Shown here: positions 1-64,000 of the stretch, piece after piece
How the letters are laid out: each line of letters starts with the position of its first letter
How positions within the stretch are numbered: position 1 is the stretch's first letter
From: Hemileia vastatrix
Taxonomy: Eukaryota > Basidiomycota > Pucciniomycetes > Pucciniales > Zaghouaniaceae
Assembly: GCA_030280995.1 (NCBI GenBank)
Contig: JASXTE010000001.1
Location: 27,852,106-27,916,105 of the forward strand
Direction of reading: 5' to 3'
DNA length: 64,000 nt
Made by a program: the position numbers and the translations under genes
Notes under the pieces: model-generated
Seen by the model: the letters and a program-made list of their open reading frames with translations, nothing else
What the model was told of the DNA's origin: nothing
Databases searched by the model: none

Positions 1-1620
1 TATCATTTATCACTTGTTTTTGATGGAGGGCAGCACCAAGACCAATGAAACTGGCATCAGTGTACAAAACAATTGGTTAATTAAAGTCAGGTAAAGCAAG
101 AATTGGTGCTGACATCAAACAGTGTTTCATAGTGTCAAAGGCTCTTTGTCTTTCACTATTCCAGACAAAAGAAACATCCTTTCTAGTTAATTGGGTAAGG
201 GGTAAAGCTATGACTTGGTAATTTTTAATATACTGTCTATAGTATCCACACATTCCCAAAAAACTCTGGAGCTCTCTAACTGTAGTAGGCGCCTTCACCT
301 GTTGTATGGCTGCCACTTTGTTTTGGTCAACACATATCTGTAAGCCTGAAACAACATGAACAAGAACTTTTAAAGAATGGAAACCAAATTTACATTTATT
401 CAAAGCAAGTGTCATATTTATTTCATCCATTTTCTGGAACACTTTACACAGGTGGTTAAGATGGTCCTCAAATGTTTTTGAGAATATAATGATATCATCA
501 ATATAAACCATCAGCCATCCTTCAATTATCTCTTGATGGAATGTGTTATCCATTACCTTTTGGAAAACTGAAGGGGCATTTTTAGGGCCAAATGGCATCC
601 TAATATACTTATAAATACCCATATGAGTAGCAATCATCAGAAAATTCTGAGAATTTTTCTCAACAGGTACCTGGTGATATCCCTTGTTACCATCCAAACA
701 GCTGATATATTTAGCACCCTGTAAAGTAGCATGTATTGAGCTAATTCTAGATAAAGGGTAGATATCATCAACAGTATAATTATTTAGTGCTCTATAACCT
801 CCACATAACCTGGCTTTATCTTTCTCATAAGAAGTTAGGACAGGTGAGATAACACAATATTTAGGTGTTTCAACTACCTTTTCAATAATATTCATTTTCA
901 AAAGGGTAGAGATATTGTCTTCAATATCTTTTCTCTTTGTGGGAGAAGAAGGATAAGGCTTCTTCTTTAAACTAGGTGGTATATCAGTTAATGGACAAGA
1001 CAATAAAAGTTTCATTTCCTCTTTAACTAATCCCAGTTCATGTGACCCATGAGCAAAGGCCATAGGAAAAGACTTTATCAAGTTAATGATGGAATCTTTA
1101 TCCTCACCAGAAAGTTGTTCTCCAAAAGAAGCATTGTCAATTTCAGACATAAGGGCATGAATTTCTTTTGTAGATCTTCCTTTATATTGAACCACAGAAT
1201 TACATGTGTTCAATTCTGGTTTTAATAATTTTTTAGGGGAGGAAATCTTAAATTTTCTCTTCCCATTCATCCCCATTGTGAAACATTGGTTGGAAGGATC
1301 CAATTTTATGCCCTACTTGGTTAAAATATCATTCCATACAATAAACCAATTGCTTATGTTATCATTTTTCATGACAACAAAATCACAAATAGCTCTTACA
1401 AAACCATGGTTATATTTAAAAAACACTGTGGCTTTGTATTTACCAATGGGGGACAAAACAGAGCCATACCCTCTCTAATTTTCAGAAATGATAGGCATCA
1501 TTTTTGATTTATAGTCTTGATCCACTGAAGCAAGTGCTCATTCAGATACTACACTTCCTCCAGCTCCAGAATCCAGAACAACTTCAATGCTGGCTCTATT
1601 GATAAAGACTGGTGCCTTGA
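1..1620 (-). pseudogene. pol: Family A pol: protease, reverse transcriptase, start of RNase H
   Basis: Reads leftward from an aspartic protease motif (LDSGA, near 1570) through a reverse transcriptase to the first RNase H strand (YTDAS, near 35-20). In the 408-residue open stretch 1303-77 the polymerase motif YIDD is at about residues 267-270 and the RMPFG..NAP motif just before it. In-frame stops lie at 1538-1540 (TGA), near 1476-1478 (TAG), near 1318 (TAG) and at 77-79 (TAA), so no full polyprotein can be made without readthrough. The usual Asp before the Tyr-Arg motif reads Gly here (LCGGYR). The protein is truncated by the window edge; integrase is not visible. Function is inferred from family: copying element RNA into DNA. 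Confidence 0.85.
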
Positions 1621-4084
1621 GAGGTGCAATAACAATTGAGCTATCCTCAATGTTCTTTATGATCTCAGCATCTTCAACTGTAGATGAATCATTATTATCA
1701 ATATCAATAGTATTTAAATAATGGATATCCTTTTCCATAATCAAGATTTCTTGTTGAGATTCATATGAAATATTGCTGGCACAATCACTTGAAGTATCCT
1801 CCAGTGCCACTGTGTCATCAGCATGCTCCTCTGTTTGTTCTACAAGATTTATCTTCTTGTCACAAACATTGTCCTTCTGCCAAGGTTTGTTGCACTTGAA
1901 ACAAGTGTTTGTTGCATACTTTTTAGGTGCAACAGGGGCAGAAGGCTTCCCAACCTTTTCCAGAGGTTTCTGTTGAAAAGTTGAGGGTTTTTCCCAAGTG
2001 GTTCTAGGAATGAATCTTCTGGCATCATACTTGTTGTTTAGAAGAATCTCATTACAAGTATTGATGAAAGCAGAAGGTTCTCTGGTGAACTCATTCCTAG
2101 CCGCTATCAAGTCTCTCAAAGACATTGGTAATTTATAAAGGATCCTATCCTTCCATAACTCAAACTCCATTTTTGGGTCCATAGCTCATATGATTTTAAA
2201 AAGTTTCATTAAGAACTCAATAGGTTTATCAATAGAAGAATTATATTTATTTTCCTCATACTGCCTTTGTTAAGCCATCCTAAACTTGGAGCTCCCAAAT
2301 TGTGCTTTAATTAATTTCTTCCAATCTTCCCATGAGTAATCATTCCCATCTAATAGGACAGATTCATACCAAATAAGGGCTACATTGGTAAATAAAAAAA
2401 TTAACTTAGACACAAATTTCTCATCTGGGAGTTTGTAAGAGTTTTTCAAGTTATCAATTCTGCAAATAAATTGTTGCCAATCAGAAGAAGAATCACCATC
2501 AAATGTTGGATATTGGTCAAGCTTTGGCCAATTCTTTTGATTTGAAGGAGTCTCCTTAGTACTAGCTTGTTTCTGAGTAAGAAGCAGCTGTAACTTCTCC
2601 AATTGGGCTATAATCTCATTGTTCAATCCCTCTGTTGAAGATCCTGGTGCATCATTAATTTTTGATGGAAACTCAGTGGTATCAACAGGTATCTCTGGAA
2701 CTATTTTTACTTTAGATGAACTAGCCACAGGTAATATTTGAGCATCCTGCACTATACTTTCCTTTAAAGAAATGTCAGAATATTTCTGGTCATTCAACAA
2801 TGAATTCAATTTTTCTTCAATGGTTGTTAGTCTTGTTTTCATTCTTGGAAGACTAGATAAACTATCATTGATAGTTGCAAAAGATAACTGATTTTTATTT
2901 TGAAAAGATGAATAATGGTCATTCAATCTCTTCAGATTCATCTTATCTATCTCCAGCTCTTCACAACAGATAGATACAGTGTCTTTTAATTTGGACAAAT
3001 CATTTTTTATATTTTTCCACAAAGCAACCTTCTTTTCATGAGTTGCCTTATAATTAAACAAATCATCAGAGACTTTCTGCAATTCACTCCTTAATGATTG
3101 ATACCCTTGCTCAGTTAATAAACCATTAAGCATCTGAGTTAATTGCATATTGTTTATAATTTTATTCTGCTTTGCAATAATATCTCTCAAGTACTCATCA
3201 TTAATCTTTGCTACATCTGGAGTGTTTCTCAATAAGGAAACTGAGTAACTTTCCAGACTCTCATAAAACTCAGGGTCAAGAGTTTCATCAATTATAGCCA
3301 TATCAGGGTTAATCATTGAAGTAGCAATTAAAAGTAAAGGGTTAGATACATGAGTTATTTTTCTACTTCTCCCAGCCTCTACTGGCCTCAAGGTTTCTTC
3401 TTCCCTCTCAGATTTACCTGAAGGAACATAATCAGCTACAAGAAATGGCACTTGAGAATCAATAGAGGGGCTTACCAGGGTTTTCTGGGCAAGACCATAT
3501 TGGATTTTCTTCTTCTGCCTCCTTGATAGGGATGAGGAGGTGTTGGGATGACTTGGTTGGGTCTTGATGGACCTTCCTGAGGCAACTGATGTTGATTTTG
3601 AGACAGGTTGTCCCAATGAGTGTTTAACCAATCCTACTTCCATTTGGACACTTCCACTTTCTCTGGCTGCTTAGGAGCCAATTGTTGATGATCCCTGGGG
3701 GGAAGAGGTTTCCTCTTCTCTTGAAGAAAGGCATCCATCTTTCTTACTCTTTCTTCCAGAGCATCTACTCTTGCCCTTACTCTCAAGTTTTATGTCCTTA
3801 GCTCCTTTATGTGAGTTGACAGATTCTTTACCTGTTGAGGCAATGGCATCTTTTTTATCCTGAATCCTTTTGGAAGTTCTTCTGGTGGGTTTATTACAGG
3901 TTTCTGATCCCGAGTTGTGTCTACCAGGATTTCCACTTCTTTCATCTCCACATCCTGTTTGGGGCAAGGATTTATTAATTTGAGAAATTCTTCTTGTTAA
4001 AGGAGAACTTACAGAAGTAGCCTTATCATAATCAATTAAGTCTAGTTCTTCTTCACGTGCAGCAGAACCACTTTGGTCAGTCAT
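1621..4084 (-). pseudogene. gag: Family A gag polyprotein (decayed)
   Basis: The likely start is the ATG at 4084, which aligns with the start of copy 2 at 18815; the ATG 12 bases upstream is not shared. The frame stays open to 1620 apart from stops at 3671-3673 (TAA), 2270-2272 (TAA) and near 2176 (TGA). The stop at 2270 is TAA where copy 2 reads CAA, a single C-to-T change. The protein has a basic, Ser/Lys-rich N-terminal part, coiled-coil-like Leu/Lys/Glu stretches (about 3300-2800), a retrotransposon gag region with a W-Y-E-S-V-L segment, and one zinc knuckle near 1900-1862. The knuckle has C-x2-C-x9-C spacing, but the His expected before the last Cys is Asn in both copies. Gag packages element RNA in virus-like particles (family knowledge). 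Confidence 0.85.
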
Positions 4085-4190
4085 TTTTAAATTCAACTGA
4101 TATGAAGAAAGAAGACAATAAGGTGAATTAGTCTTTTATTTTTACTTTTTATTTGAAAGAAATAAAATTAAAATAATAATAATAAATCTT

Positions 4191-4542
4191 TTTAGGATAG
4201 AAATCAACTAAATAATAATTAATTTATTAATTCAAAACAATTTAAAACCAGGATTATAAAATAATCAACTGAAGAAAATAAATTAAAAATTTTTTATTAA
4301 AAATTTTATGATAATTATTTTCAGGATTTAAATCAACTGATTAATTAACTACCAGGACTTAATGTCAACTGAAGTAATTAAAAAATTTTATTGTCAGGAC
4401 AATTTTTTAACTGGAACAAATAAAATTTAAATTATCATGACAAAAAGTCAACTGAAAATTATAATAATTAATATTAAAATATAATTTTTTATTACTTCTA
4501 GGACTACAAACATAATTGCTCTATTATTGTCAACTAGGAAAA
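4191..4542 (-). repeat. Gag leader of family A with repeated covarying mini-hairpins
   Basis: The AT-rich leader between primer region and gag holds at least six copies of a short motif, written on the plus strand as YAG-GAY-loop-RTC-AA-CTR. Clear copies are at 4191-4212 (TTTAG/CTAAA and GAT/ATC), about 4249-4271 (CAG/CTG and GATTAT/ATAATC), 4321-4340 (TCAG/CTGA and GATTT/AAATC), 4352-4370, 4436-4454 and 4501-4540 (TAG/CTA, long loop). Stem bases differ between copies but stay complementary, and the two unpaired A residues are constant. Copy 2 has the same arrangement at 18930-19428. What the hairpins do is unknown; RNA packaging or translation control would be guesses. Confidence 0.7.
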
Positions 4543-4746
4543 AAAAATATAATAATAAAAAATTAATTCCAAATTACCAGACACCTCCCCCTGTAAAATG
4601 AGCAAATTAATGCCACTTACAGAGTGCTGAGTAAAAGGAAATACGTAGCAGATGAAGAGTGCAAAGTGACCCACAAATATTAATATCAATAATTACCACA
4701 ATATATACAACGTTTAGTCAATATATGAACCTAATTTTTGGAGTGC

Positions 4747-4757
4747 GGTTCGATTCC
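4747..4757 (+). promoter_or_regulatory. tRNA T-arm/B-box-like site in family A primer region
   Basis: The plus strand reads GGTTCGATTCC, the tRNA T-loop consensus, followed by a short acceptor-like stretch ending in GCAG, about 20 bases before the LTR. Because the element is on the minus strand, this is the orientation expected for a sequence complementary to a tRNA 3' end. The match does not end in CCA and does not abut the LTR, so it is atypical as a primer-binding site. Copy 2 keeps it with one change at 19620-19630. Confidence 0.45.
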
Positions 4758-4776
4758 CGTTTGCAGAAAAAATTTT

Positions 4777-5714
4777 TGTCACGTGACGTATGACGTTTGT
4801 CGTTTCATTGCTCTCTTGTCCTTATAGGTACTCAAAAGCCAATGGTCCCTTCAATTTACGGCCTCAAATCACAATGCGCCCTTGATAATTCGGGAAGGTC
4901 TCCAATTGTCAAGGGGTCCTTTTGGGTCTAGAAGTTTATTCGAGTTTTATACGAGGAAATTTGGGGTTTTAATGAACTCTCAAAATCAAGTACATATTTC
5001 TTTAATCAATGTGATTGGTTTACTCAAATAATAAGAGGTAGATTTAAATATTAATATATTTTATAGATTAGAAATACGTAAATGTAAATACTAATGTTAT
5101 AAAGTATAGTAATAATTGTTTTATTGTAAGTGTAATAAGTAAGTAAGTAAGGAATGAATGAATCAAAAATCACAAAAGTGAAGGCCTTTTATAGGCAAAA
5201 CATGAGGGAATAAGAAACACGGAATTTACACAATCTACTGTAAGAATGTGAGAAATAAGATGACTAAAAGGAGTACATATATGACATAAGAAAATAATTT
5301 AATTGGTACATCAACAAGGGCATCAATTTTATTAGTAATAAAGTATGAGTTCCTTGGACTGTCACAATTAGTTACATCACAAATAAATTAATTGTATTAA
5401 TTTCACAGAATTTCAGATCTTTAAATGAAGTAATATAATAAACTTAAGGTTTTTCTTTTTTTTTCTTCTTTTTTTTATTATAATTTTATTATTAATTTTT
5501 ATTCCCAATCAACTTATACTATTTGAGCACAGTGTTAGGGAGTAAAAATGTATGGGACATTTATTAATTATTTATACTACTTAATATACTTAACTAGTTA
5601 GTTGTAAGTAATACAATAGTAAATAATTAATTGTTAGTAAGAAAAAGGGGCGTGTCTTCAACTCAGTAAAATAATTAATTATTTTACTGGGTAAGTCTAG
5701 TAGCCTGGCTGACA
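4777..5714 (-). repeat. Family A 5' LTR
   Basis: This 938-bp repeat starts TGTCACG and ends CTGACA on the plus strand. It is homologous over its length to 19650-20594, and in part to 49275-50048 and, inverted, to 11716-12542. Shared internal blocks are the end block AAGTCTAG..CAGCCTGGCTGACA, a block around AACTAGTTAATTTATTA, and the TATA region near 5190. The flanking target duplication cannot be tested because the other end is outside the window. Confidence 0.8.
5187..5193 (-). promoter_or_regulatory. LTR TATA box (TATAAAA)
   Basis: The minus strand reads GCCTATAAAAGGCC here. The same block sits in the copy 2 LTR (near 20072-20084), in the fragment at 49562-49578, and inverted at 12250-12262, which supports a real core promoter driving gag-pol of family A. 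The start site is not determined. Confidence 0.55.
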
Positions 5715-7800
5715 CATACAGTTTTTAAAATTCATAAAAATAATATTAATTTTAAAAATCTTGAAAGCTATATGGCTACCTTAATTTATTTTTTTGGTGT
5801 TGAAGCAAAGTATAAGGTGGTTAAAATTTCAGAATCTTTAACCTTAATTTTTTGTGTTTTCTGAAATTATGTCAGTTGGTATTCATATAAAAGGAAATTT
5901 TACAAGTTTATCTTTTAATATTCTGTACATTTTCTTATTTTTTTATAATGCATTATAAAAACAGTTTAAATGCTCATTTTTTGAGAAGCCTGTATTATTA
6001 CTAAAGGTCATTATATGGCTTTACTTTGAATATATCACATCTTTTTTTTAGTTTTATGTGTAAGTATGATTCACAATGATTCTTAAGATTCTTATATAGT
6101 ATTCATTAAGGTCTTATGAATAAGTGCATACCTATTTGTTAGATTTTCATAAGAATTTTTTACATGCCATTTTTCTTAATATGAAACTCATTCATCTATG
6201 TCTATAGCTATCAAATGAGATTTGGGTGTGGACTTCACTTAAATTTTAATAAAAGCATATTTTGAATATCAAGTGACTAAAAATATTTAAATATCAAAAG
6301 CTGAAGTTATAATAACCCCATGAAAAAAAATTCTTTTTAAAATCTTTTAAGTAGTTCCAATTCATGCCCCCTTGATAATTCTGTGTAAAATTGAAAATTT
6401 GATGATGTTTACTTAGTGAAAACTTTTATTTATGATAGAATTTTGTTACCCATGAGGAATGCCATATGTTTTAGATTTAGTTTTCTTAGTATATTTAGTG
6501 AATGTTTTTAATTTTTTATTGCTTTTTAATGTATCTATTGAGATTTAAATTTATTTATTTTGGGGTTTTAATTTTTCATTTCATTTACTGTGTAAAATTA
6601 GTTTATTTGTGGATTATTTGTTTTTTTCTTCAATCCACTTTTCTCCTCTTTTCCTTTTTTTAAATAGAGTTAATAGGGGTTATCAAATTAATTCAATCCA
6701 CCAATTAATTACTAGAAGATAAAAGTTAAAAAAAACCTATTTTATTCCATCATTTTTTTGACAATAAATGGGTTTGTTTGTTTAGGACATTTTATAGTTT
6801 GAGATTAATCAGAATTTTATTTTTTTGAGGGTGTCCTCTATTATTACTGAAAATTAGGGTATTATAATTAAATAAATGACTTTTTTATTTTCTTATCCAC
6901 TAGCCCATGATCCAGTAGTTAAGAAGCTTCTTCCACTAGTAATGTCAGATCTGGGTAAGAATAAGGGTGTATCCCCAGTTCTGAAAGGAAGTTTTTTAAT
7001 CCCACTCAGTTTTTGATTTTATGTATTATTATAATTCCATGAGCTAATTTCATTTTTTATTTTAGTTTTTCAGATTTATTTTTGGGTTCTTTTTGTGAGT
7101 CACATTATTTTCTGGGGCTTTTATTAAATTTTATTTTCATCCTAGGCTTTCCCAAAACTTAGTGAATATGCATGATGATTACATCAAAAATATGCATAAG
7201 ACTTACACTGTAAAAAAAGATATGGAGCCTGCTAGCAGATAAAATTCTTTCAATTCATTTTTGATTCAATAATAACTCATATTTGATGCCATGTGAGCTG
7301 GAATTTTGAGTTTTCAGTGTGCAGTCCTCTTAGAAGAATTACAGCTGATCAAAAACAAAATTGAGTCAAAGATAGGTATTGGAACCTTCTATCAGGTGCT
7401 CACATTTTTTTTGGTGATATTATAATATTTAAACACATAAAATGAGTGTATCCAAGTAGTACTGATATATGTGTATTTTATAGATTGTGTAATGCATACA
7501 GTGGGTAGAAAATAGTACTGCAAATCTTACTTTCCCATATAAAAAAAACATAACTAAATTTTTTTACAATGATTTAACTCAAAATATCCATAAAAATCTT
7601 GTAGATTAGTTTTATGATGGCACAAATTGTTTTCACAACAAAATATGCAAGGTGTAATTGCTAGAAATTAAGTAACCCAGAACTCTAAGTAACTCAAAAG
7701 TGAAACACAAGTTAAGGAATTAATGAAAAAAATTGATAGTAAGGTTCAAAAATTACTGAAAATACTTAAAGTTGAATCAAAACTCAATTGAAGTTACATT
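5715..7800. other. AT-rich intergenic DNA, no gene seen
   Basis: No open frame with recognisable protein features occurs on either strand. The stretch is T-rich with short homopolymers. Around 6674-6975 there is faint resemblance to the ends of the Harbinger transposon at 53486-60874; see the separate entry. Confidence 0.6.
6674..6975. mobile_element. Possible decayed Harbinger-derived MITE
   Basis: The left side (6674-6715) reads TTAATAGGGGTTATCAA followed by a CAATTAATTA stretch, similar to the left end of the intact Harbinger element. The right part (6893-6960) resembles the subterminal block of its right end, including CTTATCCACTAGCCC followed by a mismatched inverted copy, then CTTCC and AATGTC-GATC-GGG. 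A clean right terminal repeat is not visible, so this is a tentative call. Confidence 0.35.
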
Positions 7801-8545
7801 TTGTTTCAGGTTTAAGTCTTTCATTAGTAATTTCTGAGTTAATTCTCAGTCATTTCTGATCTAATTTTAGGTCATTTCTGAGATAATTCTCAGTTATTTC
7901 TGAGCCAATTTTTGTAATTTTAAGACAATTCTCAATAATATCTAAGCAAATTCTCAGTAGTCACTGAGACAACTCTCACTCATTGATAAGAAAATTCTCA
8001 GTAATTGATGGGAAATCTCTAAGTGACTTCTAAGACAATTTTCAGTGATATCTGAGATAATTCTCATAAATTTCTGAGATGGTTTTTAGTGATTTCTGAA
8101 CCAATACTGATTCATTTCTTAGCCAATTATCAGTAATAGCTGATCCTACTCTCTCTCATAGCTGAGAAAATGCTCATTAATTTCTGAGGCAATGCTCAAT
8201 AGTTTCTGAACCAACACTAAGTCATTGATTATCCAATTATCATTCATAGCTGAGGAAATGCTCATTCATATCTGAGACAACACTAAGTCATTTCTTAGCC
8301 AATTATCAGTAAATTCTGAGACAAAACTCAGTCATTTCTTAGCCAATTATCAGTAAATTCTGAGCCAACACTTAGTTATTTTGAATCCAGTTCTCAGTCT
8401 TAGCTGATTTCATTCTCAGTCAGTGCTTATCCAATACTCATTCAGTGTTTATCTAATTCTCAGTCATAGCTGATCCAGTTATGATTGAGTGTTGATCCCA
8501 TTCTCAGTAAATTCTGATACAATTCAGAGCAAGTGATCATTAATA
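7800..8545. repeat. Degenerate ~20-bp minisatellite (CTGAG..CTCAGT)
   Basis: About 35 imperfect units follow the pattern TCATTTCTGAG-CCAATTCTCAGT, with half-units CTGAG and CTCAG that are mutual reverse complements, so neighbouring units could pair. Unit length drifts around 20-21 bases. There is no coding potential. Confidence 0.8.
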
Positions 8546-9677
8546 CCTCCCTCAGAAAATCATTGGGATCAAGTCCATAAATATTAAACAGGGTTCTACT
8601 CAGAGATATTGCAAGATTTCAGTCTGATTTCTATCTGAGTTACAATATAAGAATTCCTAGAAAGTACTCCCCTAATATTTTGTGGGGATTACTTCAACTT
8701 TCTTGTTTGCAATTTTCAGGTTTGAAAATTAACATGAAAATTTTTTTAAAGAAAGTAATCTCTCAAAGATGGGAGCTATGAAGTGATAAAACTAAACTAA
8801 AATAATGATTATCAGAATCCATAAAATTTCAAAAGGAAAAAATAAAATAGGGAAAAAATAAATTTTTGTTTGAAGGCCACAAACAGGAAATGGAGATTGC
8901 TAGGGGCTAGGATACTAATAATTAGATTCAGATGATATAATTAATTCCATAGATGATACTTCTTCTGAAATAAATCACAATTTTTTTTTGTGATTTTAAT
9001 CCAGTTATTGTGAAAATTGAGGTAGGGTTTGGAATAGAAGCAGTTCAACTTTCTAAAGTAATCAACTATTTGGGAATGGGAAAAAATATCAATTCAATAT
9101 ACTTTCTTATTCATCATGAGGAGAAGGAGAAAATCAAAAATGATAGTTTCATTGATCTTAAAGACAAGTGGCCATGCACCACGTATAAAAATATGTGTCA
9201 TAATGTGAAAAAATAAACCAAAACCTTTTAAGTGCTAGAAAAAAAACCTTTCATATAAGCAAATATAAAAACTTACCAAATAATTAATGAAGTGACAAAA
9301 AATTAGAATCCAAGATTTTTTGTTGTTTAAAACATTGATGAATTTGTGAGATAAAGAGAAAGTGGTGGTTTGTAGAAGGCTTAAGAATAATAATCTGCAA
9401 GGACCTGCTTTAACCACTTGTATAGCCACCTTTTTCAATGTTTGATACTTTCATTCACTTTTATTCTGGATCATTGGCCACCTAAAGTAGAAATTATAAT
9501 AAGCTATATACTATAAAAGCTCTAGATTAATCTTAAATTTTTAATACATATTTTTTCACATAATATGAATTTTATTATTGAGATTTAGCATGTTACACAT
9601 TTTCAAATTTTTAAAATTTGCTGTGAAAAGAAGTAATGGTGATACTTACTTAACCTTCTAAGCATAATTTTAAGTCT
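8546..9677. other. Intergenic AT-rich DNA, no supported gene
   Basis: A 68-residue open frame at 9010-9216 begins with GTG, has no recognisable domain and lies in AT-rich sequence; I do not support it as a gene. A pyrimidine/purine asymmetry is seen but nothing else. Confidence 0.5.
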
Positions 9678-9682
9678 GTAAC

Positions 9683-10823
9683 TGTCAGCCAGGCTATTCC
9701 AGGAGTCCAGTAAATGATATATAAATTATAAAACCTTAAAGAGTGGGTAAGACTTGTATTTAATGAATATAACTTAATATTTTATTGCATAATGAAATTA
9801 TATAAGAATTTTATTATATACAAGTGTTACATTAAATTTATTGGTTATATATATTTTTATATACAGTTAAATTGAACATAATATAATATATTCTACAAAT
9901 AATGGCGCATTTTTATGTATTTAATAATTATAAATTTATATTTAATTAATTGAAAAACATATATTATAATTACAAGTGTAAAATTGATTTATCATATATT
10001 TAAATTAATTACTTAAATTTATATATTAAATTATACCTCTCATATGATACTAAACAATAATTAATGACGCTTCTTTTGACCCTTAATTGTGTTAGAAAAA
10101 ACAAATAAATTAATTTGGACTAAATTGAGATTAATTGCATGTTTTGTTGCGTCAAATTATTTTTTGTTTCACTTAAAATGTCCTTTAATCAGACTGTACC
10201 ATCTGTTTGGAATTATTTTTCTCATAGTTCCTATGTTCCAATCTTGTTTAGTTATTCACTATTTTTCACTTACTGATTTGGGAATTAATGACGGGAAAAT
10301 TGGATTCTTAATTGGGGTTTTAATTAATTGTTTCATGTTTTTCTCTATATTGTTATGTTTCATTTACTCTTTTGATATATTTGTTTTACTTCATTCTAAT
10401 CATTGTATTTACAAAGATAGTAGCGCTTCAGAGGACCCATTGCCTATAAAAGGGCCTTGGATAATCCCCTGTAGCTGGATCACTTATTAAACACTCAACA
10501 AATTAAATAACTATTTTATTACATTTATATTTTTTTATTAGTAATACAAATCTAATTAAAAGTCTATATAACAAATTCAAGGTTTCTTTAAGTCTGATAG
10601 TAATTAAAAGTGTTTGCCGCGCAGAACCCTTACATTAAATAATATTATTATTAATAAATACTAAGCTTTTGTCATCTCTCAAAGTTGCTCATCGTTGTTT
10701 TCCCTCTTAAATAAAATTAAAATATCCTATTACAAATTATTTCCTTTTATTTTCCCTTGTCCTCCTTCTTCCCTCCTCCTTTTTCCCTAATTTTCTTACC
10801 TTCTTCTAGACAACTGACCGACA
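9683..10823 (+). repeat. Solo LTR with 5-bp target duplication GTAAC
   Basis: The 1141-bp block starts TGTCAGCCAGGC and ends GACCGACA, giving TG..CA ends. It is flanked by GTAAC at 9678-9682 and 10824-10828. The first 12 bases equal the start of the family A LTR read in this orientation, but the interior differs, so it belongs to a related, distinct family. A TATAAAA lies at 10445-10451. A 133-residue hydrophobic open frame inside (10089-10490) is taken as chance. Confidence 0.8.
10445..10451 (+). promoter_or_regulatory. TATA box in solo LTR
   Basis: GCCTATAAAAGGGCC sits about two thirds into the LTR and closely resembles the GC-flanked TATA block of the family A LTR. This supports both the LTR call and its plus orientation. 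Confidence 0.5.
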
Positions 10824-11715
10824 GTAACCTATTTTTTGTGAGTTCATCAAAGGTTCTGACTAGAAACACACTGTATATGTACTACAGGAAACAAATTCTA
10901 TTGGCCAACTAGAGTGAGACTCAGTGGATCTCAGAATAGACTTTCACCAACTTATTCAATACTACATAAAATTTTATAAATGTGGAAGGACTTTCTATTA
11001 AGTCTTTCTCAAACCACTTAATTTTTCAGATTTCTGGATAACTTTCTCCTTTTTATTACATCAATTCTATGATAATTCCCTTACTTCTCTTTTTTCTTTC
11101 CTATATCTTATTCCTTGATTAATTATTTTATTCCATTATCTAGCCATTCCTTTTCTTTTTAATTTTTTAGATTATTTTATCTTTTAACTCAGATTTATGC
11201 TTTTTTAGGTTAGTGAGGGCACTTTTCTGACTCTTTGATCATTTTTTGATTATTTTTGTATTTTATCTTGCTAGTTATTTGAGATAATTAGCACTGTGTT
11301 TTGATGTATATTATGAGATGATTTGTTGCACTTCACTCTAGCCTCTTAAAAAGAACAAAATAATTCAATAAATTATTATGTATTTATTTAATTTATTAGA
11401 GTCTTAATAATAAATAATTATATAAGATGATTACTTTTATATTTAAAATTACTATTTCTCTATGACCTGTAGCCTTGGGCTATTATAATAAAAGAAAAAA
11501 CTGAATATATTGATTATTTATTTGACCTTATAAATATAATGTTTTCACTGATATATTGAAATTTTTTAATTCATATGTAACTATTACATATTTGAATTAA
11601 AAAAATTTAAACCTACATTTGAACTTATCCTTCTGAAATTAATGTTTTTTATTTTAAACTTCTCTATTATTTAAATTTAACATTTTTGTAGTTTTTCTAT
11701 TATTTATATTGTTTT
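10824..11715. other. Intergenic AT-rich DNA, no gene seen
   Basis: T-rich and AT-rich sequence without coding features or clear repeats. Confidence 0.6.
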
Positions 11716-12542
11716 TGTCAGCCAGGCTGCTAGACTCACCCAGTAAAACAATTTATTATTTCCTGGAAGGAAGGCATGCCTTTTTATTTTTCTATTATTA
11801 TTAATTTTATTATATTTACTTTATACTTACATGTAATAAATTAACTAGTTACAAAAAATTAAATTTAGTAAAAATTTAAAATTAATATTAATTGTCCTAT
11901 ATATATTTTTTTTATTTTTCTAACAACATGCTCAAATGTCAGTTTAAAGGAAATAAAAATTAAAATATTAAAATACAATATTAAAATTAGAAAAGGTTTT
12001 TTAATATTTGAAATATAATTAAAAAAAATATATATGTACAAAAAAATCAAATTACTTATTTAAAAATAAAAAATACTGGAATTTTTAAATAAATAAATTT
12101 CTTTTGACATATACAGTAAATAGAATATTCTAAAATATTCTTTATAGTACAATTTTTTAATTTGAAATGTTCTTTCTTCTGGAAAATTCTTTCCCTCTAT
12201 AATACACTTGTATTTATAATTTTTTAACTCCATATTTTGTCTCTCCTTTGCCTATATAAGGCCTCCCTTTCTGGTTGTTTTTGATCATTCCTTACTTACT
12301 TATTATTTTATTAAAAACATTTATTACATCAATTATTTATTAATATTTATTACTTTAGTATTTACAACTCTGTAATTCTAATTTGTAAAATATAATAATA
12401 ATTATAAAACATTTATGCCTCTTTCAATTGAGTAAAATAAAATAAAAGATAAATTATACGTACCTTGACTTTGAAACTTTCGAAATCCACTTTCCAAAAC
12501 TGTTAAACCTCTACCAAAATCTTCTAGACCAAAAGGAGCACC
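11716..12542 (+). repeat. Family A LTR fragment, inverted orientation
   Basis: Starts TGTCAGCCAGGCTGCTAG and matches the reverse complement of the family A LTRs through the AACTAGTTA block, the TATA region (TATATAA at 12253-12259) and the block with CTTCTAGACC. Homology stops near 12542, before the terminal GTCACGTGACA block, so this is a truncated LTR. No flanking gag or pol is present. Confidence 0.75.
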
Positions 12543-12599
12543 TGATATTTTTCTTAACTAACTTGTATAATAAGAATATTATGGTTTTCTTAATCCTAC

Positions 12600-13620
12600 A
12601 ATTTTAATAATAGCAATTACTTTGATGAAATTATTGATTTTTTAGAGAAAAATTTGATAAAAACAAAATAATTTTCTTGATAATTTTAAATTGATTTTCA
12701 TCATTCTATACTTTTTTTGTAACTGTAATTTTTTATTCCTTAGGTTTCTTTAATTATCAAAGCTTTTATGATTCATTTGTTCAAATAGTTTCTTTGAACT
12801 TAATAAATATTATGATTTATTTACTTTTCTAATTTTGATTTCATTAAATAAATCTTGAAATTTGTCAATATTTTGATTTTGAGAATTTTGCTTTTTTTTG
12901 TTATTTTTGTGACATTTAAGATTGTGATGAGTTTTATAAATTTTACATTTTTCAAAAAATTAGGTGATTTTTATGGTTTAATAATTTTGATAATTTATTC
13001 TAATTTTTTTAAAAAATTTCATTTAATAATTTTAATGGATTTTTAAATTTTTTAAATTTTTTATTTTTTTTATTTTTTTATTTTTTAATGATTTATTTTA
13101 AAATTATTTATTTTTATGATTTTTAGGGTTTTTACAATAATTTTAAATGTTTTATTATTTTCATACATATTTTAATTATTTAGATATATTTAAGTTTTCA
13201 AGATTTATACCATTTATAAGATTTATTTAATTTTTATAATAATAATTATTATTATTATTTTATTTCTTTATTTTTATTATTTTTATAAATTTATAAATTT
13301 CATAATTTTTAAAAAATTTTATTTTAATGAAATTTTTGAAAATTATAATTTTTTTGATTTTTAAATTTTTAAATTTTTTTAGTTTACTTTTGTTTTTTTT
13401 TTTTTTTTTATATTTTTATATATTTTTTTTGATTTTCTTGATTTTTTTTAGATTTTTAGATTTTTTTGATGTTTGGTGATTTTTTTTAATTTTTTTCTTT
13501 GAATTTTTATGAATAATTATGTTTTTTATGATTTTTTTTTTTGATTTTTTTGACCTTTTTGATTTTTTTAAATTTTATGTATTTGATGAAAATTATGATT
13601 TTCAGAATTTTATAATTTTT
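12600..13620. repeat. T-rich low-complexity tract
   Basis: About 1 kb of the plus strand is dominated by runs such as ATTTTTTTATTTTT and TTTTGATTTTT. It is highly asymmetric between strands. The small open frames here are products of that composition. Confidence 0.8.
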
Positions 13621-13643
13621 TATTCAATTTCCTTTATACTTAT

Positions 13644-13893
13644 CACCACACAATATGGGGGGTTAACTTGCTAGCAAGTCCACAACCTTGGACCCAAACT
13701 CACCACAGATTGAACACACATTGAGCTATTGATAAAGGAGCCATACAATAAGGGATGAACACCACTCAGCAGAACATTTTTAGGTGGGTGTTCAAGTAGA
13801 GTTCAGTATGAGTTCAGTCAGAGTTCCATCAGAGTTCCATCAGAGTTCAGGTTGAGGACTTGCTAGCAAGTCCACCCCCTATATTGCGTAGTG
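13644..13893. mobile_element. CACTA-type MITE, copy 1 (3-bp TSD TAT)
   Basis: This 250-bp element has terminal inverted repeats, left CACCACACAATATGGGG and right, inverted, CACTACGCAATATAGGGG. It is flanked by TAT at 13641-13643 and 13894-13896. Each end carries a CTTGCTAGCAAG palindrome core. The interior ends in a 10-11-bp tandem array built on GAGTTCAGTAT/GAGTTCCATCA. Copies at 48967-49183 and 61348-61608 share all this. CACTA ends with 3-bp duplications are the mark of the CACTA (En/Spm) superfamily; no transposase is encoded. Confidence 0.85.
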
Positions 13894-14046
13894 TATTGAA
13901 CAATTGTTTTTTTATATTGATTGGTTTTCTTTGAGTTGATACATTTTTTGAATACACTTAGAGGGCTACACTTGGATATTCAATATCCTGTTGCATATTG
14001 CATGAATATGTTGGGAAAGAGAAACGCACATTTGCCCTCATAAATT

Positions 14047-15045
14047 TTGACTATTGAGTATTACATGGGGGGACAAAAATGATGTTACATATAATTGTTG
14101 ATTATTTTTCAGTGAGAAGCTTGGTTGATGCAAGTTGCCCCTATCCGTCATTGAACATGTAAATCATAAATGCAGAAAACAATTGGTTTCTTCACATACA
14201 TTGATTATCTCATGTTTTGCTACAGAAAACAGCCTTTCTTTTGCCAAAAATCTAAGGGAATAGTTTTTTTTTGTTGAACACTTTTGAAGTGAGAATGATA
14301 TAGTTCAGATTTTGCTTCACTCAATTTTTTTAACAAAGTATGCTGGGGAATTTTCAAATCTCATGAACCAGGACTATTTGTGCAATTTTGCATGTCCAAT
14401 AATCATGTAGCTTATGGTGTGTTAGTATATTTTGACTTTTGACTATTACATGGGAGGAAAAAAATGATGTAAAATTTAATCATTGATGATTTTTCAGTGA
14501 GAGGCTTGGTTGATTGAGCATGAAATAGTTCAGATTTTGCTGCACTCCCTTTGTTTAACAAAGTATACTGGTGAATGTTCAAATATCATGAGCCAGAACT
14601 ATTTGTGCAATTTTGCATGTCCAATAATTATGTAGCTTATGGTGTGTTAGTCTATTTTGACTTTTGACTATTACATGGGAGGAAATAAATGAAGTAAAAT
14701 TTAATCATTGATGATTTTTCAGTGAGCAGCTTGGTTGATGAAAGCTGCCTCTATCTGTCATTGAACATGTAAATCATAAATGCATCAAACAATGGGTTTC
14801 TTAACATACACTGATTATCTCATGTTTTGTTATAGAAAAAAGCCTTTCTTTTCCAAACACCTAAGGGAATAGTATTTTTTTGTTGAATGATTTTGAAGTG
14901 AGCATGACATAGTTCAGTTTTTTCTGAACTCCATTTGTTTAACAAAGTATACTGGGGAATGTTCAAACCTCATGAACCAGAACTATTTGTTCAATTTTGC
15001 ATGTCCAATAATCATGTAGCTTATGGTGTGTTAGTCTATCCTTTT
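14047..15045. repeat. Tandem satellite, three long units
   Basis: Units of about 400, 218 and 380 bases start at the GACTATTACATGGGAGG block (14047, 14446 and 14664). The middle unit lacks roughly 175 internal bases present in the other two (the CATTGAACATGTAAATC to AAGGGAATAG part). Unit ends share CATGTCCAATAATCATGTAG. There is no coding frame. Confidence 0.8.
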
Positions 15046-15630
15046 TTGGGCATATTCCTTACTATTATTTTTGTTGTTAATCTTTTTTGATTTTTATTTT
15101 CTTACCAAAGGAGGATTTAGGAATGTGCAGAGAAGAGATGAGAATTGTTCAAGATAAAGAGAAGGATGATGTAGAATAAAAAATCAGTGATAGAAAGAGG
15201 TATGATGGATGATGGGTGGTGAAGTGAGAGGTAGAAATACAGAGGTATTGTGAGGGGAGAGAGATGGAGTTGGAGTAGGATATTAAGGAATTCAGGAAGA
15301 GAAGATGGGAGTATAGAAAAAAAAGTAGAGGTTAATTATGGAAAAAGAATAAAGACTAGACATAATTATACGTTTTACATGAGGAATTTGATGATCTGAC
15401 AACAATGAGAACAGGATCTAATCAAGAGGGTTAAAACAAGAATTTATGATAAAAACAAAAAAATAAAGGAGCAAATCACTCATGAAGATTTAGGAGAAGG
15501 AGAATATATGAAAATTAAGCAGGAGGAGTAACAAAGGGGGAAATTAATTTCAAACAAAAAAAAGAATCAAGGGCTCTAAAGTGGTTACTTCTAGATTCAT
15601 TCCCCTGGCCCAAAAAGTGGCTTCCATGTT
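15046..15630. other. Intergenic, purine-rich, no gene seen
   Basis: A purine-rich stretch (GAGAAGA-type) follows the satellite and leads into the Copia remnant. No coding features seen. Confidence 0.5.
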
Positions 15631-16258
15631 TTGTCACAGAAATGCACCCATGAATGGAATAGGGTCCCAAAACTGAACTCAATGTCTAGATCATGTTTTT
15701 TCCCCTGTGATCTCACAAGCTTTCTAAATGAGTTAGTAAATTCCAGAATACTACCTGAACCTATCCCATTACAAGTAGCAACTAAAAATTTTCAATATTT
15801 TATGACAGGGAAGGGAGCCTAAATTTTACTGGACTTGGTGGAACAATTCTGAGTATTAGTAAAATATAATACTGTGAGAATGCATCCTGTACTCTAATAT
15901 CACCAGCAGCACTAATCAGTGTAGGTGCACTCACAAAATGGCATTCTGATAATAATATATACATTATTCTTACAGGTATACATGTTTTGAAAGTCATATT
16001 TGCCTCTAGCAGATGGAATTTTCCTTTCCCTAAACAAAAATATCCTTTTCTTACTCTATCTCTTATGATTACATGTAAAACCAACTTAAACACCCCACTT
16101 CCCTGTCCCAAAATAGACCACACAACATTCTTTTTTGAACAACCTCAAACTGTAAATACTTCCAGAACTACTCATAATGATAAAATACTTTACTATTATC
16201 ACAAATGTTTTAGACATTTAAGCCTTTTTCAAATAATAAATGTCATTGAATAATGAAT
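15631..16258 (+). pseudogene. Ty1/Copia pol remnant (protease to GAG-pre-integrase)
   Basis: Read on the plus strand across frame breaks near 15820-15990, the translation shows the Copia order: a TGKG-type segment after the protease, then a VRMHPVL..SVGALT-like segment (the usual NVLHVP..LLSVGAL region), then a His-containing pre-integrase motif near 16200-16245 (YYYHKCFRHLSL, matching the WHRRLGHLS pattern). Stops and frame shifts make it non-functional. It ends where family A copy 2 begins (about 16360). Assignment rests on recalled family motifs and short matches, so it is moderate. Confidence 0.55.
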
Positions 16259-16382
16259 GGAAAAAGTTTTTCCCTTAAAAATACCAAGTGGAGAAATTCA
16301 CCATGAAATCTGAAAATTATCAAAAAGCACCAGGACTTCTGACCTGGAATCCAGATCACACCATTTTTATGATCTCAGCATC

Positions 16383-18815
16383 CTATACTGTAGATAAATC
16401 ATTATTCTCAATATTAATAGTATTTAAATAATGAATACCCTCTTCCAGAATCAAAATTTCCTGCTGAGATTCATATGAAATATTGCTGGCACAATCACTT
16501 GAAGTATCATCCAGTGCTATTGTGTCATCAGCATGTTCCTCAGTTTTTTCAACAAGATTGATCTTCTTGTCACAAAAGTTGCCTTTCTGCCATGGCTTGC
16601 TGCACTTGAAGCAAGTGTTTGTTACATACATTTTAGGTGCAACAGGGGCAGAAGGTTTACCAACATTTTCCAGAGGTTCCTGTTGGTAATTGGAGGGTTT
16701 CTCCAAAGGAGTTCTAGGAATGAAACTTCTGGAATCATACTTGTTTTTTAGAAGGATCTCATTAAAAGTATTAATGAAAGAAGAAGGTTCTCTGGAGAAC
16801 TCAGTCCTAGCAACTATCAAGTCTCTCAAAGACATGGGTAATTTATAGAGGATTCTGTCCTTCCATAACTCAAACTCCATATTTGGGTCCATTGCCCTCA
16901 AGATTTTTAAAAGTTTCATTAAAAACTCAATAAGTTTATCAGTAGAAGAGCTATATCTAATTTCTTCATACTGCCTTTGTTGAGCTATCCTAAACTTATA
17001 GCCACCAAATTGTGCTTTAATTAATTTTTTCCAATCTTCCCATGAGTAGTCATTCTTATCCAAGAGAACAGATTCATACCACATTAGGGCAACATTGGTA
17101 AATAAATAAATTAATTTAAAAACAATTTCTTCATCTGTAAGTTTGTAAGAATTCTTCAGTTTATCAATTCTTCAAATGAATTGTTGCTAATGAGAGGAAG
17201 AATCACCATCAAACATTGGGAATTGGTCAAGTTTTGGCTGATTCTTTTAATTTGAAGCAGTCTCCTTATTACAAGCTTGTTTCTGAGTGAGAAGAAGCTT
17301 TAACTTCTACAATTGGGCAGTAATCTCATTGTTTAACCCTTCTGTAGATGAACAAGGTACATCATCAATTTTTGATGGAAACTCAGTAGTATCTACAGGC
17401 ATTTCTGGAACTAATTTTACTTTAGATGAACTAGTGACAGGTACAATTGGAGTATCCTGTGCAACAGGTTCTTTCAAAGAAATTTCAGAATACTTTTGGT
17501 CATGTAACAATGAATTCAAATTCTCTTCAATGGTTGTTAGCCTACTCTTCACTCTTGGAATACTAGATAAAGTCTCATTGATGGCTGCAAAAGATAATTG
17601 GTTCTTATTTTGCAAATATGAATAATGGTTACTCAATCTTTTCAAGTTCAACTTATGTCCCTCTAGCTCCTGGAAAAAGATGGAGTCAGTATCTTGTAAG
17701 TTAGACAGATCATTTTTGATATTTTGCCATAAAGCAACTTTCTTTTCATGAGTAACTTTGTAATTAAATAAACCATCAGAAACTCTCTGTAATTCACTCC
17801 TCAATAATTTGTAACCCTGTTCAGTTAACAAAATATTTAATTTCTGAGTCAATTTCATGTTGTTCATAATATGATTTTGTCTAGCAATAATATCCCTCAA
17901 ATATTTATCATTAATTTTTGCCACATCTGGAGTATTTCTCAATAGGGAAACAGAATAAATTTCCAGACTCTCATAAAACTCAGGATCAAGTGTCTCATCA
18001 ATAACAGCTACATCAGGATTTATCATTAAAGTAGCAATCTAAACAAAAGGATTAGATACATTAGAATATTGAGCAATTTTTCTACGACTATCAGCCCCTA
18101 CTGGTCTCACAGTTTCATCTCCTCTTCCAGAATTACCTGAAGGAACTGAATCAGCAACAAGAAGTGGTACTTGAGATTCAATAGAGGGACTTACCATGGT
18201 TTGGGAAAGAATTGAATGTGGTTGTTTTTTCTCTTTCTTCCTTCTTGATAAGGGTGAGGAGGTGTGGGGTTGAACTGATTGGTTCTTGACGGACCTGCCT
18301 GAGGTACTTGAAGTTTTTGTTTCTGGGACAGATAATCCCACTGGGTTTTCAACCAATTCCACTTCCACTTTGACACTTTCACCTTTTCTTGTTGATGGGG
18401 AGCCAATTGTGGAAGGTCCCTGGGGGGAGGAGGAGGTCTCCTCTTCTCTTGAAGGAAGGACTCTATCTTTCTTACCTTTTCTTCTAGAGAATCTGTTTTT
18501 GACCTCAGCTTGAGGTTTTCTGTCCTCAATTCCTTGATGTGAGTGGAGAGATTTTTGACTTGCTGAGTTAAGGGCATCTTTTATATTTTGAAGCATTTTG
18601 GAAGCTCTTCTGAGGGGTTGATAGAAGGCTTTTGGTCCTGAGAAGTTGTCTCCACTAATATTTCCACCTCCTGTATTTCTACATCCTGATTGGTCCAGTA
18701 ATTGATTAATTTGAGCCAATTTTTAAGTCAAAGGAGAACTCACAGAAGAAACTTCATCATAATCAATTAAGTCCAGTTCCTCATCACAGCCAGAAGAAGC
18801 ACCTTGATCAGTCAT
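16383..18815 (-). pseudogene. gag: Family A gag, copy 2
   Basis: The start ATG is at 18815. The frame is the same throughout, with stops at about 18722-18724 (TAA), 18039-18041 (TAG) and others between 17084 and 17307. The Ser/Lys-rich N-terminal part (18719-18042), the coiled-coil-like region (18026-17307), the gag core with its W-Y-E-S-V-L segment (near 17084) and the zinc knuckle (about 16604-16563, C-x2-C-x9-C with Asn in place of the His) match copy 1. The C-terminal end is lost at the junction near 16362. Confidence 0.85.
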
Positions 18816-18929
18816 AGTTTAATTTAACCTGAACTGAGAGAAAGAAATATTAAGAATTAATTAGTTATTATTTTTCCTTTATTTAAGGAAAAATAAGAGA
18901 AATAAAAATTCTACTATATAATTAATTAT

Positions 18930-19428
18930 CAGGATTTTGCAATCAACTGGAATAATTTAAAATATAATGTTTTTCAGGACAAAAATCAACTGAAATAATA
19001 ATCACAACTTTTATTAATTTAAGATAATTTTATAACCATGATTAAAATAAATCAACTGAAATAATAAAATAAATTTTTAATTAGTAATGTAAATTTTGAT
19101 AATTATCGGATTAAAATCAACTGAAAAATTTAATTACCAGGACTTAATGTCAACTGAGAATAATTTTAATTACCAGGACTTAATGTCAACTGAAATAATC
19201 TAATTATCAGGACTTATTGTCAACTGAAATAATTTTAATATAATCAATTCTAATTAATTTTTAATACTAATTTATTTCCAGGACAATTTTTCAACTGAAA
19301 CAATAATATATTATTTTAATTTATCAGGACAAAGGTCAACTGAAATAAAAGAAAATATAATTTAATTAATTTGATTTTTTATATCATTTCTAGGATTAAG
19401 AACAATATAGTTCTACCTTGGTCAACTA
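18930..19428 (-). repeat. Gag leader of copy 2 with covarying mini-hairpins
   Basis: At least eight copies of the YAG-GAY-loop-RTC-AA-CTR motif (plus-strand reading) occur at about 18930-18949, 18975-18992, 19037-19058, 19138-19156, 19174-19192, 19208-19226, 19325-19342 and 19391-19428. Three of them share the CAGGACTTAATGTCAACTG type. The last is the TAG/CTA long-loop form, at the same position relative to the LTR as in copy 1. Confidence 0.7.
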
Positions 19429-19649
19429 GGAAAAAATTCTTTTTATTTACCAGGCACCTCCCCCTGTAAAATGAGCAAGTTAATTCCAATTACAGAGTGC
19501 TGAGTAAAAAGATATACGTAGACTATGAAAAGTGCAAAGTGACCCACAAATAGTAATTATTATAATTACCACAAATATATACAACTATTGCCAATATATG
19601 AACCTGAACTTTGGAGCACGGTTCTATTCCCGTTTGCAGCAATAAATTA

Positions 19650-20594
19650 AGTCACGTGGTTGATGAAGTTTGTGCTTTTTGTTGTCCACCCATCCCTACA
19701 GGTACCTTCATTTTGATGGTTTCTTGGTTGCCAGCCTCAAGATATCAATGCGCTGTTGAAGATTCAGAAAGGCCCACAATTGTCAAAGGGTCTCTTAGTC
19801 TAGAAGATTTTTAAGGAGATCCAACAGGGTGAATAGATGAATTTTTTGGCTTTTAAAGTCAAGGTACATATATTTTAATCTTTTATTTAATTTTACTCAA
19901 TTTAAAAGAGGTCAAGTATTTTATAAATATTATTATTATTATTACTGAGTTAGATTTACATGATAGTAAAAACTAGAACAATAAAGGATAGTAATAAATA
20001 TTTGTTTTAAAAAAGTGATGTAAATAAATAAGTAAGTAATGAAGGAATGTTCCAAAACAACAAAAAAGGGAGGCCTTTTATAGGCAAATGAGAGACAAAG
20101 CATGGACTTAAAATTCTATATACAGGAGTATGAGAGAAGAAGATAGAAAATTCCAAGAAGAAATTTTCAAATAATAAGATTGTTCTAGAAAGAACGTGTT
20201 CAAAATCTGTATTTACAGAATATGTCAGAAATAAATTGTTTTATTTAATATTACAGTAAATGTCAATTTTAAATAAGTAATTTGAATTTTTTGTATATGT
20301 TTATTTTTATTTCAATATTAATATTTATTTCTCTTAACCTGTCATTGAGCACGGTTTTAGAAATAAAAATAATAAAAATAAATCTAAAATACAAATATAA
20401 ATATAAATATAAACCACATATATTATTAAATTTAATTATTTACTAACTTTACTTTTTTGTAACTAGTTAATTTATTAAAAGTAAGTTTAAAGTAAATATA
20501 TTATAATTAATAATATATAAGAAATAAAAAAGTGTGGATTCATCCAGTAATTAATTAGTTATTTTACTGGGTAAGTCTAGCAGCCTGGCTGACA
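19650..20594 (-). repeat. Family A 5' LTR of copy 2
   Basis: This 945-bp LTR is homologous to 4777-5714. It starts AGTCACGTG (first base changed from T) and ends CTGACA. The GC-flanked TATA block is near 20072-20084 on the minus strand. The primer-region B-box relic lies just outside at 19620-19630. Confidence 0.8.
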
Positions 20595-20597
20595 CAT

Positions 20598-20830
20598 CAT
20601 TAGAAAGAAAAGGTGAAATATAGTTATGTTCAACAAAGAAAAAATTGAAAAATATTTATTTTTTGAAAAAAGTGACATATTGTGGGGATTTTTTGTTATA
20701 TTTATGGGTAAATCTATGAAAAGAAGCAAAAAAGCTCCACAACATGTCACATATTGTTTCCAAAATTAAATATTTTTCAATTGCTTCCTTTTTGAATATG
20801 ACTATATTTCATCTTCTCTTCCTAATAGTG
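20598..20830. repeat. Long imperfect inverted repeat (MITE-like)
   Basis: Arms of about 90-95 bases pair across a loop of about 50 bases: the left arm runs from CATTAGAAAG to GTGACATATTGTGG (20598-20693), the right from CCACAACATGTCACATATTG to CTTCCTAATAG (20736-20829). It begins four bases after the LTR end. Terminal duplications are not clear. Confidence 0.65.
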
Positions 20831-21415
20831 CCAGTCTATTTTTTCTAAAACCATTACTTTTGACTATAAAATCTCAAACTTTCTACAATATTTACTGTTT
20901 TTTTCATATTTTCATGTGATATTATGAATCTAGACCCCTAAATTGATCATCCATAAAAAATTTAGGTCATTTGAGTAAGTGTTATTTGCAAAACTATAAG
21001 TGGCATATACAAATTTCTACCCTATGTAAATGAGATAAATTAGTCTTGATGTGGTATATCAGCAACACCAAATTGGATAGTTTTCAGAACCAAGCAATTC
21101 AAACATTAAAGGAAGAAGAAAATTCTTTGTTGGCTTGGCATGTTGAAAAATAAAAAAAACAATTTCATGGATTGGGATCATTCCCAGAACAAGAGAATTT
21201 TCAAGCCAAAAAAAAACTATATTGCATTCTGAGTCTGTCCTGCAAAAATTTATAAACAAAGAAAAATTTCCTTTTTTACACCTCTAAATTGTTTTTAAAT
21301 TGGAAAAAAATTATCCAAAACTCTCTCAGGATGTTGGTTTTATATATACATATATGTTTATTGTTTTTATTTTATTTATTTATAGTTGAAGCTGGCATAA
21401 AAGGATCCTGAAGAA
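20831..21415. other. Intergenic, no gene seen
   Basis: AT-rich sequence without recognisable coding or repeat structure. Confidence 0.5.
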
Positions 21416-21472
21416 AGTGTCACTCATGGAACAAATGCTGATTCTTTTCCCCCTCTTTTACCTACTACCAGC

Positions 21473-21741
21473 ATGAAATTTGATGCTTCTTACTATGAGC
21501 AAGTCAAATTGTTACTGCAACTACACCCCAAGAGGGATGATATAACAACTGGGGAACTCATTCATTGTTGCATAAACTGCAAAAATCCACAGGAGTATTT
21601 AAATATTACATACAATATGACTGAAACATGGGAAAATGAAATGGTAAGGATTTGGCTCATCTGCTGATCTTTCACTTCATCCACTGAAATTTTTTTCAGA
21701 GTGTGAACCCAAAAGAATTCACCTACCTCATTCCTTCATAA
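21473..21741 (+). CDS. Hypothetical short gene or exon fragment beside element B
   Basis: An open frame from ATG 21473 to 21643 is followed by a plausible intron (21644-21699, GTAAGG to TTTTTTCAG) and a short second exon ending TAA at 21739-21741, about 70 residues in all. The frame also stays open upstream to about 21400, so the true start may be earlier. The protein has a Cys-Cys-x3-Cys stretch and no family I recognise. It lies 108 bases before the outer retrotransposon. Part of the same locus may lie beyond the insertion (see 43567-43751). Confidence 0.35.
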
Positions 21742-21849
21742 GGACCCCCATTTGAATACAAAAATAAGATAAAGAATAAATTCAAATTTCCATGTTATCA
21801 ACATTGTCTTTAATCTCCAGATTATCCCCATCTAGTGATCCTGGATTTA

Positions 21850-22649
21850 TGTCACCGGACGACCTACGCACAAGGTTGAGGGTGTTCCTGAAAGTGAGAT
21901 GAGGATTTTAGAGATTTCTTCAAAGCACAGAGGAATTGTTTGAGGAAGTTTTTCGAAGATGACTCAAAGGAAGAACTACTGCTTCAAGTTATATTCGAAA
22001 AGAATCTTAATATATTTTAAGGTAATACTAATATTCTTAGAATCTCACAAAGGGTTGTAACACTCAAAAATCAAAGATTTAAATTTAGAGATGATTATTG
22101 AGGGAAAAGGAAATGTATTATAATAATGATTTAACTTGCAGTTTTACCACTATTAACTATAAATATGTTTTATAATTTAATTCTAAAGAAACATTGAGCC
22201 AGAATCCAACCCCTTTTATATCTATTACTCCTCCTTGCATTGACCTCATACCCATCCCTCATTCCGCACACCACAGACAACCATAATTACACCCGTTACA
22301 CCTGGACCCTCCTCACTAACATCCATTAACCCTTTGATCCTCCACTAACCTTCCCGTCCTTGCTCACTACCCCTGTTAATAACCCACAGATACTTAATAA
22401 ACCTTTTAGAGGAGTATTGCATTGACTATTGCGCTGTGCGTTGCTTATCAAAGAAAATACTAAACACACTTTTGAGAATTGACTAATTTAGATTTAAAGT
22501 TTAGATTAGCGCAATTGAATAGTGAGTACACAAAAGGAAGTTGCCGTGGCAAGGTAGAATCGCTTTCTGCGCTTTGAGTATGGATTTAGACCACTGTTTT
22601 ATTTATTTAATGAGCTGATTTTGCCTTGAGTGTCACATGGTGTGTGAAA
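21850..22649 (-). repeat. Family B 3' LTR
   Basis: This 800-bp LTR starts TGTCACCGGACG and ends GTGTGTGAAA where its partner ends GCGCGTGACA. TATAAAA lies at 22214-22220 on the minus strand. Compared with 42760-43566 many changes are CG to TG or CA, for example in the last 20 bases. No clear polypurine tract is seen just inside it. Confidence 0.9.
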
Positions 22650-22659
22650 GATGCCCGGG

Positions 22660-22666
22660 TATAAAT
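22660..22666 (+). promoter_or_regulatory. TATA box candidate for antisense Cys-rich gene
   Basis: TATAAAT lies 82 bases upstream of ATG 22748 and 10 bases inside the 3' LTR. The position fits a plus-strand core promoter of the antisense gene within element B. It is not conserved evidence, only placement. Confidence 0.4.
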
Positions 22667-22885
22667 CGCAAGCTCTGTTGAGCGTGAGACATATACTTCC
22701 CACACTACTTTTCCTTTATTTAATTCTTGATTATTATTTTAATTATTATGTCAGCTTTCCCTACTCCAACTCCCACGCCTCCTCACCCTAAAGCGGATGG
22801 TGGGCTCATTACCCGACAGTATTCCCAGGCCTGCACGGCTTGTGAGTCAATGGAATACTTCTGCGTCGAAAGCACGGCCACACGG

Positions 22886-23977
22886 TATGGTAAGGTAAAC
22901 TCTTACAGTCGCCTTGCTGTAAGCAGAATCCGGAGGAGATATGTGGATTTAGCTGAAAACCCCGTCCTTCCAACAAAAATAACAAAATGGGAATTCTAAA
23001 TCACTAAGCTACCCAGTCTACTTGGATCTGATTGATAAAAATAATATTATGAAACTCTAAAATATTTAACGCTTATTGAGATTTAAAGAAAGTGGATGTT
23101 GAGAAAGAAATACTGATAACAACAATTAAGGTGTACCAGTGAAAGATCTGAAAAGATTGACTTTTATGTTTTTATAATAATTTGAATTTTTATGAGACAG
23201 CAATAATCAAGTCCCAGTGATGAAGACCTTTCTAAAGATACCCTGTATGAAGTGTGTTTTAAATTGTTGAGTAGTATTTCTAAAATGTTTTATATAAAAT
23301 ATAAAGTTATAAGGGTATTACAATTTTATTTAATTTGTTGAGTAATAAAAAATGAGACCATGGTGGTTAAAGATTAAGCTGTATGTTGTATCCCCCCCCC
23401 CTCAATTTCGAGTTTGAGAGGCGCTTAAGTATTCCTAGTCACGTGCCTAAGTTTTCCCCTCCAGAGCTCTCCCAGAGTCAATCCAGAGCCCGTACGGAGT
23501 CCGTACGGACTTCTGGACTCAATTAGAACCTTAAAAACTATAATAAAAAATCTAGAAAATTACACATGATAGAACTACTTCCCCTTTATATTCCAAACTA
23601 ATTTTCGTAGTCTGCGCAGCTCTAATTACCCCGTGAAAATTCATCAAAGTCAAGTAATTTCTGAAAACGTAAATATTTCTATAAAACTTTAAAATTCATT
23701 TAAAAATATAAGAAAAATAGTAAAAATTCTGGGAAAATTTCCCAAGGTTCTTGAGTGACTTGACTTGATACTTATAAACTTTTCAGACCGTAAAAATAAG
23801 TTTTCTCCGTAAAATAAATTGATTTTGTGTAGGCATTTGCTTTTAACCAAATTTCTTTATATTTGAAACTCAAATAAATTTAATAAAACCCTTTTACAAA
23901 ATAATAACGCCAATCTTGCACGCCGTAATAACTCCATTTAGGTACTTAGGTGCCATACTAAACTTTAGGCTACCACA
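22886..23977 (-). repeat. Family C 3' LTR
   Basis: This LTR starts TATGGTAAGG and ends GGCTACCACA; the ends are an imperfect inverted repeat (TATGGTA/TACCACA). It differs from the partner at 35063-36143 by few substitutions, several at CpG (for example ACCGTA versus ACCATA, CTCCGT versus CTCTGT), and by small indels near 23480. Confidence 0.95.
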
Positions 23978-23987
23978 TCCTCCCTCC
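23978..23987 (-). promoter_or_regulatory. Polypurine tract of element C
   Basis: The plus strand reads TCCTCCCTCC directly after the 3' LTR, so the coding strand reads GGAGGGAGGA right before it. That is the standard position for plus-strand DNA priming in LTR elements. Confidence 0.85.
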
Positions 23988-24100
23988 AATTGAGAATGTC
24001 CCTATTCTTAAAACTTTGCATAAGTGGTCGAACACAATATTCATCTTTAACCTTCAACCACCATCTTCTTTAATCAAATTTAAAGTTCATCTTCATCAAT

Positions 24101-24789
24101 ATGTCTTTCAAAGAACTTGTCGCTCAATGTGAACTCTGTGCTCGATACCAGGTACCTTGTTTAATGTCCAACCCTAATCTTCCTGGCAGGAAAGCTTGCG
24201 ACTTATGCCGTGTGAAAAAAGTCAAATGTAACCGGCCAATAGTTCCTTCTAAAACAAACGTATATTTAGGACCAGCAGCTCTCCCTGATCCCTCAACTTC
24301 TAAAAAGCGATCAAAAATTCCTGTCTTCTTAAAACAAATAAGATCAAAAACAGCTTCAAAAGTTCAATCTTCATCAGCGGATCCCGGCCTAATTTTGCCT
24401 TCACAAGATCCTAATCCTATAACGCCAGTGCCCCCAACCAACTTTGCTGAGACTATGTTTCCTGGCTCTAAATGTAAGACCCTATTATCTTACTAAAAAC
24501 TTTTAATCAAAATTGACTAAACCTATGACTTAATAACATATTTGAACTTCTAGCTGTCGAAATAACCAACACTGATGATGTTGGTAGAGTGAAGACAGAC
24601 TATATCAATCATTATCCAAATTTTCATCGCTATCTTTTTCTTGACTTTACTAATGAGCTGAAACAAAAAATGCTGGCCTATTTTCAAGAAACTCCAGCTA
24701 ATAACCATGAAGACCTCATTAAAAGAAGAATTTTAATGCAAAGCTTTGATAATGATGTTGAAAAATTTCAAAGAAATTATCTTTTCTAA
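24101..24789 (+). CDS. Antisense Cys-rich accessory gene 1 of element C
   Basis: Two exons, 24101-24473 and 24554-24789, flank an 80-nt intron (GTAAGA..CTTCTAG), giving 202 residues. The N-terminal domain (residues about 10-47) has C-x2-C-x6-C then C-x2-C-x6-C, followed by a basic Pro/Ser-rich linker and a C-terminal acidic/hydrophobic part. The Cys pattern matches accessory gene 2 and the split gene of element B. It lies between pol and the 3' LTR on the opposite strand, 114 bases from the polypurine tract. A zinc-binding nucleic-acid role is inferred from the Cys spacing and basic residues (KKVKCNR). The exact function is unknown; the start is the first ATG before the domain. Confidence 0.7.
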
Positions 24790-25370
24790 CAGTATAACTT
24801 GATAAAATTTTGTTTTTGCTTGGTCTTCTTTAACTTTCAACATAAATGTTGTTTTCTTTCTTCTCTGGCTTAACATAAAATAATAAATAATAAATCTTGT
24901 GATGATTCCACTACTGAGAGCAAGGTTTGAATCCCTTCAGACTCCCATATACCAGTCTTCCTTCTTGTCACAGCATTGAGAGAGTGGATCTTCCTATGAG
25001 CTGAATACTCCTGATTCCAACCTCATAGGGCCCCCCACTGAGCCGAATTCTATGATTCCAATCTCGCCATAAGGTCCTCCAAGCTTCACACCAAAAATGG
25101 TCTAACACTGAGGCACTAAAAAAAATCATTCACTAAAATCCAACTACCATCCTAACTTCTGATTCCTTCATCACAATTTTCAAACTTTGCTATACAGCAA
25201 ACCCATAAAATACTTTTGCCAGGATTCCAATAATAATATTAACTTTAGACCATGTTAAAGCGCCACAAATTTCACCTAATTAACCATTATGCTTTCCTTT
25301 GCATCATCACCACCTAAAATTTTAACCTCCTAAAGCTTATCAGCACCCAATTCCAGAAATAATTGAATAA

Positions 25371-25839
25371 CCAGTTTAGAGTCTTAGTGGACAGTAATAA
25401 ATTAAAAGATTGAATTGAGTTATCCAAACAAGATTGACATTCCAGTTTAAAGTCTTGGTGGACCAAACATATAATCGATTGCCAGTTTATGGTCTTGGTG
25501 GACCAAAGATCGTTTAGGTGCATAAATAACTTGATATATTCCTAAATAAGGCCCAGGCTTGACCAAAGATTGAATAAATTTGATAATCCAGTTTAATGTC
25601 ATAGTGGACCAAACATTTGATCGACAAGTAATCCAGTATAAGGTCATAGTGGACCAATGAATGTTGAATTATCCTGGAGATATTAATTTTCCAGTTTAAA
25701 GTCATAGTGGACTAAACAATGAATGAACTACCAGTTTAAAGTCATGGTGGACCAAACATTTAATCGATAAGAAATCCAGTTTAAGGTCATGGTGGACCCA
25801 ACAGCTTGATAACAGCCCAGTTTAAGGTCTTGGTGGACC
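25371..25839 (+). repeat. Array of nine covarying hairpin motifs upstream of accessory gene 2
   Basis: Nine copies of CCAGTTTA-stem-loop-stem start at 25371, 25442, 25482, 25588, 25633, 25691, 25731, 25776 and 25817. The stem is N-GTC / GAC-N with a six-base loop (TTGGTG, ATAGTG, ATGGTG or TTAGTG). Where the outer pair changes it often stays complementary: GGTC/GACC, AGTC/GACT, TGGTC/GACCA, AGGTC/GACCT. Spacers of 17-83 bases are AT-rich and not repeated. The last copy ends about 95 bases before ATG 25935, so the array may be the leader of that gene. Confidence 0.8.
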
Positions 25840-25934
25840 TAACAACTTCTCTATCCTTGAACCCAGATTTTGCCACCAGATTTCTTTATCCTAGTTTCAA
25901 GTTTTCTTCTTCAAAAAAAATATCTCCTAACAAG

Positions 25935-26948
25935 ATGAAACCTTCTGACTTCATTGCTTCAGCTGATCAATCTTGCAAATATTGTGCTTTCACCCATAGG
26001 GAATGTATCTTCACTTTCAACTGGCAAAAGCACACTTATAACAGTGCCTGTTTATCCTGGTATGAGAAGAAAAGAAAATGTTCTGGCTTGAACTGTGGTT
26101 CTTTCCCCATTACTGCTACTAGCTTCGCTGCCTTCTGCAAACCTCCTCCTTCTTCTTCACCTTCTACTCCACCCCCTATTCCATCAACCTCTAAAGATCC
26201 CATCCCTTTTTCTCCATCAGCCTATTTAAATCTTTCTCCATCACCTAATCCTCTGGGTCCTTCTCTCCAATCTAGACTTGCTGCTACTCCCCCAAGAACT
26301 CTTGCTGCTCCCAGGGCCATGCTTCAACCTTCTAACAATTCTTCTCCTACTTCCAACATCTTGAAGCACAAAAGGTCCTATAATAGCCAGCAATCTTCAT
26401 CTTCTCTTGTTTCATCCAAAAGGCCCAGAACATCTACTTCAAACACCAAATCCAACACTAGTCCTCCTCATCTATCAAAAATAAAAAATCCTTTTGTAAA
26501 CATAAAAAATCCCACTCCATTACCAAGTAAGCCGTTTATCTATGATCATGATAGTGTTGACACAGGTTAGTTGTCTCTTTTTATTTTCTTAATCTTCAGG
26601 TTTTAATTTGCTGATATTTTAATTTGATAAGCGTCCACCGGTTCTCCAATTTCATATTCAGCTTATGAACTACCAGAACCTAATCCAAGCTTCCCTAGAG
26701 TTCCAATTCACCTAGTGTCTGAAAAGCTCTTTGCTAATTTTAATAACCTTATCGCTTATTTCCAACAATACCCCCCCTCTGATAAATCAGAATCTTGGAT
26801 GAGAGAGCAACTGTTAAGAGGCCTTTTTAAAATAGCCAACTGGCTTCAACACTATCGTGACCGTGAAATAAGATTCGAATCCCAGGAAATCTATCAAGGT
26901 CCTTCTAAATTTTCTAATTTCGATTCTTCAAAAGATAACAACCCTTGA
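25935..26948 (+). CDS. Antisense Cys-rich accessory gene 2 of element C
   Basis: Exons 25935-26565 and 26632-26948 flank a 66-nt intron (GTTAGT..GATAAG, with CTGAT branch-like sequence 18 bases before the end), giving 315 residues. The N-terminal Cys domain (residues about 14-58) has C-x2-C-x6-C, then C-x8-C-x4-C. It is followed by a long Ser/Pro/Asn-rich linker with basic patches (KRPRTS) and a C-terminal segment of about 80 residues with W-L-Q-H-Y-type helices. ATG 25935 is preferred over the upstream in-frame ATG 25806, which overlaps the hairpin array. It is a relative of gene 1 and of the element B antisense gene. Possible roles are DNA/RNA binding or capsid-like; neither is shown. Confidence 0.7.
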
Positions 26949-27990
26949 TGGTGTTCTTCCTGGTATGTAGCTTTCTTGAATAATGTTTGAAAAATAAAAA
27001 AATATAAACATCTAAACTACCTAAAACTAAAATACCTTTTATTTATTTATTTTTTTTTATTTTTATTTTTATTTTTATTTTTTATTTTTTATTTTTTATA
27101 TTTTATTTTATTATTATTTTTTTTTATTATTTATTATTATTTTTTTTTTATTTTTTATTTTTTTACCATTTAAAATAAAAGATTTTTTTTTTTTTTTAAA
27201 AAAGATAGTTTTGAAATAAAAGTTAAAATTTAATTTTTAAAGAAAGATAAACGAATGTGAAAAGAAAGATAAAAAAAGTAATAAAAAAAAATTTTTTTTT
27301 TTTAAATAAAATTTTAAAAGATGCCCCCCCGGCCATTTGATGAGCCGTACCCTCGACATCATACCCACATCCAAGTGCAACTTGATGTGGTTACACAATT
27401 TTGAGAAATTGAAAAGAAAATAAAATAAATGAAAGTTTTTAGAAGATGATTTTTATAATGATGATCACTGGGTGGGCTCCCTCAAATTTATAAAAATGAT
27501 TAGAGACCACCAGTGAGCATCACCTTTACAATAATTCATAATATATATTAAAGAAAAGGAATCACAATCTAACATAAAAAAATCAAAAACAAAATAAAAT
27601 AAAAGAATCTTGAATCCGGCGTTGAGAGCGGTGTCTCTTGATTCGTTCTAGTTTATAGTCTTAGTGGACTTCCTATAATTAAAAGACAAAGCCAGGATTC
27701 AACTAGAAACAGGAAAAATTTTGGAAACGAACATTATGGGGTAATTGTGTATAGAGCAGCCAGCCCATCAATTACCCCCACACTTGCCAATATTAAATTA
27801 AGAAGGTTCCCCTGTGAACACTTCTTCCAATAAATTTTTAAAATTTTCCAACACTATCTTCACCCATATTTTAAGAATTTTAAATTTTGAAAATTTTCAA
27901 AGAAGGTTTTCTCGCATTTTGTTATGTTTCATCACAGTTTCGTCGCCCATATGCAGTGTAACGATAGTAAAGTATTTTTGATAAAAATAA
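26949..27990. other. Non-coding 3' region of element C
   Basis: Contains a T-rich then A-rich low-complexity tract (27030-27320), a hairpin near 27458-27524 (GATCACTGGGTGG with CCACCAGTGAGCATC), and one hairpin motif of the CCAGTTTA family at 27648-27670 (AGTC/GACT). No gene seen. Confidence 0.6.
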
Positions 27991-27994
27991 GAAG

Positions 27995-28155
27995 ATAGTT
28001 TATCCTCATTGCGGAGGAATCCATAAAATTTCATAGATATCATAGTTTATCCTCATTGCAGAGGTCAATAAAATTTGATAAATGTCATAGTTTATCCTTG
28101 TTGCGGAGGTTGATAAGATTTTTTATAAACATCATAGTTTATCCTCATTGCGGAG
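27995..28155 (+). repeat. Four hairpin motifs of CCTC/GAGG type at the end of pol C
   Basis: ATAGTTTA followed by CCTC-loop-GAGG occurs at about 27995, 28042, 28087 and 28134, with loops ATTGCG, ATTGCA or GTTGCG. This is the 25371-25839 motif with the middle stem pair flipped from G:C to C:G. The last copy overlaps the stop codon region of pol, encoding the final N-E-D-K-L. Further copies lie inside pol at 29790, 29847, 31849, 31953 and 31998. Confidence 0.75.
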
Positions 28156-31100
28156 GAAGACTTTGGCACTCCTGGTGCCTCTAGGATAGAAACGTTTCAC
28201 TTGATCAGCCGCTACCCTCTTCTTCAATACTACTCCATCCAACTCTTCTAACACATATGAACCGCCAGAAACTTGCTCCTTGATTTTATACGGTCCATTC
28301 CACCTATCTGAAAACATCTTTCCCCATTGACTCTCTAGACTTCTATTATACACCAGGACCATATCACCTGGGTTCAAAGGTTTCCTTAATTGATGTGCCA
28401 ACCGCTCATCCCAATATCTGACTGAGTGATTTCGGATCTTCATCATCCGCGAATATGCCTTTTCTAAATATTCTTCTTTCTTTTCTAGCTGCATCATTCT
28501 TGCACACAATAATTCTTCAGTAGTTTTGACCGTGTCCCAGTCAACTCCAAGATATGATTCAGCTTCTAAATCAACCGGTAAAACTGCTTTCTGTCCAAAA
28601 ACAAGTTCATAAGGTGAAAATCCGGTCGTCCTTTTGGAAGTGATTCGATCAGCAAATAAAACTAAAGGTAAATAGTGCCTCCACTTTTCAGCACTTGTCC
28701 CACACATTTTAACTAAAGCATCCTTGATAACTTGATGCCCTCTTTCAACCATGCCTTCAGCTTCAGGATAATATGGGGTTGCTACCCTAACCTTTGATCC
28801 AACTTTCAATACGGCCCCTTTAAACTCTGTCCCAAATTCAGGACCTCCATCTACCATCACCAACTTCATCACCCCATACCTATATACCCAATTATTCAAA
28901 AAAAATTCTGCCACATTTTTGGCAGTTAAATTAATAAGAGGCGCTGCCTCTACCCAACCAGATAAATCATCTCTGGCTACAATTAAATATTTATACCGTC
29001 CCTCTTTTATATGAACGGCATCTAAACTAACTCTCCCAAAGAGCATATATTCACCGGTCGCGCGTCCAGGTTCTTTTGGCCTTAAATAACTTTGTCTTTG
29101 ACATTCTTCGCATGACTGAACCCACTGTTTAACAGCCATCTTCATGCCAGGCCACCAGAATCGATCAGAAATTCTTCTAAACGTTTCTCCAACGCCTCTA
29201 TGCCCGAGATCTTCATGCAGTGATTTCAAAACTAATTCTTGCCCCTTCTGTTGAGTTATAACTACTTGAGGATTTGGATACCTCCTCCTCATTAAACGTC
29301 GACCAGATAGGTAAAACGTAGTTAACTTCCTCTTGATAGCCACCCATTCATCGTCTTCACAATCTTCTGGCCTCTCTAAAGTCAATAAATATTTGACTAA
29401 CAAAAAATAAAAACCAGTCTGACCCCAGACTTCATCTTGAAAATCGATTAATATAACATCAATAGGGATTTCTCTATCACCAATATCACCTGCACATGAA
29501 TGAGCCAATAATCGTTGACCCCTAAATAAATCTTTAATCGAGCTATGTCGTCGTTTTTCTTCTGAACCTTTGGATCCTTTGTAAACCGTATTTGAAAATA
29601 CCTCTTTCTCTTTATCCACCCTTTTATTTAAATTCTCTAATTCTCTAACATATACACCATTCCTTAATTTACTACTATCCCACACTACCAATCCATCTTC
29701 CTCTACATACACCACATCTTCTTCTACCTCCTTTCTACCGAATTTATCTACACCTTTTCCAACACCTTTATTAACATAAAAACTATTTTCCAGTTTATCC
29801 TCTTGGTGGAGGTCATCATCACCATAATCTAAACACAATAGTCCTGCCAGTTTAACTTCATGGGGGAGGTATGGAAAGTCTTCAGCTCCTTTAGTGCTGG
29901 CTTTGATAATAGGTATATCTTCATCGAACTCTTCTGAGTCTGAATCTTCTTCAGTGGGTGGTCTTCTTGATAAACCATCTGGCATAGTAAAAGTTTTGCC
30001 AGGCTTATGAACTAAATCAAACGAAAAATGTTGAATAAAAGCTACCCATCTCGTCATGGGTGTGTTCGGTAAACTTGGGGAATTAATCATCTGGATTAAC
30101 GATTTTGCATCCACTTGCAACTCAAAATGTTGCCCCCACAAAATATGCTGAAGTTTCTTCAGTATTTTTGCCACACCACATAATTCCAATTTTGGTTGAG
30201 AATATCTTGATTCGACCTCAGTAAATACTACAGATTCATACCTAACTGGCCTGATGTAACCAGCTTTATCCATCTGAGACAAAACCGCCCCAGCTGCAAC
30301 CTGACTTGAATCAACTGCTAAATAAATTCTTCCAGCATCTTTTCCATAATCCAACTTGTGCAGGACTAAATCCTTCCCCACAACCTCCTTCAACTTCACA
30401 AACGCCTTCTCACACTCTTCATCCCACTCCCAGTCTGTATCCTTTCTCGTTAACCGTCTCAATGGAGCTGCCAATGAAGAAAAGTCCTTAATAAACATTC
30501 TAACATATACGCAAACGCTTAAAAACCCTCTAACTTCAGTCGTATTCTTGGGTCTTGGCCAGGACTGAATTTTGTTAACTTTCTTCTTGGACATAATCCT
30601 ACCCTCTCTACATACCACATGGCCTAATATTTCTAAGGCTGGCACACAACATGAAAATTTTGAACCTGAAATAGTTAAACCAGCCTCTTAAATTCGAAAC
30701 AAGATTCTTTCTAGAGTAATTGCAAACTCCCAAATGAATTTGCGTATCCCGGGATTCTCTTCCAACACCTGGTTATCATAGTCGGTTGTTGGTCCCTTAA
30801 TTCCTCCATCATCTATAAAGATCCCAGCATAATGTGGAATTTCTTCTTGAAGGATCCAAGCCATCTGAGCTTGATAAACTGCAACTGAATTTGTTGCTCC
30901 TTGAGGTAATCTTGTTAACTGTAAACGTCCTAGTGGCGTATCAAATGTAGTGAGAGGCCTTGAGTCCGGATGTAACTCTCTCTCATCATATCCACCCATA
31001 ATATCTCCCAAACCATAACACACTCTCCCTGCAAACGCTTCAACAAACTCCTCAGCACTAGGCGGTATCCCAGCATCCTTTATTGTAACCCTATTTAATT

Positions 31101-32289
31101 CCCTAAGATCATGAACAACTCTAAGCTTGCCATTCGGTTTCTTGATACAAAATACCGGACTAGAATAACTTGATGTTGATTGCTCATACAGTCCAGTGCG
31201 TATCCGTTCTCTGACAACTTCAATATAGGCTTCTTTTAATGCAGCCAGAATAGGAATTGGTTTCTGCTGCCACAGTTCATGACATACCACAGGAATCTTG
31301 TAAGGCTCCACATAGGAATGCTTCAACACACCCCTCTCCTCTTCTACAAAAGCAATGGCCTTCTCTCGCTTGACCATCACATCCAACAACAACTTCTTCT
31401 CTTCTCCAGACAACCAACCATCAGGTCCAAAATTAACAACACCCAGTCTCTCAAAAGTGATTCTTGACGTCTCAGAAAATTCAGGTGGATTCTTTACCAA
31501 GGGACTTTCATAAGGATCTCTTGATAACCTTGGTCTTCTCAAGGGTGGATTTAATTTGGCAGGTAGCGGTTCATTAATAGGTCAAACTTTATTTGCTACT
31601 TTCTTATATTTGGCTGCGTCAACATCTAAATAAACTTGAGGTAAAACATTTTCTTTTGTATCGCCATTAAAAATTTCATCAAATGAATCTTCTTCATCGT
31701 CAGAATCAGAATAAGAAAAATTAGAAAAATATTTTATTTCATTTTTAAATTTTACCCTTTTTTCCTTTCCCTCATCTAATTTATAAACAGATTTTCCAAC
31801 ACCTTTGCTTCCCTTATCCAACAGTAAATCACCCGTAAAGAAAGTTGGCAGTTTAACCTCTTGCTGGAGGACCGGAATTGAATTTTCACAAAAATTATTT
31901 TTTTGAGTTTTAATTATACTGAGATTTTTTATTGGATTTTGATGTGATTTTTGCAGTTTACCCTCTTGCTGGAGGTCCAAAATAGAAGGAGATACTTGCA
32001 GTTTAACCTCTTGCTGGAGGTCCAAAAACATACCCTTCCAATTTTTATCCAACCTAATTTGGCCCATTTTGCCTTTTTCACCATTTTTAAATTTAATAGA
32101 AAAACAGGGTAAATCCAATAAACATATAGAAAAGTCCATAACGTATTTGCACTCCAAAGTAATATTAACAGAAAGTAATTGAGAATCCACTTGAATTATC
32201 TCCAAGTGAGCTGACCTATTGCAATCCGGGATCTCATCCTGAGGAGAGATTACAACATTAGAGTGATCAGCCCCTGCTACCCCAAAAAA
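28132..32289 (-). pseudogene. pol: Family C pol: linker, RT, RNase H, integrase (three open blocks, two in-frame stops)
   Basis: Entered by a -1 shift from the protease frame near 32283, it reads in one frame to 28132 with stops only at 31582-31584 (TGA) and 30688-30690 (TAA), both one C-to-T step from sense. The linker (32289-31585) has three LQQE(V/G)KL repeats encoded by the hairpin motif. RT (31542-30688) carries FIDD at residues 242-245 instead of YxDD. RNase H follows (AVDSS near residue 111 of the 30645-28132 block). Integrase shows a zinc finger H477/H482/C512/C515 and catalytic D542, D599, E634 with exact 35-residue spacing. There is no chromodomain; the end is a basic tail. It is probably inactive as read unless stops are bypassed. 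Confidence 0.88.
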
Positions 32290-32762
32290 TGAGTGCATCC
32301 ATCCCTTTCCAACAAACATAATTCACCAGAAGACGTCCGTTTTATATGCCACTTCTTGGTGCAAACACAACACTGGCACAGAGTAGTAATCCCTGGCCGT
32401 GTTTCCCAACCTTCATCTCCAGGAGGCGCTAACCGCATATGTAACCTCCGCATATCTTCACCAGTGATCTCCAAACTAATCCCCATGCCAGCTTGATACC
32501 CTATCCTGGCCTCAAAATCCATCAAAAAAGGACCACCCAGAACAGTTTTGACTGCTCCTCTGGCCACATAAAAGTGAACCTTACCAACAGATCCACCAAT
32601 GCCTAACCTGACATGCTCAGCTGTACCCATCAGCTCCGTCGCATGCCCTCCAATGCCTCTGAGGTTTCCACCAGTCCCACTTTTAATTGGCAAGCCTATA
32701 CTCATCGCTTGCTCCAATGAAATTATATTAATTTGAGACCCTGAATCGACCAAGGCCTTTAC
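32277..32762 (-). CDS. Family C aspartic protease
   Basis: Same frame as gag, separated from it by a single TAA (32763-32765). It starts with the retroviral-type catalytic motif VDSGS-N-I-I-S and contains a second hydrophobic ILG-like segment (VLGGPF). The frame ends TAG at 32277-32279, two codons after the heptamer T-TTT-TTG (32289-32283), where a -1 shift enters the pol frame. The protease would process the polyprotein. The stop before it is either readthrough or a CAA-to-TAA mutation. Confidence 0.8.
   Translation of the reverse strand, partial: VKALVDSGSQINIISLEQAMSIGLPIKSGTGGNLRGIGGHATELMGTAEHVRLGIGGSVGKVHFYVARGAVKTVLGGPFLMDFEARIGYQAGMGISLEITGEDMRRLHMRLAPPGDEGWETRPGITTLCQCCVCTKKWHIKRTSSGELCLLERDGCTHFLG
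32283..32289 (-). promoter_or_regulatory. -1 frameshift heptamer T TTT TTG
   Basis: On the coding strand the zero-frame codons are CAT TTT TTG GGG TAG. The X-XXY-YYZ heptamer is in the correct phase, and a one-base backward slip enters the long pol frame (reading F-F-G-V-A-G-A-D). This is a known class of programmed frameshift site; no downstream pseudoknot was modelled. Confidence 0.65.
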
Positions 32763-34886
32763 TTATTTACTGTTAAGAGTTACCACCAGGTAACCCAGGG
32801 GAGCGTAAAAATGCATATCTACATCTTCCCCAAACTTTTCAGCATTTTCACAAATATATTCCACCTCTCCAGTGGAAACCTGATGCCTCGTCAAATGCTT
32901 CTTTTGCTTATCAGCAAGCGCCGGACTAATTGTAAATAACTCCCCCAAAGATAAGGGAATCTGCAGTTGATTCACCCTATTCAAAACTGCGTCCATCGCA
33001 TTAGCTTGACCAGAAACTACTGGCCGCTCATACTGGACCTTTGATTTAACAACCTTGGCCCTGGGTACCTCTTGAGGTCCAACCGAGCCATCTTCACCCC
33101 CCATTATAACATCTTCACTTTCTATAACCCTAACTCCGTCACCATCTTCTTGCACTAATCCTGATCCATCGCTAGTCCTTCTTACTCCCTCCATTGGGAT
33201 GGGACCGCTAAAACTTGGTCTGGGTAGAGACGCCAACGGTACGTCCTCCTCAGAATCCGAATCATCCTCTGGCATAGGCTCACCATTTAAATCAAACTTG
33301 CCATAACTAGGGGGCCCCATATCAGCAATCCCCTTCTGCATTTTATATAATTTGTCCTTAGAGTAAGGGTTCAATTTGTTGGCGGCAGTTTGAGCACTAG
33401 AATTTTTGTCCTTTGAGTAAGGGTTCACTTTGTTATTCGCCTTGCCAGGATTAGCCCTCAATTGGCTCTGAATGCTACTCTTCGCCTTTGTAGCAGCTGC
33501 TCTTCTAGCAGCATTAACATCGTATTTTCCAGCCATACAGCTACCCTCCACCTGGGCAACCGTCGCCAGCTCTAAACCTCCAAAAGAAGTAGAAAATGTG
33601 GCTTTACTGACCTCTTTCTCCTTGCCCTTGTCAGCTTTACCACCATTACCATTACCATTTTTGCCACCCTTGGCATTAACATCTTCATCCGTCACCTCTT
33701 CAAATCTGGCTCTCCTTTCAGCCGTTAAACTTCTTCTGACCAAATCAGAAGGAGACTGTCTATCACTGGGCTTGATGAACAAACCATCAGGAAATTTATA
33801 AACTTTACCATCAAATAAAACTCGCCCAGCATCCATATCCTTATCAAGAGCAAAACAAACTGTTGCTCTGTGCCCCCTTCTATTACAATAAGAGCACACC
33901 TTTGGCTCATCATAGCCACCTCTATAACTACTACCACCATTCCCACCATTTCTCCCATTGCCTGGGAAGCGGTTACGATTATTATTTCCATTATAATTTC
34001 GACGTTCATAACTTCTGGACTGATAAGAAGTCGACGTTGACGAAGAAGCAATTGGGGCCTTGTTAGCCTTCTGGGTTTCTTGAACAAATATTTTTAATTG
34101 TTTCTTTAAATCGGCCAGGTGATCAACCATCTTATTATCTACATTGCCCTCAACTTTTGCAGCAGGTAATCCCATTTGTGCCTTCTTGGCCTCCTGGGCT
34201 TTGACCATAATATCGTTGTTTTCGGCCAAAACTTTGCTAACCTTGCTAACATATTGAGTGCAGGACTCTTGATATTTGTCCAATTCTAACAACTTGAGAT
34301 GGGCCTGAATGTTCTCTTTGATAACCTCCAGAGCCTGCAGTTTCTGCTCACCATTAGGCAGTTCCTTCATCAAATCTTTTCTTGAAAGATCCTTCAAGAC
34401 GTCCATACAAATATCCCTGCTGCATGCTGACCAAAACAAATCTTTTGCCTGGTTCTCATGCACTAACTCATCCACCAATATGAGATATTCCACCACTTCA
34501 TCAAACTGAACACAGAGCTTTTTGAAGTCAGCCATAGAAGAAACTCCACCTTTTGCTTGCCAGTCTCCAACAATTTTATTGAGGTCCATCATAGTAAACC
34601 TAACACCCCATCTATCAACCATAGCTTTAGAAAGCTTAACCCAATCCTTGTCCTTAAATGCCTGCATAGCAATAACCTCTTTTTCCACCTCCCTATCAGC
34701 AATAAAAAACCTAACTTGCTTCACCATATCCACATGAGAAGCACCATCAACAGCAGCAGCAGCTTCATACCTGCTAATGAACCATTTAACCTCCTCCCCA
34801 TCAAACTTTGGGCCATCCCATGAAACAATTCTAACTGAGGGAGTAAGAGGGTTAGAAGATCCAGAAGCAAAAGCAGAAGAAGACAT
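32763..34886 (-). CDS. gag: Family C gag
   Basis: Uninterrupted 707-residue frame from ATG 34886 to TAA 32763. The N-terminal half is a helical retrotransposon gag domain (W-D-G-P-K-F-D-G.. and D-R-W-G segments). A Gly/Asn/Arg-rich stretch precedes one classical zinc knuckle, C-x2-C-x4-H-x4-C (CSYCNRRGHRATVC, about 33903-33862). The C-terminal part is acidic and low complexity, with DSDSEED. Gag length is greater than the usual 300-450 residues because of this tail. The leader to the primer site is about 155 bases. This is the best preserved gene of element C. Confidence 0.93.
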   Translation of the reverse strand: MSSSAFASGSSNPLTPSVRIVSWDGPKFDGEEVKWFISRYEAAAAVDGASHVDMVKQVRFFIADREVEKEVIAMQAFKDKDWVKLSKAMVDRWGVRFTMMDLNKIVGDWQAKGGVSSMADFKKLCVQFDEVVEYLILVDELVHENQAKDLFWSACSRDICMDVLKDLSRKDLMKELPNGEQKLQALEVIKENIQAHLKLLELDKYQESCTQYVSKVSKVLAENNDIMVKAQEAKKAQMGLPAAKVEGNVDNKMVDHLADLKKQLKIFVQETQKANKAPIASSSTSTSYQSRSYERRNYNGNNNRNRFPGNGRNGGNGGSSYRGGYDEPKVCSYCNRRGHRATVCFALDKDMDAGRVLFDGKVYKFPDGLFIKPSDRQSPSDLVRRSLTAERRARFEEVTDEDVNAKGGKNGNGNGGKADKGKEKEVSKATFSTSFGGLELATVAQVEGSCMAGKYDVNAARRAAATKAKSSIQSQLRANPGKANNKVNPYSKDKNSSAQTAANKLNPYSKDKLYKMQKGIADMGPPSYGKFDLNGEPMPEDDSDSEEDVPLASLPRPSFSGPIPMEGVRRTSDGSGLVQEDGDGVRVIESEDVIMGGEDGSVGPQEVPRAKVVKSKVQYERPVVSGQANAMDAVLNRVNQLQIPLSLGELFTISPALADKQKKHLTRHQVSTGEVEYICENAEKFGEDVDMHFYAPLGYLVVTLNSK

Positions 34887-35043
34887 CCCAATAAGTAATG
34901 AAAAGCGTTAACAATCGATAAAATAACAAGCCTCTTGCAGGCCAATAACAAAAATCCAATTAGAGTTCCAGAAAATATGCCTCTTGCAGGCTAAGAACGT
35001 TCTTGATCCAAGTAAGTCTTTAAAGAAAGCTAGAGAAATCGTA

Positions 35044-35060
35044 CCCCATGTTGGGCGCCA
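35044..35060 (-). promoter_or_regulatory. Primer-binding site of element C (tRNA-Lys type)
   Basis: Two bases inside the 5' LTR the coding strand reads TGGCGCCCAACATGGGG. This is complementary to a tRNA 3' end finishing CGCCA, close to the animal tRNA-Lys(CUU) 3' end as remembered (one mismatch). Position and CCA match are canonical. Confidence 0.85.
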
Positions 35061-35062
35061 AC

Positions 35063-36143
35063 TATGGTAAGGTAAACTCTTACAGTCGCCTTGCTTTAAG
35101 CAGAATCCGGAGGAGATATGTGGATTTAGCTGAAAACCCCGTCCTTCCAACAAAAATAACAAAATGGGAATTCTAAATCACTAAGCTACCCAGTCTACTT
35201 GGATCTGATTGATAAAAATAATATTATGAAACTCTAAAATATTTAACGCTTATTGAGATTTAAAGAAAGTGGCTGTTGAGAAAGAAATACTGATAACAAC
35301 AATTAAGGTGTACCAGTGAAAGATCTGAAAAGATTGACTTTTATGTTTTTATAATAATTTGAATTTTTATGAGACAGCAATAATCAAGTCCCAGTGATGA
35401 AGACCTTTCTAAAGATACCCTGTATGAAGTGTGTTTTAAATTGTTGAGTAGTATTTCTAAAATGTTTTATATAAAATATAAAGTTATAAGGGTATTACAA
35501 TTTTATTTAATTTGTTGAGTAATAAAAAATGAGACCGTGGTGGTTAAAGATTAAGCTGTATGTTGTATCCCCCCCCCTCAATTTCGAGTTTGAGAGGCGC
35601 TTAAGTATTCCTAGTCACGTGCCTAAGTTTTCCCCTCCAGAGCTCTCCCAGAGTCAAAGCGGAGTCCGTACGGACTTCTGGACTCAATTAGAACCTTAAA
35701 AACTATAATAAAAAATCTAGAAAAATTACACATGATAGAGCTACTTCCCCTTTATATTCCAAACTAATTTTCGTAGTCTGCGCAGATCTAATTACCCCGT
35801 GAAAATTCATCAAAGTTAAGTAATTTCTGAAAACGTAAATATTTCTATAAAAATTTAAAATTCATTTAAAAATATAAGAAAAATAGTAAAAATTCTGGGA
35901 AAATTTCCCAAGGTTCTTGAGTGACTTTACTTGATACTTATAAACTTTTCAGACCATAAAAATAAGTTTTCTCTGTAAAATAAATTGATTTCCTGTAGGC
36001 ATTTGCTTTTAACCAAATTTCTTTATATTTAAAACTCAAATAAATTTAATAAAACCCTTTTACAAAATAATAACACCAATCTTGCACGCCGTAATAACTC
36101 CATTTAGGTACTTAGGTGCCATACTAAACTTTAGGCTACCACA
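35063..36143 (-). repeat. Family C 5' LTR
   Basis: This 1081-bp partner of 22886-23977 has the same ends TATGGTAAGG and GGCTACCACA. It is followed by the ACGG target duplication and then by the second half of the split antisense gene. Confidence 0.95.
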
Positions 36144-36951
36144 ACGGGGTCCTCACCAGAAATGCGAGTTTTGCCGATGGAGACGGGTGACGTGCAATTC
36201 CCTATCAAAGAATTCCGACATCAAAAAACGGTTTACCAAAACTAAGTACTGGGTAATACCAAAGACCAAAGAAGTGGTCGAAGATATATGGGATGTGTTG
36301 GTTGGGGACAATCAGTCAGAAGGAGTTAACAAGGAGGTCGAGGATACCGTGGCAACTTGGGTGACCCAAGCCATGGGCAAAAAACAAAGGGTGGAAGAGG
36401 AAGTGGATGAATTGGTGGAGGAAGATGAGGAGGAAGTCCCCATCTCGAGGCGGACACCGAAGAAGCGGCAAATGGTCATCGAAGATGATGATGAAGAAAA
36501 GGAAGTGACAGTGGAAGTAACATCAAACTTATTTCTAGAGGCTGATCCGGTGTTTGAAGTAAGTTTGCCTTTTATTTTATTTTTTTTTATTTTTTTTTTT
36601 CAAAAGAAAATTTTTTTTACTGATGACCATATGTTTTAGAATTCAGATGTCATCATGGAAGCCTCCAGTGTGGGAGCTCCTGTTGTGGAAACCACTACTG
36701 TGGAAGTGGCCGTTGTGGTGCCTTTGATCCCTACTGAAGAAAATTTACCAGTGATTGCCTCAAGGGAGGATAATGAATAAACTCTTTACCAGGTATGGTC
36801 AAAATAACCTTGCCAGGGTTGGCGAACTAGGTTCATTGAAGAGTTAATTGGCGATGTCGACAAGATTATTGATGCTGCCTCCTTTGACATGGCTGAAGAA
36901 TTGCTGGAGATTGGGGAAGTGGTACCGGTAGGAGAGGAGGAGGTTTTTTGA

Positions 36952-37843
36952 GAAATGTAGGAAGGAAATAAGCGTGATTTTGGAGAAGATGAAGAAATTG
37001 GTTCGAGAGAAAATACTGGAAAAAATTTAAAATGGAAGGAGAAAAGGAAAGAAAGAGAAAAAGAAAAGTAAAAACAATTTGTATATTTATTTATTTTATT
37101 TTGTTTTTTTAATTAAAATTTTAATATTTATTTTATAAGATTTGAGAGAAAAAGAAAAATAAAAGAAAGAAAGAATATTTAAATTTTGTTTTGAAATTTT
37201 GAAAGGAGAAAAATTTTAGTTTAAGTTTTGAAAAGAAAGGAAAAAAATAAAAAAATAAAAAAAAATAAATTTTAAATAAGAAGAAGAAGAAAAAGAAAAA
37301 TATAGTTGATTGAAACAAATTTTAAAATGAGAATTTAATGAGGAAAAAAAAAATTTTTTTACTCGTGAAATTTTATTTATTGAAGTTTTTTGGTTATTTG
37401 ACAAGAAAGAAAGAGAAGAAGAGAATAAATAATTTTTAAAAAGGAATTTGAAAGAACGAAGTAATTTGTTCAAAGAAATTTTAAAAGAGAGATTTAGAGG
37501 TTGAAGTGAAATTCAAGAAAGATTGTTGTGTTGCGTTTGTGAAAAATTTTGATAGTTCAAAGAAAAAAAATTTTTAATGAGAGAATGTATATAGAAAATT
37601 GATAAGAAAATTTAAAGAAAATTTAAAAGGTTTTATGAAAATTTTATTTGTTTTATTTTTATTTTACTTTTATTTTAATTTAATTTAATTTTAATTTAAT
37701 TTTAGTTATTTATTTTAAAGAAGGTTGAAAAAACTTTTGAAAGAAAAAAGAAGAAAGAAGAAAAAGAAAACAAAGAATAAGGAAATTTCTTAGAGGTAAA
37801 GATGTTTTAGATTTTAAAGAGAAGAAAGAAAATAAAGAGAGTT
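36952..37843. other. A/G-rich non-coding spacer of element B
   Basis: Purine-rich low-complexity DNA (AAAGAAAGAGAAAAAG type) lies between the antisense gene and the chromodomain end of pol. Small open frames on the opposite strand are composition artefacts. No gene seen. Confidence 0.7.
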
Positions 37844-40800
37844 TTAAGGTTTTGGTTTTAAAGGATATATAAGATGAAAAGACTTTAGGAGTTCAGGGGC
37901 GTTAGAAGCATTGATGGCTGGTTCCCAGGATGTTTTGTCTGAATCATCAAGGAAGCCTTCCCATTCCACGAGGTATTGAAGTTTCCCCTTGCGCATTCTT
38001 GAATCAAGGATACGACTTACTTCCCACTCTAGATGATCTTCTACTTCGACCGGTTCCGGAGGAGGTTGGTTCCTGCCTGGGTATGTTTCTTGAGCCAGTT
38101 CTAGGAGAGATATGTGAAAAACAAGGTGAATAGCCTGCCATTTAGGAGGTAGCTTGAGTCGAAATTCAGTTTTAGAGACTTTGGAGTCGATTTCAAATGG
38201 TCCCAAGCGCCTTTTGGCTAGTTTCTTTGATGGTTGAGTTGTTCAAACGTTTTGTGCGTGGAGCCATACTTTGTTGCCTGGTTTAAAGGGAGGAGCAGAT
38301 TGTCGATGTTTGTCGGCCTGTTCCTTGTACCTTCAAGTCGCTAATTCCAAATTTGATTTAAGTTCTTCTTGGAGTCGTGATATGATTCAAAGATAATGTT
38401 CTGCAGGATGATTAGTTCCTACATGGATTGAGTTGAATCAAGGATGCCTTCCATAAACAGTTTCAAAAGGAGATTGTTGTGTCAAAGAATGAGTCCAGTT
38501 ATTATAAGCAAATTTGGCCAATGGTAACCATGTGGTCCAATCCTCTTTTTGGTAACTGACATACATTCGAAGGTATTGTTTGAGGATTTGGTTGACCCTT
38601 TCCGTTTGCCCATTGGTTTCAGGATGATAGGCCGTGGAGAGATTCCTCGTGATATTGAGTTGTCGACACAGTTGAGTCCATAATGTGGATACAAACAACA
38701 AGCCTCTATCTGAAATAATATAATTAGGTAAGCCATGTTTGGAAAATACATATTCTAGAAACAATTTTGACAAATTTTCTGCTGTAGCAGTAGTAGTGGT
38801 TTTAATAAAAATAGACATTTTTGAAAATCTATCTACTATTACTAATATAGCATCAAAATTATTAGAAAGAGGAAGTTGAGAAATGAAATCCATTGATAAA
38901 GATTCCCAAGGTTTAGAGGGAATAGGAAGTGGTTGAAGAAACCCATGATTCTGGTGACGGGGAGCCTTATTCCTATTACATTTGTAACAAGCTCTTATGT
39001 AGGCCTTGATTTCTTTGGTCATTCCTGGCCAGAAGAAATCCCTTGCTATTAACTGGTAGGTTTTATCAACCCCAAAATGACCAGCTAATGGAGAATCATG
39101 TCGACTATTGAAAATCCATAATTTTATTTCATTGTTATCCGATATGACTACTCTACCTTTGAAAACTAATAGACCTGATTCAATATTAAATCTTTTGGCC
39201 CCTTGCTTCAAGAGTATTTTGTCTTTTAACCCTAAACAATAATTGTCCTTCGACTGAGCTTCGAGGATGTTGGATAGTGGATTTTGAAAAGATTGAATTG
39301 TCATTGAATTAAGTTGATGAGTCGTTAACATTGATTCGTTGAAAATTGATTTCACATTTGCTGGGTTCTGGTCAGCAAATGCGTCCCCCCCTGTGGGTAA
39401 ACGTCGTCCCGACATGACAAGATATCTGGGACAATGTAGTTCTTACCTGGGCGATAGGAAATAGAAAAAGGAACTTCAGACAGAAATTCAGCCCACCTGG
39501 CTTGATGCCTTGTTAACACTTTGGAAGACATAAGGTATTTCAAAGCATTATGGTCTGTTAAAATTTGAAAAGGACTATCTAGGCTGAGAAGAAAAGAGCG
39601 CCATTTTTTAAGACAATGAATAATAGCTAAAAGCTCTTTGTCATGAATTTCATAATTTAATTCTACCGCAATGAGTTTGCGTGACTCAAAAGCAACAGGA
39701 TGAAACAATTTTGTTTCAGGATTTAATTGAGAAATGACCCCTGCGATAGCATAATCGCTCACATCTGTCTCGACTATTGTCAAAGCAGAAGGATCAAAGT
39801 GTCAAAGAATTGGAGCTGTGGTGAACGCAGACTTCAATGCTTCAAATTCCTTTCGTGCTGTAGAAATAAAAACAAAAGGAATATATTTTCTAAGAAGAGA
39901 AGTAAGATTGGAAATAGTTTTAGAGTAATCTTTAATAAATCTTCTATAGAAGTTGGCAAAACCCAAAAATCCTTGGGGGGATTTAACAGTTTTGGGCTCA
40001 GGCCATTCCAGGACTTTTTGGACCTTTTTGTTGTCCATGACTAAACCATCAGTGGATAACGTAAAACCTAAAAAATTTATTGATTTAAGATGGAATTCGC
40101 ATTTATTGTGCTTGGCGTAGATACCGTGATCTCAAAGTCGATTTAGAACCTGTCGAACATGGTGAATATGTTCATCTAGTGTCTTCGAGAAAATTAAAAT
40201 ATCATCTAAATAGATGACAAAAAATTGTTCCACATCATCTTGAAAGATGTCATTTACAAAATTTTGAAAAGTTGATGGTGTGTTACACAATTCAAAAGGC
40301 ATAACTAAATATTCAAAACTTCCAAATCTAGTGTGCATTGCAGTCAGTGGTTCATGACCTTCCGCAACGCAAATAAGATTGTAAGCGCCTCTTAGATCAA
40401 TTTTAGAAAGGAAATCAGCACCATTGAAAAGGGTAAGAAGCAATGAAATTGGAGGAACAGGATATGCATTCTTCTTAGTGACTGTGTTGAGCTTTCTATA
40501 GTTAACACAAAACCTAAGGCTACCATCCTTTTTCTTTACAAAAAGAACAGGGGAGACGGTTGGAGATTTACTGGCTCTGATGAAACCTTTGGCTACATTC
40601 TCTGTAATGTAGTCTCAAAGAACTTGAGATTCATCCTTTGACAAAGAATAGACAGGACCTGCCAGAGGTACTGGACCTATTAACTCTATTTGATGGCCGT
40701 AGGGTCAATGAGGCGGTTACTTATCAGCCTTGCAGATTGAGAAAACATTGAGGAAATCATGATAGATTTCCGGTAGAGTTGATTTAATGGCTTCAACGTT

Positions 40801-41499
40801 GATTTGGTCATCCTCATCATCTTTGAGAGAGTCTGTTGAGGGAAAACCCAAATTGAGATAGCATAATTCAATTACTTCAAGGCAATTTAAATCCTCTTCG
40901 AGTGAAGTCATCGAGCTAGAAGGGTTAGCCAATTGCTCATTTAGAGAAAAATTAGATGCTTGCAAGTCATCTGGCAGATATTTGTCCTCTAGCAGGACAT
41001 TGTCAGGCGGTTTGTTTAACTCCCTATTGACCTGCATTGAAGAATAAGAAATATACTTAGTGAGTGGGGTGATCAATCCCCGTGTCCAATCAATTTCAGG
41101 GTTCCAATGTGTTAACAAGTCATGGCCAAGAATGGTATTGTCCATCCTTGGGGCGCCCAAGACTGATAATTCCCACTCAAAGGAGGGAAAGTTCGGAAAG
41201 TTGAAAACCCATAAAACTTTCTTACTTACCCAATATTTGGGTTCCTCTGATTTGACCAAATAAATTGGAGTTCGATTGATATCTGTAAATGTCAGTTGTA
41301 GCTTCTCGGCAAAAGATAAACTGACAAAAGAAATTGAAGCTCCAGAGTCTATAAGACAACTGAAGGGGATATCCTCCTTAAAAAGAATGAATCTCAAGGG
41401 GTTTAAGACAACTCCCGTCCTTAAGACATGGAGGTTCTGTGCACTGGGAGAGATAAGATAGTTTGCTTTGCACACAAGTAAACTATCTACTAGTTTTTT
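37844..41499 (-). pseudogene. pol: Family B pol: protease, RT, RNase H, integrase, chromodomain
   Basis: Entered by a -1 shift at 41499-41493. Domains in order: protease DSGA (residue 43 of the 41475 block), RT with YLDD (about 40212-40201), RNase H (39783 block, E-T-D-V-S), integrase with D176, D236, E272 and 35-residue spacing in the 39415-38438 block, and a chromodomain (38206-37844; W-E-V-S-R-I-L..W-E-G-F..W-E-P). In-frame stops are TAA at 40717 and TGA at 40705, 40615, 40132, 39802, 38438, 38387, 38333 and 38243. A one-base slip lies in a seven-C run at 39385-39391 (plus strand). The TGA codons sit where related elements have Arg, consistent with CGA to TGA. It is inactive as read. Chromodomains steer integration to marked chromatin (family knowledge). 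Confidence 0.92.
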
Positions 41500-42683
41500 G
41501 ACTTTGAACTAGTACCTTCTCTTTCCTTCAACTTTACACAATCTTCCAGCTTGTGCTTAACCCCACAATACATACATAACCCATTATCTGCTCGTCGCTT
41601 CCTCTCAGCTTCTTTAAGTTCCCCTTTAGTGTCCAGTACTTTACTGATATTGCCTGGGGTTGAGCCTTTTGGTCGAGGTTTGTCCTTTCCCTTATTTGGC
41701 TTGGATTGATTCAAGGAGGATTGAGTTGGCCGTGGGTGTGAAGAAGGTCCCAATTTAAAATTTAGGCCTTGAGATTTGTTGGCATATCAACGATGTTGTA
41801 GCCATCTTTGCTAAACGCCGTCGAGCTGGAGGGTTCGATCCATTAAATCCGTTAAAGTAGTCATCTTCTGACTGTGAAGATTTAATTGATCCAGAATCCT
41901 CAAAGGAAGTCCCTTTTTGAAATGATACTTGAGGGCAGCATCATTCCAACCTACTTGAGTTTGAAGTGCTCTGAAGTTTGAGATGTATTCAGAAGCTTTA
42001 CCATTATCACTCATGCGGAGGAAGTCCAGTTCAATTTCCTCGTTGTCAGTTTTGTTAGGGTCACCAAACAACATAAAAAGTTGGTCTTCAAATTTTTCCC
42101 AATTATTGATGAGTAAGTGGGTCTCTGTCGAAGAGAGCATGAGAAGATAAGGTTTGAACCACCTTGCTGCCTTTCCAGCTAGGAATGAAGAAGCATAAAC
42201 AACCTTTGACCGGTCGTTATTAAAGGTTTGAGGGTCATTATGGAACAGAAGCTTGCATGTTTGAAAGAAAGGTCGCAATCTGTCTGGATGTTCTCCATCA
42301 AATTTATCAGGAGATTTCATGGAAGGAGTTTTGAATTTTGATCCCTCCGAAGACGTTGGATTTGAAAGGGTCTTCATGAAATGTCTCATGAAGTCTTCCA
42401 GAGAATTAGAATTAGATGGTCCCGGTTCCAAAGGTTGACCAGAAGGGTGTGTAGCAGGGGCAGATGGTGCCTCATGCATTGTATCCTCCCCTTCTTCATC
42501 ATCACTAGAATCATCAAAATCTTGTGGGATGTCTTCTACAGATTGGACTGAATGTTGCTGTTCCCTAAGGTCAAGAGGTTCCAGGGAGTGAGTGCGGGAA
42601 ACAGGCCGTGTGGCTGTTGGCCTGCCTCTGGCGTGAGCTCTAGTAGTAGCACCCATAGGAGGAGTGCGTTGAACAGGTGCCAT
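41490..42683 (-). pseudogene. gag: Family B gag with zinc knuckle
   Basis: One frame from ATG 42683 to TAG 41490-41492, with internal stops TAG 41811-41813 and TGA 41787-41789. The N-terminal part is Pro/Ser-rich and acidic. The gag core (about residues 95-285) has F-D-G-E-H..R-P-F-F, A-A-R-W-F and L-F-G-D-P segments typical of chromovirus gag. After the two stops a basic linker leads to a knuckle-like C-x2-C-x3-H-x4-C (CMYCGVKHKLEDC), one residue shorter than usual. The final stop directly follows the frameshift heptamer. Confidence 0.88.
41493..41499 (-). promoter_or_regulatory. -1 frameshift heptamer A AAA AAC at gag/pol junction
   Basis: The zero frame reads TCA AAA AAC TAG. The heptamer is in phase and the gag stop follows at once. 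Slipping back one base gives AAA AAA CTA GTA and the pol frame, open for 258 codons. A AAA AAC is a classic retroviral slippery site. Confidence 0.75.
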
Positions 42684-42744
42684 TTTAAGAATTTAGAAAA
42701 CACCTGAAAAAAGGACGTAGTAGTGCAAAGAATGAGAACTACAG

Positions 42745-42758
42745 AGAATTAAATTATA
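42745..42758 (-). promoter_or_regulatory. Candidate self-priming primer site of element B
   Basis: One base inside the 5' LTR the coding strand reads TATAATTTAATTCT. This is a perfect 14-base complement of AGAATTAAATTATA in the same strand of the LTR (43101-43088), which begins 36 bases downstream of a TATAAAA (43137-43131), where transcription should start. No tRNA-like match is present. The arrangement fits Tf1/sushi-type self-priming known in fungal chromoviruses. Confidence 0.6.
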
Positions 42759-42759
42759 C

Positions 42760-43566
42760 TGTCACCGGACGACCTACGCACAAGGTTGAGGGTGTTCCTG
42801 AAAGTGAGATGAGGGATAAAGTTTAGAGACTTCTTCGAAGCACAGAGGAATTGTTCGAAGAAGTGAATCGAAGATGACTCAAAGGAAGAGCTACTGCTTT
42901 GAGCTATATTTGAGAAGAATCTTAATATATTTTAAGGTAATACTAATATTCTTAGAATCTCACAAAGGGTTGTAACCCTCAACAATCAAAGATTTAAATT
43001 TAGAATTGATTATTGAGGGAGAAAAGGAAATGTATAATAATAATGATTTAACTTTCAGTTTTACCACTATTAACTATAAATACGTTTTATAATTTAATTC
43101 TAAAGAAACATCGAACCAGAATCCAACCCCTTTTATATCTATTACTCCTCCTCCAATTGACCTCATACCCATCCCTCATTCCGCACACCACAGACCACCA
43201 TAATTACACCCGTTACACCTGGACCCTCCTCACTAACATCCGTTAACCCTTAAATCCTCCACTAACCATCCCGTCCTTTCTCACTACCCCTTTTAATAAC
43301 CCACAGATACTTAATAAACCTTTTAGAGGAGTATTGCATTGACTATTGCGCTGTGCGTTGCTTATCAAAGAAAAGACTAAACACACTTTTGAGAATTGAC
43401 TAATTTAGATTTAAAGTTTAGATTAGCGCAGTTGAATAGTGAGTACACAAAAGGAAGTCGCCCTGGCAAGGTAGAATCGCTTTCTGCGCTTTGAGTATGG
43501 ATTTAGACCTCTGTTTTATTGATTTAATGAGCTGCTTTTGCCTCGAGTGTCACGTGGCGCGTGACA
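42760..43566 (-). repeat. Family B 5' LTR
   Basis: This 807-bp LTR starts TGTCACCGGACG and ends GTGGCGCGTGACA. TATAAAA is at 43131-43137 (minus strand), with the predicted transcript start near 43101. It is the better preserved of the pair at CpG sites and is followed by the ATTTA duplication. Confidence 0.92.
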
Positions 43567-43751
43567 ATTTACTTCCTCCAACCTCTTTGACCATGAAGAA
43601 ACATATTCAATGACTGATTTTTTTAAACAGACAAAAGTTGGTGAGGAAAATAGTAATTTTCAAGAAGGACTTCAGAAGCTAGTTTTAATACATTTAAGCT
43701 ACTTTCAAGGCTATACAGTCTACAAATTGATTGAGGCAGGGGTTCAAGATG
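43567..43751 (+). pseudogene. Coding-like fragment right of element B
   Basis: An open frame of about 60 codons (T-S-S-N-L-F-D-H-E-E..V-Q-D-V-L-A, stop) starts at the insertion edge. Read through one ATTTA copy, it joins in frame with about 9 codons left of the insertion (21824-21849). This suggests element B landed in an exon. The protein is not recognised and the left part is short, so the claim is weak. Confidence 0.35.
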
Positions 43752-44039
43752 TACTTGCTTAATCATGTGTTCATAACTCAAAATCTTATCAAGCACATCT
43801 CAAAGATTTTCACAGAGCTTGGAAAAAGAGGGAAGGTGAGTTTCAAAATGGTAGATAACTTATTTTTTGTCTGTAAAAACATCTATCTATATATTAAAGC
43901 AATGTTAAAACAATTTTTCTATGAAGAAACTACTTATTTAACACAAGTATATATATGAGAAAAAAAAGAGTTGCTCAGATAATTCATTTTTATTTTTTTA
44001 CAAGTAAAGAAATAAAGAAATATAGGGTTTCAGATGTAA

Positions 44040-44278
44040 TATTTTGACATAATTTTTGCCTAAGTCACATAATTTTCCTAGTGAATTTTTGAATGGATAT
44101 TTTCTATGTCCCCATTTTGGAGTTCAAAATTTTTTCCTAACTCACAAAATTTTCCTAGGGGATTTTTAAACAAATATTTTCTAAGTCCCCATTTCAGATT
44201 TGAAAATTTTTGCCCAAGTCACACAATTTTCCTATGGGAAATTTGAACAATTTTTTTAAGTCCCCATTTTGCATTGTT
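44040..44278. repeat. Tandem repeat, three ~80-bp units
   Basis: Three units share the order TTTTTGCCTAAGTCACA-AATTTTCCTA-GG-ATTTTT-AA-ATATTTTCTAAGTCCCCATTT. Divergence between units is moderate. Not coding. Confidence 0.75.
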
Positions 44279-44469
44279 GAGTGCTCACTTTTTTGGTCAT
44301 GTAACAATTGGAGAACAATTTTTATTGTCTAAATTAAATTTCTGCTCAAAAATTTGACACCATAGTTGTTTACTTATTGAATGTAGTCACTTGCTTTGAA
44401 GCAAGAGTACATTAATCCAGATGTAAAAACATTTTTTGAACCAGACATTTACTATATCTTCATCATCAG

Positions 44470-45480
44470 CCCCTCCTTTCAAGACTTTTTGATATCCCAA
44501 CCTGCTCTTTAAGACACAAAAGCATTTTTCTATTGAGTTAAGTTATGGGGAATAAGAAGGGAGATAAAATAGATGGCAGCCTTTCCTTTCTAAGATTTCT
44601 GCAACATTCTCCCATGGTTAATTGTGGCATTGTCCATGACAAAGACACTTAATTTTTCAGGGTAAGGGTTCATCATAAGAACCTAAAACAATACCAAAAA
44701 AAGAATTAATAAGGATTAAAGGTAAAAAATATAAAAAATTAATCATACCAAAATGTTTTCCAGATAATACTCTATATAAAAATGCCATACTATTTCTGGT
44801 TATATTGTGGTTGTAACCAGGCCAGATAAAGACACAGCTGGAATTATTGAGAGTCTGTGAGAAGCTCTGACATGAGCAATCTTCTTGGTAAGTTTTTCTA
44901 CCTTAGACCAGCCCTAATGACATTGAACTTCATCAAAGGATATCCTAGACTCATCTGAATACAATATAATTAGTTGAGAAGAGGAAGATAGAATTATGGA
45001 AAATACACACCAGTAAACACAAGCATTTTTGCCTTGTATTGGCCAAAATCAGACATGAAACAAATTCACTGCTCATAATCTTCCCTTGGGTCTACTTTTT
45101 TGGTTGTTTTCTTAGTCATGTGAAGATGTAGAATAAGTTCATTATGAATAGTAGATTGTGTTACCTCCAAAGCATTTTCTTCTTGAAAAGCCCCCTGAAG
45201 TTCGTTTTGATATTTAGTTGGACCAACTTCAAGAATATTTTGCAGGAAATCTTGTTGTTCATCTTCCAGTTTGAATGGTTGGCCACACTTGAGGTAAGTT
45301 GTTGAGTCAGTCACTATAGCTCTTGTTGTTTTGTAAAGTGTCAACCAATGTGCCAAAGAATTTTAATGTATTTTTGACCCATGCATCTCATTGATTTGGT
45401 CTAGAGTGATGCCAACTAGAGCTGCCATGACAGCCCTGACCTTCAAATGTGGACTGTATTTGATGAAAACCAATGATCTA
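44470..45480 (-). pseudogene. Tc1/IS630-type DDE transposase, decayed
   Basis: From 45480 leftward: a helix-turn-helix region (Y-S-P-H-L-K..A-A-L-V-G-I), a second one with a G-Q-P-F-K-L-E-D-E-Q-Q linker (the open block 45356-45066), then across stops and frame changes the catalytic YSDESRISF (near 44945-44920), a P-A-V-S-L-S-G-L segment, and V-F-V-M-D-N-A-T-I-N-H (near 44640) with a degraded P-Y-S-P-x-L-N-P-I-like motif further left. Motif order and spacing match Tc1/mariner-IS630 transposases common in rusts. Several stops make it inactive. Confidence 0.75.
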
Positions 45481-45727
45481 TTTTAAAAAAAAGAAAAAAA
45501 ATTAGTCCCAGGTGGGGACTAAATAATAAAAAACCTGACCTAAAGAAGAAAAACAACTTGGTATCGGATGGAATTGAGGAGGTAGATGGAATCTATGGGG
45601 TTGATGAGGTGGAGGGGTGGAGTGGATGGGTTTGGGGGGTGGGTGGAGGGGAATTGATGTGGTGGATGGGTTTTGGGGGGAAAGTCAGTCAAGGTTAATT
45701 GTGACAGCTAAAGACACTGTAAATACA
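45481..45727. other. G-rich spacer, no gene
   Basis: Contains a GGTGGAGGGG/GGGTTTGGGGGG-type purine/T tract (45590-45690). No coding features. Confidence 0.5.
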
Positions 45728-45970
45728 CCCTAGGGGCTGGGCAAATCATCTACAGCCATATTCGAAACAGTTAGTGCAGTTTTACTAAAAAATTCAAAAC
45801 TTTTGGTCAGCTCAATTGACATTTGACAGCAAACTTAGCCTCCCTTCACCAAAAATTTGCCAGTTTCTCTGTCAAATGTCAATCATTCTGTCTAAATGTT
45901 TTGATTCTTTTTGCAAAACTGCACCAACCGTTTCGAATTTGGCTGTAAATTTTTTGCAAGTGCACCAAGA
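45728..45970. repeat. Imperfect inverted repeat 1 (~100-nt arms)
   Basis: The left arm (about 45731-45835) contains TACAGCCATATTCGAAACAG and TTGACATTTGACAG; the right arm (about 45865-45968) contains CTGTCAAATGTCAA and CGTTTCGAATTTGGCTGTA. Arms pair with scattered mismatches around a ~30-base loop. MITE-like, with no clear target duplication seen. Confidence 0.7.
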
Positions 45971-46288
45971 TTAAATGATACAGCTGTATACAAGAATAAT
46001 AATAACGGGATTTGATCCTCTAATTGCCGCAACCCTGACCTTACACGATGTACCAGAAATAAATTTCTAAATAGCTATATATAACGCCCCAGGATTTATT
46101 TGAAAGCTTCAATTTATTTCGTGGCACTGAATCCATTTTCCCCGTCATTTCGCCTCATTACTTCCGTTCTAGAGCTGCATCATGAACTGAAACTGTCAAA
46201 AAAATCTACAGCTCGATTTTTTTGTCCGGTACAAATATCTGTAAAAAAAATTTTAATTTTGTTTCAACGATTTTAAATCTCCCTGTAA

Positions 46289-46464
46289 GTTTTTGCAACT
46301 TCAAGTTCAACTTTTGGACAGGTATCTGCAGAAGTGGCAGATCCTTGCCCCACTCTCGACATAAAACTTCGGCCTAGTCTGCAAAATAATATTGAGAGTG
46401 AGACAGGTATGTGTCACTCCTGCAGATACCTGTTCCAAAGTCGAACTTGAAGTTGCGAAAACTC
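46289..46464. repeat. Imperfect inverted repeat 2 (~68-nt arms)
   Basis: The left arm holds TTTTGCAACTTCAAGTTC and ACAGGTATCTGCAG; the right arm holds CTGCAGATACCTGT and GAACTTGAAGTTGCGAAAA. The loop is about 40 bases. It lies 450 bases upstream of the secreted-protein gene. Confidence 0.75.
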
Positions 46465-46908
46465 ACCAACAATTCATGAAGTAGCTATATACATATATAT
46501 TCTATTATGTCAAGTTTCAACGGTGGCCTGAAAAAGGTGTCGTTTATAGCTAAAACTTTAAGGACTGTCTGAAAAATTCAAGTTTTCAAGAAATGTTTAA
46601 ACATCTTTGAGATTTCTTGACATACGCGAGTCAATGTATGAGATTCAGCCATTAAAACTACGACTGACCTCCCTCTTTGAGTTCCCCTCCTCCCCTTTCC
46701 ATTCCTCATTATTGATCAGTTCATTTCAAAAAATCTTTTTGAGGAAGGTGAAAAAGGTATATGAAAATTTGTAGTTTCGTGACAGACCTATAAGTTTTGG
46801 TTGTATATACTAGTCCAATCTACCTCCACTCAAAACAGTTTCCATAGCGAACCCATCATTTAAAAACATTTTTTATCATTCGCGGTTTGTTTTGATGAAA
46901 GGCTGAGG

Positions 46909-48228
46909 ATGCAATACTTTTACTTCTTTTTGTTATTGTTACCAGTAACTTATCCGTTAGAACAATTGGGACGGCTACCAACTCCAGAAAACTTAAAAAA
47001 GGGATCGACAGTTTCTCCATCAGAAGTTAGCAACTCTTCAAACGATGCATTAATCAAAGATGTTGCAAAGAATCTGCCCCAACAGCAAGGGCTTCCGGAT
47101 TCACGGGGTTCGTTAGTTGCTTTTTTATGACTGATAGATATATATACTATGAGCCTCACCAGATGTTTAATTCGGTCATCATGGGTGGTTAAAATAGCTC
47201 CTGGTGTTCAAGGAATCGATAATCTATCCACATCCCCCCAACAGCGAGATTCGCCTGACTTGCGGAGTCTCCCTCACTTAGAAACAGTGTCACCCATTCC
47301 AGATTTTACCATGAAAGAATATTTGGAATTCCGGATTGGAAAACTGAAAGAGCACATGGAACAAAAAATGAGACCTGAAAGATTTTTAGAGCTGTTCCCA
47401 ATGTCTCAACATCTTACAAACTGGACCTTCATCGCCTTTGGAAAAGCTGCGTACGAGTTTCTAAACATCTTGAAGTTTCAAACTCACTCAGAAGATTTGC
47501 TAGCATGGTGGAACAAAAAGTTTCATAAATTTTGGTATCAGTTGAGCCTGAAGTTGAACAATGAAGAGCTCACCAACATACGTTCTTTCACTGGTCACGG
47601 TAAAATGTTTGAAGTCTATATTCGGGGACAATGGGAGGAACAAAAATGGGAGGTGTTGAAAAGATTAAACCAGGGTAAAGAGGTGATAGGCAACTCATCA
47701 GCAAGCTCGAAACGAACATTCGTTGAGCTTGAGGTACCACAAAATGAAGCAATCAAGCGGCAAAAAATTTCACACGAGGACAACCGCAAGCGTTTATTAT
47801 CACTATCATTGATTGATACTCAAAATCAGCTACTCAACACAGCTAAATATCGGAACGCGATCATTGACCAGTTGAAGCAATCGCTAAGCGAATGGGAAAA
47901 TGGCTCAATGGGGGGTCCAAAGAGCTTCTCACATTTTTTTGAACGTTATCAGAGAGCAGAAGAACAACGCGAAAAGGGGTATGATAAGCTGAAAGCGTTG
48001 ACATATCAGTTGGGGACTTCACCAGAACAGCTACTCTGTTCACGAAAAAAAAGGGAAAATTTATTTAAGGACATTTCTGACCCAAATCTAAGAGCAGACT
48101 TAGTGTGGTACCTGCAATATTGGACCGGAGAAATTTTCTTGGAAGACTCACTTGCTTTACTGCGAAGTTTATGTAAAGCAAAACTAGCATATGAAGGCAA
48201 TCTGCCAAATGGAGCTACACCACGATAA
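46909..48228 (+). CDS. Candidate secreted protein of unknown function
   Basis: Exon 1 (46909-47111) and exon 2 (47163-48228) flank a 51-nt intron (GTTAGT..CACCAG, TGACTGAT branch-like), giving 422 residues. Residues 1-16 form a clear signal peptide (Tyr/Phe/Leu core, then P-V-T-Y-P). No transmembrane segment follows. The mature part is charged and helical with W-W-N-K-K and F-W-Y-Q motifs, few Cys residues and no family I recognise. It is the only intact, non-transposon-like gene in the window. In a rust fungus such a protein would be an effector candidate, but this is inference from the signal peptide alone. The intron choice is the one that keeps frame; GTTCGT at 47108 is an alternative. 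Confidence 0.65.
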
Positions 48229-48261
48229 AAAACCTTTCAGCTACAACTTGATAATGTATCT

Positions 48262-48775
48262 GTTTGAAAAATTTTGTGTGTCAGATTTGGAAATTTGGCC
48301 ATACCCTCCCTTGAATTTTATTGAAGTAAGAGATGAAAATCACCAAAATATTATATAATTACATAAACTAATAAATAAATAAATAAGATAAGTCAAATTC
48401 ATAGCTTTAAAGTAATAAAAATTCCTCAAGCCAAATTGCAGACAATTCTAGAAACTAAGTTTGGGAATTTCTACAACTATTGGCTAGAGGAACCCTATGA
48501 AACAATTTAATGTTGTCATGATTACCTTTTATGCAATACAAGGTCATTGGCTCATTACTTTAATTTAGTAAATTGAAATATCAGATTTATGTATTAAAAT
48601 TTATAAAAGAATAAAAAATATTCAAAAAACTTTAAAAATCCCCATACTTTTTTGATCTACTTAAAGGTTTGAAAATTTATTAATTTTACCTTTTTTTTTA
48701 CTTTTTTGATTTGTTGGACTAACTTTTGACTAATCTGATAAGAGCAGCAAAATGAGTGAATGGTTAAACATATGA
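48262..48775 (-). pseudogene. Truncated 3' copy of the Tet-like gene region
   Basis: This block is homologous to 55725-56215 of the Harbinger element: the last part of the tandem repeat, the TCCTCAAGCCAAATTGCAGA block, the CATGATTACC..ACAAGGTC block, CCCCATACTTTTT and the last codons of the dioxygenase gene (T-H-F region). Sequence breaks off where upstream coding should follow. It shows that a second, fragmentary copy of the gene and its downstream DNA lies 7 kb away. Confidence 0.65.
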
Positions 48776-48963
48776 AAATGGTAAGAAAAAGAAAAAAACA
48801 CACCTTGATGAAAGGGCAGAATAATAAGTAAAGAGAAAGGCTTTTTGAGGAATATGAAAGGATAAATGCATAATGTAAAAGTTATGATATGCATTATGAA
48901 ATAAATAAAAGTGAAATTGGGAAAAAAAGGCTCAACTTTAAAGGTCGATATCTCAGCAACCAC
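48776..48963. other. AT-rich spacer leading into ~170-bp dispersed repeat
   Basis: The segment GGCTCAACTTTAAAGGTC-ATATCTCAGCAACCACTGA (48930-48966) recurs at 50223-50262 and 50398-50436. The first copy is interrupted by the CACTA MITE, giving an empty-site comparison for its 3-bp duplication. Confidence 0.6.
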
Positions 48964-48966
48964 TGA

Positions 48967-49183
48967 CATTGCACAATATGGGGGGTGGAGTTGCTAGCAA
49001 GTCTGAAACCTTGGACTCAAATTCAACACAGATTGAACACACATTTATCTATTGAAAAAGGAGCCATACAATAAGGAATGAACACCACTAAGAGGAACAG
49101 TTTTAGGTGGGTTTTCAAGTAGAGTTCAGTCTGAGTTCAGGTTGGGAACTTACTAGCAAGTCCATCCCCTATATTGTGTAGTG
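48967..49183. mobile_element. CACTA-type MITE, copy 2 (TSD TGA)
   Basis: A 217-bp copy with ends CATTGCACAATATGGGG and, inverted, CACTACACAATATAGGGG. TGA at 48964-48966 and 49184-49186 is the duplication, confirmed by related uninterrupted repeat units nearby reading CCACTGAACC. The internal tandem array is shorter than in copies 1 and 3. Confidence 0.85.
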
Positions 49184-49274
49184 TGAACCAAATTCAAATT
49201 GGTTTTCAAGAAATGAAAGATAGGCTTAAGAAGTATCTTCAGCTAAAAAGAAAGTAGATTCAAATACACCTAAC

Positions 49275-50048
49275 CCTAATTGTCATGATGGTCTCTTGGT
49301 CTAGAAGGTTCTAATGGAGGTTCAATGGTGATGGTAGGTGGACTTTCAAGATTTCAAGGTCAAGGTACGTAGAGAAATATCTTTGTTTAAAGTACTCAAA
49401 TTAAAAGGTAAAAATTTATAGTTATTATTATAACTAATGAATTAGAAAATATGTAATGTAATTACTAAAAACAATACATAGTAGTAATAAATATTTTATT
49501 GGTTTGTAAATGTAATAAATAAAGATATAAGTAAAGGATGCTCCTAAAACAACCAAAAGGGGAGGCCTTATATAGGCAAAAGAGAGAGAAAGCACGGAGT
49601 TAAAGTCCTATATACAGGAGTATGAGGGAAGAAAAAGAAAATTCCAGAAAAAATATTTCAAATATTAAAATTGTTCTATAAAGAATGTATGTAAAATATG
49701 TTTTTTCTGTATGTCAAAATAAATTGATATATTTAAAAATTATTGTAAGTGTCACTTTTAAATAAGTAATTTGAATTTTTTGTATATATTTATATTTATT
49801 TTAATATTAATTTTTATTCCATTTAAACTGTCATTAAGCAGAGTGTTAAGAAATAAAAATATAAGGGACATTTAATATTTATTTTAAAATATTTACTAAA
49901 TTTCCTTTTTGTAACTAGTTAATTTATTACAAGTAATCTTAAAGTAAATATATTATAATTAATAAGAATATAAGAAATAAAAAGGTGTGGCTTCATCCCA
50001 GTAAATAATTAATTACTTCACTAGGTAAGTCTAGCAGCCTGGCTGACA
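49275..50048 (-). repeat. Family A LTR fragment
   Basis: Matches 19755-20594 from the CAATTGTCA/TCTAGAAG block through the GGCCTTATATAGGC promoter region, the AACTAGTTA block and the end CAGCCTGGCTGACA. The first 100 or so bases of the LTR are missing. No internal element sequence flanks it. Confidence 0.75.
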
Positions 50049-52390
50049 CTAATACTGACTCTGATTTTCAAAATTTCACAAAAACTTGAGAAGTGATGAT
50101 GAAAATTCCAACAAGAGGGAGATAAATGTTTAGAAAAGAATCAGATAAGAGTTTAAGAAGCCCTATTCTCTAATTATGCAAGATAAAAACATGAAATAAA
50201 TTAAGTTAAATTCAGAAAAAAAGGCTCAACTTTAAAGGTCAAAATCTCAGCAACCACTGAAGCTACTTTGAACCAGTTTGTGGGATATAAAAGATAGGCT
50301 TCAGGAGAATATTAAGTTAAAGGATATGTGATTTAAGTAAAGCTATCTTTAATTTGTTATATAAAAAATGTAAAAAAAAAGTCAAATTGGGAAGAAAAGG
50401 CTCAGTTTCAAAGTTCAATATCTCAGAAACCACTGAACCAAAATCAAATCTGTTTGTGGGAAATGAAAGATAGCCTTTAGGAAAATCTTCAGAAAAAAGG
50501 ACATTATATTTTAAGAAACACAACCCTAATTCTGAGTCTTATTTTCAAACTTTTACAAAAACTTGAAAATTGATAATGAAAATGACAGCATGAGGAGTTG
50601 AATAAGTCCACTTTTATCCAGATATGAGTCCTACATATATTTAAGTATGAAGTTTTTCATAGAAAGAAAGAGATATCATATAGAAATAAAAAATGAGATG
50701 AAACTTACCTTGATTGAAAGGTAGGAAAAATAGAGTGAGAAAGAGAGAAGTTGGAATTTGGGGGAAATTGAATATGGAGCAAGTTAAGTGCTTAAAGAAT
50801 GTGCAATGTATGTGTTTCAATGACATGGAATAAAAAAAGTGAAATAGGGTAAATGGAGAATAATGACCAAGAAAAGGAGGGATGAATAGTAGGATTTTCA
50901 GACTGAATATTCCCAGGACTGAGTAAAAATTGCTTATGAATTATTTTAAACACATTTAGTACACATGGGAACAATAAGTAAAGGTACACAAGTTGTGTAC
51001 ATAAGTGAAATTAATGATTAAATGGAATATATGCCATTATAATACATTATATACATGCATATATCCACTTTTTATAAGTTTAATGTACTTAATATTAAGT
51101 TTGAATATTTCATGGTAATTTTAAGAACCTTAAAGATAAGGATACATAATTTTTAGGTGGACTTAAAGCTGTTGTTTTCATTATTTTACAGAGAAAACAA
51201 GAAATGCGCTTTAAATCACTTAAAGGTTGAATATATGAACTATAAATTTAATAATATTAAAAATGTGCCTTGACAAATCAATTTGTCTTAAATAGAACTT
51301 TTGATTTGGATATTAAAATGCATAATAATAACACTTTTCAAATTTGGTGTTTTTATGCCAGAAATGGCTTCTGTGTACTGGCAACATACTGCCTGCATTT
51401 GTCCCATGTGAATAGCTTCATTTTTAGCAAAGTTTAAATTTTCACACTATAATTACCCCACATTGTATGCCCACTATGGGGAAAAACACTAAAATAAGTA
51501 ACAGGCATTTTTTTAGTGTTCTGATTTCATTATTAGTGCATTGAACTCATTATATCTCCATGCAATATTGGGAGCAGACTTGCTAGCAAGTCTGCAACCT
51601 TGAACCCAAATTCATATAAAATTGAGTAAACATTGAGGTAGTGATGAAAAAATAATGTTGAATTAGTGAATTTACTTTTAAAACACTTTGAAGCTATTTT
51701 AAAAAATTTATTGAAGCACAGGAAATCATTGGTAATAATATTCTTGAGGCTTGAACTACAGGAATTATTAAAGGAATATTAAAAAAAATTGAACCCCACT
51801 ACCCAACCAGGCTGGCACATGCAAAATATAAAAAAAATCATTCTTATGAGATAATAAGATTTTCATATGGATTGAACTAAAAAAATTTTTGAATACTTTT
51901 ATAATATTTTTTAGCTATAATTATATATAGAAATTATCCAATATTATAAAAAATTATGCAAGAAAAAAAATATTCAATTGATGATGTTAATCTAATTTTT
52001 ATCAGTAAAAGTTTTCAAATATACATATTTGTTCTTATTGTATGAAAAGATATTCTTAAAAATTTTTCAAGCTTGAAAATATTTGGGTGAGATGCAGAAC
52101 TCTTTAATATGAATTTAAAACAGATTCAGTTAAAATTATAAGTTATAAAATTTATTATTATACATACTTCAAAATTAATAAAAATATATGAGTACTATTT
52201 TTTAATAAAAATAACTTACCATTATTTTCATTATATCAAAAATTAAGTTTCAAACATTTATGGGAATGAAAAATATGGCTATTAAAAAGTGTGCAATACC
52301 TATAGGTTTTTTTTCTGTTTTCACACCAGTTCACTTTCCATTCCTTATAATTTAGTATATATTTATATTATTTTATTTTTTTAAGATTAT
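50049..52390. other. Intergenic DNA, no gene seen
   Basis: Carries two further units of the GGCTCAACTTTAAAGGTC dispersed repeat (50209-50320, 50376-50520). At about 51558-51640 there is a left-end-only relic of the CACTA MITE, with the GACTTGCTAGCAAGTC palindrome. The rest is AT-rich without coding features. Confidence 0.6.
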
Positions 52391-52394
52391 TCTT

Positions 52395-53110
52395 CTCATT
52401 GCTTTCATTTCTGCTCTTGTGCATCCCATTCTGCTACCCTCTAGAACCCCCTCCCTCTTTTAAATCAATACTTACTCCCCCCATTCCTCTTCCCTCTCCT
52501 ACCCTTGTGCCCCCTTTCTCCACCCCTCTCCATTGTAACTCACCCCACCTCATGTTTTTCACCCCCATTTTACCCATTTTGATACCCTCTACTTCACTCT
52601 CTATCCCATCTCACTAAAACTCACTTTTTTATCTCTCCTTTCCATCTGTTCTACTCCATAGGGAGTGAAGAGAGTTATTTAGAAAGCAAAAGGGGTGGGG
52701 TCAAAATAAAAAAGCCTTGAGTGTGGTGGGGAAGAAATGATTTAGGTGTGGTTTAAAAAAAGTGAATATTCAGGCAAAAGGAATAGGACAGGTTACAAAA
52801 GGGGTATTATGGGGTTGAGAAGTTAATAAAAGTGTGAGAAACAAGAAACAGGGATGTTTTGGGGTAGTGAGGAATTCGAAAGTGGTTAGCAAGGATGAGG
52901 AGGAAAGAAAAAGTGGTTAGGTAGGGTGAAACATGAATGGGAAGTAAAGGGGAGGGGTGAGGAGCATTATAAAATAGTTGGGGAGGGGTGGAGAGTGCAG
53001 AAAGATTATAAGAATAGTTTTTAAAAGGGGAGGGATGAAAAAGCAGAAAATGGTGAGGAAAGGTAAAAAGTGTGTTAAAGGAGGCAGAAAAAAACTGGAG
53101 GTGGACTCTA
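52395..53110. repeat. Pyrimidine-rich then purine-rich strand-switch region
   Basis: 52395-52650 is C/T-rich (CCCCTCTCC type) and 52660-53110 is G/A-rich (GGGGAGGGG type) on the same strand. The boundary is at about 52655. Open frames here (Pro/Ser/Leu-rich) follow from composition and are not called as genes. Confidence 0.65.
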
Positions 53111-53482
53111 TTCTTTGGCCAAACAACAGAGTCCAACCTGTCAGTTTTTAGCTCTTTTTTCTATTTTATGAAATAATTGATACCTCTAGTGTCTTGCTAT
53201 ATGTACACCTCCATCCACACACAATACAGATTTACTGGCAGATGGCATTAAAGACTTCAATTTATGACAGAATATTTATTAATGTACAGATATTAGCCAT
53301 AAAATAATGTTTCACTTTCTTAGAAATTATTTTAAAAAATGCTTCTGATAACTACAAATTAGATAAAAAAAAATTAGGAAAGTTTTTTTAAAAAATTTGA
53401 AAAAATGAACATAGTCTAAGTTAAAATCTTTAATTAATGCTCTTTTTAATCTCATGAGATGAATGTATTTGTGTTTAAACTT
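53111..53482. other. Short AT-rich spacer before Harbinger element
   Basis: No gene or repeat recognised. Confidence 0.5.
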
Positions 53483-53507
53483 AATAGGGGGTATCAATGT
53501 TGACCGA

Positions 53508-53566
53508 TCCGCAATTAAATTAATTGCGGAAAATAATCTGCATACCCCAATTATCTTCCGCAATTA
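53508..53566. repeat. Subterminal TCCGCAATTA sites, left end
   Basis: Three copies of TCCGCAATTA occur at 53508-53517, 53521-53530 (inverted) and 53557-53566. Two more occur at the right end (60796-60805, and 60843-60852 inverted). Clustered subterminal sites are typical binding sites for the Harbinger DNA-binding partner, here by inference. Confidence 0.6.
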
Positions 53567-53836
53567 TTTTTGCTAATAATTGGGTTATTAGACACTTTAC
53601 GTGTCAATGTTCACCTCTTATCTGACATTTTTATCCTCAATATTTCATAACCACATCTTGGACAACTTTCTGGATATCCCAGCCTTCTACTTTGCTGCGC
53701 ACTTCCATTCTCATCCCATCCTGTTCATTCTATCCGCTCAGAATTTCTCCCCATTTCATCTATTTGATTCTGCTCCTTTTCATCTCTCTATCTCATCTGC
53801 TTGATTCTGCTCCTTTTCATCTTCATTTATAATAAT

Positions 53837-55240
53837 ATGCCTCATCATCCTAGATATTCTCAAAGGCAGCCATCACCCAGTTGTTCTTCAATTCCCACTA
53901 CTTCCTCTTTCCCCCGCTCAGCCAAGAAATCAAAGACTGTTCAATTAAAAAAAGATGAACATCTCATTCTTATCAACTGGCTGAAAACCAAATCTAACTA
54001 TGATTCTTGTTTTGGTACTGAGTATGCCACTAAAGTAGGACGGCCCCCCGCATCAAAAGTTAATGGCTATCTTCTAATGGCAAATGAATTACGCAATAAG
54101 ACCAAGGGAAGGATTGATCTTTTGCCTAAACAGATGTCGGAACGCTTCAAGCATTACCGAGAAAAATACAAGAAGGCAAAGGCTCTTTCATCTTCCACTG
54201 GTTTTGGGATTACCGACAATGATATAACTAAGGGCATAAAATCCATAGACGATAAACTTGATTCTTTATGTCCTTACTTTAAAGAGATGGATGCAATTTT
54301 TGGAGAGCGAGCTGATGTTAATCCTGTAAACATGTTGGATGGAGAAGATCCTATCTCCGAACATGATGTCAAAGCAAATCTTTTCCCATCCTCTTCCTCC
54401 ACTCAAGCCTCCCCTCATTTGAATGAGACATATCTAAATAGCTTTTCTGTAGATCCTATAGGTGATTTAACCCAACCAAATCTAACTCATGTCTGTTTCT
54501 TTTTTCTTTTATCTTATCAATTCTATTTTTTATTTACTTATCTTTTTCTTATTTCTTAAAAGGCTGATGAACAAACCCAGGATCCTCAATCAACTGAGTC
54601 TGAAGCTAGTGACAATGATGAGGAGGAAAATGCTACATTGAACAAAAAGAGAAGGGCTTCAACTAGTCTAAATTTCCTCTTCCAAAGAAGACAAAAAAGT
54701 GATACTTCATCACAAACACCTTTTTCTTCGATGGAACAGTTTTTAGAGAAACGTGATGCTGGTAAGTGATATCATACCTCTTATTACTTTACTCTGCTTT
54801 TTTTCTACTTTATGTTAATTTTTATTCTCACTCTAGAACAAGTGGAAATTGCTAAAGAGACTCTGAGCTTTGAAAAGAAGAAATACAAGCTCTCTTTAAG
54901 GAGGGATGACAGAGTACAAGATTTGGAAGAGAGGAAGTATGAGCTCTCCTTACGGAAGGATGATCGGATCCAAGATTTGGAGGAGAAGAAGTTTGAGCTC
55001 TCTTTACAGAAGGATGGTAGGGCCCAAGATTTGGAGGAGAAGAAGTTTGAGTTAACTCTTAGTATTGAAAAATCCAAAAATAAGGAAAAAACACTCAAGC
55101 ATCAAAACTTAATGGAACAGATGAAGTATAAGCATGATCTCCAAGAAAGTTCTAAAAAGAAAGATTTCTTGATCAAATGCATTAAAGCAAACAAATCTGT
55201 TGAAGAAATAGAACGTTTAATGAAATTTTTTGTTGACTAG
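53837..55240 (+). CDS. SANT/Myb-like Harbinger partner protein with coiled coil
   Basis: Three exons, 53837-54490, 54563-54761 and 54837-55240, with introns of 72 nt (GTCTGT..TTAAAAG) and 75 nt (GTAAGT..CTCTAG), give 418 residues and a closed frame. Residues about 38-115 form a SANT/trihelix-like domain (L-I-x-W-L..F-K-H-Y-R-E-K-Y-K). Then comes a T-G-F-G..L-C-P-Y-F..M-D-A-I-F-G-E-R segment, as I recall from rust relatives. An acidic stretch follows, then a coiled coil with three 18-residue repeats of the DDR-x-Q-D-L-E-E-x-K-x-E-L-S-L kind. In Harbinger systems this protein carries the transposase to DNA and the nucleus (family knowledge). ATG 53837 is chosen over the in-frame ATG 53801 because the latter adds only hydrophobic residues. 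Confidence 0.8.
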
Positions 55241-55374
55241 TTTCTTTTATTTCTTTCACACTTCATGTGTTCATATTTATTTGTACATAAATTTTACAAT
55301 TATTTTCTGTATTTCTTGAAATATCGTATTTTAATGTTAAATATTCTTTTTTTAAATAAAATTTTCAAGTCTCC

Positions 55375-55795
55375 TTTGAAAATTTGACAATCCCTCACCC
55401 CTGGATTTTTTTGAAGTAAGGGGTGGGTATCACAAAAATTCTTTCATGTCATGAATCTTGAAAGTTTTATATGAAAATTTGGCTTTACTACCCCCTGAAT
55501 TTTACCGGTATCCCAAAAATTCCTACATGTCAAGAATTTCACAAGTCTTATAAGAAATTTTGGCACAACCCCCCATGGATTTTATTGAAGTAAGGGACGG
55601 GTATCACAAAAATATTTACAAGTCAAAAAAATTCTATATCTGTTTAAAAAAATTGGCAATACTCTCCCCTGCATTTTATTGAAGCAAGGGGTGGGTATCA
55701 CCAAAATTTTTCTAAGTCATCAATTTCACATGTCAGATTTGAAAATTTGGCAATACCCCCCCCTGCATTTTATTGAAGTAAGGGGTGAAAGTCAT
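55375..55795. repeat. Tandem repeat, five ~85-92-bp units inside Harbinger element
   Basis: Units share GAAAATTTGGCAATACCCCC, TGGATTTTATTGAAGTAAG, GGGTGGGTATCACAAAAAT and a GTCA..ATTTCACA block. The last unit has a relative at 48262-48340. The array sits downstream of both converging genes (SANT-like and Tet-like), so it may serve as a shared 3' region. Confidence 0.75.
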
Positions 55796-56130
55796 CTAAA
55801 TTTAATATAATTACATAAATTATTAAATAAATATCTAATATATATCAATTTCCCTAGTTTAAAGTAATGACAATCCCTCAAGCCAAAATGCAGACCAAGT
55901 CGAGAAACAAAAGTTTGGGACTTTCCACAGGTATAGGCAAGAGGAACCCCATGAAACAAATAAATGTTATCATGATTACCTGTTATACAATACAAGGTCG
56001 ATGGCTCATCACATTACTTGAGAAAATTGATATATAAAAAATATTTATTAAAAATTTATGAAAAAATATAAAATTTTCGATGACAACTCTAATCCCCATA
56101 CTTTTTGGATCTAGATAAAGTTTTTTTAAA
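55796..56130 (-). other. Region downstream of Tet-like gene, conserved in partial copy
   Basis: Conserved with 48340-48680 although non-coding by the chosen model. A 67-residue minus-strand frame (55995-55792) overlaps it but is not open in the other copy, so an untranslated region is more likely. Confidence 0.45.
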
Positions 56131-57338
56131 TCAAATAACTTTACCTTCTTTCTTTACCTTATTGATTCTTTGTATCAACTTATTACTGATTTGAAATGAG
56201 CAACCGAAATGAGTGAAATCTTGACAGGATTCCAAACCAGGAGGAGCTTTGGTCGTTTTATGATTATCCTTAGAAGAATTCCAAATAGTTTCAATGATAC
56301 CATTTCCCAAACCAAAATCAATGATGCACCGGTGGTCTGGAAAATATAAACCATGTCCTTTGATTTTAGCTGGAGATGGTATTGGGTGGCCAGTTATTGG
56401 ATTGATATATGAGAATATTCCAAAAGTAAGAAAATTGGCATCATTCCTATCGATATGAATCCTATTGTGGAATCCAGAATGAGTGATAATAACATTAGAA
56501 AATAAAAGATATTTGTGGCTGATATCTTCCAATTTGGAGTCACACCAATTTGGTATTCCAACTTTGGTTGCAAGTTCATGATTTTTTTCAAATGCCTTAT
56601 TACAGAGCTTTTTGAGTCGAAGAGCAAGAAAAGAATTAAAGGAAGGTAGAGTGTCCCATAAGCAAAAATATTCATCTTTTTGTGCTTTAGTGATATTATT
56701 GAGCAATGAATATATACCTATATAATTGAAATAAGTGAAATGATATTAAGAATGGAACAAAAATTATTAGACATACCAAGAGAATATCCTTTGACAAAAC
56801 CAGGTCTCCAACCAAAACCAATCATGATACCACCCAACAAATTCTTATTCCTTATAGGTAACCAAACCAAAGCCATTTGATAAAGAGTTATGATAAGGTC
56901 GGATAGTTGATTAAAAGCTTCATCTTTTACACCATCGAATGAATGAACTTCCAAAATGAATTGAGGCTTAAAAGCATTGCTGATAACTGCAACAACTCGA
57001 TCATCTCCAAATTCTGTTAGATATTTGATATCTTCTGGTAATTTTTTCGGATATTGAATTTTTTTATCTACTTTAGTTTTATAAAAAAAAATGTTTGGGA
57101 TATGACAAAAATAACTTTCGCAGAGATTCTTTTTTTTAAAATATCTTTTCTTCTGATGAGACTGATTATCTTTAATTTTTTTTGATGATTTAGAAGATGA
57201 TTGTATGGAAGTTGATTTCAAAGAAGATGATAGAGTTGATTTCAAAGAAGATGATAGAGATGATAAAGATGAAGATGATAAAGAAGATAAAGATGAAGAT
57301 AAGAGAGAAGTAAGGGGTGAATCAGAAAAAGAAGACAT
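56131..57338 (-). CDS. Tet/JBP-like 2OG-Fe(II) dioxygenase
   Basis: Exons 57338-56777 and 56717-56131 flank a 59-nt intron (GTATGT..ATATAG), giving 382 residues. The N-terminus (about residues 5-70) is Ser/Leu low complexity, then a Lys/Arg-rich basic stretch. The core shows the iron-binding H-x-D (H275, D277, in R-I-H-I-D-R), a G-I-F-S-Y block, F-P-D-H-R..I-D-F (residues 313-322) and a distal His candidate (H340), then F-T-H-F-G-C-S-F-Q. This order matches the Tet-like 2OG-Fe(II) oxygenase family expanded in rust fungi, as I recall it. The position where I would expect the 2OG-binding Arg reads His (H357), so activity is uncertain. Tet/JBP enzymes oxidise methylated or T bases in DNA. It lies inside the Harbinger ends on the same strand as the transposase. 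Confidence 0.7.
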
Positions 57339-57950
57339 TTTTTTGATCTGAAAAAAAAATTAATTGTCAATAAAATTTTAACTCAAATTTTTTTTAAAAA
57401 AAATTCCTACCTAATAATAAAAAAAGCTGTTTTTTTATTTTAAAAATAAAATTGAAAAAAAAAACAAAAAATCAGTAAAAATTTTTCCAAAAAAAAAATT
57501 TATAAAAAAAAACCTGAGGTTTTATTTTAAAAAACACAATCAAAGCAAAATCCTATTAAAAAAAATTAATAATTAAATTCATTCAAAAAGAAAATTTCAG
57601 TAAAAATTAAATCACAAAAAAAAAAAATTTAAAAAAAAAATTAAAAGTGAACCTGAAGATTGGTTATTAAAAACCTTCTCACAAGATCATGAAAAAAAAA
57701 AAAAATCAGTAAAATCAAAATAAAAAATAAAAAAATTATTTAAAAAAAATCAAAATCACAAAAATTAATTATAGAAAAAATAAAAATAAAATTATAAACC
57801 TTTTTTGTTTTGTAAATAAGAGGGACAGTCCTTATCAGAAAGAATTTTTTTTTTTCTATATTACTGCAAAAAAAATAAAAAAAATAATCAAAATTACAAA
57901 CAAAAATTTGTTAGTATCTTTATTTGAAAGTTGGTAACCCATCTTTATCT
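57339..57950. other. A-rich low-complexity upstream region
   Basis: Poly-A-rich DNA (AAAAAAATT type) lies upstream of the Tet-like gene. No gene seen. Confidence 0.6.
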
Positions 57951-57954
57951 CCCA

Positions 57955-58780
57955 TAAATGTCCCCTTTTCCCCCTCAAATGCTCTCCTTGCCTGCCTCAA
58001 AATCCCCCTGAAATACCCCCCTTTCCCCCCTCTTTAGGTCCCTCATCACCCTCCTTCCCCCCTCTTTAGCTGCCTCAAACCCCCCCCATTCCCCCCTCTT
58101 TAGCTGCCTCAAACCCCCCCCATTCCCCTCACCTTAGGCGCCTCAACCCCCCCCCCATTCCCCTCACCTTAGGCGCCTCAAACCCCCCCCCATTCCCCTC
58201 TCCTTAGGCGCCTCAAACCCCCCCATTCCCCTCTCTTTAGGCACCTCAAACCCCCCCTTCCAATCACCTTACCCCCTCCCAAACCTTTACCACTTTCTCT
58301 ACCCCCCCCCCCCACCTCCTTGTTAACGAACGATCTGTAACGATCGTTCATTAATAAACAGGGGGGGGGGGGGGGGTAGAGGAGGATGTAACGATTGGGT
58401 AGGGGGGTAAAGTGAGTAGAAGGGGGGGAAGGGGGGGTGTTTGAGGCGCCTAAAGAGAGGGAAAGGGGGGGTTTGATGTGGGTAAATAGAGGTGAAGGGC
58501 GGGGTTTGAGGCGGCAAAAGAGAGGTGAAGGGGGGGGGGTTTGAGGGACATAAAGAGAGGGGAAGGGGGGTGTATTGAAGCACCTAAAAAGAGGGGAAGG
58601 GGGGTGATGAGGGACCTAAAGAGGGGGGAAAGGGGGGATTTGAGGCAGCTAAAAAGGGGGTAAAAAGGGGGTCAGAGACAGGTAAAGAGAGGGAAGAAGG
58701 GGGGCCTTGAGGATGATAAAGAGAGGTGAAGGAGAGAAAAAAAAACAAAAAAAAAAGAGAAAAAAGAGAAAAAAGCAAAA
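57955..58780. repeat. Large C-rich/G-rich inverted minisatellite with central hairpin
   Basis: 57955-58320 holds C-rich units (TTAGGCGCCTCAAACCCCC, about 30-36 bases) and 58360-58780 the complementary G-rich units (TTTGAGGCGCCTAAAGAG). At the centre GAACGATC (58328-58335) pairs with GATCGTTC (58342-58349). Long G runs (up to about 16) allow quadruplexes. It lies between the Tet-like gene and the transposase. Confidence 0.85.
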
Positions 58781-59234
58781 CAAAAATTAGTTTACCCTAG
58801 AAAAAAAATAAAAGAAGCACTTACAAAAAAAACAAAAAAACCAAAAAAAAACCAAAAAAAAAGCAAAAAAAAGCAAAAAAAAAAAAATCATGATTAGCAA
58901 ATAAAAAACCATGAAAAAAGAAAAAAAATGACCTACCTGGTGAGTTGAGTTGAGAAAATAAATGCAACCAAAATATTTGAGGGATGTTTGAGGAGAGGAT
59001 GAAAAGGATATGAGTGATGAATGAAAAAAAAAATCACTGAAAAAATATGCGATATAAGAAAATATGCGATTTCATGTTGAGGAAGTGAAAGAAAACCAAT
59101 GAGCCATCCAAAAAAAAGATATTCACCATAAATTCAAAAAAAAAATGAATATGCAACAAACCAAAATACAAAACCAAGTGATTAAAGTACACAAAGAGGA
59201 CATTTGGAAAGTATGAAAACATAAAAATTAAAAA
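58781..59234. other. Spacer, no gene seen
   Basis: A-rich homopolymer stretches, then the 3' flank of the transposase. A 62-residue frame at 59034-59222 is rejected as composition-driven. Confidence 0.5.
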
Positions 59235-60545
59235 TTAAAAGGGTGAAGAGAAATGTTGGAGAGTAATTAGCATTATAATGGGGCGTATGCCGGTTGATTG
59301 AATGATTTGTGAATCAAGGGAGGGGAGTGCCAGTGGTGGTTCAGGATCCTCTTCTTCATAAAGATCATTCCACTCATCCTTTAAATCAGCTAGAATATTG
59401 TGGAGTATTACACAAGTCAAGATCCAATGATTTGCAGTTTTGATCTCCAATTTTTTTTGAAATTGGATTCTGAGCTCCCGAAGACTAGAAAATCGTCCCT
59501 TTAAAATACCTATAGCATGTTCAATTTGTACTCTTCATTGTGCAAGGTGATAATTAAAGGCAGTTTTGGGGTCATTTTCTGAAGTTGCACCACGGAAAGC
59601 AGGTATAATGTACTTTCCACTTGCATATGCTGAGTCTGCAAGGAGGTACTGAGATTCGTCAAAGTATGATTCAGGGGATTGAGAAATCCTCATTCTTTGG
59701 AAGACGGAAGAGTCATGAAATGATCCAGGGCAGCCACTGTGAAAAGCAATAAATTTTTTATTGACATCGCATACAAGTTGAACGGCAATAAAGTATCTAG
59801 AAAGAAGATAAAAAGTTAGATTGTGAAAGATGAGAACTTGGAGAAGATTTTGAAGAAACCTTTTTTTGCGATCAAAATAATGGTTGCCATCATGAGCAGG
59901 CTTTTGACTCAAAGGGATGGTTGTGCCATCAACAAAACCTATACAGCCAGGGAAACCTTCAGCTTGCATTAATTGAGAGGATTCAAGTCGCTGTTCTGGA
60001 GTTGGCCAAGCAAGAGTTTGAGACTTGAGGGAAAGGATAGCAATCATACAGCGCTTGGTGTATAATATCACGGTACTATATCCTATGTTAAAGAGATTAT
60101 CCAAACGTCTTACGGCAGCACCATTTCCATTTGAGCCAAAGTGACATAGAGCAACAGCAAGTTGGATGGCAGGATTACGCTGTTTGTTATGAGAATTGTT
60201 ATGGAAGATAGGATGATCGGAGATGAGTTGATAAAGTTTGAAGAAAGAATCGGGAGAAGTTCTAAAAAGTTGTGTGAAGTTTAAATGAGGAATGTTGAGA
60301 ATGCAGGCCAGATCATATCGGGGATCATGATAAAGATTTGGCCCCCTGGTGATGATGTAACGCTTTTTGGAAAGAAAACACATATAAGCTAAAGAATCTT
60401 CCAAATCAGAGTCAGATTTATAGTAAAGAACTAAAAGAAAAGTAATAGCATTCATTGTTGAGTGAAGTAGCTTCCTAGTAGAGAGGTTTTTCATTGTTGC
60501 CGGTGGAAGGGTTATGTGATGAGGGAAGTGGGAATTCACCGCCAA
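59235..60545 (-). pseudogene. PIF/Harbinger DDE transposase with one internal stop
   Basis: One frame from ATG 60545 to the stop at 59235-59237, with a 63-nt in-frame intron-like segment (59859-59797, GTTTCT..TTTCTAG) that splits the D-R-K-K-R / Y-F-I-A-V-Q block. A single TGA lies at 59535-59537. Catalytic D206 (G-F-V-D-G-T) and D304 (L-A-D-S-A-Y, numbering with the intron kept) are present. The catalytic Glu (V-Q-I-E-H-A) lies just after the stop, so a terminated protein would lack it. TGA can come from CGA by one C-to-T change. Length (about 415 residues if joined) is normal for the family. The transposase cuts and pastes the element with the SANT-like partner. Confidence 0.88.
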
Positions 60546-60758
60546 ATGTGTAGTTGGGGTGTGTAGATAGAAAAAAAACTTAAGTGTTTGCCTCCAAAAT
60601 TAAGTAGCATAGAGTGAGGAAATACTTAAGGATGGCATCAGCAATTATAAGTCATGTGACTTTCTTAAAAATCCATCATGTATGAGAAGAGTTTGGGATC
60701 AGGAAGTAGGAATGGAAATTGGGGTATAAGAGGCGGGATAATGCATTATCGTGGATTT
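60546..60758. other. Right part of Harbinger element, transposase leader
   Basis: Non-coding leader of the transposase gene; no clear TATA box recognised. Confidence 0.5.
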
Positions 60759-60790
60759 CTTATCCACTAGCCCTGGGGCTAGTGGATAAG
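60759..60790. repeat. Perfect 15-bp hairpin near right end of Harbinger element
   Basis: CTTATCCACTAGCCC and its exact inverted copy are separated by two bases, about 85 bases from the right end. A diverged relative occurs at 6893-6925. Confidence 0.8.
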
Positions 60791-60877
60791 AATCTTCCGC
60801 AATTAATAATGTCTGATCCCAGGAAAAAAAATTCCTGATCCCTAATTGCGGATTCCTGAACATTGATACCCCCTAAT

Positions 60878-61344
60878 GATTAATTTGTTTGATAGAACTA
60901 CAATGATCTTTGAATTAAATTATTGTATCCAAATAATGATTTACAGAAAATTGCGTTTAAATGTTTTAACTTTTTGCTTGATATTTTTTTATGATTACTA
61001 TACATACATAAATAAGTACCTGTAATAACTATGAATTTAAGAAATTGAATAAGTAAGAACTCTTAAAATATGTACCATTATCAATTCAGTAAAGAAATAA
61101 ACCAATTGAGTCCTTTTATTTTACTACACTATTTTAACTCTAATGTCTATCCAAGTTTTTACATCAATATATAACTTATTTTTTTATTGAAATTAGATTT
61201 AGCTACAAATTAAATCTGTTGTACAACTGTGTTTAAAGCAATGTTAAACTATAAGAAAAAATTGAATTTTAAAAAAATTTATATTACATTTTTAATTAAA
61301 AAATTAAGTGTATTTTTATATCAAAAAGTTTCAAATTGAATAAT
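60878..61344. other. AT-rich intergenic DNA, no gene seen
   Basis: No coding or repeat features recognised. Confidence 0.6.
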
Positions 61345-61347
61345 TTT

Positions 61348-61608
61348 CACCACACAATATGGGGGGCGGACTTGCTAGCAAGTCCGCAACCTTGGACCCA
61401 AACTCACCATAGATTGAACACACATTGAGCTATTGATAAAGGAACCATACAATCAGGGATGAACACCACTCAGCAGAACAGTTTTAGGTGGGTGTTCAAG
61501 TAGAGTTCAGTATGGGTTCAGTATGAGTTCAGTCTGAGTTCCATCTGAGTTCCATCTGAGTTCAGGTTGAGGACTTGCTAGCAAGTCCACCCCCTATATT
61601 GCGTAGTG
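61348..61608. mobile_element. CACTA-type MITE, copy 3 (TSD TTT)
   Basis: A 261-bp copy with ends CACCACACAATATGGGG and, inverted, CACTACGCAATATAGGGG. TTT lies at 61345-61347 and 61609-61611. Both ends hold the 16-bp palindrome GACTTGCTAGCAAGTC. The internal array has six units of GAGTTCAGTAT/GAGTTCCATCT type, the longest of the three copies. Confidence 0.88.
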
Positions 61609-61611
61609 TTT

Positions 61612-64000
61612 CAGTTCCAAAAATAAATAGAGGTGATTTATAATTTTGAAAAAATATTATTTAAAAATTGATTGTAATTCTATTTTCTTTTATTATGATA
61701 TGAATTTTTTTTCTGTATGATAGGTTAAGAAAATTAATAAGATCAAGCCTCACAAATTTTAAGATTTATAAAAGATAGCAGATCTTCTGTTTAAGTTTAA
61801 AAATATTTAAAGATGGATTTTTTGTTAAATAAAAATTTTTGAGGTGCTTCTTATTATCTTCTTTTTTTAGATTTATATATATAAGCTCAAGTGAATCCCA
61901 AAATATAACCTGGGTAATTTTTCATAAAAGGGAATAAATATTGTTACATAAATTGATATTATTATACAAGAAAATTATACACCTAATTTTTTGTTAAAAT
62001 AGTTACTGAAGATATGAGAGATTTACTTTTTAAATTAATTTTCACCAACATGAATTAATACTGTTATATATTTTCCATAATGCAAATTACTATAAATATT
62101 AATATTGTCTTTTTACAAATAAAACTTCATATTGATTTTATATCATATACTTTTACATTGGATAGCACCATAATATAATGTTAACCTATCAGTGTAAGTA
62201 TCATATCTTTAATAAATGATTGATAAATCCTTAAGATATATAATTTTACTTGAGAATAAGTTTTTAATTTTGAGTTATGTATTAATTCTGATAATTCATT
62301 TTTCTAGAAATTATAAGTGTATACCTGAGCCATTTTATTTAATTATATTCGAACACCATGAAATTGAAGTATTATGTCTATTAATTTTGAATATGCAGTA
62401 AGTTTTATATCAACCAAAATTTAATGTTTTTAATGCTATTCTTTTCTCATAGGGATATTTAAAAATACCTATTGTATATCTTGTAAAAAATAAACTTTGT
62501 ATAGTAGATCTTCAATGAGAAACTGATAGAATGATAAAAAACACCACTTCAACCTAATTCAGAGAGTTATTGAAAAAAATAAAGTCTAAAATTAAATTTT
62601 TAAACCCTCTTTTCAAACCAGAATTTTTTTTAAATGTGTGATTTATATTGGCTGGTGAAAATTTGTATAATCCCAAAAAATAATATTCAAGTACACTTTA
62701 GATTTAGAATTACATTTTGAAGAATTTTATATTTTTATATTTAATTTATCTTTAAGATTTTATTTTATTTTATATGTTTTTTTCATTTAAAAATTTACTG
62801 AGCAGTGATAAATTTTTCAATTCATGAAATAACTCTACCAACTCATAATATTCTTATGAAAAGGTGATAAAATCTATCACAAAAAATTCCATAATTTCAG
62901 CTATGTATTTCTTTTAATAAGTTTATCATATGAAGTTCTTAGTATTTGAGGAATATATAGAACTTTGAAAGGAAAAAATTAATTTTATTTAACTTTTAAT
63001 CATCATTTTGAATTTAAAAATCTCAAAAACTGGATTAAACTCCACCATCATTAGAATTTGACTTCCCTCAAGAAATATATCCTAAAAATAATTAAAATAA
63101 TAGTTCTTAGTATAAAGAAAGTGTGAGACTGCTATATTGAGTCAGAAATCAGGAGAATACACATTACTATATTTGAACTCTTTAGATGTGTCTATTTTTC
63201 ACTGCATTCTAGGATATAAAACTTATGAATTTTGATGGTTCAATGGGTTTTTTAGATTACTTAATTTAAATGAAAATAATTATAATGCATAATAAAAAAT
63301 TATAAATTTAAATCAAAGATAAAATCAGTTTATACTGTCCAAACATAAAAAGAAAGTTTCAAATTCTGAGTTGACAGGAGTTTTCAAAAAAATCAGTCAC
63401 TGATTGTGTTTTATATTTTTTCCAAAATAATTAATGAAATAATTAAGCAGATTAAAAGTGTTATCTTTGTAATGAAAAATACAATCTTTAATCCTTTTAT
63501 TTATCAATTTCAATGTGAAATTAAAATTTAATTATGTTTCACTTAAAAATACTGCAAATTAACCTGATTCTTAACCTCTCCTTATTTTTTTTCTATTAAT
63601 TGTGCATTAAAACCTCACTATCCTTTCAGTAAAAATTCATCCATCTTTGTAAAAGAGTGCAGAATGAGTTCAAAGTAAAGCTCAGTATAAGCTCAGTATG
63701 GTCTCAGTCTGAGTTCCACCTGACTTCAAGTTGAAGACTTTCTGTAAAGTCCCCCCCAAATATTGTATGGTTCATGCACTATTTCATTAAAACCATCAAT
63801 ATTTGTGCCTTTAATTCACTACCACACTTGAATTTGCCTATTTAGTCAGGAATTTACTTGTGAAAGTGCCTTCCAAGAGACTTAATTCAGTTAAACATCA
63901 TCTCACACCTTTTTTTGCAATTCTCAGAGGTTTCTCAGTCAATTTTGGTCATTTATGGATGGGGATTTCATGTAGTAATTTCAAATAATTAAACCCATCA
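61612..64000. other. AT-rich intergenic DNA with MITE relic
   Basis: No gene supported. At about 63655-63775 there is a right-half relic of the CACTA MITE (GTTCAAAGTAAAGCTCAG array, then GACTTTCTGTAAAGTCC in place of the palindrome, then AATATTGTATGG). Confidence 0.6.

What the first reader, a model, noticed from the sequence alone, without database searches (positions are those of the whole stretch)
53486..60874. A Tet/JBP-like dioxygenase gene inside a PIF/Harbinger transposon
The Harbinger ends, 3-bp duplication, SANT-like gene and DDE transposase define the element. Between them lies a spliced 382-residue gene with H-x-D and the conserved blocks of Tet-like 2OG-Fe(II) oxygenases. Tet/JBP genes in basidiomycetes have been linked mainly to KDZ transposons. 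Finding one as cargo of a Harbinger element would be a different partnership, perhaps letting the transposon alter methylation of its own DNA.
Basis: partly seen in the sequence, partly recalled or inferred. Interest (0 to 1): 0.87.

Follow-up and report, generated by a model that had tools for sequence, protein, structure and literature searches.

The report
Harbinger jumping gene carrying Tet-like oxygenase
A very abundant fungal jumping gene carries, besides its transposase and a probable DNA-binding protein, a gene for a Tet-like enzyme that may chemically change DNA methylation marks; such pairings were reported in rust fungi in 2025, and this one is a structurally distinct version.

Summary
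The element (53486-60874, duplication AAT) has inverted ends, a Myb/SANT-like gene, an intact spliced 382-residue gene matching Pfam 2OG-FeII_Oxy_6 (Tet-like, E 3.9e-37), and a DDE_Tnp_4 transposase with one in-frame stop. Tet is no stray insert: its signature occurs 1,686 times in the genome, and on one contig 18 of 27 exact copies lie 2.4 kb from the SANT gene in divergent orientation. A second Harbinger family (56-58% identical transposase) has the same three genes in the same order, Tet being about as old as the transposase and more conserved in protein. The partnership is not new: Kojima (2025) described Tet-bearing Harbingers (PHISTA) in rusts, with TA duplications and no Myb/SANT gene. 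Empty sites for three insertions here show a 3-bp duplication, so this is a separate variant. Some internally rearranged copies lost Tet and still amplified (one junction in 92 copies), so Tet is not needed in cis. CpG decay does not differ between Tet-bearing and Tet-less copies (p 0.47, small sample). Anti-silencing by oxidising methylcytosine is the likeliest role, but inferred.

The parts
53483..53485 (.). target-site duplication, left copy (AAT)
   Evidence: empty-site match best with 3 bp counted once
53486..53517 (+). left terminal inverted repeat (AGGGGGTATCAATGTT...ATCCGCAATTA)
   Evidence: end pattern found 3,287 times genome-wide, control 0
53837..55240 (+). Myb/SANT-like gene, exons 53837-54490, 54563-54761, 54837-55240; 418 aa, no internal stop; charged C-terminus with three 18-aa repeats
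   Evidence: gene model; repeats; PF13837 E 0.0055, below cut-off; predicted helical domain, best PDB match Sap1 DNA-binding domain; homologues in Phakopsora and Puccinia striiformis
55356..55810 (.). array of about 94-bp subrepeats downstream of Tet; three hold the TIR core GGGTATCA (55425, 55599, 55693); left breakpoints of L039, of L041/L042 and of the block shared with L069 fall here
56131..57338 (-). Tet-like 2OG-Fe(II) oxygenase gene, exons 57338-56777 and 56717-56131, intron 56718-56776; 382 aa; H275, D277, H340
58007..58672 (.). C-rich / G-rich inverted array of about 34-bp units between Tet and transposase; right breakpoint of the Tet-less form of L041/L042 lies here (about 58477)
59238..60494 (-). 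DDE_Tnp_4 transposase gene with one short predicted in-frame intron; one in-frame stop in this copy (codon 320 of the unspliced frame, before the catalytic E)
   Evidence: 88 of 115 listed copies have an open frame of 454
60843..60874 (-). right terminal inverted repeat
60875..60877 (.). target-site duplication, right copy (AAT)

Best explanation
This is one copy of a high-copy PIF/Harbinger DNA transposon lineage, probably in a rust fungus, that encodes three proteins: a DDE transposase, a Myb/SANT-like protein that presumably brings the transposase to the element ends (both roles by analogy with known Harbingers), and a Tet-like Fe(II)/2-oxoglutarate oxygenase. The Tet gene was probably already in the common ancestor of two Harbinger families of this genome and has been kept under protein-level constraint between them. 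Most likely it oxidises 5-methylcytosine on transposon DNA and so relieves silencing of the family, acting at least partly in trans. This copy can no longer make a full transposase but its Tet and SANT genes are open. Shown here: anatomy, 3-bp duplication, genome-wide linkage, divergence and constraint between two families. Inferred: catalysis on 5mC, anti-silencing role, action in trans.
For: PF20515 match and triad. The HxD, distal H and the THFGCSFQI block are invariant in 4 of 4 aligned sequences. 14 Tet/transposase pairs within 9 kb among 150 x 115 best hits, all same strand, 3.39-4.05 kb apart; about 0.4 expected by my arithmetic. The Tet 42-mer occurs 1,686 times and the SANT 44-mer 2,619 times at up to 2 mismatches, controls 0. 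On contig C2, 18 of 27 exact Tet sites have an exact SANT site 2.39-2.46 kb away in divergent orientation, 0.57 expected. A second family (L069) has the same three genes, order and orientation. Window versus L069: Tet exon 2 pS 0.62 and pN 0.11; transposase (first part) pS 0.69 and pN 0.25; SANT pS 0.68 and pN 0.32; four-fold differences 18/38 and 12/21 for the Tet exons, 25/45 and 13/22 for the other two. 131 of the 150 best Tet exon-2 hits have no stop (150 scored of 14,650 candidates). Private changes at CpG are enriched (21 of 138 changes at 60 of 1,690 sites), as expected if copies are methylated.
Against: No methylation, expression or enzyme data. No difference in CpG decay between Tet-bearing (11 of 84 private changes) and Tet-less copies (10 of 54), Fisher p 0.47; only 5 Tet-bearing copies were compared. 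One Tet-loss junction amplified to 92 copies, and 0 of 20 sampled copies of the most abundant transposase of the second family have Tet in the expected interval, so Tet is not required in cis. Exon 1 among 10 rows of the window family (9 distinct loci) shows dN/dS 1.5, i.e. no constraint among recent copies. Against simple co-inheritance: the window and L069 share a DNA block of 81% identity that includes non-coding sequence downstream of Tet (el. 2158-3598), whereas transposase DNA is 72-75% identical, and Tet exon 1 has a lower pS (0.45); later exchange of a Tet-bearing block is not excluded. The nearest named relative is a Puccinia protein of unknown activity (38%).
Confidence: 0.6

Rival explanations
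1. The Tet gene is a captured passenger: it travels with the element but gives it no advantage, and its conservation reflects shared ancestry of recent copies.
For: A Tet-less form amplified well: 92 copies of one junction, carried by 49 of the 115 best transposase hits. Exon 1 is unconstrained among recent copies. No local protection from CpG decay seen.
Against: Between the two families Tet protein change is much lower than synonymous change, and lower than in the transposase or SANT gene. The same position and orientation is kept in a second family. 1,686 copies of the signature.
Confidence: 0.21
2. The enzyme is active but makes another mark (oxidised thymine, 6mA oxidation or a bulky adduct), used by the element as a self-mark during transposition and not for removing methylcytosine.
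For: PU-type sequences are far from characterised Tet enzymes, and PMC12730594 leaves other modifications open. The residue 10 positions after H340 varies: Lys in P0001-P0003 and in 5 of 9 genomic copies of the window family, Glu in the window copy, in 3 others and in L069 and L070.
Against: No fourth large gene, such as a glycosyltransferase, stands out among the frames of the element; small frames were not searched.
Confidence: 0.12
3. The element is simply a PHISTA-type Harbinger as described in 2025, with nothing different.
For: Same probable host group, Tet-bearing, Harbinger-type transposase, three genes. A single insertion here can be misread as a TA duplication (AATA|GGGGG...CCCCC|TAAT); that reading fits the flanks of 14 of 15 copies.
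Against: For 3 insertions in 2 families, 4 of 4 empty-site comparisons score best with 3 bp counted once; the TA reading predicts the same joined sequence as the 'none removed' rows, which scored lower with gaps. 14 of 15 copies with both ends have identical 3-bp flanks. The third protein has weak but repeated Myb/SANT signals.
Confidence: 0.12
4. A Tet gene inserted by chance into one Harbinger copy.
For: Related Harbinger copies without Tet exist.
Against: 1,686 signatures, fixed geometry, and a second family with the same arrangement. The Tet-less copies read in full have replaced sequence, not an empty site.
Confidence: 0.01

Closest known systems
TET+ PHISTA (Harbinger with TA duplications) of Puccinia and Austropuccinia, Kojima 2025 (PMC12730594)
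   Same: Harbinger-type DDE transposase, Tet/JBP gene, a third gene, in rust fungi
   Different: PHISTA is defined by 2-bp TA duplications and its third protein lacks Myb/SANT (as stated in the paper); here the duplication is 3 bp and the third protein is Myb/SANT-like (weak profile support). Transposase trees were not compared.
Canonical PIF/Harbinger and Nuwa elements (3-bp duplications; Nuwa with transposase plus Myb/SANT protein, as stated in PMC12730594)
   Same: 3-bp duplications, DDE_Tnp_4 transposase, Myb/SANT-like accessory gene
   Different: carries a third gene, Tet; the duplication is mostly AWT and not the TWA that I recall as usual
KDZ (Dileera, Kyakuja, Zisupton) Tet-bearing transposons
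   Same: Tet/JBP gene as transposon cargo in basidiomycetes
   Different: other transposase, and 7- or 8-bp duplications (as stated in PMC12730594)
CcTET of Coprinopsis cinerea (5mC and 6mA oxidation, as reported in PMC12730594)
   Same: transposon-related fungal Tet enzyme with HxD...H
   Different: AG type in that paper; the window protein has no sequence match to a Tet entry in PDB at E up to 10
Sap1 DNA-binding domain of fission yeast
   Different: 11% identity; may reflect only a common helical arrangement

Membership tests
PIF/Harbinger superfamily | DDE transposase of the DDE_Tnp_4 type | tested here: met
   PF13359 2.6e-12 and 6.2e-6 for the two halves; 8.3e-25 in the second family
PIF/Harbinger superfamily | 3-bp target-site duplication | tested here: met
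   14 of 15 copies with both ends; 3 insertions with empty sites, 4 comparisons
PIF/Harbinger superfamily | Myb/SANT-like accessory protein | tested here: inconclusive
TET+ PHISTA | TA dinucleotide duplication | tested here: not met
   4 of 4 empty-site comparisons score best with 3 bp
TET+ PHISTA | third protein without Myb/SANT domain | tested here: inconclusive
   weak Myb/SANT signals here; PHISTA third proteins not available for comparison
TET+ PHISTA | transposase inside the PHISTA clade | not tested
Tet/JBP-like 2OG-Fe(II) oxygenases (Pfam 2OG-FeII_Oxy_6) | profile match over most of the domain | tested here: met
   128.7 bits, cut-off 27, profile positions 26-211 of 211
Tet/JBP-like 2OG-Fe(II) oxygenases (Pfam 2OG-FeII_Oxy_6) | HxD...H facial triad | tested here: met
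   H275, D277, H340 by sequence; invariant in 4 of 4 aligned sequences; not checked on a structure
Tet/JBP-like 2OG-Fe(II) oxygenases (Pfam 2OG-FeII_Oxy_6) | double-stranded beta-helix with placed 2OG-binding residue | tested here: inconclusive
   model pLDDT 41, unusable
Tet/JBP-like 2OG-Fe(II) oxygenases (Pfam 2OG-FeII_Oxy_6) | oxidation of 5-methylcytosine | not testable with these tools
   needs an enzyme assay
KDZ transposons | 7- or 8-bp duplications | tested here: not met
   3-bp duplication; transposase matches DDE_Tnp_4

The most novel reading that the evidence does not exclude
Tet acts as a shared, diffusible anti-silencing product of a Harbinger community: a large body of Tet-bearing elements lifts methylation for the whole family, and Tet-less and transposase-shortened deletion forms, moved in trans, burst under that cover. 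Tet would then be a public good, long conserved in the lineage yet repeatedly lost by free-riding copies.
Probability: 0.2. Interest if true: 0.75.

Novelty: new variant of a known kind. Interest (0 to 1): 0.5.

Why it matters
It shows that Tet carriage by Harbinger elements is not confined to elements with TA duplications (PHISTA): an element with 3-bp duplications and a SANT-like gene carries Tet too, in two families of one genome. With 1,686 Tet signatures beside Tet-less sister forms in the same genome, it offers natural pairs for testing whether a transposon-borne Tet changes methylation in cis or in trans, which the paper read here proposes but calls not experimentally validated.

Tried and rejected
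Chance insertion: rejected. PHISTA with TA duplication: rejected on the duplication.

'Tet-less copies are the rule': this was my first reading after 2 of 20 sampled transposase copies had the window-type Tet and 3 of the 30 best had a Tet-type junction. The genome-wide counts corrected it (1,686 Tet signatures against 92 copies of the one loss junction counted). The list of best transposase hits (115 scored of 19,385 candidates) is biased to a young Tet-less burst: 49 of 115 carry its junction, 14 pair with Tet, 52 neither.

Purifying selection among recent copies: not shown. Exon 2 gives 0.21 but those copies were picked by exon-2 protein score; exon 1 gives 1.49. L039 is the same locus as L002 and was counted twice (10 rows, 9 loci).

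Tet structure: unusable model, so no fold search with it. PDB by sequence gave no Tet match (three VP4 capsid-protein chains at E about 0.4, taken as chance). Homologue search with the whole Tet protein gave 1 hit, the core 3. Search of the SANT alignment against PDB sequences gave only a heat-shock protein at E 0.59.

Not done: transposase tree against PHISTA or Nuwa; expression; species identification ('rust' rests on the nearest named homologues and the large TE-rich genome); genome-wide transposase count (not completed). Rows dropped: 2 of 13 fetched copies lacked a recognisable right end (C95, C260:21034262); 1 of 15 copies had mismatched flanks (C34:28147640). L077 is undetermined and L082 has a 66% Tet piece overlapping the outside of its left end; neither counts as Tet-bearing. 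10 of the 22 TIR pairs are undetermined. The 22 pairs come from the first 100 of 3,287 places, all on C2. Of the second family's Tet-less copies only L111 was read in full.

Print searches: (open-licence PMC only) found one paper on Tet-bearing Harbingers, PMC12730594. Of it I read the outline, parts 1-5 of 7 of the text and the figure legends; not the figures, supplements or parts 6-7. Of PMC12210899 I saw one passage. All other papers: search listing only.

Full report
What is there. Its ends match at 29 of 33 aligned bases, the first of which belongs to the duplication, and it is flanked by AAT. From left to right it holds a SANT-like gene on the + strand (three exons, 418 aa), a set of about 94-bp subrepeats of which three contain the core of the terminal repeat, GGGTATCA, the Tet-like gene on the - strand (one 59-nt intron, 382 aa), a C/G-rich inverted array, and a DDE transposase on the - strand. 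In this copy the transposase frame has one in-frame stop just before the catalytic glutamate (catalytic residues assigned by eye), while 88 of the 115 listed copies have a 454-residue open frame. So this copy probably no longer makes a full transposase; its Tet and SANT genes are open.

Tet-like enzyme. Pfam 2OG-FeII_Oxy_6 (described as Tet-like) matches with E 3.9e-37, 128.7 bits against a cut-off of 27. The HxD motif is H275/D277, the distal histidine H340; these and the block THFGCSFQI are invariant in the four aligned sequences. The nearest named relative is a Puccinia striiformis protein, 38% identical over 88% of the searched part. The position 10 residues after H340, near where many 2OG oxygenases have a basic residue (recalled), is Lys in the three outside relatives and in 5 of 9 genomic copies of the family, Glu in the window copy, three other copies and the two divergent loci L069 and L070. 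Its role is unknown. The structure model failed (pLDDT 41), so the 2OG-binding residue is not placed.

Ends and duplication. Thirteen further Tet/transposase pairs had their ends fetched; 11 of 13 have both ends. With four earlier elements, 15 copies have both ends readable and 14 of 15 have identical 3-bp flanks outside AGGGGG...CCCCCT: AAT 7, ATT 6, ATA 1 (tabulated by eye). A TA duplication with GGGGG ends also fits 14 of these 15, so I looked for empty sites. Joined flanks of three insertions (window, L040, and L111 of a second family) match paralogous unoccupied sequence (L092; L012 and L090; L030). In 4 of 4 comparisons the match scores best, with no gap at the junction, when exactly 3 bp are counted once; the L111 match has one gap elsewhere. 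The TA reading predicts the same joined sequence as the 'none removed' rows, which scored lower with 3 or 4 gaps. The duplication is therefore 3 bp.

Linkage of the three genes. Among 150 Tet and 115 transposase hits (the best of 14,650 and 19,385 candidates), 14 pairs lie within 9 kb, all on one strand, 3.39-4.05 kb apart; about 0.4 would be expected at random (my arithmetic). The Tet 42-mer, up to 2 mismatches, occurs 1,686 times, the SANT 44-mer 2,619 times, the exact end pattern 3,287 times; every reversed control gave 0. On contig C2, 18 of 27 exact Tet sites have an exact SANT site 2,388-2,455 bp away on the opposite strand; 9 of 27 have none within 6 kb. The Tet gene is a regular part of a very abundant element.

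A second family. Locus L069 carries an element of about 6.5 kb with related ends (AGGGGGTGTCAG) and AAT duplications, and the same three genes in the same order and orientation. Identity to the window copy is 82% (Tet exon 2), 62.5% (Tet exon 1), 56-58% (transposase) and 43% (SANT) by tblastn. Codon comparison gives pS/pN of 0.62/0.11 and 0.45/0.22 for Tet exons 2 and 1, 0.69/0.25 and 0.83/0.25 for the two transposase parts, 0.68/0.32 for SANT. Four-fold sites differ at 18/38 and 12/21 in Tet, 25/45 and 6/7 in the transposase, 13/22 in SANT. Synonymous sites are near saturation, but Tet looks about as old in this pair as the transposase and more conserved in protein. Two results point the other way: exon 1 has a lower pS, and the shared DNA block (el. 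2158-3598, 81%) runs into non-coding sequence downstream of Tet while transposase DNA is 72-75% identical, so a later exchange of a Tet-bearing block is possible. A third locus, L070, has SANT plus Tet but no transposase match in the 9.8 kb read. So 2 of 2 other Tet loci that I read are beside the SANT-like gene.

Forms without Tet. L041 and L042 have the same ends, SANT and transposase, but el. 2156-4992 is replaced by unrelated repeat sequence. The left junction of this replacement occurs 92 times, 78 of them exact over 40 bp: most simply one event, then a recent burst. It accounts for 49 of the 115 best transposase hits, which is why a sample of 20 of those hits showed window-type Tet in only 2. 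In the second family the best 150 transposase hits (of 11,096 candidates) are all open and at least 98% identical to L069; 0 of 20 sampled have Tet in the expected interval, and the one read in full, L111, is a 2.86-kb transposase-only form. Conversely, four Tet-bearing elements on C2 (two of 5.5 kb and two of 6.1 kb) have a full SANT side but a shortened transposase side (not read). Of 22 elements on C2 with both exact ends, 8 hold Tet, 4 the loss junction, and 10 are undetermined. So internal deletion goes in several directions, and Tet is not needed in cis for amplification.

Is there local protection? In 1,690 bp of the transposase end, private C-to-T changes at CpG make up 11 of 84 private changes in 5 Tet-bearing copies and 10 of 54 in 27 Tet-less copies, Fisher p 0.47. 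CpG is enriched among changes in both, as expected for methylated DNA, but nothing suggests that Tet shields its own copy. The sample is small and the two classes differ in age.

What is known. Kojima (PMC12730594, December 2025) lists Tet-bearing transposons of seven lineages in rusts, among them 15 Harbinger families named PHISTA, with TA duplications and a third protein without Myb/SANT, and proposes escape from methylation-based silencing. The duplication length (tested) and probably the SANT-like gene set this lineage apart; whether its transposase falls inside or beside PHISTA was not tested.

Verdict. A real, abundant Tet-bearing Harbinger, a new variant of a known kind. The anti-silencing role is the best explanation, inferred from enzyme family and conservation; the existence of successful Tet-less forms argues that, if Tet helps, it helps in trans.

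Noticed in passing
window 22886-23977 and 35063-36143: Direct repeats of about 1.09 kb, 97.5% identical, enclosing gag/pol-like frames: an LTR retrotransposon, Gypsy-like from its reading frames (recalled, no profile search).
   Followed up: no
window 21845-22647 and 42753-43564: A second pair of direct repeats, 93.6% identical over 0.8 kb, enclosing the first pair: possibly a nested insertion.
   Followed up: no
window 13636-13894, 48972-49140, 61340-61609 (also 51540-51649): Short element with inverted ends (ATATGGGGGGCGGACTTGCTAGCAAGTCCGC), several copies in the window; the same sequence starts the replacement segment in Tet-less Harbinger copy L041.
   Followed up: partly
window 48279-48760: 80% match to the Tet downstream subrepeats and Tet 3' end (55731-56217) without a Tet protein match: perhaps a relic of another Tet-bearing element.
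   Followed up: no
window 55425, 55599, 55693: Internal subrepeats contain the core of the terminal repeat (GGGTATCA); possibly internal binding sites of the transposase or SANT-like protein. Breakpoints of L039, L041/L042 and the L069 block fall at el. 2119-2158 in this array.
   Followed up: partly
L111 and the hits: The second family's transposase is present in at least 150 nearly identical open copies; the one read in full is a 2.86-kb transposase-only form: probably a very recent burst.
   Followed up: partly
L069:8371-9801: Long simple array of a short repeat (translates as ILYFIFY repeats) next to the second-family element.
   Followed up: no
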